64,000 bases of DNA from Sphaerolaimus hirsutus (taxonomy: Eukaryota > Nematoda > Chromadorea > Monhysterida > Sphaerolaimidae): NCBI GenBank assembly GCA_964036195.1, contig OZ038452.1, positions 30,081,785 to 30,145,784 on the forward strand, written 5' to 3'. Shown piece after piece: positions 1 through 64,000 of this stretch. Made by a program: the position numbers and the translations under genes. A model generated the notes under the pieces. It was not told where the DNA came from and did no database searches. It was given only the letters and a program-made list of their open reading frames with translations. Position 1 is the stretch's first letter; the number at the start of each line of letters is the position of its first letter.

Positions 1-177
1 CTGGCGCCAACGGCAATGGCGCCATGGCGTGGCGCCTACTAATGGCGCCAGCGCCATGCCACCTTTCCGCCACTATGAAGCTAAAATTTAAGGGGGGTGG
101 GCTGAGTCCCCCCCCCGTTCGCCGGCCTTCGTAAACAAGCAGCCCCCCCCCGCTCAAAACTCCTGGATACATCCCTG
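1..177. mobile_element. CAGGGACGTA-family element, right part only
   Basis: The sequence contains GC-rich palindromic GGCGCCATGGCG motifs followed by G and C tracts, and ends TCCTGGATACATCCCTG. It is the same family as 24,912-25,252 and 48,888-49,307. The next 8 bp are ATGGTATC. The left end is outside the window. The right-arm relative lies at the equivalent place but with 16 extra bp between the element and ATGGTATC. Confidence 0.7.
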
Positions 178-242
178 ATGGTATCGCTAGAAAAAATCGC
201 TAAAAGTAGGTGAAAAATAGGTAGCATATATAGTACACAAAC

Positions 243-815
243 TAGGGTTCAAACGGGATTGACTTTTCGGGATCGGGATCGGGATTCACTTTTTGAGATT
301 TCGGGATCGGGATCGGGATTGGGGTTTCGGGATCGGGATCGGGATTGGTTTTTTGAGATTTCGGGATCGGGATCGGGATTGGCCGGGATTGGGGTCACGG
401 GATCGGGATCGGGATTGGGATTGGCATTTTTCCGGGATCGGGATTGGGTTCTAGAGATAGAGATTTTGGCCATTTTTCTGGCATTCACAGTTGTTCATAA
501 AGGTCTCAAAACACTGTTGGATGCCGGAAAAGTGGCATTAAATTGACACTGGGGTTTTGCATCCACTTTTTTTGCATGCAAAAACGTCATTATTTCACGT
601 TTTATAATTTCCACTAATTTTTCCGGGATCGGGATCCCGGACTTGGGAGTTTCTTGGGATCGGGATCGGGATTTGAAAATTTTTGGGATCGGGATCGGGA
701 TTGGTATTTTTGGATTTCGGGATCGGGATCGGGATTAGGGTTTCGGGATCGGGATCAGGACTGGTAAATCCCGGAATTTCACGGGATCCGGGATCGGGAT
801 CCCGTTTGAACCCTA
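243..815. mobile_element. hAT-like non-autonomous element, TAGGGTTCAAACGGGAT ends
   Basis: Terminal inverted repeats TAGGGTTCAAACGGGAT and its complement bound the element. It is flanked by a perfect 8-bp TSD ACACAAAC (235-242 and 816-823). The right arm carries the empty site, GTTTGTGT once at 24,831-24,838. No transposase is present. The 8-bp TSD and TAGGG termini suggest hAT, which is an inference. Confidence 0.9.
257..800. repeat. GGGATC simple-repeat tracts
   Basis: Runs of (GGGATC)n with TTT interruptions occupy 257-470 and 620-800, both inside the hAT-like element at 243-815. They yield spurious open frames rich in Arg-Asp on one strand and Pro-Asp on the other. Confidence 0.85.
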
Positions 816-1150
816 ACACAAACCGCTGAAAATAGTAAATGAAACAGCTGTAATAGCGATTTTGAAGGTGAAAAACTATAAAAACGTATGAAAATGAGCG
901 ATTTGAAGTGATAATTGGGGCAGTGGGTTTAGGGGATAGTAGCCCAAAAATTTTTCTCTGGGATAGATAGATAGCTAGCGGATTAGGGGGTTCCCCAACC
1001 CCCCTTCTAAACTGCTGCCCCAAATGCTCCAGCTATCTATGTTGTCAACATTTTGAGCTTTTAGAGGGTGTAACCCTCCTACTGAACCCTGCTGCAAACT
1101 GAATAATTGACTTCAGTTATGAATACTTGTGATGTTTATTAATACCTCTG

Positions 1151-1657
1151 CAGGGGTATCTTGAATTTTGACCCTCCGAGTGGTTGGATAGATAGCAAAT
1201 CGCTCCTCCAGAGGGATAGATAGCTGAACAATTTTCTGGGGGGGGGTTGTGGTGGTTCGATATATAGGCTTTTTCAGGGCATAGAAGGAAGAAAAGGGAG
1301 AAAAATCGCTAAAAGTAGGTGTAAAATAGCTCAAAATGGGTATACAAGAGCATATAGTACTTAAAATAGCTGAAAATAGGCAGTTAGATGCATGAACTAG
1401 TGATTTTGGAAATGCAAATCTATATATAGGTATGAAAAATAGCGAGTTTGAGCAAAAATTGGGGTATAGTTTCTGAAAAATTGCTCCAGATAGGTAGATA
1501 GCTGGGCGATTGGGGGGGGGGGGTTTAGGGGGTAGTAGCCCAAAATTTTGCCTCCGGGATAGATAGATAGCTGAGCGGCCTCCGGGATAGATAGATAACT
1601 GGGTGGTTTGGGGGGGGGGGGTACCCCCCCCCAACCACCCCCCATTAGAGACCCCTG
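1151..1657. mobile_element. hAT-like element, CAGGGGTATC...GAGACCCCTG
   Basis: Ends CAGGGGT and ACCCCTG are flanked by a perfect 8-bp TSD TACCTCTG (1143-1150 and 1658-1665). The right arm has a single TACCTCTG (as its complement, 24,500-24,507) and no element. The interior is CTATCTATC-rich with long G/C tracts and is closely related to 34,912-35,406 in the opposite orientation. Confidence 0.92.
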
Positions 1658-1724
1658 TACCTCTGAATGGGTGTCGTTTATCTTCCTAGTGAACCACCCA
1701 TTTTGTCTCCTCTTATCTCTAGCA

Positions 1725-1835
1725 TAAGTACAACCTTCAATCGCAGCTGGTGTTTGGGGATGTGCTGAGTACTGTGCTTTGGCACTCTGCCAGCTGCTGT
1801 CATCTCCTCTGCAGTTGACCTTCCTGCTGACACTT
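1725..1835 (+). other. Exon-like segment 2, left-arm copy
   Basis: About 100 bp around GTGCTGAGTACTGTGCTTTG are conserved in the right arm (24,325-24,440, minus) and in the third copy (28,930-29,025). One frame reads RWCLGCAECCALALCQLL in the third copy. It shares the motif C-x-x-LAL-C/F-Q with segments 3 and 4. Function is unknown and the segment may be a pseudoexon. Confidence 0.35.
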
Positions 1836-2127
1836 TTGTCTGTCAGCTGAGTGCTCACTGAATGGGTTGGTTTTTGTGCTCAGTTTTGTGTTTGTGTTGC
1901 TGATTCTGGTTGTGTTTGGAGATAATTTGGGTACCGTTTTAGAAGTGAAGTCAGAAAAATCGTTGTAGTTGTTTTGGGTTTGTGTTTCTGAGTTTGGTGC
2001 GGTCTTGAAGGATATTGTGTGCAGTTTTAGAAGTTATGTCAGAAAAATCATGACATACATATCTCAACACCTATGTATACTCGGGTTACTTTATGCCATA
2101 CATTTTTCCCGAGGAAACACTCGTACG

Positions 2128-2376
2128 CAGGGACGTACGCAGGATTTTTGAGCAGGGGGGGGCGGATTGTATACGGACCCCGGCGAACGGACTTTTAAAA
2201 TGCTGTTTGGACTCCTGAAATGATACATTAAACAACGGGGTGGGGTTTGCGCGCTTGCGCACAAAAAATTTTCAAAGTACCTACCAAATCGTACCTACAA
2301 AAGTGTCATTCCTGGTAAATTTTTATGACCGGCCGTGCCCCCCGCCCCCCCCCGCCCCCCCCTGCATACGTCCTTG
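2128..2376. mobile_element. CAGGGACGTA-family element with 8-bp TSD
   Basis: Starts CAGGGACGTACGCAGG and ends CATACGTCCTTG. The flanks are CTCGTACG (2120-2127) and CTCGTATG (2377-2384), a 7/8 match. G-run and C-run subterminal blocks are typical of the family. Confidence 0.8.
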
Positions 2377-2504
2377 CTCGTATGTCGTAAATTTTCGCCG
2401 CTATCCAACTCGTTCTGGTGTGGAATACGGAAAAAATAATCTGGAATTATCGATCGATCAAATCGATATTGTGTGATGCGCGGGTTCGATACGTAGTTGG
2501 AACG

Positions 2505-2605
2505 AAATATTTCCTAATTATAAAGGCCACTTTCTAAACGTTTCGCCGCACGGTGAAAAAGCCTGCGATAAGTTCCGCTGAAGATAATTAGGAATATTTC
2601 TGGCT
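2505..2605. repeat. Short palindrome
   Basis: GAAATATTTCCTAATTAT at 2505 is repeated inverted as ATAATTAGGAATATTTC near 2587. This is a roughly 100-bp fold-back of unknown family. Confidence 0.5.
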
Positions 2606-2639
2606 CCAGAAAAGCAACATTTACTTGAATATAGCAGCG

Positions 2640-2795
2640 TCGGCCGGCATACAAGCAAATCTATGCTTTTCTTACTTTTTTGTATACAGCCAGTCCTTCA
2701 AATATCTAAGACAAATTGAAAACTTTATGTTGACAAAAAAGGTACATAAATATTTGCGGTGGTAGAGGATCACGTTTGCCGAGTATACATTCATT
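2640..2795. repeat. TATACTCGGC-family repeat fragment
   Basis: The segment contains GCCGGCATACA...GTACATAA...TTTGCCGAGTATAC. It is related to 8,885-9,060 and its right-arm partner at 14,340-14,510, and ends in the same GCCGAGTATA motif as 27,751 and 43,688. Confidence 0.5.
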
Positions 2796-2984
2796 CCAAA
2801 TTCAGGGTAAATTTTTGAGGGCTTTCTAGTTTACAGAACTTGTCTCAAGTATACATTTTTTGACCCACAATCAAGCTGCGAGGTAACCGGCGGCCCCCTA
2901 AAAATTCCACAGCCAATTTTGTCTGCGTGTTAGCAGTTCTCCCCTGGATGCACAAAACACTCCTTTGTATCTTTCCACCCATAG

Positions 2985-3170
2985 GTGGATGCAGATCGGT
3001 TCCGCATGCATCGACACCCCTGGGTGCAGTGCCGAGTTTTGGCACTGTGCCAGTACCAGATGATGCCATTCCACCATTTGCCTGGTTTGTTCGGTTGCTT
3101 TCCCATGGGTTTCTTTCCGTTGAATTTTGGCTTGCAATTCTGCAAGCGCGGGATGACAAGGCAAGTGGTA
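2985..3170 (+). other. Exon-like segment 3, left-arm copy
   Basis: A pyrimidine-rich tract and an AG precede GTGGATGCAGATCGG, and AAG|gcaagtgGTAAGT follows the segment. It is shared with 23,195-23,395 (minus) and 29,340-29,520. Against the third copy, the first third changes mainly at silent sites in frame VDADR...CRVLALCQ. The rest does so in the frame DAIPPFAWFV, which implies an ancestral frameshift. No function is recognised. Confidence 0.4.
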
Positions 3171-3364
3171 AGTCAAGTCAGATGAAAAAAAACTTATTTT
3201 TATCTAGAATTACTTGCCACTTTACGGGCTTGATAGTTTCTAATTGGCAAGCTATTTAGGTGATGAAATTTGCCTGAATGCTCGAAATGTTGGTAGTGCC
3301 GCCACACCGTGTTTCTTCTATTTTGCTTACCTGCTTTTCACTGCAACACATTTCACTCACAGCT

Positions 3365-3460
3365 TGCAAATGGCGATGTGGACAGGTGCTCTGTCTTGGC
3401 ACTGTTCCAAACATTTGCTGTAACCAGAACTGATTGTTTCATGTGAAGTGATCTTTTTGT
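3365..3460 (+). other. Exon-like segment 4, left-arm copy
   Basis: After TTTCACTCACAG the sequence encodes LANGDVDRCSVLALFQTFAV, then a stop follows. Related copies are at 22,385-22,475 (minus) and 32,875-32,950 (plus, reading ANGDVGKCSILALFQTFAVA). It carries the same C-x-x-LAL-x-Q motif as segments 2 and 3. Confidence 0.4.
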
Positions 3461-3912
3461 TCTGATTTATATCTCATTTGTGGGTATGATTTCTCTCATT
3501 TGTGATACTGTTTTTTGCTACTTTATTTGAACCGCATGAGGTGCTTTCCTTTTCTGCTTGTGTCTGTGCTTATGTTTCACATGGGTTCCTAGTATGGTGT
3601 CAGGAAAAATTTTGACAGAGAAGGTAAAAAAATTCAGCAGCTGGTGAATGAGAAGCAAAAATGTAAAAAAATTGTCCTGATAAAAATAGGAACTTGACAC
3701 CTTAGTTCTTGTGATGTAAAGGCACAGGGCACCCATTGCAATCTTCAGGGGTGCCATGCCGGTGCCGGTGCCATTCTTTTCAGAATAGCACCGGTGCCGG
3801 TGCGGTGCCATTTTTTTGCCGGTGCCAAAGGTGCTAGCACCAGGGCAAAGTAAAAGGCACCGGGAAAGGCACTGGCCAAGGCTTCATGTGCTGTGCAATT
3901 TTGTCCATAGTA

Positions 3913-4339
3913 CCGTATTACCTCTAATATAAGGTATACTTTATATCTTTTCGTCAGATTTTTAGAGCTTTAAGTTATACCTTATATTAGCGGGTAGCTT
4001 ATATTAGAGGGTACCTTCAATTTTTTTCACCAGATTTTTGTGTGGTCAACAATTCAATGTTTCTCGTCGAGTGAATAGTGCCGCTGCATTCTGACACATT
4101 TTTCAGTGGCGGAAGTCGACAAAGAGTTATCGCAGTGCCTTTCGGCACCATTTTCATCATTTTCTGCCATGTTTAGCAACCGTCTGTATTATTTTGTGCG
4201 TTTTGGCACGCAGCCAGCTGTGCCTTATATTAGAGTGTACCTTATATTTATTTCGTCGCGTTCAAAATAGCCAAAAGTTATACCTTATATTAGAGGGTAC
4301 CTTATATTAGAGGGATGCCTTATATTGGAGGTAATACGG
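3913..4339. mobile_element. G-type CCGTAT MITE
   Basis: Ends CCGTATTACCTCTAATATAAG and the complement, with TA on both sides (3911-3912, 4340-4341). Internal blocks repeat the terminal motif, and the centre resembles the element at 13,605-14,231. Confidence 0.88.
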
Positions 4340-4866
4340 TATGTGCTTATTCATATTTAAAAAAAAACAGCGATATATTTACCCAACCGTTTTTGCCTAT
4401 TTTGTAAACCTCCCATCAAATAAATATACCTACTGTGAAATCCATTATATACCGATTACGTGATCTGATGAGCGAATCTTAAAATTTTGTTGAATTTTAA
4501 ATCATTTTTATATTTTATATTTATCTTACTTGTTTGTTCAAAATTTGTTGTCAGTTTATGACAGAGATACTTCCATTCTCTGTACAGCAACGACTCCGAT
4601 CAGTAGACAATAGTGGCTATGGACATTGCAGTGAATAAAATATTTCATCTTTCATTTGTAATCATTGTAATTGCTTCATAAAAGTGATTGCCACATTATT
4701 CTGATCATTTTAAGTGCTCAACCATCAAAATCGGTTGAAAATTCATGGAAATATGCACTTCCAAAGGTGAGACCACTGAGAAACTGCCCGATATTTACTT
4801 CAGAAATTCCAGCCCGGTGCGGTGCCTTTTGGTGCTAGCACCGGCAACCCGCTGGTGCTCTTCGGT

Positions 4867-5658
4867 GGGCCAGGCCTCCTACGCACAAACGGCCGGCGCG
4901 CACAAACGCCCGGCACGCACAAAATTGAGCCCGCCACACACAAATGCCCGGTACTCACAAATCTGAGGCTCTGTGCGTACCGGGCATTTGTGTGTACCGG
5001 TCATTTGTGTGTACCAGTCATTTGTGCGTACCGGGCAGGGGATTTTCACACGCCCCCCCACTTTGTGTTTGCCCCCCATACATGAGCACCTGGATGCTTC
5101 CAAAAAAACTCTGGCGTCATGGCATTTGGGGGAATTTGGTGCTGGCCGCAATTTTTTTTAATTACCAGCGGCAAACTGCCAGCGTAATGATCGCTTTATT
5201 TTGAAATAAAGTATTTGTTTGTCACATGACTTTTCATTTTATTACTCGAAAAAGGTGCCAAAAGCGGTAAAAAGATTGAAAAGTCAAATGAAAAACTTTT
5301 TAAAAAGTGTTTTTAGCCCATTTTTGCAGTTAAGTAGACAAAATCCTTCAGTATGAGAATTTTTTACAATCCTAATCCCGAAAAATGCCAATCCCAAGCC
5401 CGATGCCGATCCTGAAAGGTCAATCCCAATCCCAAAATCTCAAAAGCCAATCCCGATCCTGAAAAGTCAATCCCGTTTGAACCTAGGAGCCAGCCAGGAT
5501 ACAAGCCCCGCCCCCACATATGACTGGCCCGTACAAACGATTGGCACGCACACAGCTACAGTTTTGTGCATACCGGGCGTTTGTGCGTACCCGACTTTCA
5601 TTTTGTGCGTGCCAGGCATTTGTGCGCGCCGGGCATTTGTGCGTACAGGTGTGGAGCC
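4867..5658. mobile_element. hAT-like element rich in CGCACAAACGCCCGG
   Basis: It interrupts the GGCACC-type element. The flanks are TCTTCGGT (4859-4866) and CCTTCGGT (5659-5666), a 7/8 TSD. The copy at 10,838-11,306 has the uninterrupted sequence, which confirms the insertion. Inverted arms carry repeated CGCACAAACG and CGTTTGTGCG units. Related to 27,342-27,921. Confidence 0.82.
5340..5484. mobile_element. Terminal fragment related to TAGGGTTCAAACGGG
   Basis: CCAATCCCGAT-type repeats end in GTCAATCCCGTTTGAACCTA, matching the terminus of the element at 243-815. No partner end was found. Confidence 0.5.
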
Positions 5659-6203
5659 CCTTCGGTGCCGGTGCCATTTTTTCCAAAAGGCACCGGTGCG
5701 GGTGCGGGTCGGTGCCATTTTCTGGCCGGTGCCCCAGGGTGCCAGGTGCCCTTTTCATGCGTTGTCAAAGGTGCCGGTGCGGTGCGGTGCCATTTTTCCC
5801 GGTGCCTTTAACATCACTACTTAGTTCCTTGTTCCTTGTGATAGTACTTAATTTTTCAACTGGTTTTTATTTATTCAAAATCAATGGTTTGCCTGATTTT
5901 TAGTGTTAAAAATCATGCCTGATTTTTAGTGTTAAAAATCAAAGGCAAAATTTCTGGTAGACATGCACTAGGTATTTTGCAGTTTTTTGTGTGCAATTCT
6001 GTCAGTCCACCTGACACTGAGGGTCAGGTTGACATGAGGGTCGTTTTCATTGGTTTTATAGTCTTACTGACAAATCTTACATTCTACCATGCTATAATAG
6101 GCTGTAAAGTGTTATTGTAAAATTTGAAATCCATTTTCCACACGCTTTTGAAGTATGAAAAGTCAATCTTACATTTCTACAATCTACCATGCGATAATAG
6201 GCT

Positions 6204-6607
6204 GTGGGGGGGGGTTCGCGGTGGTTCAATATAGGCTTTTCCAAGGTAGGAAGGAAGAAAGTGAAAAAATCGCTAAAAGTAGGTTAAAAATGGGTATATA
6301 AGCACATATAGTACACAAATACCTGAAAATAGGCAATGAAACACATGGAATAGTGAAGTTCAAGGTGAAAAACTATAAAAAGGTATGAAACTTGGTGATT
6401 TTGAGTGAAAATTAGGGCAAAATCTCTCAAAAATCACTCTAGATAGGTAGATGGATGGCTGATTGGGGATATTTAGATAGCCAAACATTTTGCCTCTGGG
6501 ATAGATAAATAGATAGCTGATCAGCCTCTGGGATAGATAGACAGCTGGCGGATTTTGGGGTATAGCCCCCCAACCCCCCCCCCCCCCCACTAAACCTCTG
6601 GTGATCA
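6204..6607. mobile_element. CTATCTATC-rich hAT-like element, left-arm copy
   Basis: Subterminal features match 1,151-1,657: a G-run beside a C-run, GATAGATAGCT repeats and CGCTAAAAGTAGGT. The right-arm partner is 20,944-21,750, which is enlarged by an A-type MITE. Confidence 0.65.
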
Positions 6608-7537
6608 CTGTCAAGCAGTTAATGTTAGATGATCAATGTTAGTGGCTAATGTCAAGTTGGAAATGCCAAGTAATGACTTTTGGGTGATAAATGTCAAGTA
6701 ACAACTTTCAGGTGAAAAATGTTTTTTCAGATGATGAAGGCATTGATCACCGCAGGTAGAACCCCATGCTCACGTTTACCAGAGTTGTTAAAAGTACTGA
6801 ACTTTTTTCAAAGTAAACTTAAATGTAAAGTTCACTGAGCAACCCTGAGTACAGAAAACGTGAACTATTTTTTTAATACTTTTACACAGCGTAAAATGTG
6901 AGTAAAATACTTTTTTTTCAAGGAAAACGTAAAATTGAGTATTTTTTCTCACAGAAAACGTAAAACTGAGTATTTTTCTCATATAAAATGTTAAAGTGAG
7001 TATTCTTCCCAAATCCCAATTTTGTTGCTGAATTTAGAATGCATCTTAATGTTTGCATCTAAAAATAATGATTTTAATAAAGTGTTTTTCTAGCAGTGAA
7101 ATGAAAATTTTAATATAAAAGTCCTAAAAAATTCAAAAACGTTTTCAGAATTTTTTGTTTGCCATCGTTAGTGTATGCTGCGAGGGGGGGGGATACGGCC
7201 GCTCATTGACGCGCTCCGCCTGGTGCTCTTCGAGACGATGAGCACTGGGCATCGCACTATGACCACCGGGTAAACATGAGCATAGGTACAGGCCCATCAC
7301 CGCACTTTTACCACTTTACATTGATCACATGGAAATTGGGAAATGGCAAGTTATAATTTCAGGTGATATCGATGTCAAGTGGAAAAAGTCAAGTGATCAA
7401 GACAAGCCCATAATGTCTAGTCAGAAATGGCAAGTGATAGCTTTCTTTTATCTTTCCTCGAAAAAAAGTTGCTGTACTTGTATGTATACTTTTTGAAAGT
7501 ACTTGAGTACAGGAAACATTTCTGATATGGGTTTACC
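6608..7537. other. Arm sequence without recognised element
   Basis: AT-rich DNA is shared with 20,010-20,940. It includes CTGAGTACAGAAAACGT-type motifs also seen around 38,240 and 39,100. A short GC-rich block at 7,195-7,265 reads LIDALRLVLFE in one frame and faintly recalls exon-like segment 1. No gene is supported. Confidence 0.4.
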
Positions 7538-8338
7538 ATATTTCCTTGAATTACCCCCCGGGAGGGTTTATTTTTTCAGAGTGGAAATTTTAAGGGGGGT
7601 CAAACGAGGGGGGTTATTATTTCGCCAAAAATTTTTTGAAATCCCAATACTAAATCGCTGTTTGTTACATACACAGACATCGAAAAATGCAACAAAAACT
7701 GCCAAAAATGCAACAAAAACTGCCATTTATAAGACTATATAGACTTATATAAGTATGTAGACAGTATAAACCCTAGACAGTATAAACCTTGTTCTAACAT
7801 AACATAGGTACCATATATCCTCAAATACATCCCCCGGGGAGTTTTTTTTATCACAAGCTTTTGAGGGGGGGGGGTTATTTTATTATCAGTATTTCCAGTA
7901 AAATGTTTGATAAATTTACTGCACAAATGGGGTAAATTGTGTAACATAAATGATACCTATGTAAGAATACAAAATTCACAATTCAAGCAATGAAAACAAT
8001 GTTAGTGAACTCTAGCTGCAAGATATTACATATTGAATACATAAAACGTTTTTTGTTAATCTAAAATGTTATGAAATGTTTCTACCCATCAAAGTGGGTG
8101 GGGAGTTATTCGAGGGGGGAGTTGTTTTTTCCTCACACTTACAAGAGAGGGGGGAGTTATTCGAGAGGGGGGACTTATTCGAGGATATACGGTAGTCATT
8201 GTTTTAACGTATGTTCTGTGTTTCCTGGATCACAGTACGCAGCTTTTGTCAACTACGTTCTGTATACACTGAATTTGGGGGGGGGTTAATAAATTCATAG
8301 TGCCCATTTTGAGGGGGGTATTTCAAGGAAATATGGTA
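7538..8338. mobile_element. A-type MITE carrying a nested C-type MITE
   Basis: Ends CCATATTTCCTTGAATTAC and GTATTTCAAGGAAATATGG, with TA on both sides. The interior matches the full-length A element at 59,643-60,066. A C-type element sits at 7,811-8,192. The right-arm counterpart is 15,062-20,007. Confidence 0.88.
7811..8192. mobile_element. C-type CCGTAT MITE
   Basis: Ends CCATATATCCTCAAATAC and GAGGATATACGG, flanked by TA (7809-7810, 8193-8194). Nested in the A-type element. Its counterparts are 15,368-15,758 and 18,792-19,182. Confidence 0.85.
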
Positions 8339-8801
8339 TTAAGGTTTTTCCAAGGCATGGAAGGGAGAAAATGGTGAGAAAAGCTTTATGAGGTGAAAAT
8401 TCGAAGTGAATGTGAAAGTGAAGTGTAAAAAGTGATTTTGAGTGTGAAAATTGGCACAAAAAAATGAAAATGACTGATTTTGAGTTGAGTTGTGGCAAAA
8501 TTTCTCAAAAATACTCAGTTTTATGTTTTCCGTGGAAAATTTTTGTACTTATGTTTAAAAACAGTACTTTGAAAAATGTTTGGTACATTTGACAACTCTG
8601 ATTGGGTTCACGTCAATGCAATTTGAAATATTTCAGCGTTCGCATTGGAACTTTCAGATTTCGCGATCGAGATCTGGACTGCTGAATCCTGGGAATTATT
8701 GGGATGCTGGAAAAGATGGTTAAAACAGTAAGTTTTCATTTGTGTTTGAGAAAGTGAAAATACAGTATTTTTTAATAACTGTAAACCTGACAATTGTGAT
8801 G

Positions 8802-8868
8802 CTGTATTTCCTTGAAATACCCGTGGGGGTAATTATTTGAGGGTGGGGGGTCTTTCAAAGAAATACGG
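8802..8868. mobile_element. Minimal A-like MITE
   Basis: CTGTATTTCCTTGAAATAC faces CTTTCAAAGAAATACGG with almost no interior (67 bp). The right-arm partner is 14,520-14,601. Confidence 0.7.
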
Positions 8869-9078
8869 TATTTTGATTTATTCTGTTATACTCGGCAGAC
8901 ACGATACTCTACAAACAGATAGGAGTTACGTACCTTTTTTTCAAAGTCAAATATCTGTGTCAAACTGAAAATTTTAAGGACCGATTTTTCACAACAGAAT
9001 TAAGAAAATAATAGATTTGCCTGTATGCCGGCTGACCCTACTGTTTTCAAGTATAATAGGTACCTCCAAATGATATAT

Positions 9079-9992
9079 TAGGTTGTAAACTAAATAACCT
9101 TAATTTTTTGCGATTTCACATTCATGCGTCCCATTTAGTTGTACATTGGCGGAAATTAATGCTGTTCCTCGTTGGGTTGTTGGGGTTGGGGTTATGACGA
9201 AATTTTTTTGTTTCCTCGAATAATCCCCCAGTCCCGAGATAAGGGGGGTCTATAAAAAGGTGGTTGTTTTGAATGGCCGATCTGGATGTTGGACGGATAT
9301 TTGAAGCTCCATACATCAGCCATTTCTGGGACGATTTGGGTCGATCAACGCTTAAAATGATCAGTAAAACTTGCGGATTCCATTTTTGTGGTCGGATTAG
9401 TGATGTCAGTTAAGCAAACCTTCTCCCATTGGAGATGCTTAAAGGATATGCATATGGAGAAGTTGCATTCCCGCCGCTTTATGCAGTTACCTTTTCCTAT
9501 AGTTAGGAGGCTAAATTTCAAAGTGCTATAACGTTTGATTGGAAAGAGATATTTAAAAAAATTTTTGCGTCAGATGAATTCTCTTTATCTAAAGTTTATG
9601 ATAGCATGGTCAGAAACACAAATTTCTGGTGTTGAAAAACCGGGTCAAATCAGCATACGAAATTCAAACATCACTAATCTGACCACAAAAATGGAATCTG
9701 TGGGTTTCACCGATCATTTTAAGTGTTAACTGATTCAAATCGGCCTGGAAATAGCCGATTTATGGAGCTTCAAAGTCAACATCCAGATCGGATTTTTCAA
9801 AATGACCACCTTTTTATAGACCCCCATTATCTCGGGACTGGGGGATTATTCGAGGAAACAAAAAGATTGCGTCATAGCCCCAACTCCAAACTCCAACATA
9901 CTCGAACGGCATTAATGTCCGCCAATGTACAACAGAATGGGACGCATGAATGTGAAATCGCAAAAAATTAAGGTTATTTAGTTTACAACCTA
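9079..9992. mobile_element. Long-TIR element absent from the other arm
   Basis: Ends TAGGTTGTAAACTAAATAACC and its complement, with arms extending about 330 bp and a 250-bp centre. The flanks are ATAT (9075-9078 and 9993-9996). The right arm at 14,303-14,325 has the uninterrupted GATATATTTATG. A TA TSD with TTAGG...CCTAA ends fits equally well. No transposase frame. Confidence 0.9.
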
Positions 9993-10073
9993 ATATTTAT
10001 GTAAACAAATCAGTGCAGTAAGGGTAAACAAATGTATGTTAGGTAGGTACCTACCGATTTACCTACGTACTCA

Positions 10074-10718
10074 CCGTGTTACCTCCAATTGTAGGCATAC
10101 CTTCAATAAAAAGTCTAAGCATCTAATTGAATGTACAGTTTTGGCTTTAAAATACATTCCGTATTTCCTCGAAATACCCCCCCCCCCTCGAAATACCCCC
10201 CCTCAAAATGGACACTATGAACTTATAAACCCCCCCCCCTCGAAATACCCCCCCCCAAATTTAGTGTATAGAGAACGTAAATGACAAAGGCTGCGGTTTG
10301 TCATCCCGGCAATGCAGAACACACGTTAAAAACGATGACTCTGTTATGTGAGAACAGTGTTTGTACGTCTACACACTTATAAATGTCTTTAGAGTCTTAT
10401 AAATGGCGATTTTTGTTGCATTTTTCGACGTCTGCGTACGTTTCAGACGACCTTTTAGTACTGGGATTTCAAAAAATTTCTGGCGAAGTAATAAACCCCC
10501 CCTCGAAATACCCCCCCCCTCGTTAAACCCCCCTCAAAATTCTCACACTGAAAAAATAAACCCCCCGGGGGTATTTCGAGGAAATACGGTAACTCCAATG
10601 GAAGGCGCAGCTGGTTGTCTGGCAAAACGTGTACAATTGTAAACGTGTAAAATCGTGAAAATGGTACCGAAGGGCACCCAGACAACTCTGTTTCGACCTG
10701 TATTAGGTAGAGCTGTTG
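10074..10718. mobile_element. G-related element, left-arm copy
   Basis: Starts CCGTGTTACCTCCAATTG. The interior shares with 3,913-4,339 a block of the form GTGCC-TTCGG-ACCATTTTCA and CAGCTG-GCC. It is split by the A-type MITE at 10,159-10,589. The partner is 13,605-14,231. Confidence 0.65.
10159..10589. mobile_element. A-type CCGTAT MITE
   Basis: Ends CCGTATTTCCTCGAAATAC and complement. The right TSD is TA (10,590-10,591) and the left is TT, probably mutated. The empty site in the right arm reads ACATAACTCC near 14,145. Confidence 0.9.
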
Positions 10719-10721
10719 CTA

Positions 10722-10837
10722 ATTCCGCAAATTTAGAAGTGAGAAGTAAAATGGCAAAAAAACGAAGTGAAATGGCAAGTAAATTGGCAAAAGCGAAGTA
10801 AAAAAATAAAAAGTCATTTTCCTTGGCTTTTGCCAAT
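10722..10837. repeat. Half of the GAGAAGTGAGAAGTAAAATGG hairpin
   Basis: Matches one side of the palindrome at 13,820-14,020. It is cut by the hAT-like insertion starting at 10,838. Confidence 0.7.
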
Positions 10838-11306
10838 TAGTGATGTTAAAGGCACCGGGAAAAATGGCACCGCACCGCACCGGTACCTTTGCCAACGCAT
10901 GAAAAGGGCACCTGGCACCCTGGGGCACCGGCCAGAAAATGGCACCGCACCGCACCGGCACCGGTGCCTTTTGGAAAATATGGCACCGGCACCGAAGGGC
11001 ACCGGCGGGTTGCCGGTGCTAGCACCGAAAGGCACCGCACCGGGCTGGAATTTCTGAAGTAAATATCGGGCAGTTTCTCAGTGGTCTCACGTTTAGAAGT
11101 GCATATTTCCATGAATTTTCAACCGATTTTGATGGTTGAGCACTTAAAATACTCAGAATGATGTGGCAATCACTTTTATGAAGCAATTACAATGATTACG
11201 AATGAAAGATAAAATATTTAATTCACTACAATGTCCATAGCCACTATTGTCTACTGATCGGAGTCGTTGCTGTACAAAGAATGGAACTATCTCTGTCATA
11301 AACTGA
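10838..11306. mobile_element. Second GGCACC-type hAT-like element, truncated by gap
   Basis: Begins TAGTGATGTTAAAGGCACC and is the reverse complement of the right part of 3,709-5,819, without the 4,867-5,658 insertion. The other end is lost in the gap. The preceding 8 bp are TTGCCAAT. The right arm has uninterrupted TTGGCAAAAGCC at 13,893-13,904. Confidence 0.85.
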
Positions 11307-11506
11307 NNNNNNNNNNNNNNNNNNNNNNNNNNNNNNNNNNNNNNNNNNNNNNNNNNNNNNNNNNNNNNNNNNNNNNNNNNNNNNNNNNNNNNNNNNNNNN
11401 NNNNNNNNNNNNNNNNNNNNNNNNNNNNNNNNNNNNNNNNNNNNNNNNNNNNNNNNNNNNNNNNNNNNNNNNNNNNNNNNNNNNNNNNNNNNNNNNNNNN
11501 NNNNNN
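11307..11506. other. Assembly gap (200 N)
   Basis: A run of exactly 200 N, probably a fixed-size placeholder. The left flank is inside a repeated hAT-like element. The right flank does not continue that element, so the join is not proven by sequence. Confidence 1.
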
Positions 11507-12640
11507 GTATACTAAATGGAGGGTGCTACCCACCAAAGGTGTCGGTCGCGGGTATAACGCGTTTTTAATGAATTTGCTGTCTGCATCAGGTCCGGCATCC
11601 TATAATTTTTTCAAAAATGCTCAATGTAGTGATGTAATGCAGTTTTACAATTCTACAGACCCATACGATACTGTACAATGCAGTGCAGCGATATTTTAGC
11701 AATGTCCCTACAGTTGCATCCTAAAAATTCACTTTAAATATATTTTTTTGTTAGACACTTTAAAAGTTGTTTTAGGATGCCCTCTAGGGAAGGGTTTCAG
11801 GTATAAAATTGCATAAAAAACCTTACCCCAAAAATGCCCCACTAAGGAAATTTAATGGGGGTGACTGTTCTGACATCACCTATGACATCATCACAGTACA
11901 AATTTGTATGGTGATGATGTCAGGATGTGCCTTCATCGCATTAACCCCCATTAAAATTCCTTAGTGGGGCATTTTGGGGTAAGGTTTTTATGCAATTTTA
12001 TACCTTAAACCCTTCCCTAGAGGGCATCCTAAACCAACTTTAAAAGTGTCTAATAAAAAATATATTTCAAGTGAATTTGGCTTGGTCAAATGCAAGTTGG
12101 TCCTGGACCTGATGTGTACACTGTATCTGTAAAAAACCAGCGCGGTATATGCAGTGAGCGACACTTTTGGTGAGTCGATGGTGCCACAGGATGTTGACGA
12201 TAACCCCCCAAAATTTCAGCTGTTTCGTGTCCGCCGGTGGAGTTAAGGTACCCAAAGTGGTGAAAAACCACTGGGTGTCGGACTTGACGCGGACAGCGAA
12301 AACTGCAAGAAAAATATTTGCATATACGGCGTCCCACAGTTAAGCGAGTCGCCGTTCCCTCGCGTTGGAGTATAGTATGGGGGGAATGTCGGCTACGTCC
12401 CACCCAAATTTCATCTCTAAATTCCCCCCCCCCCCATAGCGGGAGTTATGGCGTCAGCAGTCAGGTCAGAAACTGACTGCCGGACCTGATCCGAACGCAG
12501 TTTTCATATAACGCATACGCGAATACATAGGTCAAGCGAAATGGAACACCTAAAAACCGCCCTGACCCAAATACCCTGAGTACACAGTGAATACATGCAT
12601 ACTTAGCGCGCATAAAACAATAGACTGGCGCGCGGGGGAG
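11507..12640. other. Unique spacer between the arms
   Basis: CTGCATCAGGTCCGGCAT near 11,580 faces TGCCGGACCTGATCC near 12,478, hinting at terminal repeats of an element of about 0.9 kb. Apart from the fold-back at 11,724-12,080, I recognise nothing coding here. Confidence 0.35.
11724..12080. mobile_element. Fold-back element
   Basis: AAAATTCACTTTAAATATAT at the left is mirrored by ATATTTCAAGTGAATTT at the right. The arms run about 150 bp through TAGGATGCCCTCTAGGGAAG and GCCCCACTAAGGAA. Confidence 0.8.
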
Positions 12641-13212
12641 CGTTTACAAACGAAATCCTACCGTAGAAATATGAATGTAATATTGCTAAAATAAATGCCT
12701 AAAATGCAACGGCACAACACTACAAAAGGGTGTTACCGTAATTTGGTGAATAATGTCATGTGGAAAATGATGCGAAATTACCCGTTGAAAGAGGAATGTG
12801 TTATAATAATGAGGAAAATAAACAATGATGGGTTCTTTATTCAGATGGGATATAGTAAATTTCATGAAAAAGTGTGCAGTCAGTGTGCTATACGTAAAAT
12901 ATCACAAATTCCCCAGAAAACGCCAGACATTCCGCAAATTAAAGAATATATCAAGAAAAAAATGAAAAACAAATATTTTAATGTAAATAAATTAAAGATG
13001 CTACTCTTTTGCCGTAAAGTAACCCAGATATTTAATCTGAGTTAACTGCAGTCGAGCTCAGGGCAGTAAATATTGGAACTAACAAACAGCGTTGGAAGAA
13101 AAGTTCGTTTCGAGACAAATGTCAACAACAGTGAACACACAGTCTAAATAAATATGGGTAAGTTTGCAAGGTAAATAAAAATAGAATACCGTATGACCAC
13201 CATTTGTAGCTA
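12641..13212. other. AT-rich interval, no supported gene
   Basis: A 116-codon open frame (12,695-13,045) is Lys/Asn-rich with no recognisable domain. It contains CAGATGGGATATAGTAAATTT, which resembles the terminal repeat of the hairpin at 25,630-25,814, so it is probably repeat-derived. Confidence 0.4.
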
Positions 13213-13600
13213 CCGTATTACCTCGAAATACTCCCATGGGGGTTTATTATTTCGCCAGCAAAATTTGAGGGGGGTTAATTCGAGGTGGGTTTTATTATTT
13301 CGTCAGAAATTTTCGCAAGGATCGTAGTAAATAGTAGACATTAGCATACCCAAAACAGGTAATAAATGTGTCCAAACAGGATGTATTTGGACATAAAGAC
13401 GTAGATAGCTACACAAACTAGTCTATTTGTAGCTGCAATGTAAATTAGCAGTAATAAATACACCATGTACATTGCATACATAACGTATTTATTACGTACA
13501 TGACGTACATCATTCCGGAAGGGGGGTATTATTTCCCCAGCACATTTTGAGGGAGGGGGGGTAATTCGAGGGGGGGAGGGGATAATTCGAGGTAATACGG
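13213..13600. mobile_element. D-type CCGTAT MITE
   Basis: Ends CCGTATTACCTCGAAATAC and CGAGGTAATACGG with TA on both sides (13,211-13,212 and 13,601-13,602). Confidence 0.88.
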
Positions 13601-13604
13601 TAGG

Positions 13605-14231
13605 TATTTTTACAGTTAATTGATTTCATCACTTTTTTGAAGTTTAAATTAGAAAGTACCTTTTATTAGCAGGTACCTTCTATTGTTCTCATCAGATTTT
13701 GAAAGATTCAAATAACAGTGAACCACTCAATTCATTTGATCAAACTCATCAAATTCAATATTTAACATCAAATTCAATATTTAATATCAAATTCAATATT
13801 TAAAAAAATGGTGAACCAGTAGCCAGTTTCGCAAATTGAGAAGTGAGAAGTAAAATGGCAAATGCGAAGTGAAATGAGAAGTGAATAGAGAAGGAAATTG
13901 GCAAAAGCCAAGGAAAATGACTTTTTATTTTTTTACTTCGCTTTTGCCAATTTACTTGCCATTTCACTTCGTTTTTTTTTGCCATTTTACTTCTCACTTC
14001 TCAATTTGCGAAATTAGCAACATACCTACCTAATACAGGTCGAAACAGAGTTGTCTGGGTGCCCTTCGGTACCATTTTCACGATTTTACACGTTTACAAT
14101 TGTACACGTTTTGCCAGACAACCAGCTGCGCCTTCCATTGGAGTTATGTATTTTAAAGCCAAAACTTTACATTCAATTAGATGCTTAGACTTTTTATTGA
14201 AGGTATGCCTACAATTGGAGGTAACACGGTA
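13605..14231. mobile_element. G-related element, right-arm copy
   Basis: The right end is CAATTGGAGGTAACACGG (to 14,231). The left side contains GTACCTTTTATTAGCAGGTACC, as in the G-type element at 3,913. The left terminus is decayed. The hairpin at 13,820-14,020 lies inside it. Confidence 0.6.
13820..14020. repeat. GAGAAGTGAGAAG hairpin element
   Basis: CGCAAATTGAGAAGTGAGAAG is mirrored by CTTCTCACTTCTCAATTTGCG with a short centre. This is a near-perfect 200-bp fold-back. Another copy is at 38,600-38,804. Confidence 0.85.
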
Positions 14232-14519
14232 AGTATGTAAATAGGTAGGTACCTACCTAACATACATAACATATTTGTTTACCCTTACTGCACTGATTTG
14301 TTTACATAAATATATCATTTGGAGGTACCTATTATACTTGAAAACAGTAGGGTCAGCCGGCATACAGGCAAATCTATTATTTTCTTAATTCTGTTGTGAA
14401 AAATCGGTCCTCAAAATTTTCAGTTTGACACAGATATTTGACTTTGAAAAAAAGGTACGTAACTCCTATCTGTTTGTAGAGTATCGTGTCTGCCGAGTTT
14501 AACAGAGTAAATCAAAATA

Positions 14520-14601
14520 CCGTATTTCTTTGAAAGACCCCCCACCCTCAAAATTTGCACTGTGAAATAATTACCCCCACGGGTATTTCAAGGAAATACA
14601 G
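14520..14601. mobile_element. Minimal A-like MITE, right-arm copy
   Basis: CCGTATTTCTTTGAAAGAC faces GTATTTCAAGGAAATACAG. Partner of 8,802-8,868, slightly longer in the middle. Confidence 0.7.
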
Positions 14602-15130
14602 CATCCCAATTGTCAGGTTTACAGTTATAAAAAAAATACTGTACTTTCTTAAAAACAAATGAAAACTTACTGTTTTAACCATCTTTTCCAGAATCCCAAT
14701 AATTCCCAGGATTCAGCAGTCCCGATCTCGATCGCGAAATCTGAAAGTTCCAATGCGAACCCTGAAATTTTTCAAATTGCATTGACGTGAACTCAATCAG
14801 AGTTGTCAAATGTACCAAACTTTTTTCAAAGTACTGTTTTTAAACATAAGTACAAATATTTTCCACAGAAAACATAAAACTGAGTATTTTTGAGAAATTT
14901 TGCCACAACTCACCTCAAAATCAGTCATTTTCATATTTTTTTGCCAATTTTCACACTCAAAATCACTTTTTACACTTCACTTTCACATTCACTTCGAATT
15001 TTCACCTCATAAAGCTTTTCTCACCATTTTCTCCCATCCATGCCTTGGAAAAACCTTAATACCATATTTCCTTGAAATACACCCCCTCTCGAAATACCCC
15101 CCTCAAAATGGGCACTATGAATTTATTACC

Positions 15131-15345
15131 CCCCCCCCCCAAATTCAGTGTATAGTATACAGAACGTAGATGACAAAAGCTGCGTTCAGAATTTATTACC
15201 CCCCCCCCCCAAATTCAGTGTATAGTATACAGAACGTAGATGACAAAAGCTGCGTTCAGAATTTATTACCCCCCCCCCAAATTCAGTGTATAGTATACAG
15301 AACGTAGATGACAAAAGCTGCGTTCTGTGATCCAGGAAACGCAGA
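15131..15345. repeat. 68-70 bp tandem repeat, three units
   Basis: Units start at AAATTCAGTGTATAGTATAC at 15,141, 15,211 and 15,279, each ending in ATTTATTACC plus a C-run. The left arm has one unit only, so the expansion is specific to the right arm. Confidence 0.9.
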
Positions 15346-15797
15346 ACATACGTTTAAACAATGACTACCGTATATCCTCGAATAAGTCCCCCCTCTGGAA
15401 TAACTCCCCCCTCTCTTGTGAGTGTGAGGAAAAAACAACTCACCCCTCGAATAACTCCCCCCCACTTTGATGGGTAGAAACATTTCATAACATTTTACAT
15501 TAACAAAAACCGTTTTATGTATTTTATATGTAATATCTTGCAGCTATTCACTAACAATGTTTTCATTGCTTGAATTGTGAATTTGTATTCTTATAAAACA
15601 TATCATTTATGTTACACAATTTACCCCATTTGTGCAGTAAATTTATCAAACATTTTACTGGAAATACTGATAAAAAAATCCCCCCCTCGAATAACTCTCC
15701 CCTCAAAAGCTTCTGATAAAAAAATAACTCCCCGGGGGACTTATTCAAGGATATATGGTATGTTATGTTAGAACAAGGTTTATACTGTCCAGGGTTT
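15141..15797. repeat. Target duplication, left copy
   Basis: 657 bp matching 18,566-19,221. From the third tandem unit onward both copies are exactly 519 bp with no difference seen. It contains a complete C-type MITE. The left arm carries the same sequence once. Confidence 0.92.
15368..15758. mobile_element. C-type CCGTAT MITE
   Basis: Ends CCGTATATCCTCGAATAAG and CAAGGATATATGG, with TA flanks. It was present in the target before the non-LTR insertion and was duplicated with it. Confidence 0.88.
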
Positions 15798-18558
15798 CAA
15801 TTCAATTCAATTCTTCATATACCACTCAGTCTTCGCGAGGCAGAAGGGTACAAAGTACAAAAATACAAAGTGAAAATAACGCGGCGGAAGTCTAACTAAC
15901 ATAACATACGGTAAAAACAACGCGCGCCAACAACTCCAATAGGCGAAGATACAGCCAATACGATCAAGTAAACAATTAGGAGCGCTAAATGAAAATACAC
16001 TACATAGTAAGATCATGTGAACGTGGCACGTAAGGGACCGCGACATAAGCAGTCCCCCTGTGCCACTAAGCGTTTACATACATATAAATGCGCGGTAACA
16101 GTAAATAAGGCATTGGTTTCCATATAGGTTTCGAGGTTTGTTTCTTTAGTCCAGAAGTGAGATCTAAGTGAAGGTATATACTCGTAGTATCAATTATCAG
16201 AGGGTATCAAGTTCACCAGTTTACTGAAGATCGTACCACGTCATCTTGACAGGAAAGAGCCAGCACTCTGCCCCCCCCTTCCACCTTCGTTGCTCTACGC
16301 GAGCCTTCGGTAGGGAGGAAGTTTTTTGGCACGAGAAAGATAGAGGTTGAAGAACGATGGGCCGTAGCCCGCAAAGCGACTACTGCTAGTAAGTGAGCTA
16401 ACTAGAGAATAAAACAGGTTAAAACCCCTACTAGTGCCTATAATGGTCCGCAAAGTTCCGACATGTGTTTATCCAAGTCTCGTATTTTCCTGCTAAAAGT
16501 GGCTCTCGCAGCTTGACACGTTGCCGATTCCAAGAGATGTCTAAGATCGGTTTTAGCCTTTTTGTCGCAGCCTTCTGCACAGCAGTTTTTCTTCAATGAC
16601 CTCAGTGTCTCCGTCCTCCAAGCAACTATCGTGTCTGACACAAAGTTTTCTAATATGTGATCTCCCGTTAGCCAGAAGTCGAAACCGACCCTCCGACAAA
16701 ACGGGCAGCATGTCCAAAGATCCCTAACATTACTCGAGTTTATCTGTCTTGTCCTAATAAAAAGGCCGTGTCGTAGCATGAACCAGTCTAAGTCGTTTGA
16801 TGTGAGTGTTCTCGGGCATATAGGTGTCACATTTGCACCTACAACCCGTTCGAGTTTGCATGTCTTTCCCCGTTCTTTACCTACCCTGCTGAGACTGTTC
16901 CATGAAGCATACTTTGCCATATCCTTTAATCGTGTTTTGCTGGGTGTCGTGGACATATCAGTTATGGATAGCCATGTCTTTGCCGTATCGGCTCTCCCAG
17001 CAATGCTATTCTTGCGTTTGCTAACCCCTTGACCTTTTGCCCATCTTTGTGCTGCGGTTCGAGTCGTCGTGGAGGCCTTGCCACTTCTCAGATATTCGTC
17101 CATTTGGACCATACACAGCGCGTACCAGCCTGTTGTCGTTATCGTGTCCGCTTCAATTGCAAGTAATCTGTTTGATAGATGTCTGGGCGCCCTCATTTGT
17201 TCTCTGTAGAGTGACATCTCAATCGATGTCAGCTTGTCCCTAGCCAGGTGACTCAGTCCGACAATTTCTACCCCATAAAACACCTTGGACATTGCGTAAA
17301 GTGTCCAGAGTCTTTGCGTGGCCCACAGCGGCTGCATGCTATAGGCTGCAATTTCAGCCACCAGCACGCGTGCTGTATGACCCCATTGTATGTAGAGTGT
17401 TTTTTGTTTATCAAATGGGTCGCGATGACTAGTGATCGTCAAGCCGAGGTATTTAGTTTCATTTACTTCTGAAACCAACTGCGGCATTTTGTTATTGTCG
17501 TATCCTAGCTTCCATTTATTTGTTTCAGACGCTGTTTGTCTGAAGTGTAGAACGTGACTTTTTTGCGGACTTATGGCAACCCCCCAGACCCATGCCCATT
17601 CTGAAAAAACGTCCATCAGAGCTTGCAGATCTGCTCCTTTGTTGGCCATTAAAACAATGTCGTCCACAAAAAACACCGCTGGGATCCATTTGCCTTCCAA
17701 ATTCGCCCCCTTATTTGTCCTTTCTAGGCTTGTCCGAAGGTCTGCCATGTATAGCACATATAGGCTGGGCGAAAGGCAGCACCCCTGCCTAACCCCCAGC
17801 TTATAATCCAAGAGTTTCGTTGTAACATGCGCATATTGCAAATAGCACTTTTGATTGTCGTATGTTGATTCGAGTGCATCTACAAATCGTTTTGGGTAGC
17901 CAAAATGGGTCAATTTCCTCCAAAGTCTGTCGCGCGGAACTCTGTCGAATGCTTTTACTGCATCAACAAAGCAACATGAGAGCTTTTTGCCGCTTGACAG
18001 ACATCCCTGGATTATGATGTGGTTATCTGTCGTTCGTCTGTGTTTCCGAAAGCCACCTTGCATGTCACCAAATCCATTGCAGTTTTCGAAGGCTGTCAGG
18101 AGACGTTTGTTTAGGACGCTACAGTACAATTTCAAAATATTACACTGTAATCCTATTGTTCGGTAATTGTTCACGTCACTCTTTGAGCCCTTTTTGTGTA
18201 GGAGTATCAGCTTGCAGGTTTTTGCTTCCGATGGGATTTCCTCCCCCTGGAACCACCCGTTGAAAATAGAACATAATATCTCCAACAGGTGGGGGCCGGG
18301 GGTTCGGAGCATCTCGTGTGATATCCCTGTTGTTCCGCTTGATTTTCTCAGCTTTAATTTCCGGCATGCAGCACTTACCTCTCCCAGGGTTAAATCATGG
18401 TGCAGGTACGATTTATCTCTAGATGTAATCGCATTGCGGAGACAGCTGTCGTCTACAATTTCTGCACTCATCGGGTTCGGGCATTGTATCCTGTTCCAGA
18501 AGTCGACTAATATCTTCTGTAAGTCTTGGATTGACGCAGCAACCTCGCCTGAGTTGAA
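15798..18558 (-). mobile_element. 5'-truncated non-LTR retrotransposon
   Basis: On the minus strand the element enters after a C-run at 18,559 and ends in a short (TTGAA)n-like tail, GAATTGAATTGAATTGAAAC (15,798-15,817). It carries one reverse-transcriptase frame and about 640 bp of 3' sequence. No LTRs, TG...CA ends or integrase are present. The two flanks are near-identical copies of the target, which fits a recent insertion. The left arm lacks the element. Confidence 0.88.
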
Positions 18559-18678
18559 CCCCCCCAAATTCAGTGTATAGTATACAGAACGTAGATGACA
18601 AAAGCTGCGTTCAGAATTTATTACCCCCCCCCCAAATTCAGTGTATAGTATACAGAACGTAGATGACAAAAGCTGCAT
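16438..18678 (-). CDS. Non-LTR reverse transcriptase ORF, 5' part replaced by target sequence
   Basis: A 746-codon open frame. Residues 1-40 are read from the flanking tandem repeat, so the native part starts at about residue 41 and the true N-terminus is missing. The reverse-transcriptase domain spans roughly 92-400. It contains QGGFRKHRRTTDNH (207-220), catalytic-type FVDAVKAFD (237-245), GVRQGCCLSP (295-304) and FVDD (337-340), with phenylalanine in place of the usual tyrosine. A C-terminal CCPFC...H cluster (657-674) resembles the zinc-binding region found after many LINE reverse transcriptases. No apurinic or restriction-like endonuclease is seen, perhaps because of truncation. The frame is uninterrupted, consistent with a young copy. 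The clade cannot be fixed from sequence alone. Confidence 0.9.
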   Translation of the reverse strand: MQLLSSTFCILYTEFGGGVINSERSFCHLRSVYYTLNLGGFNSGEVAASIQDLQKILVDFWNRIQCPNPMSAEIVDDSCLRNAITSRDKSYLHHDLTLGEVSAACRKLKLRKSSGTTGISHEMLRTPGPHLLEILCSIFNGWFQGEEIPSEAKTCKLILLHKKGSKSDVNNYRTIGLQCNILKLYCSVLNKRLLTAFENCNGFGDMQGGFRKHRRTTDNHIIIQGCLSSGKKLSCCFVDAVKAFDRVPRDRLWRKLTHFGYPKRFVDALESTYDNQKCYLQYAHVTTKLLDYKLGVRQGCCLSPSLYVLYMADLRTSLERTNKGANLEGKWIPAVFFVDDIVLMANKGADLQALMDVFSEWAWVWGVAISPQKSHVLHFRQTASETNKWKLGYDNNKMPQLVSEVNETKYLGLTITSHRDPFDKQKTLYIQWGHTARVLVAEIAAYSMQPLWATQRLWTLYAMSKVFYGVEIVGLSHLARDKLTSIEMSLYREQMRAPRHLSNRLLAIEADTITTTGWYALCMVQMDEYLRSGKASTTTRTAAQRWAKGQGVSKRKNSIAGRADTAKTWLSITDMSTTPSKTRLKDMAKYASWNSLSRVGKERGKTCKLERVVGANVTPICPRTLTSNDLDWFMLRHGLFIRTRQINSSNVRDLWTCCPFCRRVGFDFWLTGDHILENFVSDTIVAWRTETLRSLKKNCCAEGCDKKAKTDLRHLLESATCQAARATFSRKIRDLDKHMSELCGPL

Positions 18679-18770
18679 TCAGAATTTATTACCCCCCCCC
18701 CCAAATTCAGTGTATAGTATACAGAACGTAGATGACAAAAGCTGCGTTCTGTGATCCAGGAAACGCAGAA
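18559..18770. repeat. 68-70 bp tandem repeat, duplicated copy
   Basis: Three units begin at 18,566, 18,634 and 18,703. One base differs from the left copy (CTGCATTC instead of CTGCGTTC near 18,677). Confidence 0.9.
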
Positions 18771-19221
18771 CATACGTTTAAACAATGACTACCGTATATC
18801 CTCGAATAAGTCCCCCCTCTGGAATAACTCCCCCCTCTCTTGTGAGTGTGAGGAAAAAACAACTCACCCCTCGAATAACTCCCCCCCACTTTGATGGGTA
18901 GAAACATTTCATAACATTTTACATTAACAAAAACCGTTTTATGTATTTTATATGTAATATCTTGCAGCTATTCACTAACAATGTTTTCATTGCTTGAATT
19001 GTGAATTTGTATTCTTATAAAACATATCATTTATGTTACACAATTTACCCCATTTGTGCAGTAAATTTATCAAACATTTTACTGGAAATACTGATAAAAA
19101 AATCCCCCCCTCGAATAACTCTCCCCTCAAAAGCTTCTGATAAAAAAATAACTCCCCGGGGGACTTATTCAAGGATATATGGTATGTTATGTTAGAACAA
19201 GGTTTATACTGTCCAGGGTTT
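18566..19221. repeat. Target duplication, right copy
   Basis: Counterpart of 15,141-15,797. Continues without a break into TATACTGTCTACAT, which is the original flank also found in the left arm. Confidence 0.92.
18792..19182. mobile_element. C-type CCGTAT MITE, duplicated with target
   Basis: Identical in extent to 15,368-15,758, offset by 3,424 bp. Confidence 0.88.
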
Positions 19222-19235
19222 ATACTGTCTACATA

Positions 19236-19477
19236 CCGTATTTCCTCAAAATACCCCCCGGGGGTTTATTGTTTCAGAGTGAGAATTTTGAGAGAAAAAC
19301 GTGAAAAATGCAACAATAACCACCATTTTTAAGTTTTTACAGCCTTATATAAGGATGTAGATGGTATAAACGATGTTCTAACATAACACAGTAAGTGTTT
19401 TGAACGTATGTTATGCATTTCCCGAACCACAAATCCATAGTGCCCATTTTGAGGGGGGGTATTTCGAGGAAATACGG
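19236..19477. mobile_element. A-type MITE, 242 bp, with TA TSD and empty site
   Basis: Ends CCGTATTTCCTCAAAATAC and CGAGGAAATACGG. TA at 19,234-19,235 and 19,478-19,479. The left arm at 7,741-7,762 has the site without the element. A close copy, reversed, is at 41,363-41,603. Confidence 0.95.
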
Positions 19478-19483
19478 TACTTA

Positions 19484-19815
19484 CCGTATTTGCTTGAATA
19501 ATTCCCCCCTTTGAATAATTCCCCCCCTCGAATAATTCCCCCGTGTAAGACGGGTGAGGAAAGAATAATTCCCCCCCTCGAATAATTCCCCCCTTTAAAG
19601 ATTTGATCAGTTGTTTGTGCCAAATATTAACAAAAATGGCACGTTCTTGTGTAAATAAAGCTTATTTCATTAAATGTGCTGATAGAAACATGCTTGAAAA
19701 TTTTGACGAAACAATAATTCCCCCCCTCGAATAATTCCCCCCCTTGAATAGTTCCCCCCTCAAAAAAGTCTGACGAAATAATAATCCCCCAGGGGGATTA
19801 TTCAAGCAAATACGG
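19484..19815. mobile_element. B-type MITE, 332 bp, with TA TSD and empty site
   Basis: Ends CCGTATTTGCTTGAATAATTC and complement. TA at 19,482-19,483 and 19,816-19,817. It lies 6 bp after the preceding A-type element. Removing both and one TA each restores the left-arm sequence exactly. Confidence 0.95.
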
Positions 19816-20943
19816 TATATAAGTCTATATAGTCTTATAAATGGCAGTTTTTGTTGCATTTTTTCGATGTCTGTGTATGTAACAAACAGCAATTTAGTAT
19901 TGGGATTTCAAAAAATTTCTGGCGACATAATAACCCCCGTCGTTTAATACCCCTCAAAATTTCCAATCTGAAAAAAACCCGCCGGGGGGTAATTCAAGGA
20001 AATATGGTAAACCCATATCAGAAATGTTTCCTGTACTCAAGTACTTTCAAAAAGTGTACATACAAGTACAGGAACTTTTGTCGAGGGAAGATAAAAGAAA
20101 GCTATCACTTGCCATTTCTGACTAGACATTATGGGCTTGTCTCGATCACTTGACTTTTTCCACTTGACATCGATATCGCCTGAAATTATAACTTGCCATT
20201 TCCCACTTTCCATGTGATCAATGTAAAGTGGTAAAAGTGCGGTCATGGGCCTGTACCTATGCTCATGTTTACCCTGTGGTCATTGTGCGATGCCCAGTGC
20301 TCATCGTCTCGAAGAGCACCAGGCGGGGCGCGTCGATCAGCAGCCGCACCCCCCCCCCCCCTCGCAGCATACACTAACGATGGCAAACAAAAAATTTGAA
20401 AACGTTTTTGAGTTTTTTAGGACTTTTATATTTATTTCACTGCTTAAAAAACACTTTATTAAAATCATTATTTTGAGATGCAAACATTAAGATGCATTCT
20501 AAATTCAGCAACAAAATTGGGATTTGGGAAAAATACTCACTTTAACATTTTATACGAGAAAAATACTCAGTTTTACGTTTTCTGTGAGAAAAAATACTCA
20601 GTTTTATGTTTTCCTTGAAAAAAAAGTATTTTACTCATGTTTTACGCAGTGTAAAAGTATTTAAAAAATACTTCACGTTTTCTGTACTCAGGGTTGAGTA
20701 AAAATAAAATACTTACCGTTTAAGTTTACTTTGGAAAAAGTTCAGTACTTTTAACAACTCTGGTAAACGTGAGCATGGGGTTCTAGCCGCGGTGATCAAT
20801 GCCTTCATCATCTGAAAAAACATTTTTCACCTGAAAGTTGTTACTTGACATTTATCACCCAAAAGTCATTAATTGACATTTCCAGCTTGACATTAGCCAC
20901 TAACATTGATCATCTAACATTAACTGCTTGACAGTGATCACCA

Positions 20944-21750
20944 GAGGTTTAGTAGGGGGGGGGGGGGGGGTTGGGGGGCTACACCCCAAAATCCGCCAGC
21001 TGTCTATCTATCCCAGAGGCTGATCAGCTATCTATCTACAGTATTTCCTCGAAATACCCCCCCCCTCTCGAGACCACTATGAAACAATCACCCCCCCTCG
21101 AAATACCCCCCCCCCCAGATTGAGTGTAAAGAGAACGTACATGCCAAATACTGCAGTTTGTGTTCTGCGTAGTGCAGAACACACGTAAAAACAATGTCGG
21201 AATCACGTTAGAACAGTGTTTATACCATCTACGTACTAATATTAGTCTACATAACCTTATAAATGGCGGTTTTTGTTGTATTTTTCGACGTCTGCGTACG
21301 TTTCAGACGACAATTTCGTACTGGGATTTAAAAAATTTTCTTGTGAAATAATAACCCCCCCCCTCGAAATACCCCCCCACCTCGTTTACCCCCCCCCCTC
21401 TCGGGACCACTATGAAACAATCACCCCCTGGGGGGTATTTTGAGGAAATACGGTATCCCAGAGGCAAAATGTTTGGCTATCTATCCCCAATCAGCCATCC
21501 ATCTACCTATCTAGAGTGATTTTTGAGAGATTTTGCCCCAATTTTCACTCAAAATCACCAAGTTTCATACCTTTTTATAGTTTTTCACCTTGAACTTCAC
21601 TATTCCATGTGTTTCATTGCCTATTTTCAGCTATTCGTGTACTTTATGTGCTTATATACCTATTTTTCACCTACTTTTAGCGATTTTTTCTCTTTCTTCC
21701 TTCCTACCTTGGAAAAGCCTATATTGAATAACCGCGAACCCCCCCCCCAC
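20944..21750. mobile_element. CTATCTATC-rich hAT-like element, right-arm copy
   Basis: Partner of 6,204-6,607. Interrupted by the A-type MITE at 21,039-21,453. Confidence 0.65.
21039..21453. mobile_element. A-type CCGTAT MITE
   Basis: Ends CAGTATTTCCTCGAAATAC and GAGGAAATACGG with TA on both sides. The left arm (6,495-6,530) has the uninterrupted GATAGATA sequence. Confidence 0.9.
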
Positions 21751-22384
21751 AGCCTATTATCGCATGGTAGATTGTAGAAATGTAAGATTGACTTTTCATA
21801 CTTCAAAAGCGTGTGGAAAAATGGATTTCAAATTTTACAATAACACTTTACAGCCTATTATAGCATGGTAGAATGTAAGATTTGTCACTAAAAGACTATA
21901 AAACCAATGAAAACGACCCTAATGTCAACCTGACCCTCAGTGTCAGGTGGACTGACAGAATTGCACACAAAAAAATGCAAAATACCTAGTGCATGTCTAC
22001 CAGAAATTTTGCCTTCGATTTTTAACACTAAAAATCAGGCAAACCATTGATTTTGAATAAATAAAAACCAGTTGAAAAATTAAGTACTATCACAAGGAAC
22101 AAGGAAAGGAACCAAGGTGTCAAGTTTCTATTTTTATCAGGACAAATTTTTTTACCTTTTTGCTTCTCCTTCTCCAGCTGCTGAATTTTTTTACCTTTTC
22201 TGTCAAAATTTTTCCTGACACCATACTAGGAACCCATGTGAAACATAAGCACAGACACAAGCAGAAAAGAAAAGCACCTCATGCGGTTCAAATAAAGTAG
22301 CAAAAAACAGTATCACAAATGAGAGAAATCATACCCACAAATGAGAGATAAATCAGAACAAAAAGATCACTTCACATGAAACAA

Positions 22385-22475
22385 TCAGTTCTGGTTACAG
22401 CAAATGTTTGGAACAGTGCCAAGACAGAGCACCTGTCCACATCGCCATTTGCAAGCTGTGCATGAAATGTGTTGC
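22385..22475 (-). other. Exon-like segment 4, right-arm copy
   Basis: Minus-strand partner of 3,365-3,460, including the GGCACTGTTCCAAACATTTG core. Confidence 0.35.
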
Positions 22476-22716
22476 AGTGAAAAACAGGTAAGTAAAATAG
22501 AAGAAACACGGTGTGGTGGCACCACCAACATCTCGAGCATTCAGGCAAATTTCATCACCTAAGTAGCTTGCTAATTAGAAACTATTCAACCACGACAACG
22601 AGGCATCAATTCCGCAGGTAGACAAGTGACGGGTAAAGGTTAAGAGGTCACAATAGATACATCAAGTGACAAGTGAAGTAATGAAGTAAGACAATCAAGC
22701 CCGTAAAGTGGCAAGT

Positions 22717-23153
22717 ATCGTATATCCTCGAATAAGACCCCAGGGGAGTTATTTTTTCGTCTGAGTTTTTGAGGGGGGACTTATTCAAGGGGGAGGAGTT
22801 ATTCAAGGGAGGGAGTTATTTTTTCCTCAGAAACTTGGACTGAATTCATCGTATGAATGCATTCTGTCAACTCATGTAATCCATGTATTCAACAGTTAAA
22901 CAACAACAAAAAGGTGTTTATACACTGCGTACATGTCATGTAAATGCTGTCGCAGCCTTACGTTAGCATTCTTTTGTATTTTCATCGATCATTTTTGTAA
23001 ATATACATGCAAATTTTTCACACAGAGGGGGACTTATTCAAGAGGGGGGAGTTATTCGAGGGAGGGAGTTATTTTTTCGTCAGTGTTTTTGAGGGGGGAG
23101 TTATTCAAGGGGGAGGAGTTATTCGAGGGGGGGTCTTATTCGAGGATATACGG
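22717..23153. mobile_element. C-type MITE with empty site
   Basis: Ends TCGTATATCCTCGAATAAG and CGAGGATATACGG with TA flanks. The left arm at about 3,215-3,222 reads GAATTACTTGCC without it, confirming a TA TSD. Confidence 0.92.
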
Positions 23154-23194
23154 TAATTCCAGATAAAAAATTTTTTTTTCATCTGACTTGACTT

Positions 23195-23395
23195 ACCACT
23201 TGCCTTGTCATCCCGCACTTGCAGAATTGCAAGCCAAAATTCAACGGAAAGCAACCCATGGGAAAGCAACCGAACAAACCAGGCAAATGGTGGAATGGCG
23301 TCATCTGGTACTGGCACAGTGCCAAAACTCGGCACTGCCCCCAGGGGCGTCGGTCGATGCATGCGGAACCGATCTGCATCCACCTATGGGTAGGA
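23195..23395 (-). other. Exon-like segment 3, right-arm copy
   Basis: Minus-strand partner of 2,985-3,170. The frame DAIPPFAWFVRLLSHG is preserved. Confidence 0.35.
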
Positions 23396-23689
23396 AGATA
23401 CAAAGGAGTGTTTTGTAAGTTCAGGGGAGAACTGCTAACACACAGACAAAATTGGCTGTGGAATTTTTAGGGGCTGTGGAATTTTTACGGAATTTTTTTC
23501 ATTTTTTGACCCCCCGGATATATCAAAATTGAATTGCGCACCCCCCCACATATAAAATTTTTTTTTTAAGCGCATATTTATGACAATGCCAAAAATGGTC
23601 CTAACTCAAATTTGAAAATATTGTAAATCAGTACTTTTAGAAGCACACCCTTCATGTACAGGTATATCAAACAAATGCCAGTACCTCGT

Positions 23690-24190
23690 GATGTTATATA
23701 TAGCCACAGAAAGGCTGTGGAGCCGTGGGATAGCATTATAAGTGGTGATTTCTAAGTGGTGATTTCTGTCAAAAATATCCATTTTTGTAGACTTGTTACG
23801 TATATCACCTGTTGTCGAATGTTTGTGACTTCAAGTCAAGTTTTGCATGGAAAAGCACTTATACAAGGTTATAATATAAGGCTAGTCCATTGACAGTGAT
23901 GGATCACACTGTAGAAGTAGGTGGGAGCACATTCGCTGGATATCATATGCAACACTAACATAGCACAGCTTATCATGACACAATAGCATGAACAAATGGA
24001 AGCTTTCACACAAAAAAATGCCTCAAAACCAATGAAAACAACCACAAATGGTAAAGTGTATGTGAAATTGAGCGCTTGCGCGCAAAAAAATTGCAAAATA
24101 CCTAGTACATAGTACAAAATATTTGGGCTGTTTTAAAAAACCCAGTTTCAATGCCTTTTTCATTCAAAAAAACACTGGCCATCCCTAGTT
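23690..24190. mobile_element. Decayed TAGGGTTG-family element
   Basis: GGCTGTGGAGCCGTGGGATAG, CGCTTGCGCGC and CAAAATACCTAGTAC match the interior of 36,646-37,745. The right end is GGCCATCCCTA. The left end is not found. Absent from the left arm. Confidence 0.55.
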
Positions 24191-24324
24191 ACAATATTTA
24201 TGACCCAACTTCTAAATCTGTATACAAATTCTTTCAAAACCCCACCAAACACAACAAAACAAACCCAAAACAACCACAACCAAACAAAAACCAACCAATT
24301 CAGTGAGCACACGGCCAACGGCCA

Positions 24325-24440
24325 CAAGACCCAGCAGGAAGGTCAACTGCAGAGGAGATGACAGCAGCTGGCAGAGTGCCAAAGCACAGCACTCAGCACA
24401 TCCACAAACACCAGCTGCGATTGAAGGTTGTAAATACTTA
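24325..24440 (-). other. Exon-like segment 2, right-arm copy
   Basis: Minus-strand partner of 1,725-1,835, with about 95% identity by eye. Confidence 0.35.
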
Positions 24441-24624
24441 TGCTAGAGATAAGAGGAGACAAAATGGGTGGTTCACTAGGAAGATAAACGACACCACTTC
24501 AGAGGTATTAATAAACATAACAAGTATTCATAACGGAAGTCAATTATTCAGTTTGCAGCAGGGTTCAGTAGGAGGGTTACTCCCTCTAAAAGCTCAAAAT
24601 GTTGACAACATAGATAAATAGCTG

Positions 24625-25390
24625 GAGCATTTGGGGCAGCAGTTTAGAAGGGGGGTTGGGGAACCCCCTAATCCGCTAGCTATCTATCTATCCCGGAGAA
24701 AAATTTTTCGGCTATTATCTCCTAAACCCATTGCCCCAATTATCACTTAAAATCGCTCATTTTCATACGTTTTTATAGTTTTTCACCTTCAAAATCGTTA
24801 TTTCATGTGTTTCCTTTACTATTTTCAGCTGTTTGTGTACTATATATGCTACCTATTTTTCACCTACTTTTAGCGATTTTTTCTAGCGATACCATTTAGG
24901 GTCTTTACGATCAGGGACGTATCCAGCATTTTTGAGCGGGGGGGGGGGGCTGCTTGTTTACGAAGGCCGAGCCCCCTAAAATTTTAGCTTCATAGTGGCG
25001 CAATGGCACCAGCGCCATGGAACGCTGTATATGTATGTAAATATACATACGAAAACAGTAAAAAGCACAACATTGAGTGTATTTATAACGATTTGCGGTC
25101 ACATGGAGCAAATCTGATGACAATACCTTGTCTGGTGAAAAATGCGCGCTAGCGCGCAAAAATTTTTACGCTGACGTCGAAAAAGTCGCATTTTCCGGTT
25201 TCACCCCGGGAAGGGGGGGGGGGCTGCAGCCCCCCCGCCCCCCCCTGGATACCATCACCTATATATCAAACCCCCAAATTTTGTTCAGCTATCTATCCCT
25301 CCGGAGGAGCGATTTACTATCTATACGAACCCCGACTGGAGTCCAAATCTACAAAACCCCTGGTTTGGGGAGGCTAACCCCCATATTAGA
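24625..25390. mobile_element. CTATCTATC-rich element interrupted by CAGGGACG element
   Basis: Family hallmarks lie on both sides of the insertion at 24,912: CTATCTATCCC, then TTCAGCTATCTATCCCTCC near 25,288. It pairs with 178-1,020 and shows that the left arm continues beyond the window. Confidence 0.6.
24912..25252. mobile_element. CAGGGACGTA-family element
   Basis: Starts CAGGGACGTATCCAGC. The interior contains GCGCGCTAGCGCGC and CCCCGGGAAGGGG. It stops at CCCTGGATAC without the terminal GTCCCTG, so the right end is deleted. Confidence 0.75.
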
Positions 25391-25440
25391 CGCCTGCATG
25401 CATGCCGGCTTCTCAGTAAAAAAAACAGCCAAAAACTGAC

Positions 25441-25565
25441 CAATGTGAATGGGGGCAACATCGAACAGAATGTCGCAAACACTGCAAGCGTCCAACCCGT
25501 AACACATCGCCGCATCGATAAACACCTCGGAATGGGTACAACTCACGCTGTCTGCGCGGGTGAAT
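25441..25565 (-). other. Exon-like segment 1, right-arm copy
   Basis: A minus-strand frame reads CTHSEVFIDAAMCYGLDA and then DVAPIHIGQF. The third copy at 28,441-28,565 reads HPSEVLIDALCC and AAAPIHFGQL in the same order. Several differences are at silent positions (GAC/GAT, CAT/CAC). No family is recognised. Confidence 0.4.
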
Positions 25566-25629
25566 AACAAAGCTACAACTGGGAATTTCAAAATTTTCAG
25601 GTGCGAGTCAAAAAAGAGCTACGTAAAGT

Positions 25630-25814
25630 CCAGTGACATTACACCTTACAATGAAATCTACCATATCCCATCTGAATAAAACATAATAGCAAACATTAAA
25701 AATTTCATGATATTTATCAAAGCAATTTGATAAATATGATGAAAACAATTTTATGTATGTTCATTTATTCAGATGGGATATGGTAGATTTCATTGTAAGG
25801 TGTAATGTCGCTGG
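25630..25814. repeat. Perfect-arm hairpin element
   Basis: Arms of about 50 bp run from CAGTGACATTACACCTTACA to its near-exact complement ending TGTAATGTCGCTGG. Fragments of the arm occur at 12,842 and 61,801. Confidence 0.88.
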
Positions 25815-26127
25815 AGTATATCGGCCCCAACCATATTGGCAAACGTACATTTGCTGTTTTGCAAGCTACCTATTTTACATGACTTTTTACAGTTTGCATG
25901 ACATTTTACATTTTACAGGGTCTGGGAATGCCCCCTGGTCCAAAATCCAAATGTGTATGGCGAGCGTGAATCCTTTTTATCACCCCCCCCCCCCCATCAA
26001 TTTAACAGAACCAGCGAAATACAAACCACAAAAACAGGTAAAATTGGACCATAAGTCTGCAACAAATTGGAAAATGTTAGCGCGCAGATCCATTCGATTT
26101 CGCCAAAAGTTACTTTTTGGTTTTCTT

Positions 26128-26835
26128 TTTAAACAACAGAATACAAAATTGCGGGATATTGTCTTATTTTTAACCCGCCTAAGTGTGGTGATATTTTGCG
26201 TATTTGAAAAGAAGCGAAAGCTTGCATTAAAGAAAAAGGCGGATCTGAACGACGAAAAGTTTTTTGAAAGACCTGGATACCTAAATCAGGAGTCAGGATT
26301 GGGATCGCTAAATTCAAAACAATATTGAGATTTAAGTTCACGATACCACTTGAACCCAAGTCCCAACAAAAAGGTGTCTTTACATTCTCAGGGTTGTCTG
26401 ATTTAAAGATGTCCGGTGGTATGAAAAACGGTAAGGGCCTTTCTGTGAAGTTGGCAGCCGTCCAAAACTATTTATGGGTACACCCATTTGTATATGCCGC
26501 CATTAACGATGCTAGTGTGTGGGCCGCCATTACCAACCATTTCCGGTCGTTTGATGACATTCTGCGGCCATTATCGGTGACTCAGACGGAAATCTTGTGT
26601 CTTTTACTCTCGTTCTACAATACTTAATCGTATCCAAATACAAACCTGGACATAAGCCAACTTCAGATAACTGCCCCGATCCATGAAAAATATCCATTTT
26701 CACAAAATTTATCGCCGCTAAGCCCCGCCTTTTTGAAAAACGGAAACTTTCGCTTTTATAAAAATATGCAAATCTTGCAACTTTTAGACGCGTTCAAAAT
26801 GATAACTATCCCGCAATTTTGTATTCAGAGTTCTT
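26128..26835. repeat. Inverted repeat, about 110-bp arms
   Basis: GAATACAAAATTGCGGGATA near 26,140 is mirrored near 26,812, with matching AAGCGAAAG and AAGGCGG further in. The centre contains a 100-codon frame (26,325-26,627) with no recognisable domain. A second frame (25,753-26,328) runs through the hairpin and one arm and is not a credible gene. Confidence 0.6.
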
Positions 26836-27068
26836 TGAAAAAGAGAAAAAAGTGAGAAGTGTGTCACCTTGTTTTCTACTGCAAATTAATCGTCTGGCCG
26901 CATCAACAAATAGCTAAAATTAGCTGCGAACCATCACACTTACAGTGTTCGATCTTGTTAAAAACATGGATTAATAATATTTGAATTTGACCCGTTTTTA
27001 TTTGTGGTTAGTAAACTTGTTGGGGTGATGGACACGGTTGACCCTCACCATACACGTTTAGATTTTAG

Positions 27069-27332
27069 TCCAGGTGCCAGTTCCAGAGCTTCGGTTGCCA
27101 TCTTGCAGGGCATTTCACATGACTTTTGACACTTTGAATGACATTTGACACTTTATACAGGGCATTTACAGGGTCTGGGACTGCCCCCAGGGAGCATTTC
27201 CAGACCCTGTAAAATGTCATGCAAAGTGACAAAAGTCGCCTCGTCTCATGTAAAATGCAAAACGGCAATTGTGCGTTTGCCATTTTGCAGGGCATTTTAC
27301 AGGGTCCAGTGGTACACCCCAAGTTTGACTGG
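27069..27332. repeat. Two adjacent CAGACCCTG hairpin elements
   Basis: The first (27,069-27,192) ends GGGTCTGGGACTGCCCCC. The second (27,186-27,332) starts CATTTCCAGACCCTG and ends ACAGGGTCCAGTGG. Both are built of TGACACTTTG and ATGTCATG words mirrored around a centre. Confidence 0.75.
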
Positions 27333-27341
27333 ACGAAAAAA

Positions 27342-27921
27342 AGGCTCCGCACCTGTACGCACAAACGCCCGGCGCGCACAAACGCCTGGCACGCACAAAA
27401 TGGAAGTCCTCCGGTACGCACAAACGCCCGGTATGCACAAAAATTGTAGCTGTGTGCGTGCCGCACAATGTGCGTGCCAGTCGTTATGTATTTGTATACT
27501 CCAGTCACTTTACACCCTGCACGCGCGGTTCCCGCTGGAAGCGTGCCAACGATGTTTTACCCATGCGATTTTCAAGGTTGAAAAATTGAAAAAGTCATCT
27601 CTCTAACGATACTCATTTACTCTAACGATACTTATTCACACAATGATTTCTCTCATCTTTTATACAAAAATCGCATGCTTTATCATCGTTGGCACGCTTC
27701 CAACGTGAGACATAAATGAGTGCGAGGGCAGAGTATCATATCTGCCGAGTATAACGTTGCCACCAATCTCACCGAGTTTTTGAGTACATGTTGGGTGCAT
27801 TCACGTGTATTCACGTGTATTCACGGTACGCACAGAGCAGCAGATTTGTGCGTACCGGACGTTTGTGCATTGCGGGCTCAATTTTGTGCGCGCCGGGCGT
27901 TTGTGCGTAGGAGGCCTGGCC
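27342..27921. mobile_element. hAT-like element rich in CGCACAAACGCCCGG
   Basis: Flanked by a perfect 8-bp TSD CGAAAAAA (27,334-27,341 and 27,922-27,929). Its ends match those of 4,867-5,658 in the other orientation. A TACTCGG-family element is nested at 27,497-27,751. Confidence 0.88.
27497..27751. mobile_element. TACTCGG-family element, TA TSD
   Basis: Starts TACTCCAGTCAC and ends CTGCCGAGTA, flanked by TA (27,495-27,496 and 27,752-27,753). Internal mirrored GGAAGCGTGCCAACGATG at 27,537 and 27,684. Related to 43,441-43,688. Confidence 0.78.
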
Positions 27922-28081
27922 CGAAAAAAACACTAAAATTCTAGTCGTACAGCGGCAACGGTCGATTTTTGTTATTTTGAGATTGCAGTGTCATTGGGGT
28001 GCCGGAAAAACGTTCAAAATTTGTCTTCTTTGTTACTACCTTTGGGGTTGAGGTACCGGGTTTTTTTTGAACTTGAACATA

Positions 28082-28399
28082 CCGTATTTGCTTGAATAAT
28101 CCCCCTGGGGGATTATTATTTCGTCAGACATTTTTGCGGGAGGAACTATTCGAGGGGGAATTATTCAAGGGGGGAATTATTATTTCGTCAAAATATTCAA
28201 GCATGTTTCCATCAACTCATTTCAAGAAATATGCTTCATAAACACAAAATCGTGCCATTTTTGTTAAAATTAGGTATAACAAATTAATCGAATTTTTAAA
28301 GGGGGGATTATTCGAGGGGGAGAATTATTATTTCCTCACTCGTCTTACAGGGGGGGGGGATTATTCAAGGGGGGGGGGGAACTATTCAAGCAAATACGG
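28082..28399. mobile_element. B-type CCGTAT MITE
   Basis: Ends CCGTATTTGCTTGAATAATC and CAAGCAAATACGG, with TA at 28,080-28,081 and 28,400-28,401. The interior is close to 50,017-50,297. Confidence 0.9.
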
Positions 28400-28440
28400 T
28401 ATTCAAATTGCCAGCTGTGGCTGCAATGTAAACTGTGTCG

Positions 28441-28565
28441 TCCATCGGTGCAGACAGCTGAGCTGCACCCATCCGAGGTGCTCATCGACGCGCTCTGTTG
28501 CCAGTTCGGCGCTACAGTCTTTCTCTTTGCTGCTGCCCCCATTCATTTTGGTCAGTTGCCAACTG
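28441..28565 (+). other. Exon-like segment 1, third copy
   Basis: The plus frame reads HPSEVLIDALCCQFGATV then AAAPIHFGQLP. Homologous to 25,441-25,565 on the minus strand. A CAGACCCTG hairpin begins immediately downstream. Confidence 0.4.
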
Positions 28566-28576
28566 TCATTGTCTGA

Positions 28577-28735
28577 GCAGGGGGCATTTCCAGACCCTCT
28601 AAAATGTCAACTGTCAAGCAAAGTGTAAAAGTAATGGAAAATGCCCTGCAAAATAGCAAATGGACGTTTGACTTTTGACACTTTGCTTGACAGTTGACAG
28701 GGCTTTTTACAGGGTCTGGGGTTGGCACCTGGGGG
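28577..28735. repeat. CAGACCCTG hairpin element
   Basis: GGGGGCATTTCCAGACCCT is mirrored by CAGGGTCTGGGGTTGGCACC. Arms carry TGTCAAGCAAAGTG and its complement. Confidence 0.8.
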
Positions 28736-28929
28736 ATTGTTGGTATATAATAATGGAGGGATTAGCCTGCCCCCAAAACTCCCCAAATTTGAGTGAACGT
28801 TGAATAATTGTGTTGTATTTCCATGTGCTTTTTTTCTATTTTGGGCAATTTTTTCCTATTCCACCAAGGGGTTGGTTTATCTATGTAGAAAGCCACTCAT
28901 TTTATCTGCTCTTTGATCTCTTTGTAAGT

Positions 28930-29025
28930 ATGATTGCCAATCGCAGATGGTGTTTGGGATGTGCTGAGTGCTGTGCTTTGGCACTCTGCCAGCTGCTGTG
29001 ATCCCATTGCAGTTGACCTTCCTGC
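28930..29025 (+). other. Exon-like segment 2, third copy
   Basis: TCGCAGATGGTGTTTGGG onward matches 1,725-1,835. The frame RWCLGCAECCALALCQLL ends in a stop. Confidence 0.35.
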
Positions 29026-29339
29026 TGGGGCTCGCAGATTTCTGTCTGATTTTGGGTTTGTGCTGCTGACTTTGGTTGAGTTTTGAAAAAAAATTGGTAC
29101 TATATTAGAACTCAACTCGTGACTCAAAAATCGTGACATGCATTTCCACGCCTATTTACATGCGTTCCAAATTCAGTGTAAATTTTTGAGGGCTTTCTAG
29201 TTTTGGCTCAAGTTTCTCATTTTTGGCGCATGATCAAGCTTCCGATCTACGATATCTTCCGGCCTTCAAAATGCTCAGTTTGCAGTGCTCTCCTTAACGT
29301 ACAGACACCCTTTTGCACTTCTGTATCTCCCCACTCACA

Positions 29340-29520
29340 GGTGGATGCAGATCGGGTTCGCATGTGGCGGCATCCCTGGGAGCAGTGTCGCGTCTTGGCA
29401 CTGTGCCAGAACCAGCTGATGCCATCCCGCCATTTGCCTGGTTCGTCGGGTTGCTTTCCCATGGGTTGCTTTCTGTTGAATATTGGCCTGCAATTCTGCA
29501 GTTGGAGAGTGATGAGGTAG
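29340..29520 (+). other. Exon-like segment 3, third copy
   Basis: An acceptor-like TCTCCCCACTCACAG precedes GTGGATGCAGATCGGG, and a donor-like GATGAG|GTAGGT follows. Frames VDADRVRMWRHPWEQCRVLA, then, shifted, DAIPPFAWFVGLLSHGLLSV. Confidence 0.45.
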
Positions 29521-29527
29521 GTGTGAT

Positions 29528-29671
29528 TACGGTGGCAGACGGTACGGTAAATTTTCCATTTTGCGGTAAACGGTACGGTACAGTAAATCTTCAATTTTGC
29601 GGTAAACGGTACGGTAAATCTGAAAAGTGCGGTACGCGGTATGGTACGGTACGGTAAATTCTGCCACCCTA
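29528..29671. mobile_element. Small hAT-like element, GGTACGG-rich
   Basis: Ends TACGGTGGCAGACGG and AATTCTGCCACCCTA. TSD GGTGTGAT (29,520-29,527) against GGTGCGAT (29,672-29,679). The interior is an AACGGTACGGTAAAT repeat. Confidence 0.8.
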
Positions 29672-29683
29672 GGTGCGATGATC

Positions 29684-31010
29684 TAGGGTTGGAAAAAAAT
29701 CGATTTTTTTTAACGACCCGGATTTTTTTTAAATCGCTGGAGTGAAAATAAGCCCCATTTTTCTTTTAAATCACCTGAGGGGTAGATGAACTTAAAAGCG
29801 ATATAAAATCATTATGTGTACTGTTATGTCATATGTGTTAGTATAATTGCTGTAGAGCTTTGGAAAAGCTTGAAAAAATTATTTTCAATTTTAGAGGTAG
29901 ATAATTTGTTATATTTGCAGTAGGGTTGGCAAGCGATTTTTTTTCAGCGATTTTTTTTTAATTCCGATTTTTTTTTTAATCGCAGGACCCGTACCGATTT
30001 AAAAAAGAAAATCGCTGGCAAAAAATTTTGGTACTCAAGCACTAGGTAAAATGCTAACATTTTGCGCGCAAGCGCGCACTTTCCATAAATCAATTCATCA
30101 GTTGCTTTTTTCATAGCTTTTACAACAAATTTGGGGGAGTAGTACCCATTTCTGTGTGCTTTTAGGCGTGTCAGGTAGGCTGTGAATCATTTTAGGAAGT
30201 ATTCATAGTTATGCTTTGTGTTGTCACATCAAACATCTATGCAAACATCTTCACTTCCAATATCATTTATTTTTTGTTCAGAGCAAGAACATGCTATTTT
30301 TGGAAACAAAATTGCAAATGGTCGATGAAATGTGATTCACGTCACAAATGTAACAATTTAATTACTTTTACACTTAAAAATAACTGACTTTCAAGCTTTT
30401 CCAAAGCTCTAGAGCACAGAAAGCATAAGTGTGCACTCCCTACCAATTTATATGGCTTTTATTACCCCCAGAGGCGATTTTAGGCAGAAATGACGCGAAT
30501 TTTGACCCCAGCGATTTTTATTTTAAAAAATTGATTTTTTTAAATCAGGGTCGTTAAAAAAAATCGATTTTTTCCAACCCTAATTTGCAGTGTGAACTAT
30601 ATTTTATCGACCATTTGCAATTTTCTTGGTAGAAAATGCATGTTCTTACTGAGAACACTGCCTAAATCATTTTGGAAGTTAATGTGGATGCATTTGCATT
30701 GATTTTTAAGATGAAATCACATCACAGAACTGTGTATACTTCTCCTAATGATTCAGAGTTTATGCTACACGCATAAAAGCATACAGAAAGGGATGCTATG
30801 TGACCACATTTACTGCATAAGCAGTGAGAATAAGAAAATAAGTTATTTTATATGTGAAACTGCGCGCTTGCGCGCAAATTTTTTGCATTTTACCTAGTGC
30901 TTAAGTGCCAAAAGTTTTGCCAGCGATTTTTTTAAATCGGTACAGGGGTTGCGATTTTTTTTAAGTCTGATTTTTTTTAAATCGCTTAAAAAAATCGCTT
31001 GCCAACCCTA
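29684..31010. mobile_element. TAGGGTTGG hAT-like element containing a reversed copy of itself
   Basis: The outer element starts TAGGGTTGGAAAAAAATCG and ends TCGCTTGCCAACCCTA. The two ends differ in subterminal sequence. At 29,921-30,582 a second copy lies in reverse orientation. Joining the outer parts restores a sequence collinear with the inner copy. Confidence 0.85.
29921..30582. mobile_element. Inner TAGGGTTGG element, 662 bp
   Basis: Starts TAGGGTTGGCAAGCG and ends TTTTCCAACCCTA. Perfect 8-bp TSD ATTTGCAG at 29,913-29,920 and 30,583-30,590. It also carries the GCGCGCAAGCGCGC motif found in relatives. Confidence 0.92.
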
Positions 31011-31469
31011 ATGATAACCCACCCAATTAATTTACAAGTCATTTTTTACTGGAATTGTCATGTTACAGGCTTAGTCAGTAAGTAAAGTAATGAAGCAAGA
31101 CAACCGTTTTCCGTCACGTGTAGACTTCTAGAATTGACCCCCGTTGTTCCAAACTGGCGAGCTATTTAGGTGGTGTAGATTTACCTGAATACCAGCGATG
31201 TTGTTGCTGTGCCATGGAGGGTTGGGAATTTCAAAATTTTCGGTTCCGGTTCTCAGTTCCAAACGATTTCGGTTCGGATATCGGTTCTCGGTTCCTCAAA
31301 ATTTTCGGTTCCGGTTCCGGTTCTCAAGTTCGGTTCCGGTTCGGTTCTTTCCGTACCAAAACGTCCAAAATTTCGGGTCCGGGTAACAAAAAACCGCGTA
31401 TTGGGTAATAATTGGCTGAAAAACGGAATAGGAAGATAGGTCATCAATGATGTGCCATAACAAACACCA

Positions 31470-31565
31470 GTTGCCAGTCCCAGACCCTGTAAAAGAGCCT
31501 GTAAAATTTTATGTGTCATGTAAAAGACCATGTTAAGTGTCAAATGCCATGTAGAGTGTCATGTG
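31470..31565. repeat. Partial CAGACCCTG hairpin
   Basis: One arm, GCCAGTCCCAGACCCTGTAA onward, inside the element at 31,217-32,727. It stops at the TAGTGATG insertion. Confidence 0.6.
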
Positions 31566-32367
31566 TAGTGATGGAAAAAACACCAGGACTTTGGCACCAA
31601 GCGCCAAAAGCGCCATGGCACTTTTCTGAACCTCAGTGCCAAGCACCAATCGCACCAGAGTAAAATGGCGCCAAGCGCCAGAAGCGTTACACATGAAGCA
31701 CGTTTTGATTTGGTCCTAGGTGTTTTGTTCTTAGTGGCTGGTGCCATGCAAAAACAGCACCAAGCGCCAAGAGCACCATGACGTTTGTTCTTTTGGTGCT
31801 AGTGATCGGCGACAGTGCCATCAGGGGTCTCCAGGATTTTGGCCCTCGCGGGGGCTGGATAGATAGCAAATCGCTCCTCCGGAGGGATAGATAGCTGGAA
31901 AATTTTTCTGGGGGGGGGCTGGCGGGGGCACAATATATAGGCTTTTTCAAGGTTAAGAAGGCATAAAGGGGAAAAAATCGCTAATAATCAGTTAAAAGTA
32001 GCCAAAAGTAGGTACAAAATGGCTAAAAATAGGTATATAACCACGTATGTATATAACCACGTATATAGCCGGAAAGCACGATTTTGAAGGTGAAAAACTA
32101 TAAAATGGTGCGAACATTAGTGATTTTGAGCGAAAATTGGGGCAAAATTTCTCAAAAACCACTCCAGATAGATAGATAGCTGAGCGATTTGGGGGGGGGG
32201 TCTTTTGGGGTAGTAGCCAAAAATTTTGCCTCGGGATAGATAGATAGCTGAGCGGCCTCCGGGATAGATAGATAGCTGGCCGATTTGGGGGGGGGCAGCC
32301 CCCCCCCAGCCCCCCCCCCCCCCCTAGGAGACCCCTGAGTGCCATGGTGTTTTTTCTTCCATCACTA
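31566..32367. mobile_element. TAGTGATG hAT-like element
   Basis: Ends TAGTGATGGAAAAAACACC and TCTTCCATCACTA. Flanks GTCATGTG and GTTTTGTG agree at 6 of 8 positions. The interior has GCGCCAAAAGCGCCATGGC motifs. Confidence 0.82.
31822..32337. mobile_element. CAGGGGTCTC hAT-like element
   Basis: Perfect 8-bp TSD AGTGCCAT (31,814-31,821 and 32,338-32,345). Ends CAGGGGTCTCC and GGAGACCCCTG. CTATCTATC-rich interior. Confidence 0.93.
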
Positions 32368-32727
32368 GTTTTGTGTAACCAAATCTTGGTATTGTGGGCA
32401 AATTTATAACTGTTTCAACATTTTTTAAAGAAACAACAAAAAAAGTGATTTTTAAAAAACCCATTGAACCCAGTGATTCTATTTTTCCACTCTTAGCTGG
32501 GGCTATTTTTGCTAAGTGACAAAAGCAGCATGTAGCTTTGAAATCATTACACATACCCATTTTCGTCCTGTAATTGGACAAAGATTTCAGTTCTTGCGGG
32601 TATTAAGGTCGGTTCCGGGTATTAGTGCCGGTTCACGGTTCCGGTTCGGGTATTTTTTCGGTTCCGGTTCTCAGTTCCAAAATATGCTTGGAACCGCGGT
32701 TCGGGTCGGTAAGGGGTCCGAACCCTA

Positions 32728-32850
32728 GTGCCATGGGGCACTCCCAGACCGTGTAAAATGCAGATATCATTCAAAGTGTCAAAAGTCCTGGAAAATGCGC
32801 TGCGAAATGGCAAATGTACGTTTGCCATTTTGCAGGGCATTTTCCACTCT
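32728..32850. repeat. CAGACCCTG hairpin remnant
   Basis: GGGGCACTCCCAGACCGTG onward, folding at GCAAATGTACGTTTGCC. The second arm is cut short near 32,850. Confidence 0.65.
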
Positions 32851-32874
32851 TTTTTTACCTTAATTTTCACTGCG

Positions 32875-32950
32875 CAGTTTGCAAATGGCGATGTGGGCAA
32901 GTGCTCCATTTTGGCACTGTTCCAAACCTTTGCTGTGGCTGGAAGTGATT
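32875..32950 (+). other. Exon-like segment 4, third copy
   Basis: After a T-rich tract and GCGCAG the frame reads FANGDVGKCSILALFQTFAV. Partner of 3,365-3,460. Confidence 0.4.
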
Positions 32951-33370
32951 TTTTTGTTTTGATTAAACTGTCATTTGTGGGTATGATTCTCATGAGAATC
33001 TGTTTCTGTTATTTTTTTGAACCACATGAGGTGCTTTTGTAGTAAACTGGTGGAAAATATAAATGAGAAAATCACTTTATTGTATTTTACAGATCCCACA
33101 TGCAAGCTGTCAGGCTGTCATCTTGTGTGAGGGTGACCCCAAGTGTTCACTATATATACCCTAGGGGACACTCCCCTCAGGCCACCCTTGGTGCAGAAAA
33201 TCATTTTTTAATCATTTTTTTCTGGAAAATATAAATGAGAATGCCATACAAATTTTTGTTCCCGATGAAATTTAAATTTCTAATAAATTTTTTTCTAGAC
33301 ACTTTAGACAAAAAAGTTGTTTTGACATTGGTAGAGTGTAAGTATGTGCAACTTTTCTACCCCCTCAGAA

Positions 33371-33545
33371 ACCCCAGAAGCCCCACACGATGCTGGCATT
33401 GTTGATCAAATAAAAAAATTTTTTGGAGAAAAACATAGGTTAGAAAAAGTGGACAATCCACTATCCCAAGCTGTTTATGGAGCACATGGGGGCCAGAATT
33501 GGCTCGCTCAGTGTCAGGGGCAACATATGGCTGCTCCTGGGCCCC
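33371..33545 (+). other. Possible isolated exon
   Basis: TTTCTACCCCCTCAG precedes a frame reading APHDAGIVDQIKKFFGEKHR, then a mixed-composition stretch ending APGPRFCTY. The composition looks coding, but no homologue is recognised and no donor is clear. Confidence 0.25.
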
Positions 33546-34911
33546 GTTTTTGCACTTATGTATTTTTTATAGCTAATTATAATAACAGCCCTGTGTAAAG
33601 AGGGCACTTGCGTGACAGCGCGTTCAGCGCCTGCAGTGTCATGATGCAAATTACAAAATACTTCTGCCCATTCAATGTGGGCACTAATTATCTGATAAAA
33701 ACCTATAGGGGCTGATGGGCAATGTGCCCTGTATCTAGTGTGACTGGCCCAGACAAATAAAGAGGTCATGTCCAGAAAATCAAAAATCACAGTTTTTTAA
33801 TTACAACCACAATTTAGGTAATCACAAAGTTTAAAATCATTGTTGACATGGCTTCATGGCACATGTCTGTATATTGGGGGTAATTTTTGTGTGGGGGGGC
33901 TGGGGGTCGAAATATACCCCCTACTTACCAGTGGGTCAAAAGATGGCTTTGGGCAAGCCACAAGGAATTTTTATTTTTTGAAAAAGCACCAACACAAGTG
34001 TATTTATTCATCATGTGTGATGTCAGCACACCAAAAAAAGGCTTCACACTTTACCGCAGCCATATTTTGTGTGGTTTTTTGAAAATTCTCATTTATATTT
34101 TCTGGGAAAAAATTGGCAAATGTTTTTCATTTATCTGTAGCAGCAGAACAGGGGGGTGCCATGGGGTGCCACTTGGCATTTATGTAGGCAAATGTTGTGG
34201 GAACCCCCACAACAACTGGCAGCCATATTGAGCTGCACATTTCCCTGTGAGATTGTTATGAAAAATGAGGTACCTGATTTCTCATTTAAATGTTCCACCA
34301 GTTTAGTACATTTGAACTTACTACGAAATGTTTGTAGTAAGTTCAGTCAATACCTACACTTGTGTGCTGTGATGTTTTACATAGGTTTCTATTGATGGCA
34401 CTTGATTTTTTCAACTGATTTTTATTTAAGATATATTTGTGATCATGGGTGGTTAGTTATTTTTATTTTTTAAATCAAAAAGCAAAAAATTTCATGCGTT
34501 AGGTGTTTTGCATTTTTTGCATGCAAGCATGCAATTTCACCTACAGGTCGGCAGTGAGGGTTGTCATCATTGCTTTTGATTGTCTTTTCTGGCAGACTTT
34601 GCATTTCTACATGAGAATGCAACAATTAGGTGTAATATTTTGTTATAGTTAGTGTAAGAAAACAAATCCATTGAATGTCTTTCCACTCACTTCTGACGTT
34701 GGAAACATCACATGCTTAATGCATTCACCTTCTCTTTGTAGTTTTTTTGGACATGATTCCACGTAGAATTCCTATTGAAGTCAAAGGTGGTTGTGCTGGT
34801 ATACATCAGAAGTCAAAATTTATCTTTTAAATTAGAAATCACTGCTTATAATGCTATCCCATGACTCTCCAGTCATAATATGACCACATAAATGTCTATT
34901 ATTCCCAGGAG

Positions 34912-35406
34912 CAGGGGTCTCGAATGGGGGGGGGTTGGGGGGGGGGGGGTTACCCCCCCCCCCCCAAACCGCCCATCTATCTATCTATCCCGGAGGCCGC
35001 TCAGCTATCTATCTATCCCGGAGGCAAAATTTTGGGCTACTACCCCCTAAACCCCCCCCCCCAAATCGCTCAGCTATCTACCTATCTGGAGCGATTTTTC
35101 AGAAACTATACCCCAATTTTCACTCAAAATCGCTATTTTTCATACCTATATATAGATTTTCACCTCCAAAATCACTGGTTCATGCGTCTAACTGCCTATT
35201 TTCAGCTATTTTAAGTACTATATGCTCTTGTATACCCATTTTGAGCTATTTTACACCTACTTTTAGCGATTTTTCTCCCTTTTCTTCTTTATCTATCTAT
35301 CTACACCCAACCCCACCCCAGAAAATTTTTCAGCTATCTATCCCTCCGGAGGAGCGATTTGCTATCTATCCAACCACTCGGAGGGTCAAAATTCAAGATA
35401 CCCCTG
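34912..35406. mobile_element. CAGGGGTCTC hAT-like element
   Basis: Perfect 8-bp TSD CCCAGGAG (34,904-34,911 and 35,407-35,414). Ends CAGGGGTCTCG and GATACCCCTG. Close reverse-complement relative of 1,151-1,657. Confidence 0.93.
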
Positions 35407-35414
35407 CCCAGGAG

Positions 35415-35636
35415 TTATGGTCAGGTGAGCTGAGAATCTTTTAAATTCAACTCTTTGATCGTGTAGCTGTATGTGGTTGGTGTCTGCAGACATTTTCAAT
35501 TTGTTGAGTCAAATCCCCAAGGGCCATGGTGTAAGCCCTGTAACTCTGTCATTGTTTTTAATGTGTGTTCTGCATTTCACATCAGAAGCTGCAGCTTTTG
35601 GCAATTACTTTCTGTTTATGCTTTCTTCATTGAATT
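35415..35636. other. Fragment of A-type MITE interior
   Basis: TAATGTGTGTTCTGCATT and GCTGCAGCTTTTGGCAA match the interior of A elements such as 59,900-59,950, without terminal repeats. The 72-codon frame here is therefore not a gene. Confidence 0.5.
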
Positions 35637-35861
35637 GGGCCCACACACTAGTTGACATTGCAAATTTGCGTCAACTGAGTGTCAATTGAATAATACAAGA
35701 AGTTTGTAAAAAGCATCACACTTAACAGGAACAATGAAAATGAAGTGTCATGATGTAAAATTAACTATGCTCTATCAGATAGATAAGTTGAAATCACAGT
35801 ATCACTTAAATTCAGTTGACATTTAGTTGACACTATTTCAGTTGACATCCAGTGTGTGGGG
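35637..35861. repeat. CACACTAGTT palindrome, GTTGACA type
   Basis: GGGCCCACACACTAGTTGACA faces GTTGACATCCAGTGTGTGGG. TCAACTGAGTGTCAATTG lies inside. Confidence 0.75.
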
Positions 35862-36114
35862 ATGTCAAATATACTCTTTCTATCTTATAAACTATATTGG
35901 GAGAAGAACATTACTGAAATGATCAGATTAATATCTCTTAATCAAAACTTACAGCACTTCAAACTTCTGAATGTCATCCATATAAAAACTCCGCAATGTA
36001 TATGACTTCAAAACTCCATATCTGGGACCCGCAGTCTCCAATCAGGAAGGAGGGCTGCCATTTATCTACCCTGGAGGCTGCTCAGCTATCTATCCTGATG
36101 CAAACTTTTGGCTA

Positions 36115-36525
36115 CCGTAAATGCTCCAATAAGGCGACTGTCAGTTTATTGTTTTCAGCACATTTTTGGGGGTTGCTTTATTGGAGAGGGTTGCATTGTA
36201 TGTTTTGACACCTCAACAACTCAACCGTTCTGTAACTCTAGTATGAGCATAGCATTGTGAAGAAATATTGTGCTTGTAATATGGCAAAATGTATACCCTT
36301 GTGAATTGCCCGCTGGCTCTGGCAACTGGCCGCTACTTTGTCCGTCGAATTAGCATTGTCTGAAGATTGCGACATCATTTTCTTACGTCCATTTTTTTCT
36401 TTTTTGGGGGGTCGCATTATTGGAGAGGGTTGCTTTATAAATACTTACACATGTGCCAAAGGGGGTCGTACTGTTGGAGAGGTCGCTTTATTGGAGGGGG
36501 GGTCATCCTAATAGAGCATTTACGG
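36115..36525. mobile_element. F-type CCGTAT MITE
   Basis: Ends CCGTAAATGCTCCAATAAGG and AGAGCATTTACGG, TA flanks (36,113-36,114 and 36,526-36,527). The interior repeats TTGCTTTATTGGAGAGGG. Confidence 0.9.
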
Positions 36526-36868
36526 TATCTACTGTTGACTGTTGACTTGACTCTTGAGTTTACTTTTGACTTTTAGCTTTACTCTTGAATTCCATTTGTC
36601 ATTTTCACATTTGCTTTTCACTTTGCTCTTGATTCTTGACTTTACTAGGGTTGAAAAAAACGTTTTTTTTACTCGGTTTTTTTTAAACGTGTGTGTTTTA
36701 GAAAAACAATGTTTTAATAAAAAACGTGTTTTTTAAAAGCTCCCAGATATGACTTTGTGTCAACATATATAGGTATATAAGACAGTGGCAATACTCTGTG
36801 ATGTAATATATGACAATGGCTGTGGAGCCATGGGATAGCATTATAAGTGGTGATTTGTGTCAAAAAGA

Positions 36869-37206
36869 CCGTATTACCTTGAAATACCCTCAGGGGGTTT
36901 ATGATTTCGCCAGCAAAATTTGAGGGGGGTCTATTATTTCGCCAGAAATTTTTGGAAATTCACCATAGTCAGACGTAGAAAAATCAAACAATTACAGAGA
37001 TGTATATGTGTGTATAGGCATATATAACTGTATATACACATAAACCCTTCCCTAACGTCACTCAGTCATCAGTTTTAACGTGTGTTCTGCATTGTACAGA
37101 TCACAAACTGCGGCATTTGTCATGTACGTTCCCTTTAGACAATTTTAGGGGGGAGGGGGGTATTTCCAGGGGTTAATTCAAGGGGGGATAATTCGAGGTA
37201 ATACGG
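36869..37206. mobile_element. D-type CCGTAT MITE
   Basis: Ends CCGTATTACCTTGAAATAC and CGAGGTAATACGG. The right flank is TA and the left GA. Confidence 0.82.
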
Positions 37207-37379
37207 TATCCATTTTTTTGTCGCCATGTTCGTTAATCGCCTTATAGTTGAATGTTCGTAACTTCAGGTGAAGTTTGGCACGGAATAGTGATCAAACAGG
37301 GTTATAAATGGAGGTTGTTACTTTGGGAGTGAAGTTACACACTGTGGAGGTACATTGGAAGCACATTACTTCAATATTA

Positions 37380-37465
37380 CCCTATTTTCTCGAAATACCC
37401 CCCCCCCCGGGGGGTGATTGTTTCATAGTGGTCCCGAGAGGGGGGGGGATTTCGAGGAAATACGG
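37380..37465. mobile_element. Minimal A-type MITE, 86 bp
   Basis: CCCTATTTTCTCGAAATAC and TTCGAGGAAATACGG with TA flanks and almost no interior. Confidence 0.85.
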
Positions 37466-38267
37466 TACATACTGCAGCAACATATTACGGCTTATTTACC
37501 CATGGTAGCACATAGAAATGGATGCTTTGATACTAAAAATGCCACAAAACCAATGAAAACAACCACCAATGTCAATTTGTGCATGAAATTGCGTGCTTGG
37601 GCGCAAAAATTTTGCAAAATACCTAGTGCTTAGTACTAAAAATTTCGGCTGATGTTTTTTAATATAAAAAAAAACATTTCGGACGTCATGTTTTTTAAAA
37701 AAACAACGTTTTTTTAAACGTTTTAAAAAAACATCGGCCAACCCTCTTAACTTTTGACTATATGTACACTTCTGGTACTGCCACTAGCATGTGGCACAGG
37801 TATTCATAGCTGTTAAAACTTTTTTACATTTACTCGATAAATACGTGTACCCGAGTACTGCGGAAATACATTTACGTTTCCGCCCGAAAAAAATACGGGC
37901 ATTCACTTCTAAAAATACCGGCATTCACTTACTCGCGTACTGTTTGAAAGTACGCGAGTACAGAAAACGTAATTGTAAAAAATCAGGGGTTCAAAAAAAG
38001 CAAAAGTCATCGCGGAATCATAATCAAAAGCAAAGCAAACGAATTCAAACCGGTGCGAAAATCGCAGCGGAAATGATACAAGTTGCGATGGACGGGGAAA
38101 GCCATGCCTCTCGCTTTCACTTTTACACGTTTTTACATATTCCTAGGTACAAAATCAAAAATTACTTTTACGTTTTACCTGAGTAAAAATACTGGTATTT
38201 ACGTTTACTCACCGTTTATGCACCGTAAAAGTAAAAAAACTTAGTTTACGTTTTCTGTACTCAGGGG

Positions 38268-39085
38268 TAGTGATGTAAAAGCGCCATGGCGCTTGGAGCC
38301 TTTTTGCTGTGGCGCCATTGGCGCTAAGCGCTGTGCTACGGAAAAGCGCCATGGCGCTTTTGGCGCTTGGCGCTATGATGCCCTGGCACCATTGGCGCTT
38401 GGCGCTTGTGTTTTAAAAAGCGCCAATGAGTTCAAAATATACATCGTTTTTTTTAGCAAAACGTTCTTGTGTAATTGTAAAAAGTCCTGTAACTTCCAAA
38501 GAAAACTCACTCTAATTTCGAAAAGTAATTAGGAAGAGAACACTAAAATATTTAAGCACTTTTTCAAGATGGTTTGCCATCGTTAGCTTAAACTCCCAGT
38601 TCCTCAAATTGAGAAGTAAGTAAAATATGGCAAATGCGAAGTGAAATGGCAAGTAAATTGGCAAAGCGTAAAAAATGAAGTAAAAAATAAAAATAAGAAG
38701 TAATTTCTCTGCGCTTTTGCCAATCTCCTTCTCAATTCACTTGTCACTTCCCTTCACTTCCCATTTGCCATTTTATATCTCACTTCTCAATTTGCGGAAC
38801 TCGCTCCTGTAAATCATATGATAATAAAAAAAAACTTGACTGGAGCACTGAAGTTCACTTACATTTAGGTATTTTGCGTGTTAAACGAATAAGTCGCTGT
38901 GAATTAGCATGGCCGCATATATCAGCGGCAACTTTTTTGGCGCTTGGCGCCGTGGTCTAGAAAAGCGACATGGCGCTTGGCGCTAAATTGCTGTGGCGCC
39001 ATTGGCGCTTAACGCTATGCATGGCAAAAGCGCCATGGCGCTTTTGGCGCTTGGCGCCAAAGTTCTGGCGCTTTTCACATCACTA
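38268..39085. mobile_element. TAGTGATG hAT-like element, GGCGC type
   Basis: Perfect 8-bp TSD CTCAGGGG (38,260-38,267 and 39,086-39,093). Ends TAGTGATGTAAAAGCGCC and GGCGCTTTTCACATCACTA. Sequence homologous to 20,690-20,710 gives the unbroken target GTACTCAGGG. Confidence 0.93.
38600..38804. repeat. GAGAAGTGAGAAG hairpin element
   Basis: CTCAAATTGAGAAGTAAG is mirrored by CACTTCTCAATTTGCGG, inside the element at 38,268-39,085. Relative of 13,820-14,020. Confidence 0.8.
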
Positions 39086-39271
39086 CTCAGGGGTAAAATA
39101 AAATACTTTACGTTTACTTTGAAAAAAGTTCAGTACTTTCAACGGCAACCCCTTCAACAACTGTGGTTCAATCGCGATTGACTTTTCGGGGTCGGGATCG
39201 GTATCTGGGATTTGTTGGAGTTTCCCTATTCGGCAATTCTTTCAAGTTTCAACTCAAATCAATTTTGAATG

Positions 39272-40054
39272 GCACTGTACCATTCCGCATGTAAAATCAT
39301 CCCGCCTATTGACCCGAAACACATTTACCCGGCATGCTGAAAATACCGTAAATCCTTGAATAAGTCCCCCCCTCGAATAACTCACCCCTGTAAGCTGACT
39401 GAGGAAAAAATAACTCCCCCCCTCGAATAACTCCCCCCTCTTTTATGGGTGAAAAAGAAGTCCATGTATAAAAAACGTATTTATGTATACGTTCATTAAA
39501 ATTATGCATTATTTTGCATTGATGCACACTAACATTGATTTCATTGCAGGAATTACGGGATTTCTATACTGGCTTACACGTTAATGCAACCTACTTAATC
39601 CCATTTAGATAATATATTGATCATGCTTTTTTCTCAATATTCCGACGAAAAAATAACTCCCCCCACGAATAACTCCCCCCTCGAATAAGTCCCCCCTCAA
39701 AAAATTCTGAGGAAAAAATAACTCCCCAGGGGACTTATTTGAGGATTTGCGGTAGGTGATAAAACACATGACTTAACGATTTTGAAGGTGAAAATCTATA
39801 AGAAGTACGAAAATTAGCGATTTTGGGTGAATATTAGGGTAAAATTCCTCAAAAGCGCTCCAGATAGCTGGATAGCTACGCAATTCGGGGGGGGGGGGTG
39901 TTCAGGGAGTTGCCCAAAAAAATGTGCCAGGGATAGATAGATAGCTGGGCAGTTTGGGGTGGGCTCACCCGCCCCCCTTTCTTACCCCTGCGGGTATAAT
40001 GTGTCTATAATGGGTCTACATGCGGGGTGGGTTTACATGCGGAATAGGCCTGCA
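39272..40054. mobile_element. Palindromic element with CATTCCGCATGTAAA ends
   Basis: ACCATTCCGCATGTAAA faces TTTACATGCGGAATAGG. The interior is related to 51,437-52,170 and to CTATCTATC-rich elements. Holds a C-type MITE. Confidence 0.65.
39346..39752. mobile_element. C-type CCGTAT MITE
   Basis: Ends CCGTAAATCCTTGAATAAG and GAGGATTTGCGG, with TA on both sides. The related element at 51,505 lacks it. Confidence 0.88.
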
Positions 40055-40129
40055 CCTTTTGGATGGCGTTCTTGTTGACTGGAATTACGCGTTTGTCGAC
40101 TACAGCTGACGGAGAGTAAAAATAATTTA

Positions 40130-40340
40130 CCGTATTTCCTCGAAATACCCCCCCCCCCCCTCGAATTACACAAAAGTGTACTCTCCACTATGAATATCGT
40201 GAAAATTTCTGACGAAATAATAGATCCCTCGAGTACTCCCTCCCCCTCGAATAAGCCCCCCCTCCTCGAAATGCCCCCCCCCCCTCAAAATTTCCACTCT
40301 GAAAAAATAAACCCCCTGGGGGTATTTCGAGGAAATACGG
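40130..40340. mobile_element. A-type CCGTAT MITE
   Basis: CCGTATTTCCTCGAAATAC and GTATTTCGAGGAAATACGG, with TA flanks (40,128-40,129 and 40,341-40,342). Confidence 0.92.
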
Positions 40341-40673
40341 TATTCCAGTAAGCGCAAATGTGTTCAAGGTTGATTTATTTGTTTACTAAGTCTTTTACAT
40401 TTCGTTGGTTAACTGTATGATATTTAGTGTACCCAGCGACATTCGATCACGGAATTTATATTCTTATTTTCAACTCGCACATATTTCTTATAACATCCGC
40501 CATACGCTGAAAATTACGAGACACATAATTACGCACGCGAATGCAAAATCGATCGAGTTGATTTAAACCGATAATTAGTAATTAATGGTAGCGTTTGATA
40601 ATTTCCATTGAAGGAACTTTTGAGTTGACGTTTCTAGAAATGTACATTGCGGCTTTTTGTGGCATTTTTTTGT

Positions 40674-40846
40674 CAGGGGGCACTCCCAGACCCTGTAAAA
40701 AGCCCTGCAAAATGTCAAATGTCATGGAAAGTGTCAAAAGTCATGGAAAGTGGAAACTTACGTTTGCCATTTTGCAGGGCATTTTCCATGACTTTTGACA
40801 CTTTCCATGACATTTGACATTTTACAGGGTCTGGGAGTGGCACCAG
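40674..40846. repeat. Near-perfect CAGACCCTG hairpin
   Basis: GGGGGCACTCCCAGACCCTG folds onto CAGGGTCTGGGAGTGGCACC. Arms are about 75 bp around a tiny loop at CTTACGTTTG. This is the best-preserved member of the family. Confidence 0.88.
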
Positions 40847-40884
40847 CTTTTAAAAATACTGACCGCTCGCCAGTTTAGATTCAG

Positions 40885-41005
40885 ATTTGGTTGAATAATT
40901 CCCCCTCTTGAATAAATTCCCTCGAATAAGTCTCCCAGAGAAAAATTAAGTAATTTTCGAAAAAGTAATTTTCCCCAGTTGAATTTTTGAGCAAATACGA
41001 TATTT
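40885..41005. mobile_element. Decayed B-type MITE
   Basis: GGTTGAATAATTCCCCC and TGAGCAAATACGATA resemble B-type ends with many changes. Confidence 0.45.
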
Positions 41006-41362
41006 TTCTTTAATTTTGCGACTTCGCGTACAATGGGCGTTGTAAACTTGCATACTGGCGCCAGCGCCATTTTGTGTTGGCGCCAAAAAATCTGTTTCTA
41101 AATTTGTATCTTGTATCTGTCCACTCGCAATGTGCGCAATGTACAAAATATTAAACGCGTGTGTATAAAGTGAAAAACTACTCATTGAACTTCCTTTGAC
41201 CGCCCGTTGGAATGTGATCTCGTTTTCGATCGATCGATGAAGTAGCGATGGAATCGAGATATTCAATTCAAGTGGCAATTTTTGCCAGTTTTTATTCCAT
41301 GGCACTCTGTCCTGCTACCGAAAGTGGACAAGTGACCAGAATAGTCGTTACGTGCTAAGTTA

Positions 41363-41603
41363 CCGTATTTCCTCGAAATACCCCCCCTCAAAATGGGCAC
41401 TATGAATTTGTGGTCCGGGAAATGCATAACAGACGTTCAAAACACTTACTGTGTTACGTTAGAACATCGTTTATACCATCTACATCCTTATATAAGGCTG
41501 TAAAAACTTATAAATGGTGGTTATTGTTGCATTTTTCACGTTTTCTCTCAAAATTTTCACTCTGAAAAAATAAACCCCCGGGGGGTAATTCGAGGATATA
41601 CGG
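41363..41603. mobile_element. A-type MITE, reversed relative of 19,236-19,477
   Basis: CCGTATTTCCTCGAAATAC and GAGGATATACGG with TA flanks. Nearly collinear, in reverse complement, with the 242-bp element. Confidence 0.92.
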
Positions 41604-41629
41604 TAAGTCGCAAGCGAAATAGTAATTGA

Positions 41630-42660
41630 AGCGGTACACCCGGCGGGACCGAATGCTTTCCGTTCTTCTGAAGGAAACAATTCATCATGACGTCATCGTT
41701 TATAAAAAGAATTTTCTTCAAAAAAGAAAAAAATGACTTCGGGTGTGAAACACACGTTCATTGTACTCCACTTTGCCTTTTTTCTTTAAGTTTTTTTTTT
41801 GTGAAAGTGGATGCATAAGTATCCCGCTCGCGCGTTATCGACTAAGACATAAGTAATTTTGGACGCATACTTCCCACCGAGTGCGCCATTTTTGCCTTAA
41901 CGCCATTTTTTTCGCGTGGCGCATTTACCATCGCAACGGAATGAATGCAAGAAATTGCAACGGATACAGTGTAATGTTCGGCTCAATAACACCCCAAATC
42001 CACATGTGGCAAGAATTAAGGCTGATGGCAAATATGTATTAGAAATTTTTTTCATATTTAAATGAAGATTATAATAATTTAATTTTTAGCCATCCCTAAT
42101 TATATTGATGGAAAATTTGAATGGCAAACAATATTTATTATTGCCATTTTTTTCATAGCACCTTATGTAACAAGTCTTTCTAATTAGTTTTCATCACAAC
42201 TCTGCCTACACCATCAGTCTAATTGATGCATAAGTTATAACATGACGTTTTTCAACAATTGGTATTTTCAAGAATCTGAATGCAGAAACTGTAATTTTTG
42301 ATGATGATAAATTTCCTTTTCAAAAAGAAAAAATGATCCACCTAATCACCTAAGCATGGCCCGTTTAACCCCCTCAAAATTTCCACTCTGAAAAAATGAA
42401 CCCCCCCCCCCCGGGGCGTTATTCGAGGAAGTACCTTTACTCAAAATAATTTACATACACGTTTTAAAATTACCGTTCTTTAACAACTCTGGTGTAAATG
42501 TCCACTCAGTGTGATTGTGTTGCATGGAAAACATGAATTCATCGAGTCCGGCGCACTAATCGAAGTTTTTATTTTATATAAATACATACGTATTTACGTT
42601 GCGATTGCCAATTTTTTCATTTCGTTACTTTGATATTACTTTTTTATATTTGAAATGCGT
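41630..42660. other. Mostly unrecognised AT-rich interval
   Basis: 41,630-41,890 resembles the TACTCGGCGG family (GGGACCGAATGC, GTTATCGACTAAGACATAAG) without clear ends. 42,363-42,432 is a truncated A-type MITE end. The rest shows nothing I can support. Confidence 0.45.
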
Positions 42661-43033
42661 TAGTTAAGAGTAGTGATGGAAAAGCGCCATGGCGCTGGCG
42701 CCTGGCGCTAGCGCCAAAGCAAAAAGCGCCATGGCGCTTTTGGCGCTTGGCGCTAAAACGCTCTGGCGCCATTGGCGCTTGGCGCCGGGATCTGAAAAAG
42801 CGCCATGGCGCTTTTGGCGCTTGGCGCCATTTTCTGGTGGCGCTATTGGCGCCTGGCGCCGGCTTTTTGAATGGCGCCAAAAAAGCGCCAACCATGATTA
42901 TAAAAATTGTGATAATAAAGTGAAATTCGACAATCTAGTTGATCAGTTTTGAGAACAACTTAATAAATATTGAGAAATATAAGGGTGTTAGGGGACATTA
43001 ATAGTACATGATATTTGGGGACAAATGTATTTA

Positions 43034-43311
43034 ACATATTTCCTCAAATTATCCCTCCCTTGAATGAATAAAGTAGTTTGTATATGTATAATATATAGGT
43101 ATGCATATACGTCCAAAGATATCCGGTTTGATCACATAAATTACCGGTTTTGGGTATGTAAAAGTCTGTCTTATACTATAATTGTTCACGAAAATTTCTG
43201 ATGTGATAATAAAGCCCCACCCACATCGAATAATTCCCTCCCTCTAATTAACCCCCTCAAAGTTTGCTGACGAAATAATAAACCCCATGGGGGTATTTTG
43301 AGGAAATACGG
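43034..43311. mobile_element. A-type MITE inside the hAT-like element
   Basis: Degraded ACATATTTCCTCAAATTA and TTTTGAGGAAATACGG. The relative at 55,759 occupies the corresponding position in the second hAT-like copy. Confidence 0.78.
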
Positions 43312-43440
43312 TAGTTATTCGCCTTCGCCCTTATTCATTTTAAACCTCAACTGATAAACGTTGATAACTAAAAGTTTATTGTAAGAAAACGGAATTTTAT
43401 GTCGTCTACTACGGTGCGGCACAGTTATGAATTCATCATA

Positions 43441-43688
43441 TACTCCGGTTACTTTAGATCTTGCACGCGTGGTTCCCGTTGGAAGTGTGCCAATGATGGT
43501 TAACGCTAGCGAGTTTCATATAAAGATGACACAACTGATTCTTGTTATAATGTTATTCATTAAAATATTCACATCAACGATTTTTTTCTTCATTTTTTTA
43601 CAGAAATCGCATGATTTAATAATCATTGGCACGCTTCCAACACGAGACATAAATCAGTGCGACGTCAGAGTATCATGCACGCCGAGTA
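43441..43688. mobile_element. TACTCGG-family element, TA TSD
   Basis: TACTCCGGTTAC to ACGCCGAGTA between TA (43,439-43,440) and TA (43,689-43,690). The hAT-like relative at 56,060-56,110 lacks it. Mirrored GGAAGTGTGCCAATGATG blocks lie inside. Confidence 0.8.
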
Positions 43689-44101
43689 TACTAGGTATAA
43701 ACGAATTGCAGAGAAAAATTTGGCGCTGGCGCTATTGGCGCTTGGCGCCGTTACCCTCTGGCGCCATTGGCGCTTGGCGCTGGGGTTCAGAAAAGCGCCA
43801 TGGCGCTTTTGGCGCTTGGCGCTATTTTGCTCTGGCGCCATTGGCGCTTGGCGCTGGGGGTCCGAAAAGCGCCATGGCGCTTTTGGCGCTTGGCGCCAAA
43901 AGTCTGGCGCTTTTTCCATCACTAGTTAAGAGTCATTGTTTGATCGCACGCAATCAAATTTTTGAGGCAAATTTTTGTCTTTTAGGATGAGTAGTTTGAG
44001 TATTTTTTGAAAATGAGTAATTATACTATTGTAACTTATTGAAGGGATACTCAAGTGAACACGTTTTGAAATCATTTTTTGCTTGTCGTATAAATGTGAG
44101 C

Positions 44102-44320
44102 TGGTGCCACCCCAGACCCTGTAAAAAGTCCTGTAAAATGTAAAATGTCATGCAAATATATCAAAAGTCATGTAAAATGCCCTGCCAAATGGCAAACCAA
44201 TCTCAATGTTCTCACCATCCATTATTGGTTTATTCATGTGTTTTGGCACATTCCCAACATAATTTCTACCTGCCGTTCTATTGGAGGTGCCGTTCTATAA
44301 GAAGAAATACGGTTTATTTA
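44102..44320. repeat. CAGACCCTG hairpin arm and E-type fragment
   Basis: GGTGCCACCCCAGACCCTG at 44,102 has only one arm. CCGTTCTATTGGAGGTGCCG and AGAAGAAATACGG near 44,272-44,312 are E-type remnants. Confidence 0.5.
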
Positions 44321-44683
44321 CGCTTTTTTGCTGAAAATGTTACTTGTTCAATTTGGCTTAGCCTTACTTTTCTCTGATGGTGCCTTTTATATTTGTGTTT
44401 TTGACATTCTTCATTTGTCATGACAAATAATTTGAAATTTATTATGTAGTGTGTTTTTGTGCATCCATACGCATGAACAAGCTCCTTGGATTTTCCTTGG
44501 AGCTCAAGAAAGTACGAGAATTTCTAATTTTCTTTGCATCTGAAAAAAAGCAGGCCCAAATATTTCTGAATGCCGACGCAATCAAAAAAGTGCCACATTG
44601 CACATTGTCCGCATGTTCGCACAAGAAATTTCGAAATTGATTGCATGAATGCTTGATTGAATATAATAGTTTTGAATTGTGAT

Positions 44684-45844
44684 TAGCGTTCTAAAAATCT
44701 CTGGCGAGATTTATATTTAAAAAATCTCTTTAAATAGCCATTTAATTATATTTATATTTTTTTCGCGATTTTTTAGAGAGATTTAATTATATTTTTTATT
44801 TCTGTGGGAGAAAATATAAAAAAATCTCTCTGAAGGCATTTTTGGGCGAAAATTTTGCCCCAATTTTCATACTTTTTGCCCATTTTCACTTTGAATCCAC
44901 TAAAATCCATGCATTTTCCCCCTTTTTGGCTATACGTGTGCTTATTTGTATACCATTTACTATACATTTGTATACTATTTCTCCCTTTTACGGCTTGAAA
45001 AAGCTTATAAAAGCCTATCTGAAATACATCTTCTGTACTCAATTAGTTTCAAAAGGTATATGTGAAAGTCAGTACAGGTACTTTTTCAGAGGAAATCTGA
45101 ACATATTTACCCAGTAAACCCAGTAAACTTGAGTATACATATTTTTTGTGAAAACACAAATATGTTTTAGCAACTTTGGAAAAAAAGAGCAAAAAGTTGG
45201 ATGATATCTAGCTGAAAGTGGAAATTCAGTTTATTCTGAGGTTTCAGAGAATGATGTCATTGTTTGGGAAGTTCTGTGGCTAGAACAATCATGCAGTGAA
45301 TCATTACCATCATCACCCACTGCCTGGGTCCTTCACAATTGGGAGTTTATGATCTTTTTTATGAAAGCTTGCCCAAATTAATATTTATGAATGGAAATGG
45401 AAATTCCCAAATGGAAATGAATATATTCTGTATATTAGTCTTCAGTCAGACTTCAGTTGCGACAAATACATGTTTGAATTTGGGTGAGAGGACTTTGCAG
45501 TGGAATATGTTTTTGAAGATAGTATTTAAGTAACATTTGTGGCATTTGATCATTGCACATGACACATGAGAGCTTATTGAATACATGTTTACTCTGATTC
45601 CAGGTATTCTTCCCTCCATGGACATCTTACCTCTGTGTTATCTAAACACCTTTAAATATCAAATAAAACTAAAATTCCAGGAGGGAGATTTTTTAGATTT
45701 TTTTCAAGCATGGGAGATTTTCTCAGGATTTAATTATATTTTCCAAATGACATGAGAAATTTAATTATATTTTATTTTGAGAGAGATTTTCTGAGATTAT
45801 ATTTTATTATATTTTCTCAAAATCTGCCATTTTTTGGAACGCTA
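44684..45844. mobile_element. hAT-like element with TAGCGTTC ends
   Basis: Perfect 8-bp TSD ATTGTGAT (44,676-44,683 and 45,845-45,852). Ends TAGCGTTCTAAAAATC and TTTTTTGGAACGCTA. The subterminal DNA is AGATTTAATTATATTTT repeats. Confidence 0.92.
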
Positions 45845-45898
45845 ATTGTGATTTAGTATTGCGTATGTGCTACCTTTTGTGCCGTTTGACCTCAGCAC

Positions 45899-46210
45899 CA
45901 GGGTTGGTTTTAGTAAAATTCTTTTTACTAAAATTGTATAAAAATTCTATTTTATAATTTTTTTTCCGTCAATTTACCATTTAATTATATGTTATTCTTC
46001 AATTTTCCAATTTATTTTTATATTATTTTTTTTCTATTTTAGTTTGTGACTGGGATTTGTTTTAGAAAAAATTTTTTTACTAAAATTGTAGTGAAATTGT
46101 ATAAAAATTGTATTTTATTTAAATTTTATTCCTGTTTCATTTTTTTATTGTATTCTTCAATTTTCCATTTAATTTTAATTTTATTTTTTTCTGAGATTCT
46201 GCCAACCCTG
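45899..46210. mobile_element. hAT-like element with CAGGGTTGG ends
   Basis: TSD CTCAGCAC (45,891-45,898) against CTCAGCAG (46,211-46,218). Ends CAGGGTTGGTTTTAG and TGCCAACCCTG. AAAATTGTATAAAAATT repeats as in 58,691-59,632. Confidence 0.88.
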
Positions 46211-46370
46211 CTCAGCAGTTTCAATTTCCACCAGTTTCAATCATTCGTGCTTTCACTTTCAATTTTCAACAAAAAGTGGCAAAAACTGGGACAGATAAAT
46301 TGCCACCTGTTCTGCGATTATCGCTATTTATTTGGTGTTGGGAGTTTTGCTAGGTGCGTATTTTGATATA

Positions 46371-46520
46371 CCGTATTTCTTCTAATAGAAGGGCATATTT
46401 TACCTACAATAGAACGGCAGGTTTTGGCACGGTTTAACGCTCACGAAAACGATAGAAGTACAGTCTCCAATAGAACGCCAGGTAAAATAAAACGGCGCTC
46501 TTCTACTAGAAGAAATATGG
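46371..46520. mobile_element. E-type CCGTAT MITE, 150 bp
   Basis: CCGTATTTCTTCTAATAGAAG and TCTACTAGAAGAAATATGG, with TA on both sides. Confidence 0.9.
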
Positions 46521-46688
46521 TATCTATTTACATGGCTATAATTATATTTATTTAAATAAATTAAATAGTACAGTTGTTGTTATAGGTTGTTTTTCTTACC
46601 TGGCGGCACACTTTGCGATTAGACCTATCTGTAAAAAAACACATTTTTCTCAGCACATTACATCGTTCACGCTTCCACTGGTCAATAC

Positions 46689-47055
46689 TAGTGATGGAAA
46701 GGCACTGGGGCACTGGGTGCTGGTGCGGTGCGGTGCCATTTTTTGCGGGTGCCCTGCCAGTGCCGGTGCCCTTTTTCCAGAATAGCACCGGTGCCGGTGC
46801 GGTGCGGTGCCATTTTTTGCGGGTGCCCTGCCAGTGCCGGTGCCCTTTTTCCAGAATAGCACCGGTGCCGGTGCGGTGCGGTGCCATTTTTTGCGGGTGC
46901 CCTGCCAGTGCCGGTGCCCTTTTTCCAGAATAGCACTGGTGCCGGTGCCGTGCGGTGCCATTTTTTGCCGGTGCCCAAGGTGCCTGGTGCCCTTTCTGAG
47001 GAATGGCACCGGTGCCGGTGCGGTGCCATGTTTCCCGGTGCCTTTTCCATCACTA
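46689..47055. mobile_element. TAGTGATG hAT-like element, GGCACC type
   Basis: TAGTGATGGAAAGGCACTGG to GGTGCCTTTTCCATCACTA. The flanks share CAATAC only (6 bp), so the TSD is imperfect. The interior is a 74-bp tandem array. Confidence 0.82.
46735..47030. repeat. 74-bp tandem array
   Basis: GCCATTTTTTGC recurs at 46,735, 46,809, 46,883 and 46,957, exactly 74 bp apart. Each unit contains GGTGCCGGTGCGGTGC palindromes. It explains the long overlapping open frames on both strands here. Confidence 0.95.
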
Positions 47056-47700
47056 CAATACGTGGCGCCATTCATCACGCGTGACTTAATTCGTCAATAT
47101 ACGGTAGGTTTCTTTGTAAATATACTGTTCATTCCGATCAGTTTACAATGTCCAGCAGCAATAACCAGTCGTTATGCAATCAATTTCATCATTCTCCAGT
47201 GTGGAAGTTTTGCTTTTCTCGTTAATTGATTCAGCGTTGTTGTAACGATGGCAAACCCGCCAGAAAAAGTGTTTAATTTTTTAAAGTGCTTTTTCTGAAA
47301 TGACTTTTCAGATTTCGACGTTTTGGATAAAAAGTTTCGTATTTTCTGCAACAGCTTTTCGAATTTCCAAAAACATTTTCCACTTGAGTATTGCGTTTTC
47401 GAATTTTTCTGGCCTGTTTTGAGTACTTTTTCTGAAAAGTGGTCAAAAATAAGGTTAGAAAAGTCCAAAAATTTGAAAAAATGTTATTTCGAAACGTGTT
47501 TGTTTTCGTCGCATCCGTATAGTGAATTTGCGCAAAGCAACTGAATTTCGCTGCATATCGATTCGAATGTTACCGTACTTCGGTGATTAAAGTCACGTGG
47601 TGAATGTTCACAGAAAAACGAAATTGAAGTTTTTTTTTTATAGACAGGATATGTGTGATTTGATTGTATTATGAACGGTGTGAAGCGCGTTTCTGTTTCA
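47056..47700. other. No recognised element or gene
   Basis: AT-rich DNA with TTTTCTGAAAAGTG-like words mirrored around 47,380. No open frame shows a recognisable protein. Confidence 0.4.
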
Positions 47701-47930
47701 ATGGCCCTACACACACTAGTTTTCACCGTGACTGATGTGAAAACTGAAACTTTTTCAAATGCAAATTAAAATTCACGGTTGAATGATTTGATTTGATTTA
47801 AATTTGAGTTTCAATAAATGATAGTTACACTTTGAAAATTTGAAAACTAAAACACATAAAGCATACAATAAGAGTAGGCTGGATCAGTTTTCACATCAGT
47901 CACGGTGAAAACTAGTGTGTGTAGGGCCAT
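47701..47930. repeat. CACACTAGTT palindrome, CACCGTGAC type
   Basis: ATGGCCCTACACACACTAGT is mirrored by ACTAGTGTGTGTAGGGCCAT. The next block is TTTTCACCGTGACTGATGTG. Relatives at 57,846 and 62,525. Confidence 0.88.
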
Positions 47931-48163
47931 TACGACGGCTATTGTATATTTTATACGGCGCCAAGCGCTTTTTTTCTTTGGCGCCAGCGCCATGGCAATT
48001 TCTCAAAGCTAGTACCTAATCATATACATCTGTTGCACCCATGGGGGCTTATTTTTCATCATACATTTTTGAGGGATAACTGTTAATTGTTGAATTTTAA
48101 CCACTGTAAAAACCCACCGCGTGAACACGGGGTTTACTAATTTGCTACATTTCAGTTTGATAC

Positions 48164-48370
48164 AATGGCCCTGCGCACACTAGTTTTCACAAGAAATTTC
48201 GAAAACTCATAAATAAGTTTCGAACGTGTTTGAGTTTTCCACAATGAGTCATTTTTAATCTCTGTCAACTGTAGTTGACGGGCACCTCATTCTAGAAAAC
48301 TCAAATGCGTTCTAAGCTGATTTGTGAGTTTTCGAAATTTCGTGTGAAAACTAGTGTGCGCAGGCACTAT
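48164..48370. repeat. CACACTAGTT palindrome, TTTCGAAAACTC type
   Basis: ATGGCCCTGCGCACACTAGT faces ACTAGTGTGCGCAGGCACTA. Centre CAACTGTAGTTG. Relative at 57,545. Confidence 0.82.
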
Positions 48371-48742
48371 GAATTGCATTAAAAGCGATGACTTCTCGCA
48401 GAAAATCGACTGAATTTCTACTCGCAATGTGAAATTAATTAATTGAACAGTATCCTGAGAATGTCGGGACTATTTTTTTAACTAATGTTATCGATGAATC
48501 TGCCAAAATTCGAATACGATGCCTTTTTTATGCGTAGTTATTCGCTAGAAATCAAATAATTTTTGGAAAAATGATGGCGATTTCATTGAGAGGAAAACAT
48601 CTTGTAAAATGTGTTTTTCAATTCTCAATTATCGTTTTTGCCCATCAAATATTTGCTTCAGGTAATGCTAGAAACAGAAGGCAAACAAATAGGTCAGTTT
48701 TCAAAATTTTAATTTCCGTTTTTGAAGTGCATCACTTCAGGC

Positions 48743-49437
48743 GCAACTCTCAGACCCTGTAAATGACCCTGTAACGTGTAAAACAAAAACATAAGATATG
48801 ATAAAATAAGATAATAAAAAAAATACGAAATAAGATATTTTACACATGATACGTTACAGGGTCTTTTACATGACATTTGACACTTTGCAGGGCCGTATCC
48901 AGGGGGGGGGCGGGGGGGGCTGCAGCCCCCCCTTCCCGGGGTGAGACCAGAAAGTGGCCGGAAAATGCCACTTTTTCAACATCAGCGTAAAAAATTTTTG
49001 CGCGCGAGCGCGCATTTTTCACCAGACGTGATGTATTATAAGCAGATTTGCTCCCTGTGGCTGAAATCCTAATAAATATACCTTATTGTGTGCTGTTTGA
49101 TGTATTTGTATGTATATTTGCATACATATACAGCGTTCCATGGCGCTGGCGCCAACCCCAATGGCGCCATGGCGTTGCGCCTACTAGTGGCGCCAGCGCC
49201 ATGGCGCCATTCCGCCACTCTGTACGTCAAATTTTAGGGGGGGGGGGGCTGCCGGCCTCCGTAAACAAGCAGCCCCCCCCCCCTCAAAAATCCTGGATAC
49301 GTCCCTGGACAGTGGACACTTAACAGGGTATTTTACCTGACACATGACATTTTACAGGGTTTTTACATGACACATGACATTTAACAGGGTCTTTTACACT
49401 TTACAGGGTGCTTTACAGGGTTTGGGAGTGCCCCCAG
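48743..49437. repeat. CAGACCCTG hairpin split by CAGGGACGTA element
   Basis: The left arm is CAACTCTCAGACCCTG at 48,743. The right arm ends GGGTTTGGGAGTGCCCCC at 49,437. The insertion occupies 48,888-49,307. Confidence 0.75.
48888..49307. mobile_element. CAGGGACGTA-family element, near complete
   Basis: CAGGGCCGTATCCAGG to CCTGGATACGTCCCTG. Interior GCGCGCGAGCGCGC and GGCGCCATGGCG palindromes. The flanks ACACTTTG and GACAGTGG do not give a clean TSD. Confidence 0.82.
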
Positions 49438-49438
49438 G

Positions 49439-49630
49439 AGCCACTCTCAGACCCTGTAAAATGTCATCAAATTGTAAAATGCTCTAAAAAATGTCACACT
49501 TTCTTTTATTATTTTTCATCAGTCGTTCATCATACTCACCTCATTTCACATGACCTTTGACACTGCATGGCAATTGAAATTTTACAGGAGATTTTACATG
49601 TCTTTTTACACTGCATTACATTTTACTCCA
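49439..49630. repeat. CAGACCCTG hairpin, loosened
   Basis: GCCACTCTCAGACCCTG, then ATGTCATC; later TGACCTTTGACACTG and TTTTACAGG on the other side. The right terminus is lost. Confidence 0.55.
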
Positions 49631-49652
49631 ACTTGAACTTGGCACTTAAATG

Positions 49653-49790
49653 TTTGCAGGTTATGGAACGGAGGTTCAGGGGGACTTTGGCAACAGTCAG
49701 TGCTGCCCGAATTTTGGCGGCACCATCAAAGTGGACCCTATGGTTTGGTTATTAGAGGCTGGCGCTTTGCCAAATGTGGTGAGTTGCGAA
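49653..49790 (+). other. Possible isolated exon
   Basis: After an acceptor-like AATGTTTGCAG the frame reads GYGTEVQGDFGNSQCCPNF, then IKVDPMVWLLEAGALPNV, and meets GTGAGT. This is plausible splice geometry, but the protein is not recognised. Confidence 0.3.
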
Positions 49791-49799
49791 ATTCGCATT

Positions 49800-50000
49800 T
49801 CTTTTAATAGAACCTCCAATACGGGCGGGTTTTGGCAGTTTTGCGGTCATGACAACGATAGAATGGCACCCGCTAATAGAACGGCAGGCAGAAATAAAAT
49901 TAGGTTGTAAGAGTGCGAAAACACTAAAATGTTAAAATGTATGGCGAGAACAATTAAAACATTCAAATATGTCAAATATTACGTAAATTTGAAATGAGTG
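49800..50000. repeat. E-type fragment
   Basis: TTTTAATAGAACCTCCAATA and CGCTAATAGAACGGCAGG resemble the E-type interior. No ends. Confidence 0.4.
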
Positions 50001-50016
50001 CTCTGATATTGAATTA

Positions 50017-50297
50017 CCGTATTTGCTTGAATAATTCCCCCCCTTGAATAATTCCCCCCCTCGAATAATCCCCCCCTCAAGGCATACAATAAATTGTTTA
50101 TTTCTAATTTGGCCAAGAATGGCATGTTATTGTGTAAATAAAGCATGTTTTGTCGAATGAGTTGATGGAAACATGCTTGAGAATTCTGACGAAATAATAA
50201 TTCCTCCCCTTGAATAATTCCCCCCTTGAATAATCCCCCCCTCAAAAACGTCTGACGAAATAATAATCCCCCAGGGGGATTATTCAAGCAAATACGG
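50017..50297. mobile_element. B-type CCGTAT MITE
   Basis: CCGTATTTGCTTGAATAATTC and CAAGCAAATACGG with TA flanks. Shares GAAACATGCTTGA interior with 19,484-19,815. Confidence 0.92.
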
Positions 50298-50507
50298 TAA
50301 CTAAGTTAACTAAGTTAAAAGTTAACTAAGTTCGAATGACAAATGGGTGAAAATATTGGTTAAAAAAATAAAAGGGCATCTTCCATTAGTACGCCACCTC
50401 CTAAAGAACAGCAGGCAAAAAGTTGACTAAATTGGCAGGCAAAAAGTTGACTAATGCTGCTATTCTATTGGAATAAATACGATAATTGCGTTTTGGTGCC
50501 AATATTC

Positions 50508-50724
50508 GATGCACACACTAGTTTACTAATGAAATTTGTAAATTTTATAAACTGATAAAAAAGCATTCAACGTATTTGACTTTACTGGAATAAGTCTTTT
50601 GATTACCCGTCAACTGTAGTTGATGAACACCTAATTCCAGCAAACTCAAATGCCGTTCAGAGTTGGTTTATGAGTTTACTAATTTTTCAGTTTACTGGCA
50701 GTAAACTAGCGTGTTAAAGTGGCT
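50508..50724. repeat. CACACTAGTT palindrome, TTTACTAATG type
   Basis: GCACACACTAGTTTACTAATG faces GGCAGTAAACTAGCGTGTTA, with CAACTGTAGTTGATG near the centre. Confidence 0.7.
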
Positions 50725-50750
50725 ACAAAGCGCCAATGGTTGGTCTACTA

Positions 50751-51165
50751 CCGTATTTCTTCTAATACAAGGGCGGGTTTCTAATAGAAGGGCGTCTCCT
50801 ATAGACACTTTGACGACTTAATTTTGGCCACGAAATAAATAGAAGGGCAGTCTCTAATAGAAGGTACACGAGTGCTAGAATTGTGCCGAATGCATGAAAA
50901 TTTTTTTCAATATCAGCGGACACTGTACTTTAATGGATTTTGTTTATAGATTTGGTGCTATTTTAACATCAAATGTTGAATGGACTCTAAAAATCATCAT
51001 TCTATGAACTTTCTCTGACGTAAAAAATGACACTTTGAAAAACCTTGGCAGAACGTGATAAAATTCGCTGAAAAAATGGAGAAAAAATAAGAGGGAGTCA
51101 CCAATAGAAGGGCGGGTAAAAAAGTTGACGAAAAAAATTGAAGGGCGCCCTTCTATTAGAAGAGC
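50751..51165. mobile_element. E-type CCGTAT MITE, long form
   Basis: Starts CCGTATTTCTTCTAATACAAG after TA. Near 51,160 the opposite end reads CCCTTCTATTAGAAGAGC, with the last bases decayed. Repeated CTAATAGAAGGGC inside. Confidence 0.75.
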
Positions 51166-51436
51166 TTATCTTTACTCATTAGAAAAACTATTTAGAACGG
51201 TATCTAGTTTACGGCAAGTTTTCTATTAAACTGACTATTTCTATTTACGGCAAACTGATAAATCTATTTTAAACACATTTGAGTTGAAACTTCCAGTTGA
51301 CAGAAAGGTTCAGTTTATAGAGTGAGGTTGTCTAGGCACTTATCCTTCACCTATTTTATGAATAAAATTTCAAAAACTGATAAATCCGTTTAGAACGCAT
51401 TTGAGTTTGCAAGAATGAATAGGTAATTCAAAAGAG

Positions 51437-52170
51437 CCTGTGCCATTATGCATCTAAACCCATTATGCATCTAGAACCAGCACACATTAAACTATACCTG
51501 GCATGCTGAAAATATGCAATAAAACACATGACTTAGTGATTTTAAAGGTGAAAATCTATAAAAAGTATGAAAATTAGTGACTTTGGGTGAAAATTAGGTT
51601 AAAAGTGCTCCCGATAGCTAGATAGCTAGGCAATTTGTAGGGGGGGGCTGTTCAGGGGAAAGTAACGCCAAAAATTCGCCTCTGGTAAAGATAGATGGCT
51701 ATGCGGTTTGGGGTGGGATTACCCGACCCCTTTCTCACCCCTGCAGCTATAATGTGTCTACCGTATTTCTCTCGAAATACCCCCCGGGGGGTGATTGTTT
51801 CATAGTGCTCCCAAGAGGGGGGGGGGTTATTTCGCCAGAAATTTTTTGAAATCCTAGTACAAAGTCGTTGTTTGTGATGTGCGCTGGGGTAGAAAAATGC
51901 ATCAATAACTGACATGTATAAACACTGCTCTCACGTGATTCCGACATTGTTTTAAGGTGTGTTCTGCACTACGCAGAACACAAACTGCAGCATTTGTCAT
52001 GTACGTTCTCTTTATTGTTTTGATTGATTGTGATTGTTTCATAGTGGTCTCGAGAGGGGGGGGGTCAAACGGGGGGGGGGGGTCAAACGGGGGGGGGGGT
52101 CAAACGGGGGGGGGTATTTCGAGGAAATACGGTAGATGCATAATGGGTTTAGATGCATAATAGGCCTGAC
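51437..52170. mobile_element. Palindromic element with CCATTATGCATCTAAAC ends
   Basis: CCATTATGCATCTAAACC faces GGTTTAGATGCATAATAGG. The interior is like 39,272-40,054. Contains the A-type MITE at 51,761. Confidence 0.68.
51761..52132. mobile_element. A-type CCGTAT MITE
   Basis: CCGTATTTCTCTCGAAATAC and TTCGAGGAAATACGG with TA flanks. The right half holds three GGGGTCAAACGGGG units. Confidence 0.9.
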
Positions 52171-52261
52171 CCATTAATAAGTCGATACTCTTCAGTCTTC
52201 ATTTCAGTAAACACAAATGCACAAAGCTGCTTCCGAAATTTCGGTCGATAAATCCAACCGG

Positions 52262-52420
52262 GGGAACTCCCAGACCCTGTAAAATGTCTAATGCCATGCA
52301 AAGTGTCAGTCAAAAGTCATGTAAAATGGCACATGTATGTTTGCCATTTTACGTGACTTTTGACACTTTGCATGGCATTTGACCTTTTTACAGGACATTT
52401 TACAGAGCTGGATTGGTACC
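52262..52420. repeat. CAGACCCTG hairpin element
   Basis: GGAACTCCCAGACCCTG, mirrored through TTTGCCATTTTACG to GGACATTTTACAGAGCTGG. Confidence 0.78.
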
Positions 52421-52429
52421 CGGTCAGCA

Positions 52430-52600
52430 ACAACAATTTTTTGTATTTATCAACCAAAATAACAATAAAAATTCCCGCCAAAATGTTTCCAGCTTCGTTT
52501 CGGTGGTCGGAAAGCAAGATCAAAGTGCAAGACGTCACATTGTGGCCGAAGCATCCCAGATTTCCGGGACCAATTTTTTCAATGTCACTATCGATGTTAG
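52430..52600 (+). other. Possible isolated exon
   Basis: A frame reads QNVSSFVSVVGKQDQSARRH, then TNFFNVTIDV before GTTAGT. It follows a CAGACCCTG hairpin. Coding status is uncertain. Confidence 0.22.
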
Positions 52601-52774
52601 TTTGCGATTATTTTTATGAGTTATTGTTATTGCTATTTGTTGTATTTTAGAATCTCAATGAAAATTCTGTTGGTAACAAGTGAAAAGAAAAAGGGACGAG
52701 TAGGGAAGGAAAAAGCGCTTTTTCAACGGCACCGCTTTTTAAAAAAGCATTTTTTTGCTATAAAAAAATACATA

Positions 52775-53190
52775 CCGTATTACCTCGAATTAACGCCCCC
52801 TCGAAATACCCCCCCCTAAATTTCGCTGAAGAAATAATAAACCCCCCGTCGAAATACCCCTCTAAAATTTCGCTGAGGAAATAATAAACCCTCCTCGAAA
52901 TACCCCCACCAAATTGAGTGTAAAGAGAATTTAACACGACAAATACTGCAGTTTGTGATCTGTACAATGCAGAACACACGTTGAAACCAATGACTGAGTG
53001 ACGTTAGATGCGTATATACGTCTATAAACACATCGACATCTACGTAAATGTTTGATTTTACTACGTCTGAGTATGTGGAATTTCAGAAAATTTCTGGCGA
53101 AATAATACACCCCCCTCGAATTAACCCCCCCCCACTGAAAATTTGCTGGCGAAATAATAAGCCCGTTGGGGGTATTTCGAGGTAATACGG
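52775..53190. mobile_element. D-type CCGTAT MITE
   Basis: CCGTATTACCTCGAATTAACG and TTTCGAGGTAATACGG with TA flanks. The interior shares TACTGCAGTTTGTGATC with 58,485-60,266. Confidence 0.92.
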
Positions 53191-53248
53191 TAGGATTTCC
53201 AAATCCGCCAATTTCACACTCGAAACACACTGGATTTCACAGCAGTGC

Positions 53249-54213
53249 AGCCTGGCCCCAGATTTAATTGGGCAGATTATCCCTGAGAGGGAGGACATGA
53301 CGGGCGTGTCTGGCAAGTCCAGATTTGATTGGGCAGGCATGCCCGCGTCCGCCCGCCCGCCCCTTTTTTCCGCCTTAACAAACTTTCACTTACAAAATCG
53401 CCATTTTCATCTACTTAAATGGTAATTTACCTATTTACATTGTATTCATGGCGATTTCGAAATATTGGCAGTCTGCCAAATTCACATCTTCCATTTTTCT
53501 TTTTCTTTTTCTTTTCGGGAGTAAAATCCCTCCCGACCCGCCCTCGTGCCAGGCACCTGACAGCTGCCGCCCGACTGCCAGGCAGACCGGGATTCAATTG
53601 CGTGCCGGGCGGCAGCTGTCAGGTGCCTGGCGCAACGGGCGAGTCTGGCGGGATTTTACGGCCGAAAAGAAAAAGGAAAATGGAAGAAGTGAGTTTGGCA
53701 GGTGGCCAAAATTTCGAAATTGCTACTAATACAATTTAAATAGGTAAATAACCATTTATGTAGCTGAAAATGGCGAATTTGAAGGTGAAAGTTTGTTAAG
53801 GGAGCAAATTTTCACCGTCAACATCGCTATTTTCGTTTATATACATAGTTATAACCCTTTTAAGCTCTATCTAACCTACTTTACTTAAATATTTTAGGCG
53901 ATTTTCAAATTTTGGCCAGCTGCCAAGCTTTCTCACGTTTTTTTTTGTACGTCTTCACACGTTTTTGTAGTAAATTATGTCTGCCCTGCACCCCCAGGGT
54001 GCAGGGCAGATATTTCCTTTTCTTTTCAGTTTTGCCTGTCATGCCGTCACAATTAAATCTCGTTTGCCTGTTTTCGGGCAAATCTGACACGAGTGAGGGC
54101 ATGTCTGGCAGGCGCAACGTACTGTCAGGCGCTTGGCAGGCGTGACGGGCGTGTCAGGCGCCAGGCAGGTAGGCAAGAAATCTGTCTGCCCAATTAAATC
54201 TGGGGCCTGGTGT
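53249..54213. mobile_element. Palindromic element with GGCCCCAGATTTAATTGGGC ends
   Basis: TGGCCCCAGATTTAATTGGG faces CCCAATTAAATCTGGGGCC. It is GC-rich with repeated GGGCGTGTCTGGCA words, and carries a second-level hairpin at 53,445-53,735. Confidence 0.82.
53445..53735. repeat. Inner hairpin
   Basis: GGCACCTGACAGCTGCCGCC and its complement face each other across about 30 bp, with outer AAATTTCGAAATTG and TTTCTTTTTC arms. Confidence 0.85.
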
Positions 54214-54284
54214 GGAGAACACTCTTTGACACCTTTTTTTTCTCCATTTGCACTCTCAAAATAAATATTTCGGGTGATACATAC

Positions 54285-54410
54285 TTAGAGGGGTGCAGTT
54301 AAGGGGGGGGGGTTACCCCCCCCCCAAACGCTCCAGCTGTATATCTAGCACGAAGCAAATTTTTGGGCTACTACCAACCCCCCCCCCCTCTAAAAAAGAG
54401 AAATATCCTT
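54285..54410. mobile_element. CTATCTATC-element fragment
   Basis: A G-run beside a C-run, then CGCTCCAGCTGTATATCTAGC and TTTTTGGGCTACTACC, match the terminal part of CAGGGGTCTC elements. Confidence 0.5.
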
Positions 54411-54660
54411 CCAGGTAACGGCCCCACTTGATCTGGCAAATGTGGAAATGCAACTCGATGTAAGACACTTGGTGCAAAACTCCCGCGGCGCTACCAATTG
54501 GGCGCCGGTGCCGTGTCACGGGTGGGATATTGAGACTGGGTGCGGTGGCGTGGGCAGCTGGTCGGTTTGGGGGAGTTGTGTCACTTTTGGAAGGTTGCCA
54601 GGAGATTTTTTTTGTGGGGAAAATGTCATGGGAAGTGTCATGGAAGATATCGATTTTGCT

Positions 54661-54870
54661 CTACTCGGCGGACCGAATGCTATGCATTTCGAGACCAGAG
54701 TGTAAAAAAAGAAAGATTTCAGGCACAAATTATGTTTGTTGTACTCGACCCCGCCTTTTCCTTTGTAAAATAGTTTTTTTTATGAAAGTAAGTACATAAG
54801 TGTATAAAAGATGCGTTATCACCTGAGACATAAGTAACTTTTCTACACACTTTGCGGTCCGCCGAGTATA
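54661..54870. mobile_element. TACTCGGCGG-family element
   Basis: TACTCGGCGGACCGAATGC faces TTTGCGGTCCGCCGAGTA. The interior has AGACATAAGTAAC, as in 61,092-61,325. Confidence 0.82.
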
Positions 54871-54973
54871 TCACTAAATTTTTTCAAAGAAGTCCCAATT
54901 CAAACACAATTCACAGCCGCTACTGCGACACATTAGACCAGTGCAGAAATTTGGTCAGAAAAGGCCACGACAC

Positions 54974-55146
54974 TATCAGGTGCCATTCCCAGACCCTGTA
55001 AAATGACAAATGTCATGCAAAGTGTCAAAAGTCATGGAAAATGCCCTGCAAAATGGCAACTCGGTTGCCATTTTGCAGGGCATTTTCCATGACTTTTGAC
55101 ACTTTCCATGACATTTGACATTTTGCAGGGTTCTGGGACTGCCCCC
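54974..55146. repeat. CAGACCCTG hairpin, near perfect
   Basis: GGTGCCATTCCCAGACCCTG onward folds at GGCAACTCGGTTGCC and ends GGTTCTGGGACTGCCCCC. Confidence 0.88.
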
Positions 55147-55149
55147 AGA

Positions 55150-55290
55150 AAAGAAACAATTAAAAGGAGATTGGATGAGAATAACTTGTGCCCGCCCCCA
55201 ATTGGATCTTGGACGATCAGCTTTAGCAGATCATTTACCGCCGAAACATTGCCGCAGGGATTTTTCGGCAACTTGCAATCGGTCAGTTGA
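55150..55290 (+). other. Possible isolated exon
   Basis: A frame reads RRLDENNLCPPPIGSWTISF, then TLPQGFFGNLQS before GTCAGT. It directly follows a CAGACCCTG hairpin. The protein is not recognised. Confidence 0.28.
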
Positions 55291-55391
55291 CTGTAGTTTA
55301 TTTTTTGGCAACTGAATATGGGCCTAGTATTTACTGGCGACTTACTGTAATGCAGGGGTCTCCAAGATTTTGGCCCTCGCGGGGGCTGGAT

Positions 55392-56315
55392 TAGTGATGG
55401 AAAAGCGCCATGGCGCTGGCGCCAAAGCAAAAAGCGCCATGGTGCTTTTGGCGCTTGGCGCTAAAATGCTCTGGCGCCATTGGCGCTTGGCGCTGGGATC
55501 TGAAAAAGCGCCATGGCGCTTTTGGCGCTTGGCGCCATTTTCTGGTGGCGCTATTGGCGCCTGGCGCCGGCATTTTAAATAGCGCCAAAAAAGCGCCAAG
55601 CATGATTATAAAATTCTTATGATTCAGTGAACATGGACGAGCCATTTGATCAATTTTGAGATTAACTGAATAAATATTGTTAAATATAAGGGTGTAAGGG
55701 GACATTTATATTAATTAAATATTGATTAGGTAATATTTGAGGCAAATGAATATATATACCGTATTTCCTCAATATACCACCAGACGGTTTATTTTTTTCC
55801 GAGTGCAAATTTTGATGGGGGTATTCGAGCGAGGGTTTTTTTATTTCGCCAGGAATTTTCGTCAAGTATCATGTAAAGAATAAGTATTTACATACCCATA
55901 ACTGGTAATAAACATGACTAAATGGGATATAATATTTAGGACCTATCATCGTACGGCTGTTTGGCTGAAAAATAGGTGTTTTTGGGATTTTATTGATGTA
56001 GTGGTTGATTGAACTTTAATGGCAAAAGTTAAATCGACTACTGCGACATCAGCGGTATGTCACAATTACGAATTGATTATTCTACAAACGAATTGTAGAA
56101 GAAAAGATTTTTGGCGCTGGCGCTATTGGCGCTTGGCGCCATCACTCTCTGGCGCCATTGGCGCTTGGCGCTGAGGTTCAGAAAAGCGCCATGGCGCTTT
56201 TGGCGCTTGGCGCTATTTTGCTCTGGCGCCATTGGCGCTTGGCGCTGGGGGTCGGAAAAGCGCCATGGCGCTTTTGGCGCTTGGCGCCAAAAGTCTGGCG
56301 CTTTTTCCATCACTA
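55392..56315. mobile_element. TAGTGATG hAT-like element, GGCGC type
   Basis: 8-bp TSD GGCTGGAT (55,384-55,391 and 56,316-56,323). Ends TAGTGATGGAAAAGCGCC and GGCGCTTTTTCCATCACTA. The uninterrupted target is seen at 31,854-31,866. An A-type MITE remnant begins at 55,759. Confidence 0.93.
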
Positions 56316-56323
56316 GGCTGGAT

Positions 56324-56346
56324 AGATTTCCATCACTAGGCTGGAT
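56324..56346. repeat. Duplicated transposon-target junction
   Basis: TTTCCATCACTAGGCTGGAT occurs twice in tandem across the right border of the element ending at 56,315. Confidence 0.88.
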
Positions 56347-56843
56347 ACATCGCTCCTCCGGAGGGATAGATAGCTGAAAAAATTTTTCTGGGGGGGGACT
56401 CGCGGGGGCAAAATATATAGGCTTTTTCAGTGCATAGAAGGCCGAAAGGGGAAAAAATCGCTAATAATCGGTTAAAAGTGGCCAAAAGTAGGTTTGAATG
56501 GCTAAAAACAGGCAATATAACCATGCATATAGCCGGAGAGCACGATTTTGAAGGTGAAAAACTATAAAAAGGTGCGAAAATTTTTAGCGAAAATTGGGGC
56601 AAAATTTCTCAAAAACCACTCCAGATAGATAGATAGCTAAGCGATTTGGGGGGGGGGGGGTCTTTGGGGGTAGTAGCCACAAATTTTGCCTCGGCATGGA
56701 TAGATAGCTGGCCGATTTGGGGGGGGGGCAGCCCCCCCCCCTAGGAGACCCCTGCTGTAATGGACCATTCCCACATAATGTAAAATGTCAAAGAAACTCG
56801 TCAAATGTCATGCGAAATGCCCAGAAAATATTTATGACACTTA

Positions 56844-57203
56844 CCGTATTTCCTCGAAATATCCCCCCCTCAAAATGAACACTATGAATTTATAAACCCC
56901 CTTCGAAATACCCCTCCCTATTTTAAAGCAGAGAACATATATGAAAAAAGTTGTGGTTTGTGATCTGGGCAATGCATAACACATGTTAAGAGTCTAATAC
57001 ATGGCGGTTTTTGTTGCATTTGTCTACGCCTGCGTACGTTACAAATGATAATTTAGTACTGGGATTTCAAGAAATTTTCAAGCGAAATAATACCGACCCC
57101 CTAGAAGTACCTCCCCTCGTTTACCCCCCCCCCCCCCCACCCCTCAAAATTTCAACTTTGAAAAAATAAACCCTAGGTAAGGGGGTAATTCGAGGAAATA
57201 CGG
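56844..57203. mobile_element. A-type CCGTAT MITE
   Basis: CCGTATTTCCTCGAAATAT and TTCGAGGAAATACGG with TA on both sides. Confidence 0.92.
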
Positions 57204-57544
57204 TATTTTCCACCAAACTCAACATTATTCACTCAGCATATTCATGTTACACATAAGACAAAAAACATTGATTTTTTTCTCTCGAAAACCCCCCCCCCCC
57301 CTCGCAGAATCAATATTGGTTCACATTCAAATTGAAACACGTTTCCACGGGGGAAGAAATCGCCTGCGGCAGGATATGGATGGATATCTGCAAATATCAC
57401 ATTTATGACAAATTTCAAACGTGTCTGCGGGACGCCGACGCGGGCAGAGCTTTTTTGGAGAAAATTGCATCCAGTTTTGGGTGATTTAAACAAAAAAAAT
57501 TTTATACCTACTTTTTCAAATATCGACATGTATTATAGTGTGAT

Positions 57545-57754
57545 TGTGCCTGCGCACACTAGTTTTCACATGAGATTTCGAAAACTCACAAATCAGCTTA
57601 GAACGCATTTGAGTTTTCTACAATGAGGTGGCCGTCAACTGCAGTTGACGGAGATTAAAAATGACTCATTGTGGAAAACTCAAACACGTTCAAAGTTCAT
57701 TTATGAGTTTTCGAAATTTCGTGTGAAATGAAAACTAGTGTGCGCAGGGCCATT
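57545..57754. repeat. CACACTAGTT palindrome, TTTCGAAAACTC type
   Basis: GTGCCTGCGCACACTAGTTT is mirrored at CTAGTGTGCGCAGGGCCATT. Centre CAACTGCAGTTGACG. Confidence 0.88.
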
Positions 57755-57845
57755 GATGCAATAGTTTTTTTGCGGTTTTTGAATGTGTTCAGAAAGACGA
57801 CACTTTCTATTTACATATCATCGATCGATTAACGAGTACACATAA

Positions 57846-58094
57846 TGTGCCTACACACACTAGTTTTCACCGTGACTTCGTGTGAAAACTGAAACTTTTT
57901 CAAATGCAAATTAATGAACACGGTTGAATGATTTAACTTACTTAAATTTGGATTAAAATTAATGAAAGTTGAAATTAAAAAATTTGGTAACTGAAACTAT
58001 ATAATTAGCATGCAATAAGAGTAGGCTGGATGTGGCCATGTGGCCATTTCAGTTTTCACATCGGTCACGGTGAAAACTAGTGTCTGTAGGGCCA
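57846..58094. repeat. CACACTAGTT palindrome, CACCGTGAC type
   Basis: GTGCCTACACACACTAGTTT faces AAAACTAGTGTCTGTAGGGC. The interior GAGTAGGCTGGATG is shared with 47,701-47,930. Confidence 0.88.
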
Positions 58095-58119
58095 CTAGCA
58101 ATCGCAATATTCGAAGTAT

Positions 58120-58180
58120 AACACTGTACACTGTACACTGTACACTATACACTGTATACACTGTATATTTTTATACACTG
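58120..58180. repeat. Microsatellite (ACACTGT)n
   Basis: Imperfect ACACTGT/TACACTGT repeats for about 60 bp. Confidence 0.85.
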
Positions 58181-58690
58181 TGGAAATCGTGCAAATCGAT
58201 TTGGGAATAACCATTGGCTATTGAAATTTTAGGGTTTTTTTCTGAAGATTTTTCTGCATGCTGATCGGTCAATTGGTCCTGCACACACCAGTTGACAAGG
58301 AACCAAATGTCAACTGGTTCCCATCCCAATTCAAAGCTTGCTGACGAGCCGACCAGCGACGTTCAAATGCAAAAAGTGTTGAATGAATGTTGCAAATGCA
58401 GCTGTAGTGCTGACAAAAAAATAATGCGGTATGTGCACAGCCAAAAAGGAAATGTACAAAGTCGACACGAAGTATTTAAATATACCATATTACCTCGAAT
58501 TAATCCCCCTCGAAATACCCCCCCCCCCCCTAAAATTCGGCTGAGGAAATAATAACCCCCCCTCGAAATACCCACCCTAAAATTGAGTGTGAAGAGAACG
58601 TACATGACAAATACCGCGGTTTGTGATCTGTACACTGCATAACACAGGTTAAAAGTGATGATTATGTGACGTTAGGGAAGGGTTTATGTG

Positions 58691-59632
58691 CAGGGTTAAA
58701 AATCTCAAAAAATAATAAAAATAAAATGGGAAATTTAAGAATAAAATAAAATAAAATGGAAAATTATAAAATTAAAATAAAAATTGTATAAAATTACGAA
58801 TTTTTGTAAAATTGTATACAAGTTCATATTTTTGTTAAAATTGTATAAAAATTCATATTTTTTGTAAAATTTTTATATTGTTGTTTATTGTTCAACGTGT
58901 TTATTCGCGCAGCTGGGGCAGTCCCAAGCCCTGTAAAGTGTCTAAAATTTCATATGAAATGGAATGCAAAGTGTCAATTGTCATGACAAATATAAATGAA
59001 AGTGAAAACTATAAAGCAAATTGTGTTCGAATCTTATTTTTTGTATTCAAATCTTGTTGTTTTTATAGACAAATTTTTTGTGTATATTTGGATACCAAAA
59101 CATAAGATTTGGATACCACAACATAAGGTTTGTATACCAAAACATAAAATTAAGATACACAATTTACACTTTACATGACATTTGTCATGACAATTATACT
59201 TTGCTTGACATTTGAAACTTCAATTAATACTTTACTTTACATTTGTCATGACAACTGACACTTTGCATGACAATTTACAAATGTGTCCAGCACACTACAG
59301 TAATCCTTCTACTGAAAATGCAAACCATTATTATCAATAATTGTAACTTTACACTTGCAACTAGCTGACAATACCTACTGCATGAAATTTTTTCAAAGTA
59401 ATGGAAAAATTTGTCACACGTTTTTTATGTTTAGGTCCGATTATCACATTTTTCTGGCCTTGCATGCAAGATTTTTATGTTTTGTAAAATTTCTGCAAAA
59501 TTTTTGTAAAATGGTTCCATTTTATTATTTTATAAATATTTTAGAATAAAATAAAATAAAACACGAATACAATTAAATAAAATACATTTTTATACAATGT
59601 GTATACAAATAATTTTTATAAAACCAACCCTG
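58691..59632. mobile_element. CAGGGTT hAT-like element, 942 bp
   Basis: Starts CAGGGTTAAAAATC and ends ATAAAACCAACCCTG. Flanks TTTATGTG and TTTGTGTA agree at 6 of 8 positions. It contains AAAATTGTATAAAAATTC repeats and a decayed CAGACCCTG hairpin (58,917-59,290). Confidence 0.8.
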
Positions 59633-59642
59633 TTTGTGTATA

Positions 59643-60066
59643 CCGTATTTCCTCGAAATACCCCCGGGGGTTTATTGTTTCAGAGTGAGAATTTTGAGGG
59701 GGGGTTAAACGAGGGGGGGGGGTATTTCGAGGGGGGGGGTATTATTTCGCCAGAAATTTTTTGAAAACCAAGTACTAAATTGTCGTCTGAAACGTACGCA
59801 GACGTCGAAAATGCAACAAAAATCGCCATTTATAAGACTCAAAAGACTTGTATAAGTGTGTAGACGTATAATCACTGTTCTCACATAACAGAGTCATCGT
59901 TTTTAACGTATGTTTTGCATTACCTAGATGACAAACCGCAGCCTTTGTCATTTACGTTCTCTATACACTAAATTTGGGGGGGGGTATTTCGAGGGGGGGT
60001 TTATAAGTTCATAGTGTCCATTTTGAGGGGGGGTATTTCGAGGGGGGGTATTTCGAGGAAATACGG
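59643..60066. mobile_element. Full-length A-type MITE, 424 bp
   Basis: CCGTATTTCCTCGAAATAC and TTCGAGGAAATACGG between TA dinucleotides. The interior is the reference for 7,538-8,338 and 35,415-35,636. Confidence 0.93.
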
Positions 60067-60363
60067 TATATACAGTGATATATGCCTATAAACACATATA
60101 CATCTATGTAATTGTTCGATTTTTCTACGCCTGTGTATGGGGAATTTCCGAAATTTTTTGGCGAAATAATAGACCCCCCTCGAACAACCGCCCCCCCTCG
60201 AATTATCCATCCTCAAATTTTGCTGGCAAAATAATAAACCCCTGGGGGTATTTCGAGGTAATACGGTATGTGTAGTACAATGATGCGTATTGTTACTGGT
60301 CAGCGAGCTTTGAATTGGGATGAGAACCAGATGGCATTCGGTGTCATTGTCAACTAGCGTGTT

Positions 60364-60590
60364 GGCACACGCAGACCCTGTAAACTTTCATGTAAAATAT
60401 TATGTTAAGTGTAAAAAAATTTAAATACATGAGATTTCATGCAAAATGTCAAACTATCATTTTGTCACTTTACCGGGAATTTCATATTTTTCATTAAATT
60501 TTATTTCATGAATTTGATAAGTTACATGAAATTTCACATTTTACATTTTACAGGACACTTCACAGGGCTTTAAAGTGCCTGCAGATGTTG
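60364..60590. repeat. CAGACCCTG hairpin, diverged
   Basis: CACACGCAGACCCTGTAAAC at one side and ACATTTTACAGGACACTTC on the other, with several ATGAAATTTCA words. Confidence 0.6.
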
Positions 60591-61091
60591 GTGAACAACT
60601 CTATTTATTTCCTTCAAATTAACACGCGGGCATTTCCCATCTCGACTTGCACGGTCATGTCTATCGACTTTATGAAGTTGACCCCCGTCCCATTTTATGG
60701 AAATTCGGTCAAATTGACAGCTTAAATTGATAACTTTATGCCTTAAAAATCGTCTTTTTTTTCCTGAAATACATTCTGCTAGCTCATAAATAGTTAAGGC
60801 GAAATAAATAAAAATTATGCGAATTAGACATTGGCTACCTATATTTACATTCGGTTAGATGGAAAATAAAAATAAATTTTGACCAATTTTAAGGAAATTT
60901 AAAAAATTATAATAAACAAAGAAACAACAAAACAACAACGGGGCAATTAAAAGCCAAAATACACAGACATAAAATTCAAAAATCCACTATCACAGAAAAA
61001 TGAAACAAATTCACCCACAGGTAAATTCCGCAAACGATCAAGTGACAAGAAAAGTGAAGTTATGTGGTAATCGAAGTTATTAGTGATATTT
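60591..61091. other. AT-rich interval, nothing recognised
   Basis: No terminal repeats, no convincing reading frame. Confidence 0.4.
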
Positions 61092-61325
61092 TTACTTCGC
61101 GGACCGCATGCTTTGGAGTTTTCTGAAGGAAACACTCAATCATGACGTCATGATTTATAAAATAAAAGTTTAAAAAAAGAAAAAAGGTGTCACTTAAACG
61201 TGACTCCGTCTTTAAATTTTTTTACAATATTTTTGAGAGAGTGCGTACATAAGTGTCCTACTCGCGTGTTATCGACTAAGACATAAGTAATTTCGGACGC
61301 ATACTTTGCGGTCCGCCCAGTATAA
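61092..61325. mobile_element. TACTCGGCGG-family element
   Basis: TACTTCGCGGACCGCATGC faces TTTGCGGTCCGCCCAGTA. It contains TTATCGACTAAGACATAAG, shared with 41,830. Confidence 0.75.
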
Positions 61326-61615
61326 TAGTCTAGTGATAGCCAACACCATATGTGACAATTCACTTGCAAACAAAAGTATTTACTTGTCACTTGTCAAGCT
61401 GCGGAATTAGGGTGATAAAAATCATTTACCTCCCTCTAAAATCGGGACGGCATTCTTCTGTTTATCCTCCGTAAGAGCTCTAGATTGATGCAAAAGTACC
61501 GCCAGTGTTACACCCTGGATCGAAGAATTTTTTTTGCAAATATAATACTGATGCCGTGATTTGCTTAAAAAAGAATGACAAATACCTAATTTATGAATGA
61601 ATCTAACAACTCTGG

Positions 61616-61715
61616 GGACACTCCCAGACCCTGTAAAGAGCCCTGTAAAATGTAAAATGTCATGCAAAGAGTCAAAAGTAATGGAAAAATGCCCTGCAAA
61701 ATGGCAACAGAGTGG
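61616..61715. repeat. CAGACCCTG hairpin, left arm only
   Basis: GGGACACTCCCAGACCCTG to CCCTGCAAAATGGC, without the mirrored half. Confidence 0.7.
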
Positions 61716-62524
61716 ACGCCCACAGTTCCAGTGTCTAAAAGCATGCCAAAAATTGTGCACAATTTAGAGCAATGTCATGAGATGAGGAAAAAATATTGTT
61801 TTAGATATGGTCGATTCCATTGCAAGGTGTAGTCAGTTGACTAGATGATTATTTTTGAAAAAAATTGGACGTGCACCCCCTTGAATACAAAACATTCGAA
61901 TCAAAATCGCTTTGAACTTTTGAAAAATCTGTTCGAACTTGGACAATTGCCAATTTTGGGGAGAAAACATAAGTGAACAAACCTGTTCTCTGGCAGAATA
62001 AAATACCCGTTTGCTTGCGGTCAAAGTGGGAACCCGATAATAATCTCCGCTGCCGAAAATCGTCTGAAAAGAAAAAAACAAGTACCACTTCCATTAGTAA
62101 ACAAGTGACAACAAAAGTGGTGAGTGCCCGTTGTTAAAGCTCTTAAGAAGTATGTGAACTATTGCTGACTGAGATCTAAAATGAGTCATTCTGGTCAACT
62201 ATTTACAAAGAATTACCAGTTTCCGAAAATTCGACAGTCAACTAGTACGTGTAACACCAATATACTATCAAATCCGCGCAAAACCCCCGCTCACTTTCAC
62301 TCTAGAATTGATTCTATCGTTTTCCTTCAACGCGGCAACTCTGTCGCTTATCATATCGGGCACAACCTTCAATTTTGGCAAAAGTTCAAGTTTTGCCCTT
62401 TCTTTCTCCATGTCCCCAGCCACCGTTTGGAGAATTGCCAAAAATTTATCGTACGCGGTTTGACAGCACATGAGCTTTTTTCCTGTGTGTAAATGTGAAA
62501 CTGGGTTACCGTATTTGATCGAAT
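61716..62524. other. No recognised element or gene
   Basis: A fragment GATATGGTCGATTCCATTGC at 61,806 resembles the arm of the 25,630 hairpin. Short open frames on both strands (61,833-62,094; 62,181-62,492) show no recognisable domain. Confidence 0.35.
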
Positions 62525-62756
62525 GTGCCCAGACACACTAATTTTCACCGTGACTTCGTGTGAAAACTGAATTTTTTTCAAATGGAAATTAATGAACAAC
62601 GTTGAACGATTTAATTTGAATTTCAACTAATGAAAGTTGAAATTTCAAGATTTGAAAACTAAAACACATATAGCATACAAGTGGGCTGGATGTCGCCATG
62701 TCACCATTTCAGTTTTCACACATGTCACGGTGAAAACTTGTGTATGTAGGGCCATT
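62525..62756. repeat. CACACTAGTT palindrome, CACCGTGAC type
   Basis: GTGCCCAGACACACTAATTT faces GTATGTAGGGCCATT. The interior is collinear with 57,846-58,094. Confidence 0.85.
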
Positions 62757-62845
62757 AAAACGCAATTGGGTTATTCTGGATAAGACAAATTTAATATTAG
62801 CTGTATTTCCATACGCGACTCAGTTTTTCGATTTATGTAAGGATT

Positions 62846-62990
62846 TGGGGGCCACACCAAGATTGTATGAAATGTCAAATGTCGAGCCACATGTCAAAAG
62901 TCATGTGAAATGTCCTGTGAAATGTCAAACGACAGGGGAAAAATACATTTTTACATTTTTTGGGGTATTTTACAGGGTCTGGGAGTGGCA
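62846..62990. repeat. CAGACCCTG-family hairpin
   Basis: GGGGGCCACACCAAGATTG is mirrored by ACAGGGTCTGGGAGTGGCACC. The arms share GAAATGTCAAATGTC words. Confidence 0.75.
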
Positions 62991-63059
62991 CCAAAAATCG
63001 GTCAATGTTAAAATATTATTCAAAAATTCCAGCATCCCGCCAAGCAGGGAGCCCTGATT

Positions 63060-63180
63060 AAGTAAATTACTGAATTACATTACTGAAAGCAATGAACTGA
63101 AAGTAATGAACACTACTGAACAGAAAGTACAGTAAATTACTGAATTACAGTAAATTACTGAATCTCTGAATTCTACACTG
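63060..63180. repeat. Degenerate TACTGAATTACAGTAAAT repeat
   Basis: About 120 bp of ACTGAAAGTAATGAAC and TACTGAATTACAG variants. Confidence 0.7.
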
Positions 63181-63306
63181 GACAAAAAAACCGTTCTGGA
63201 TCTGTCTTTAGGAAATATTGTAAGGAAATACTGCAGTGACTCCAAGGACGGTAAAAAGTAAAAAAGGTGCAAAAATAAATTTTAAAATTGTAATAAATTA
63301 TAAACA

Positions 63307-63391
63307 CCGTATTTCCTCAAAATACCCTCGGGGGTTTATTTTTTCAGAGTGAGATTTTTGGGGAGTAAGGGGGTATTTCGAGGAAATACGG
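63307..63391. mobile_element. Minimal A-type MITE, 85 bp
   Basis: CCGTATTTCCTCAAAATACC and TATTTCGAGGAAATACGG, right flank TA, left CA. Confidence 0.85.
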
Positions 63392-63706
63392 TAACATAAA
63401 ATAATTGTAAACAAAATTCTCAACTCAAAACATCAGTTCAAAAAACCTACCCTCGATTAATTTGTCCACGGAGCATTTAGCTGGTTCTTTCCTTTCCATT
63501 TGAGCTTGATTATCCAAACCCTTTTCCTTGAATCGAAAATTTGCATAACCATTTGTCAAATTTGACACCAACAAAAGCATGGCAGTTACGTCCCGAGGTC
63601 AATTTCGCAAGTGGAAAAGTGACAATAAAAGTGGTAAGTTTTATTTAAGTGGTAAGTGTGAAATGGATAAGCATTTTCGTTTGCAAATTCTTCTGTCACT
63701 TTTCAG

Positions 63707-64000
63707 TAGGGTTCGAACGGAATTGAATTTGTCCGGATGGGAATTTTGGCCAAAAAAGTTTGCCATTCGGTTTTCTCCTAATCTTTTTGGAAAAATTACT
63801 AAAAGTGCACTTCAATGTCAGAAAAGTGGCTAAAATGAACACTGAAGATTCCCATCCCATACACATTTGAGCACAAACAAGTTTTTTTTATCTTTCGGGA
63901 TCGGGGCCTCGGTGAAATTAGGATCACTAAATCCCGAAAATTATCGTGGTTCCGGATTTGGATCGGGAACCTTTCTTATAAGTTTCTCTGTCACATTGTG
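63707..64000. mobile_element. TAGGGTTCGAACGG element, left part
   Basis: Starts TAGGGTTCGAACGGAATTG. GGGATCGGG-type words follow near 63,895 and 63,960. It continues past the window and is related to 243-815. Confidence 0.6.

What the first reader, a model, noticed from the sequence alone, without database searches (positions are those of the whole stretch)
15141..19221. Non-LTR retrotransposon flanked by a ~657-bp target-site duplication
Sequences of 657 and 656 bp on either side of the element are nearly identical, with one mismatch and C-run length differences seen. The last 519 bp have no indel. The left arm carries this DNA once. LINE duplications are usually tens of bases or less, so staggered cleavage hundreds of bases apart, or a repair-based route, would be unusual.
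Basis: seen in the sequence. Interest (0 to 1): 0.8.

Follow-up and report, generated by a model that had tools for sequence, protein, structure and literature searches.

The report
Retrotransposon with unusually long target duplication
A recently inserted, shortened copy of a jumping gene (a LINE-type retrotransposon) sits between two nearly identical 660-base copies of its landing site; long duplications like this are rare but already reported from experiments with other LINEs, so this looks like an uncommon outcome of a known process and not a new mechanism.

Summary
A 2.76-kb 5'-truncated non-LTR retrotransposon (15798-18558, minus strand) lies between direct repeats of 664 and 663 bp (15134-15797, 18559-19221) that differ by one substitution and two C-run lengths. 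A second, inverted copy of the locus in the window (8311-7753) has the repeat once and no retrotransposon, and is collinear with both outer flanks. So the duplication is derived and accompanies the insertion. The 3' end has a (GAATT)n tail and a primer end near GTTT/a. The 5' end lacks the endonuclease part and joins in or beside a C-run. Best reading: target-primed reverse transcription with the second-strand break about 660 bp away, giving a long target-site duplication. Precedent: a 1,228-bp TSD in 1 of 25 ZfL2-2 insertions in wild-type DT40 cells (PMC2666801), and kilobase TSDs of human L1 in repair-deficient cells (PMC5223499). The key test, TSDs of other family members, could not be run: the genome search did not complete in 13 of 13 tries, and the held relatives find one RT locus in the window. 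An assembly error is not excluded. A rare event of a known kind; a family-specific mechanism is unsupported.

The parts
15798..18558 (-). 5'-truncated non-LTR retrotransposon (LINE), 2761 bp; 3' end at low coordinates with (GAATT)n tail, 5' truncation at high coordinates
   Evidence: single copy in the window by blastn
16438..18555 (-). uninterrupted reverse-transcriptase frame, 705 aa plus stop; RVT_1 at residues 121-374; endonuclease part missing (alignment starts at residue 439 of the 1202-aa relative P0001)
15134..15797 (+). target-site duplication, copy next to the LINE 3' end (664 bp)
   Evidence: 661 identical columns, 1 mismatch, 2 C-run gaps
18559..19221 (+). target-site duplication, copy next to the LINE 5' end (663 bp)
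15134..15325 (+). three tandem units of about 68-70 bp inside the left copy; three also in the right copy at 18559-18749; one in the empty arm
15367..15759 (+). ~393-bp MITE-like segment (my label, from its inverted ends ACCGTATATCCTCGAATAAGTCCCCC...GGGGGACTTATTCAAGGATATATGGT) lying wholly inside the duplicated DNA
   Evidence: sequence; 15366-15392 matches 15760-15734 in reverse complement, 92.6%
7753..8311 (-). empty-site counterpart in the other arm: one D, no LINE, collinear with left flank 14309-15118 and with the right flank 19222-19236 and 19842 onward
15129..15140 (+). C12 run (G12 on the minus strand) at or inside which the LINE 5' junction falls; 7 Cs stand at 18559-18565

Best explanation
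[quoted passage not shown] The endonuclease nicked the plus strand at about ...CCAGGGTTT/A (placed to within 2-3 nt, because the tail shares letters with the target). That 3' end primed cDNA synthesis on the (GAATT)n tail of the LINE RNA, and synthesis stopped after ~2.76 kb, before the endonuclease part was copied. The cDNA end was then joined to a minus-strand break about 660 bp away in or beside a G12 run, by a distant second nick or by capture of a pre-existing or replication-linked break. Filling in both strands left the 660 bp between the two breaks on either side of the element. Shown: element, missing endonuclease part, tail, two copies of D, empty counterpart, high identity of the copies. 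Inferred: the order of events and the cause of the distant break.
For: D copies differ by 1 substitution in 662 aligned letters. The empty counterpart has D once and is collinear with both outer flanks. The duplicated block abuts the LINE at both termini. The 3' terminus is a (GAATT)n microsatellite next to a T-rich primer end, about GTTT/a; similar sites (CTTT/a, GTTT/g) stand in the L1 insertion tables of PMC5223499. The reading frame is open throughout, as a recent insertion should be. Relatives P0001 and P0003 carry an endonuclease domain upstream of RT that is absent here. Precedents, from passages: 1 of 25 ZfL2-2 insertions in wild-type DT40 had a 1,228-bp TSD. In NER-deficient human cells the median L1 TSD was 1,495 bp, and in HeLa TSDs over 100 bp never exceeded 10% of events. 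PMC2912911 says of an earlier HeLa study that extremely long TSDs were among the alterations seen with 5'-truncated L1.
Against: 660 bp is far above the clade peaks of 3-15 bp quoted in PMC4245944, where 37 human L1 inserts in DT40 cells included no long TSD. PMC2912911 adds that the radical HeLa alterations were considered peculiar to HeLa cells, and itself found an excess of short TSDs with 5'-truncated L1. No read evidence, no second assembly and no other family member was available. The 5' junction lies in or beside a homopolymer C-run, where assembly error is easiest. A scaffold gap of 200 N lies about 3.6 kb away.
Confidence: 0.75

Rival explanations
1. Assembly artefact: the true allele carries the LINE beside a single D, and the second D was added by a false join at the C-run.
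For: The 5' junction is in or beside a C-run. A scaffold gap of 200 N lies at 11307-11506. The two arms may be two haplotypes joined head to head, which would mean that this assembly mixes alleles.
Against: Mixing haplotypes should give D copies that differ like the arms: 109 substitutions in 3357 aligned letters, about 3.2%, over five segments. The D copies differ by 1 in 662. Neither junction contains N. The 3' junction looks like a natural LINE tail (inferred, no second copy seen), so the false join would have to be the 5' one.
Confidence: 0.12
2. Two steps: the LINE inserted with a short TSD at the right end of D. Later an illegitimate exchange with the empty allele joined the LINE interior to the start of D, truncating the LINE and adding a second D.
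For: Gives the same final structure and also fits nearly identical D copies.
Against: Needs a second independent event and heterozygosity at that time. 5' truncation is already normal for LINEs (established knowledge). This is an argument from economy, not a test.
Confidence: 0.06
3. The LINE family, or this host, habitually makes long TSDs, as the rDNA-specific R9 element does (126 bp).
For: R9 of rotifers is a precedent for a long stagger. Host repair state can shift the whole TSD distribution.
Against: Only one copy could be examined; tblastn with the held relatives finds one RT locus in the window. Nothing here suggests site specificity, but that too rests on one copy.
Confidence: 0.07

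Closest known systems
Long-TSD (L-TSD) insertion of zebrafish ZfL2-2 in DT40 cells (Suzuki et al. 2009, PMC2666801; passages seen)
   Same: Non-LTR retrotransposon insertion with a TSD of more than a thousand bp (1,228 bp) as a rare outcome (1 of 25) in wild-type cells
   Different: L2-clade element in a cell assay; here a genomic copy of an unassigned clade with 660 bp
Long-TSD human L1 insertions in nucleotide-excision-repair-deficient cells (PMC5223499; passages seen)
   Same: T-rich/A first nick, TSDs from 5 bp to over 5 kb; a distant second nick is proposed, as speculation, by the authors
   Different: Cultured human cells lacking XPA, XPC or XPD; here the repair state of the host is unknown
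R9 rDNA element of bdelloid rotifers (126-bp stagger, as cited in PMC6895275; passage seen; the original paper not seen)
   Same: Non-LTR element with a stagger far above the usual 10-20 bp
   Different: R9 is rDNA-specific; here no sign of site specificity in the one copy, relatives with an APE-like endonuclease, and a far longer TSD
L1-mediated tandem duplication in tumours (PMC7058536; passages seen)
   Same: A short L1 at the join of a direct duplication, explained by cDNA joining to a break on a sister chromatid
   Different: Megabase scale and somatic; here 660 bp

Membership tests
Non-LTR retrotransposon (LINE), APE type | Reverse transcriptase domain of non-LTR type | tested here: met
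   RVT_1 E=1e-31; the 10 solved-structure matches are R2, LINE-1 ORF2 and entries named reverse transcriptase-like protein or RNA-directed DNA polymerase
Non-LTR retrotransposon (LINE), APE type | Apurinic-type endonuclease domain upstream of RT | tested here: inconclusive
   Missing from this truncated copy. Of 4 relatives scanned, P0001 (33% identity) and P0003 have Exo_endo_phos above the cut-off (P0001 only just, 25.5 against 24.5 bits), P0002 only a sub-threshold Exo_endo_phos_2 match, P0005 none
Non-LTR retrotransposon (LINE), APE type | No LTRs; microsatellite or poly(A) 3' tail | tested here: met
   (GAATT)n tail at 15798 onward; the flanking repeat exists once without the element in the other arm, so it is not an LTR
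TPRT insertion with target-site duplication | Direct repeats of target DNA flanking the insert, single in the empty site | tested here: met
TPRT insertion with target-site duplication | T-rich/A first-strand nick at the 3' junction | tested here: inconclusive
   ...CCAGGGTTT/ATAC is compatible, but the nick is placed only to within 2-3 nt and this is a single site
Family-fixed long-TSD element (R9-like) | Same long TSD at independent insertions | not testable with these tools
   Genome search not answered in 13 of 13 tries; one RT locus in the window

The most novel reading that the evidence does not exclude
This LINE family, or its host, regularly completes integration with second-strand breaks hundreds of bases away, perhaps captured at G-run tracts, so that long duplications with embedded MITEs are its normal product and it keeps copying neighbouring DNA.
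Probability: 0.06. Interest if true: 0.65.

Novelty: new member of a known kind. Interest (0 to 1): 0.27.

Why it matters
If real, it is a clean case, with its empty counterpart in the same window, of a LINE insertion that duplicated 660 bp including a whole MITE-like element. A case in a genome assembly would show that this route also adds small segmental duplications to genomes. It does not by itself require a new mechanism.

Tried and rejected
Rejected: chance repeat (664 bp at one substitution). LTR element: the flanking repeat occurs once without the element in the other arm, the protein matches non-LTR reverse transcriptases, and a LINE-like tail is present. LINE inserted exactly at the junction of a pre-existing D-D tandem: needs a coincidence that I put at about 1 in 660 (estimate, no call), and the empty arm shows D once. 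Haplotype mixing as the source of the second D: would give about 3% divergence.

Led nowhere: scans of viral contigs with six peptide patterns from the RT protein and with one 32-base 3'-end pattern found nothing; the answers say that records of the window's own genome may be left out. The protein search reported 136 relatives (120 listed; only the 7992 candidates sharing most words were scored), the best by E-value at 33% identity over 65% of the query, so neither host nor clade was identified. Single-strand DNA folding at the distal break gave z = -1.33, 18 of 200 shuffles folding as well. About 3.6% of positions (53 of 1489) in 14309-15797 lie in or at the edge of a C or G run of 7 or more, so the G-run link is only suggestive.

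Full report
Observation. A local alignment puts the two flanking copies (D) at 15134-15797 (664 bp) and 18559-19221 (663 bp). They share 661 identical columns with one substitution and two gaps, both gaps being C-run length differences. The substitution is a G to A in the second unit of the right copy, at a CpG; the same place in the other units of both copies and in the single unit of the empty arm has G. Between the copies lies 15798-18558, 2761 bp, present once in the window by blastn.

The element. The minus strand has a 705-residue frame without stops (16441-18555) with an RVT_1 domain at residues 121-374. The 10 solved-structure matches are R2 proteins, LINE-1 ORF2 and other entries named as reverse transcriptases. 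Of 136 relatives reported (120 listed, only the 7992 candidates sharing most words scored), the best by E-value, P0001, is 33% identical over 65% of the query. It has an endonuclease domain just above the Pfam cut-off, and our protein aligns from its residue 439 on. The copy therefore lacks the endonuclease part and is 5'-truncated. In sense orientation the 3' end reads ...ATGAAGAATTGAATTGAATTG then AAACCCTGG, a (GAATT)n tail. Clade and host were not identified.

The empty site. The window holds a second, inverted copy of this region. The blocks that I take as collinear run from 10838/13896 outward to about 68/25000; all but one of them are at about 89% identity or more, the exception being 87 bp at 80%. 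Over five aligned segments there are 109 substitutions in 3357 letters, besides 32 gaps. The left arm has D once (8311-7768), one tandem unit in place of three, and no LINE. It continues without a break into the sequence that follows the right D copy: TTTATACTGTCTACATAC, and then, past a MITE-like block present only in the right arm, ATATAAGTCTATATAG. Order and content of the pre-insertion locus are thus known. The D duplication arose after the two arms separated. The D copies are about twenty times more alike than the arms, though with one substitution that ratio is rough.

How it likely works. The plus-strand primer end is about CCAGGGTTT before ATAC, i.e. GTTT/a. It is placed only to within 2-3 nt because the tail shares letters with the target. 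Such a site suits a T-rich/A endonuclease nick (compare CTTT/a and GTTT/g in the tables of PMC5223499). cDNA was made from the tail inward and stopped after 2.76 kb. The 5' join lies in or beside the C12 run at 15129-15140; seven Cs stand on the LINE side at 18559-18565. With the second-strand break 660 bp from the first, fill-in yields the two D copies. Whether the distant break was a nick by the element, a host nick, or a replication-linked end at the G-run cannot be told. 53 of 1489 positions (3.6%) in 14309-15797 lie in or at the edge of a C or G run of 7 or more, so the G-run link is only a hint.

Other arm-specific insertions. In the part of the arms that I aligned (5825-10838 against 13896-22106), apart from the LINE with D and the extra tandem units, four blocks of 30 bp or more are seen in only one arm: left 10158-10590 and 9080-9997; right 19234-19816 and 21036-21456. 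Three have ACCGTATTTCC-type inverted ends, and the fourth (left 9080-9997) has other inverted ends. The right block 19234-19816 looks like two such elements side by side. MITE is my label; no call names them. Judged by eye from the printed junctions, duplications there are a few bases at most; at 21036-21456 the flanks are themselves repetitive and I could not tell. The long duplication is peculiar to the LINE event among these.

Literature. Everything here was seen as search listings and as passages found by term; no paper was read whole. PMC2666801: 24 of 25 ZfL2-2 insertions in wild-type DT40 cells had target alterations of 20 bp or less and one had a 1,228-bp TSD. PMC5223499: TSDs of L1 in NER-deficient cells ranged to over 5 kb with median 1,495 bp, against a median of 14 bp in complemented cells; TSDs over 100 bp in HeLa never exceeded 10% of events. 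PMC2912911: of an earlier HeLa study, extremely long TSDs were among the alterations coupled to 5'-truncated L1; these were considered peculiar to HeLa, and its own genome survey, limited to TSDs of 5-30 bp, found more short TSDs with 5'-truncated L1. PMC4245944: clade peaks of 13-15 bp (L1), 3-5 bp (L2, CR1) and 10-12 bp (RTE), and no long TSD among 37 human L1 inserts in DT40. PMC12016303: TSDs, counted only at 5-25 bp, in 6826 of 8673 human insertions, so longer ones would not show. PMC6895275 cites a 126-bp stagger for R9. PMC7058536 explains a megabase duplication by L1 cDNA joining to a break on a sister chromatid. A 660-bp TSD is therefore rare but within what is on record.

Limits. The genome search did not complete in 13 of 13 tries, so no other family member was measured; that test remains open. 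An assembly fault at the C-run is possible. Haplotype mixing is unlikely as its cause, because the D copies are far more alike than the arms. The arms themselves meet head to head around a 200-N gap and may be two haplotypes joined in the scaffold. In that case the empty arm is the allelic empty site and the insertion is heterozygous, which would not change the reading of D.

Verdict. The interpretation as a long TSD is well supported; the claim of a distinct mechanism is not.

Noticed in passing
68-10838 and 13896-25000: Inverted homology (about 3.2% substitutions in five measured segments, many MITE-like indels) head to head around a 200-N gap at 11307-11506: a long palindrome or two haplotypes mis-joined in the scaffold.
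   Followed up: partly
19234-19816, 21036-21456, 10158-10590, 41349-41605, 59640-60066: Abundant MITE-like elements with ACCGTATTTCCTCGAAATACCCCC-type inverted ends, several present in only one of the two arms, so active after the arms separated.
   Followed up: partly
9080-9997: A ~918-bp insertion present only in the left arm, with long inverted ends (AGGTTGTAAACTAAATAACCTTAATTTTT...), 9075-9406 against 9996-9668 at 86%; looks like a different DNA transposon.
   Followed up: no
15134-15325 and 18559-18749: A 68-70-bp unit starting with a C-run is triplicated in the right arm but single in the left arm; the triplication probably predates the D duplication because both D copies carry it.
   Followed up: yes
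46561-47093: Repeated coding-like sequence (GTRKKWHRTAPAPVLFWKKGTGTGRAPAK...) open in several frames; by eye, similar stretches at 10719-11118 and 5357-5903.
   Followed up: no
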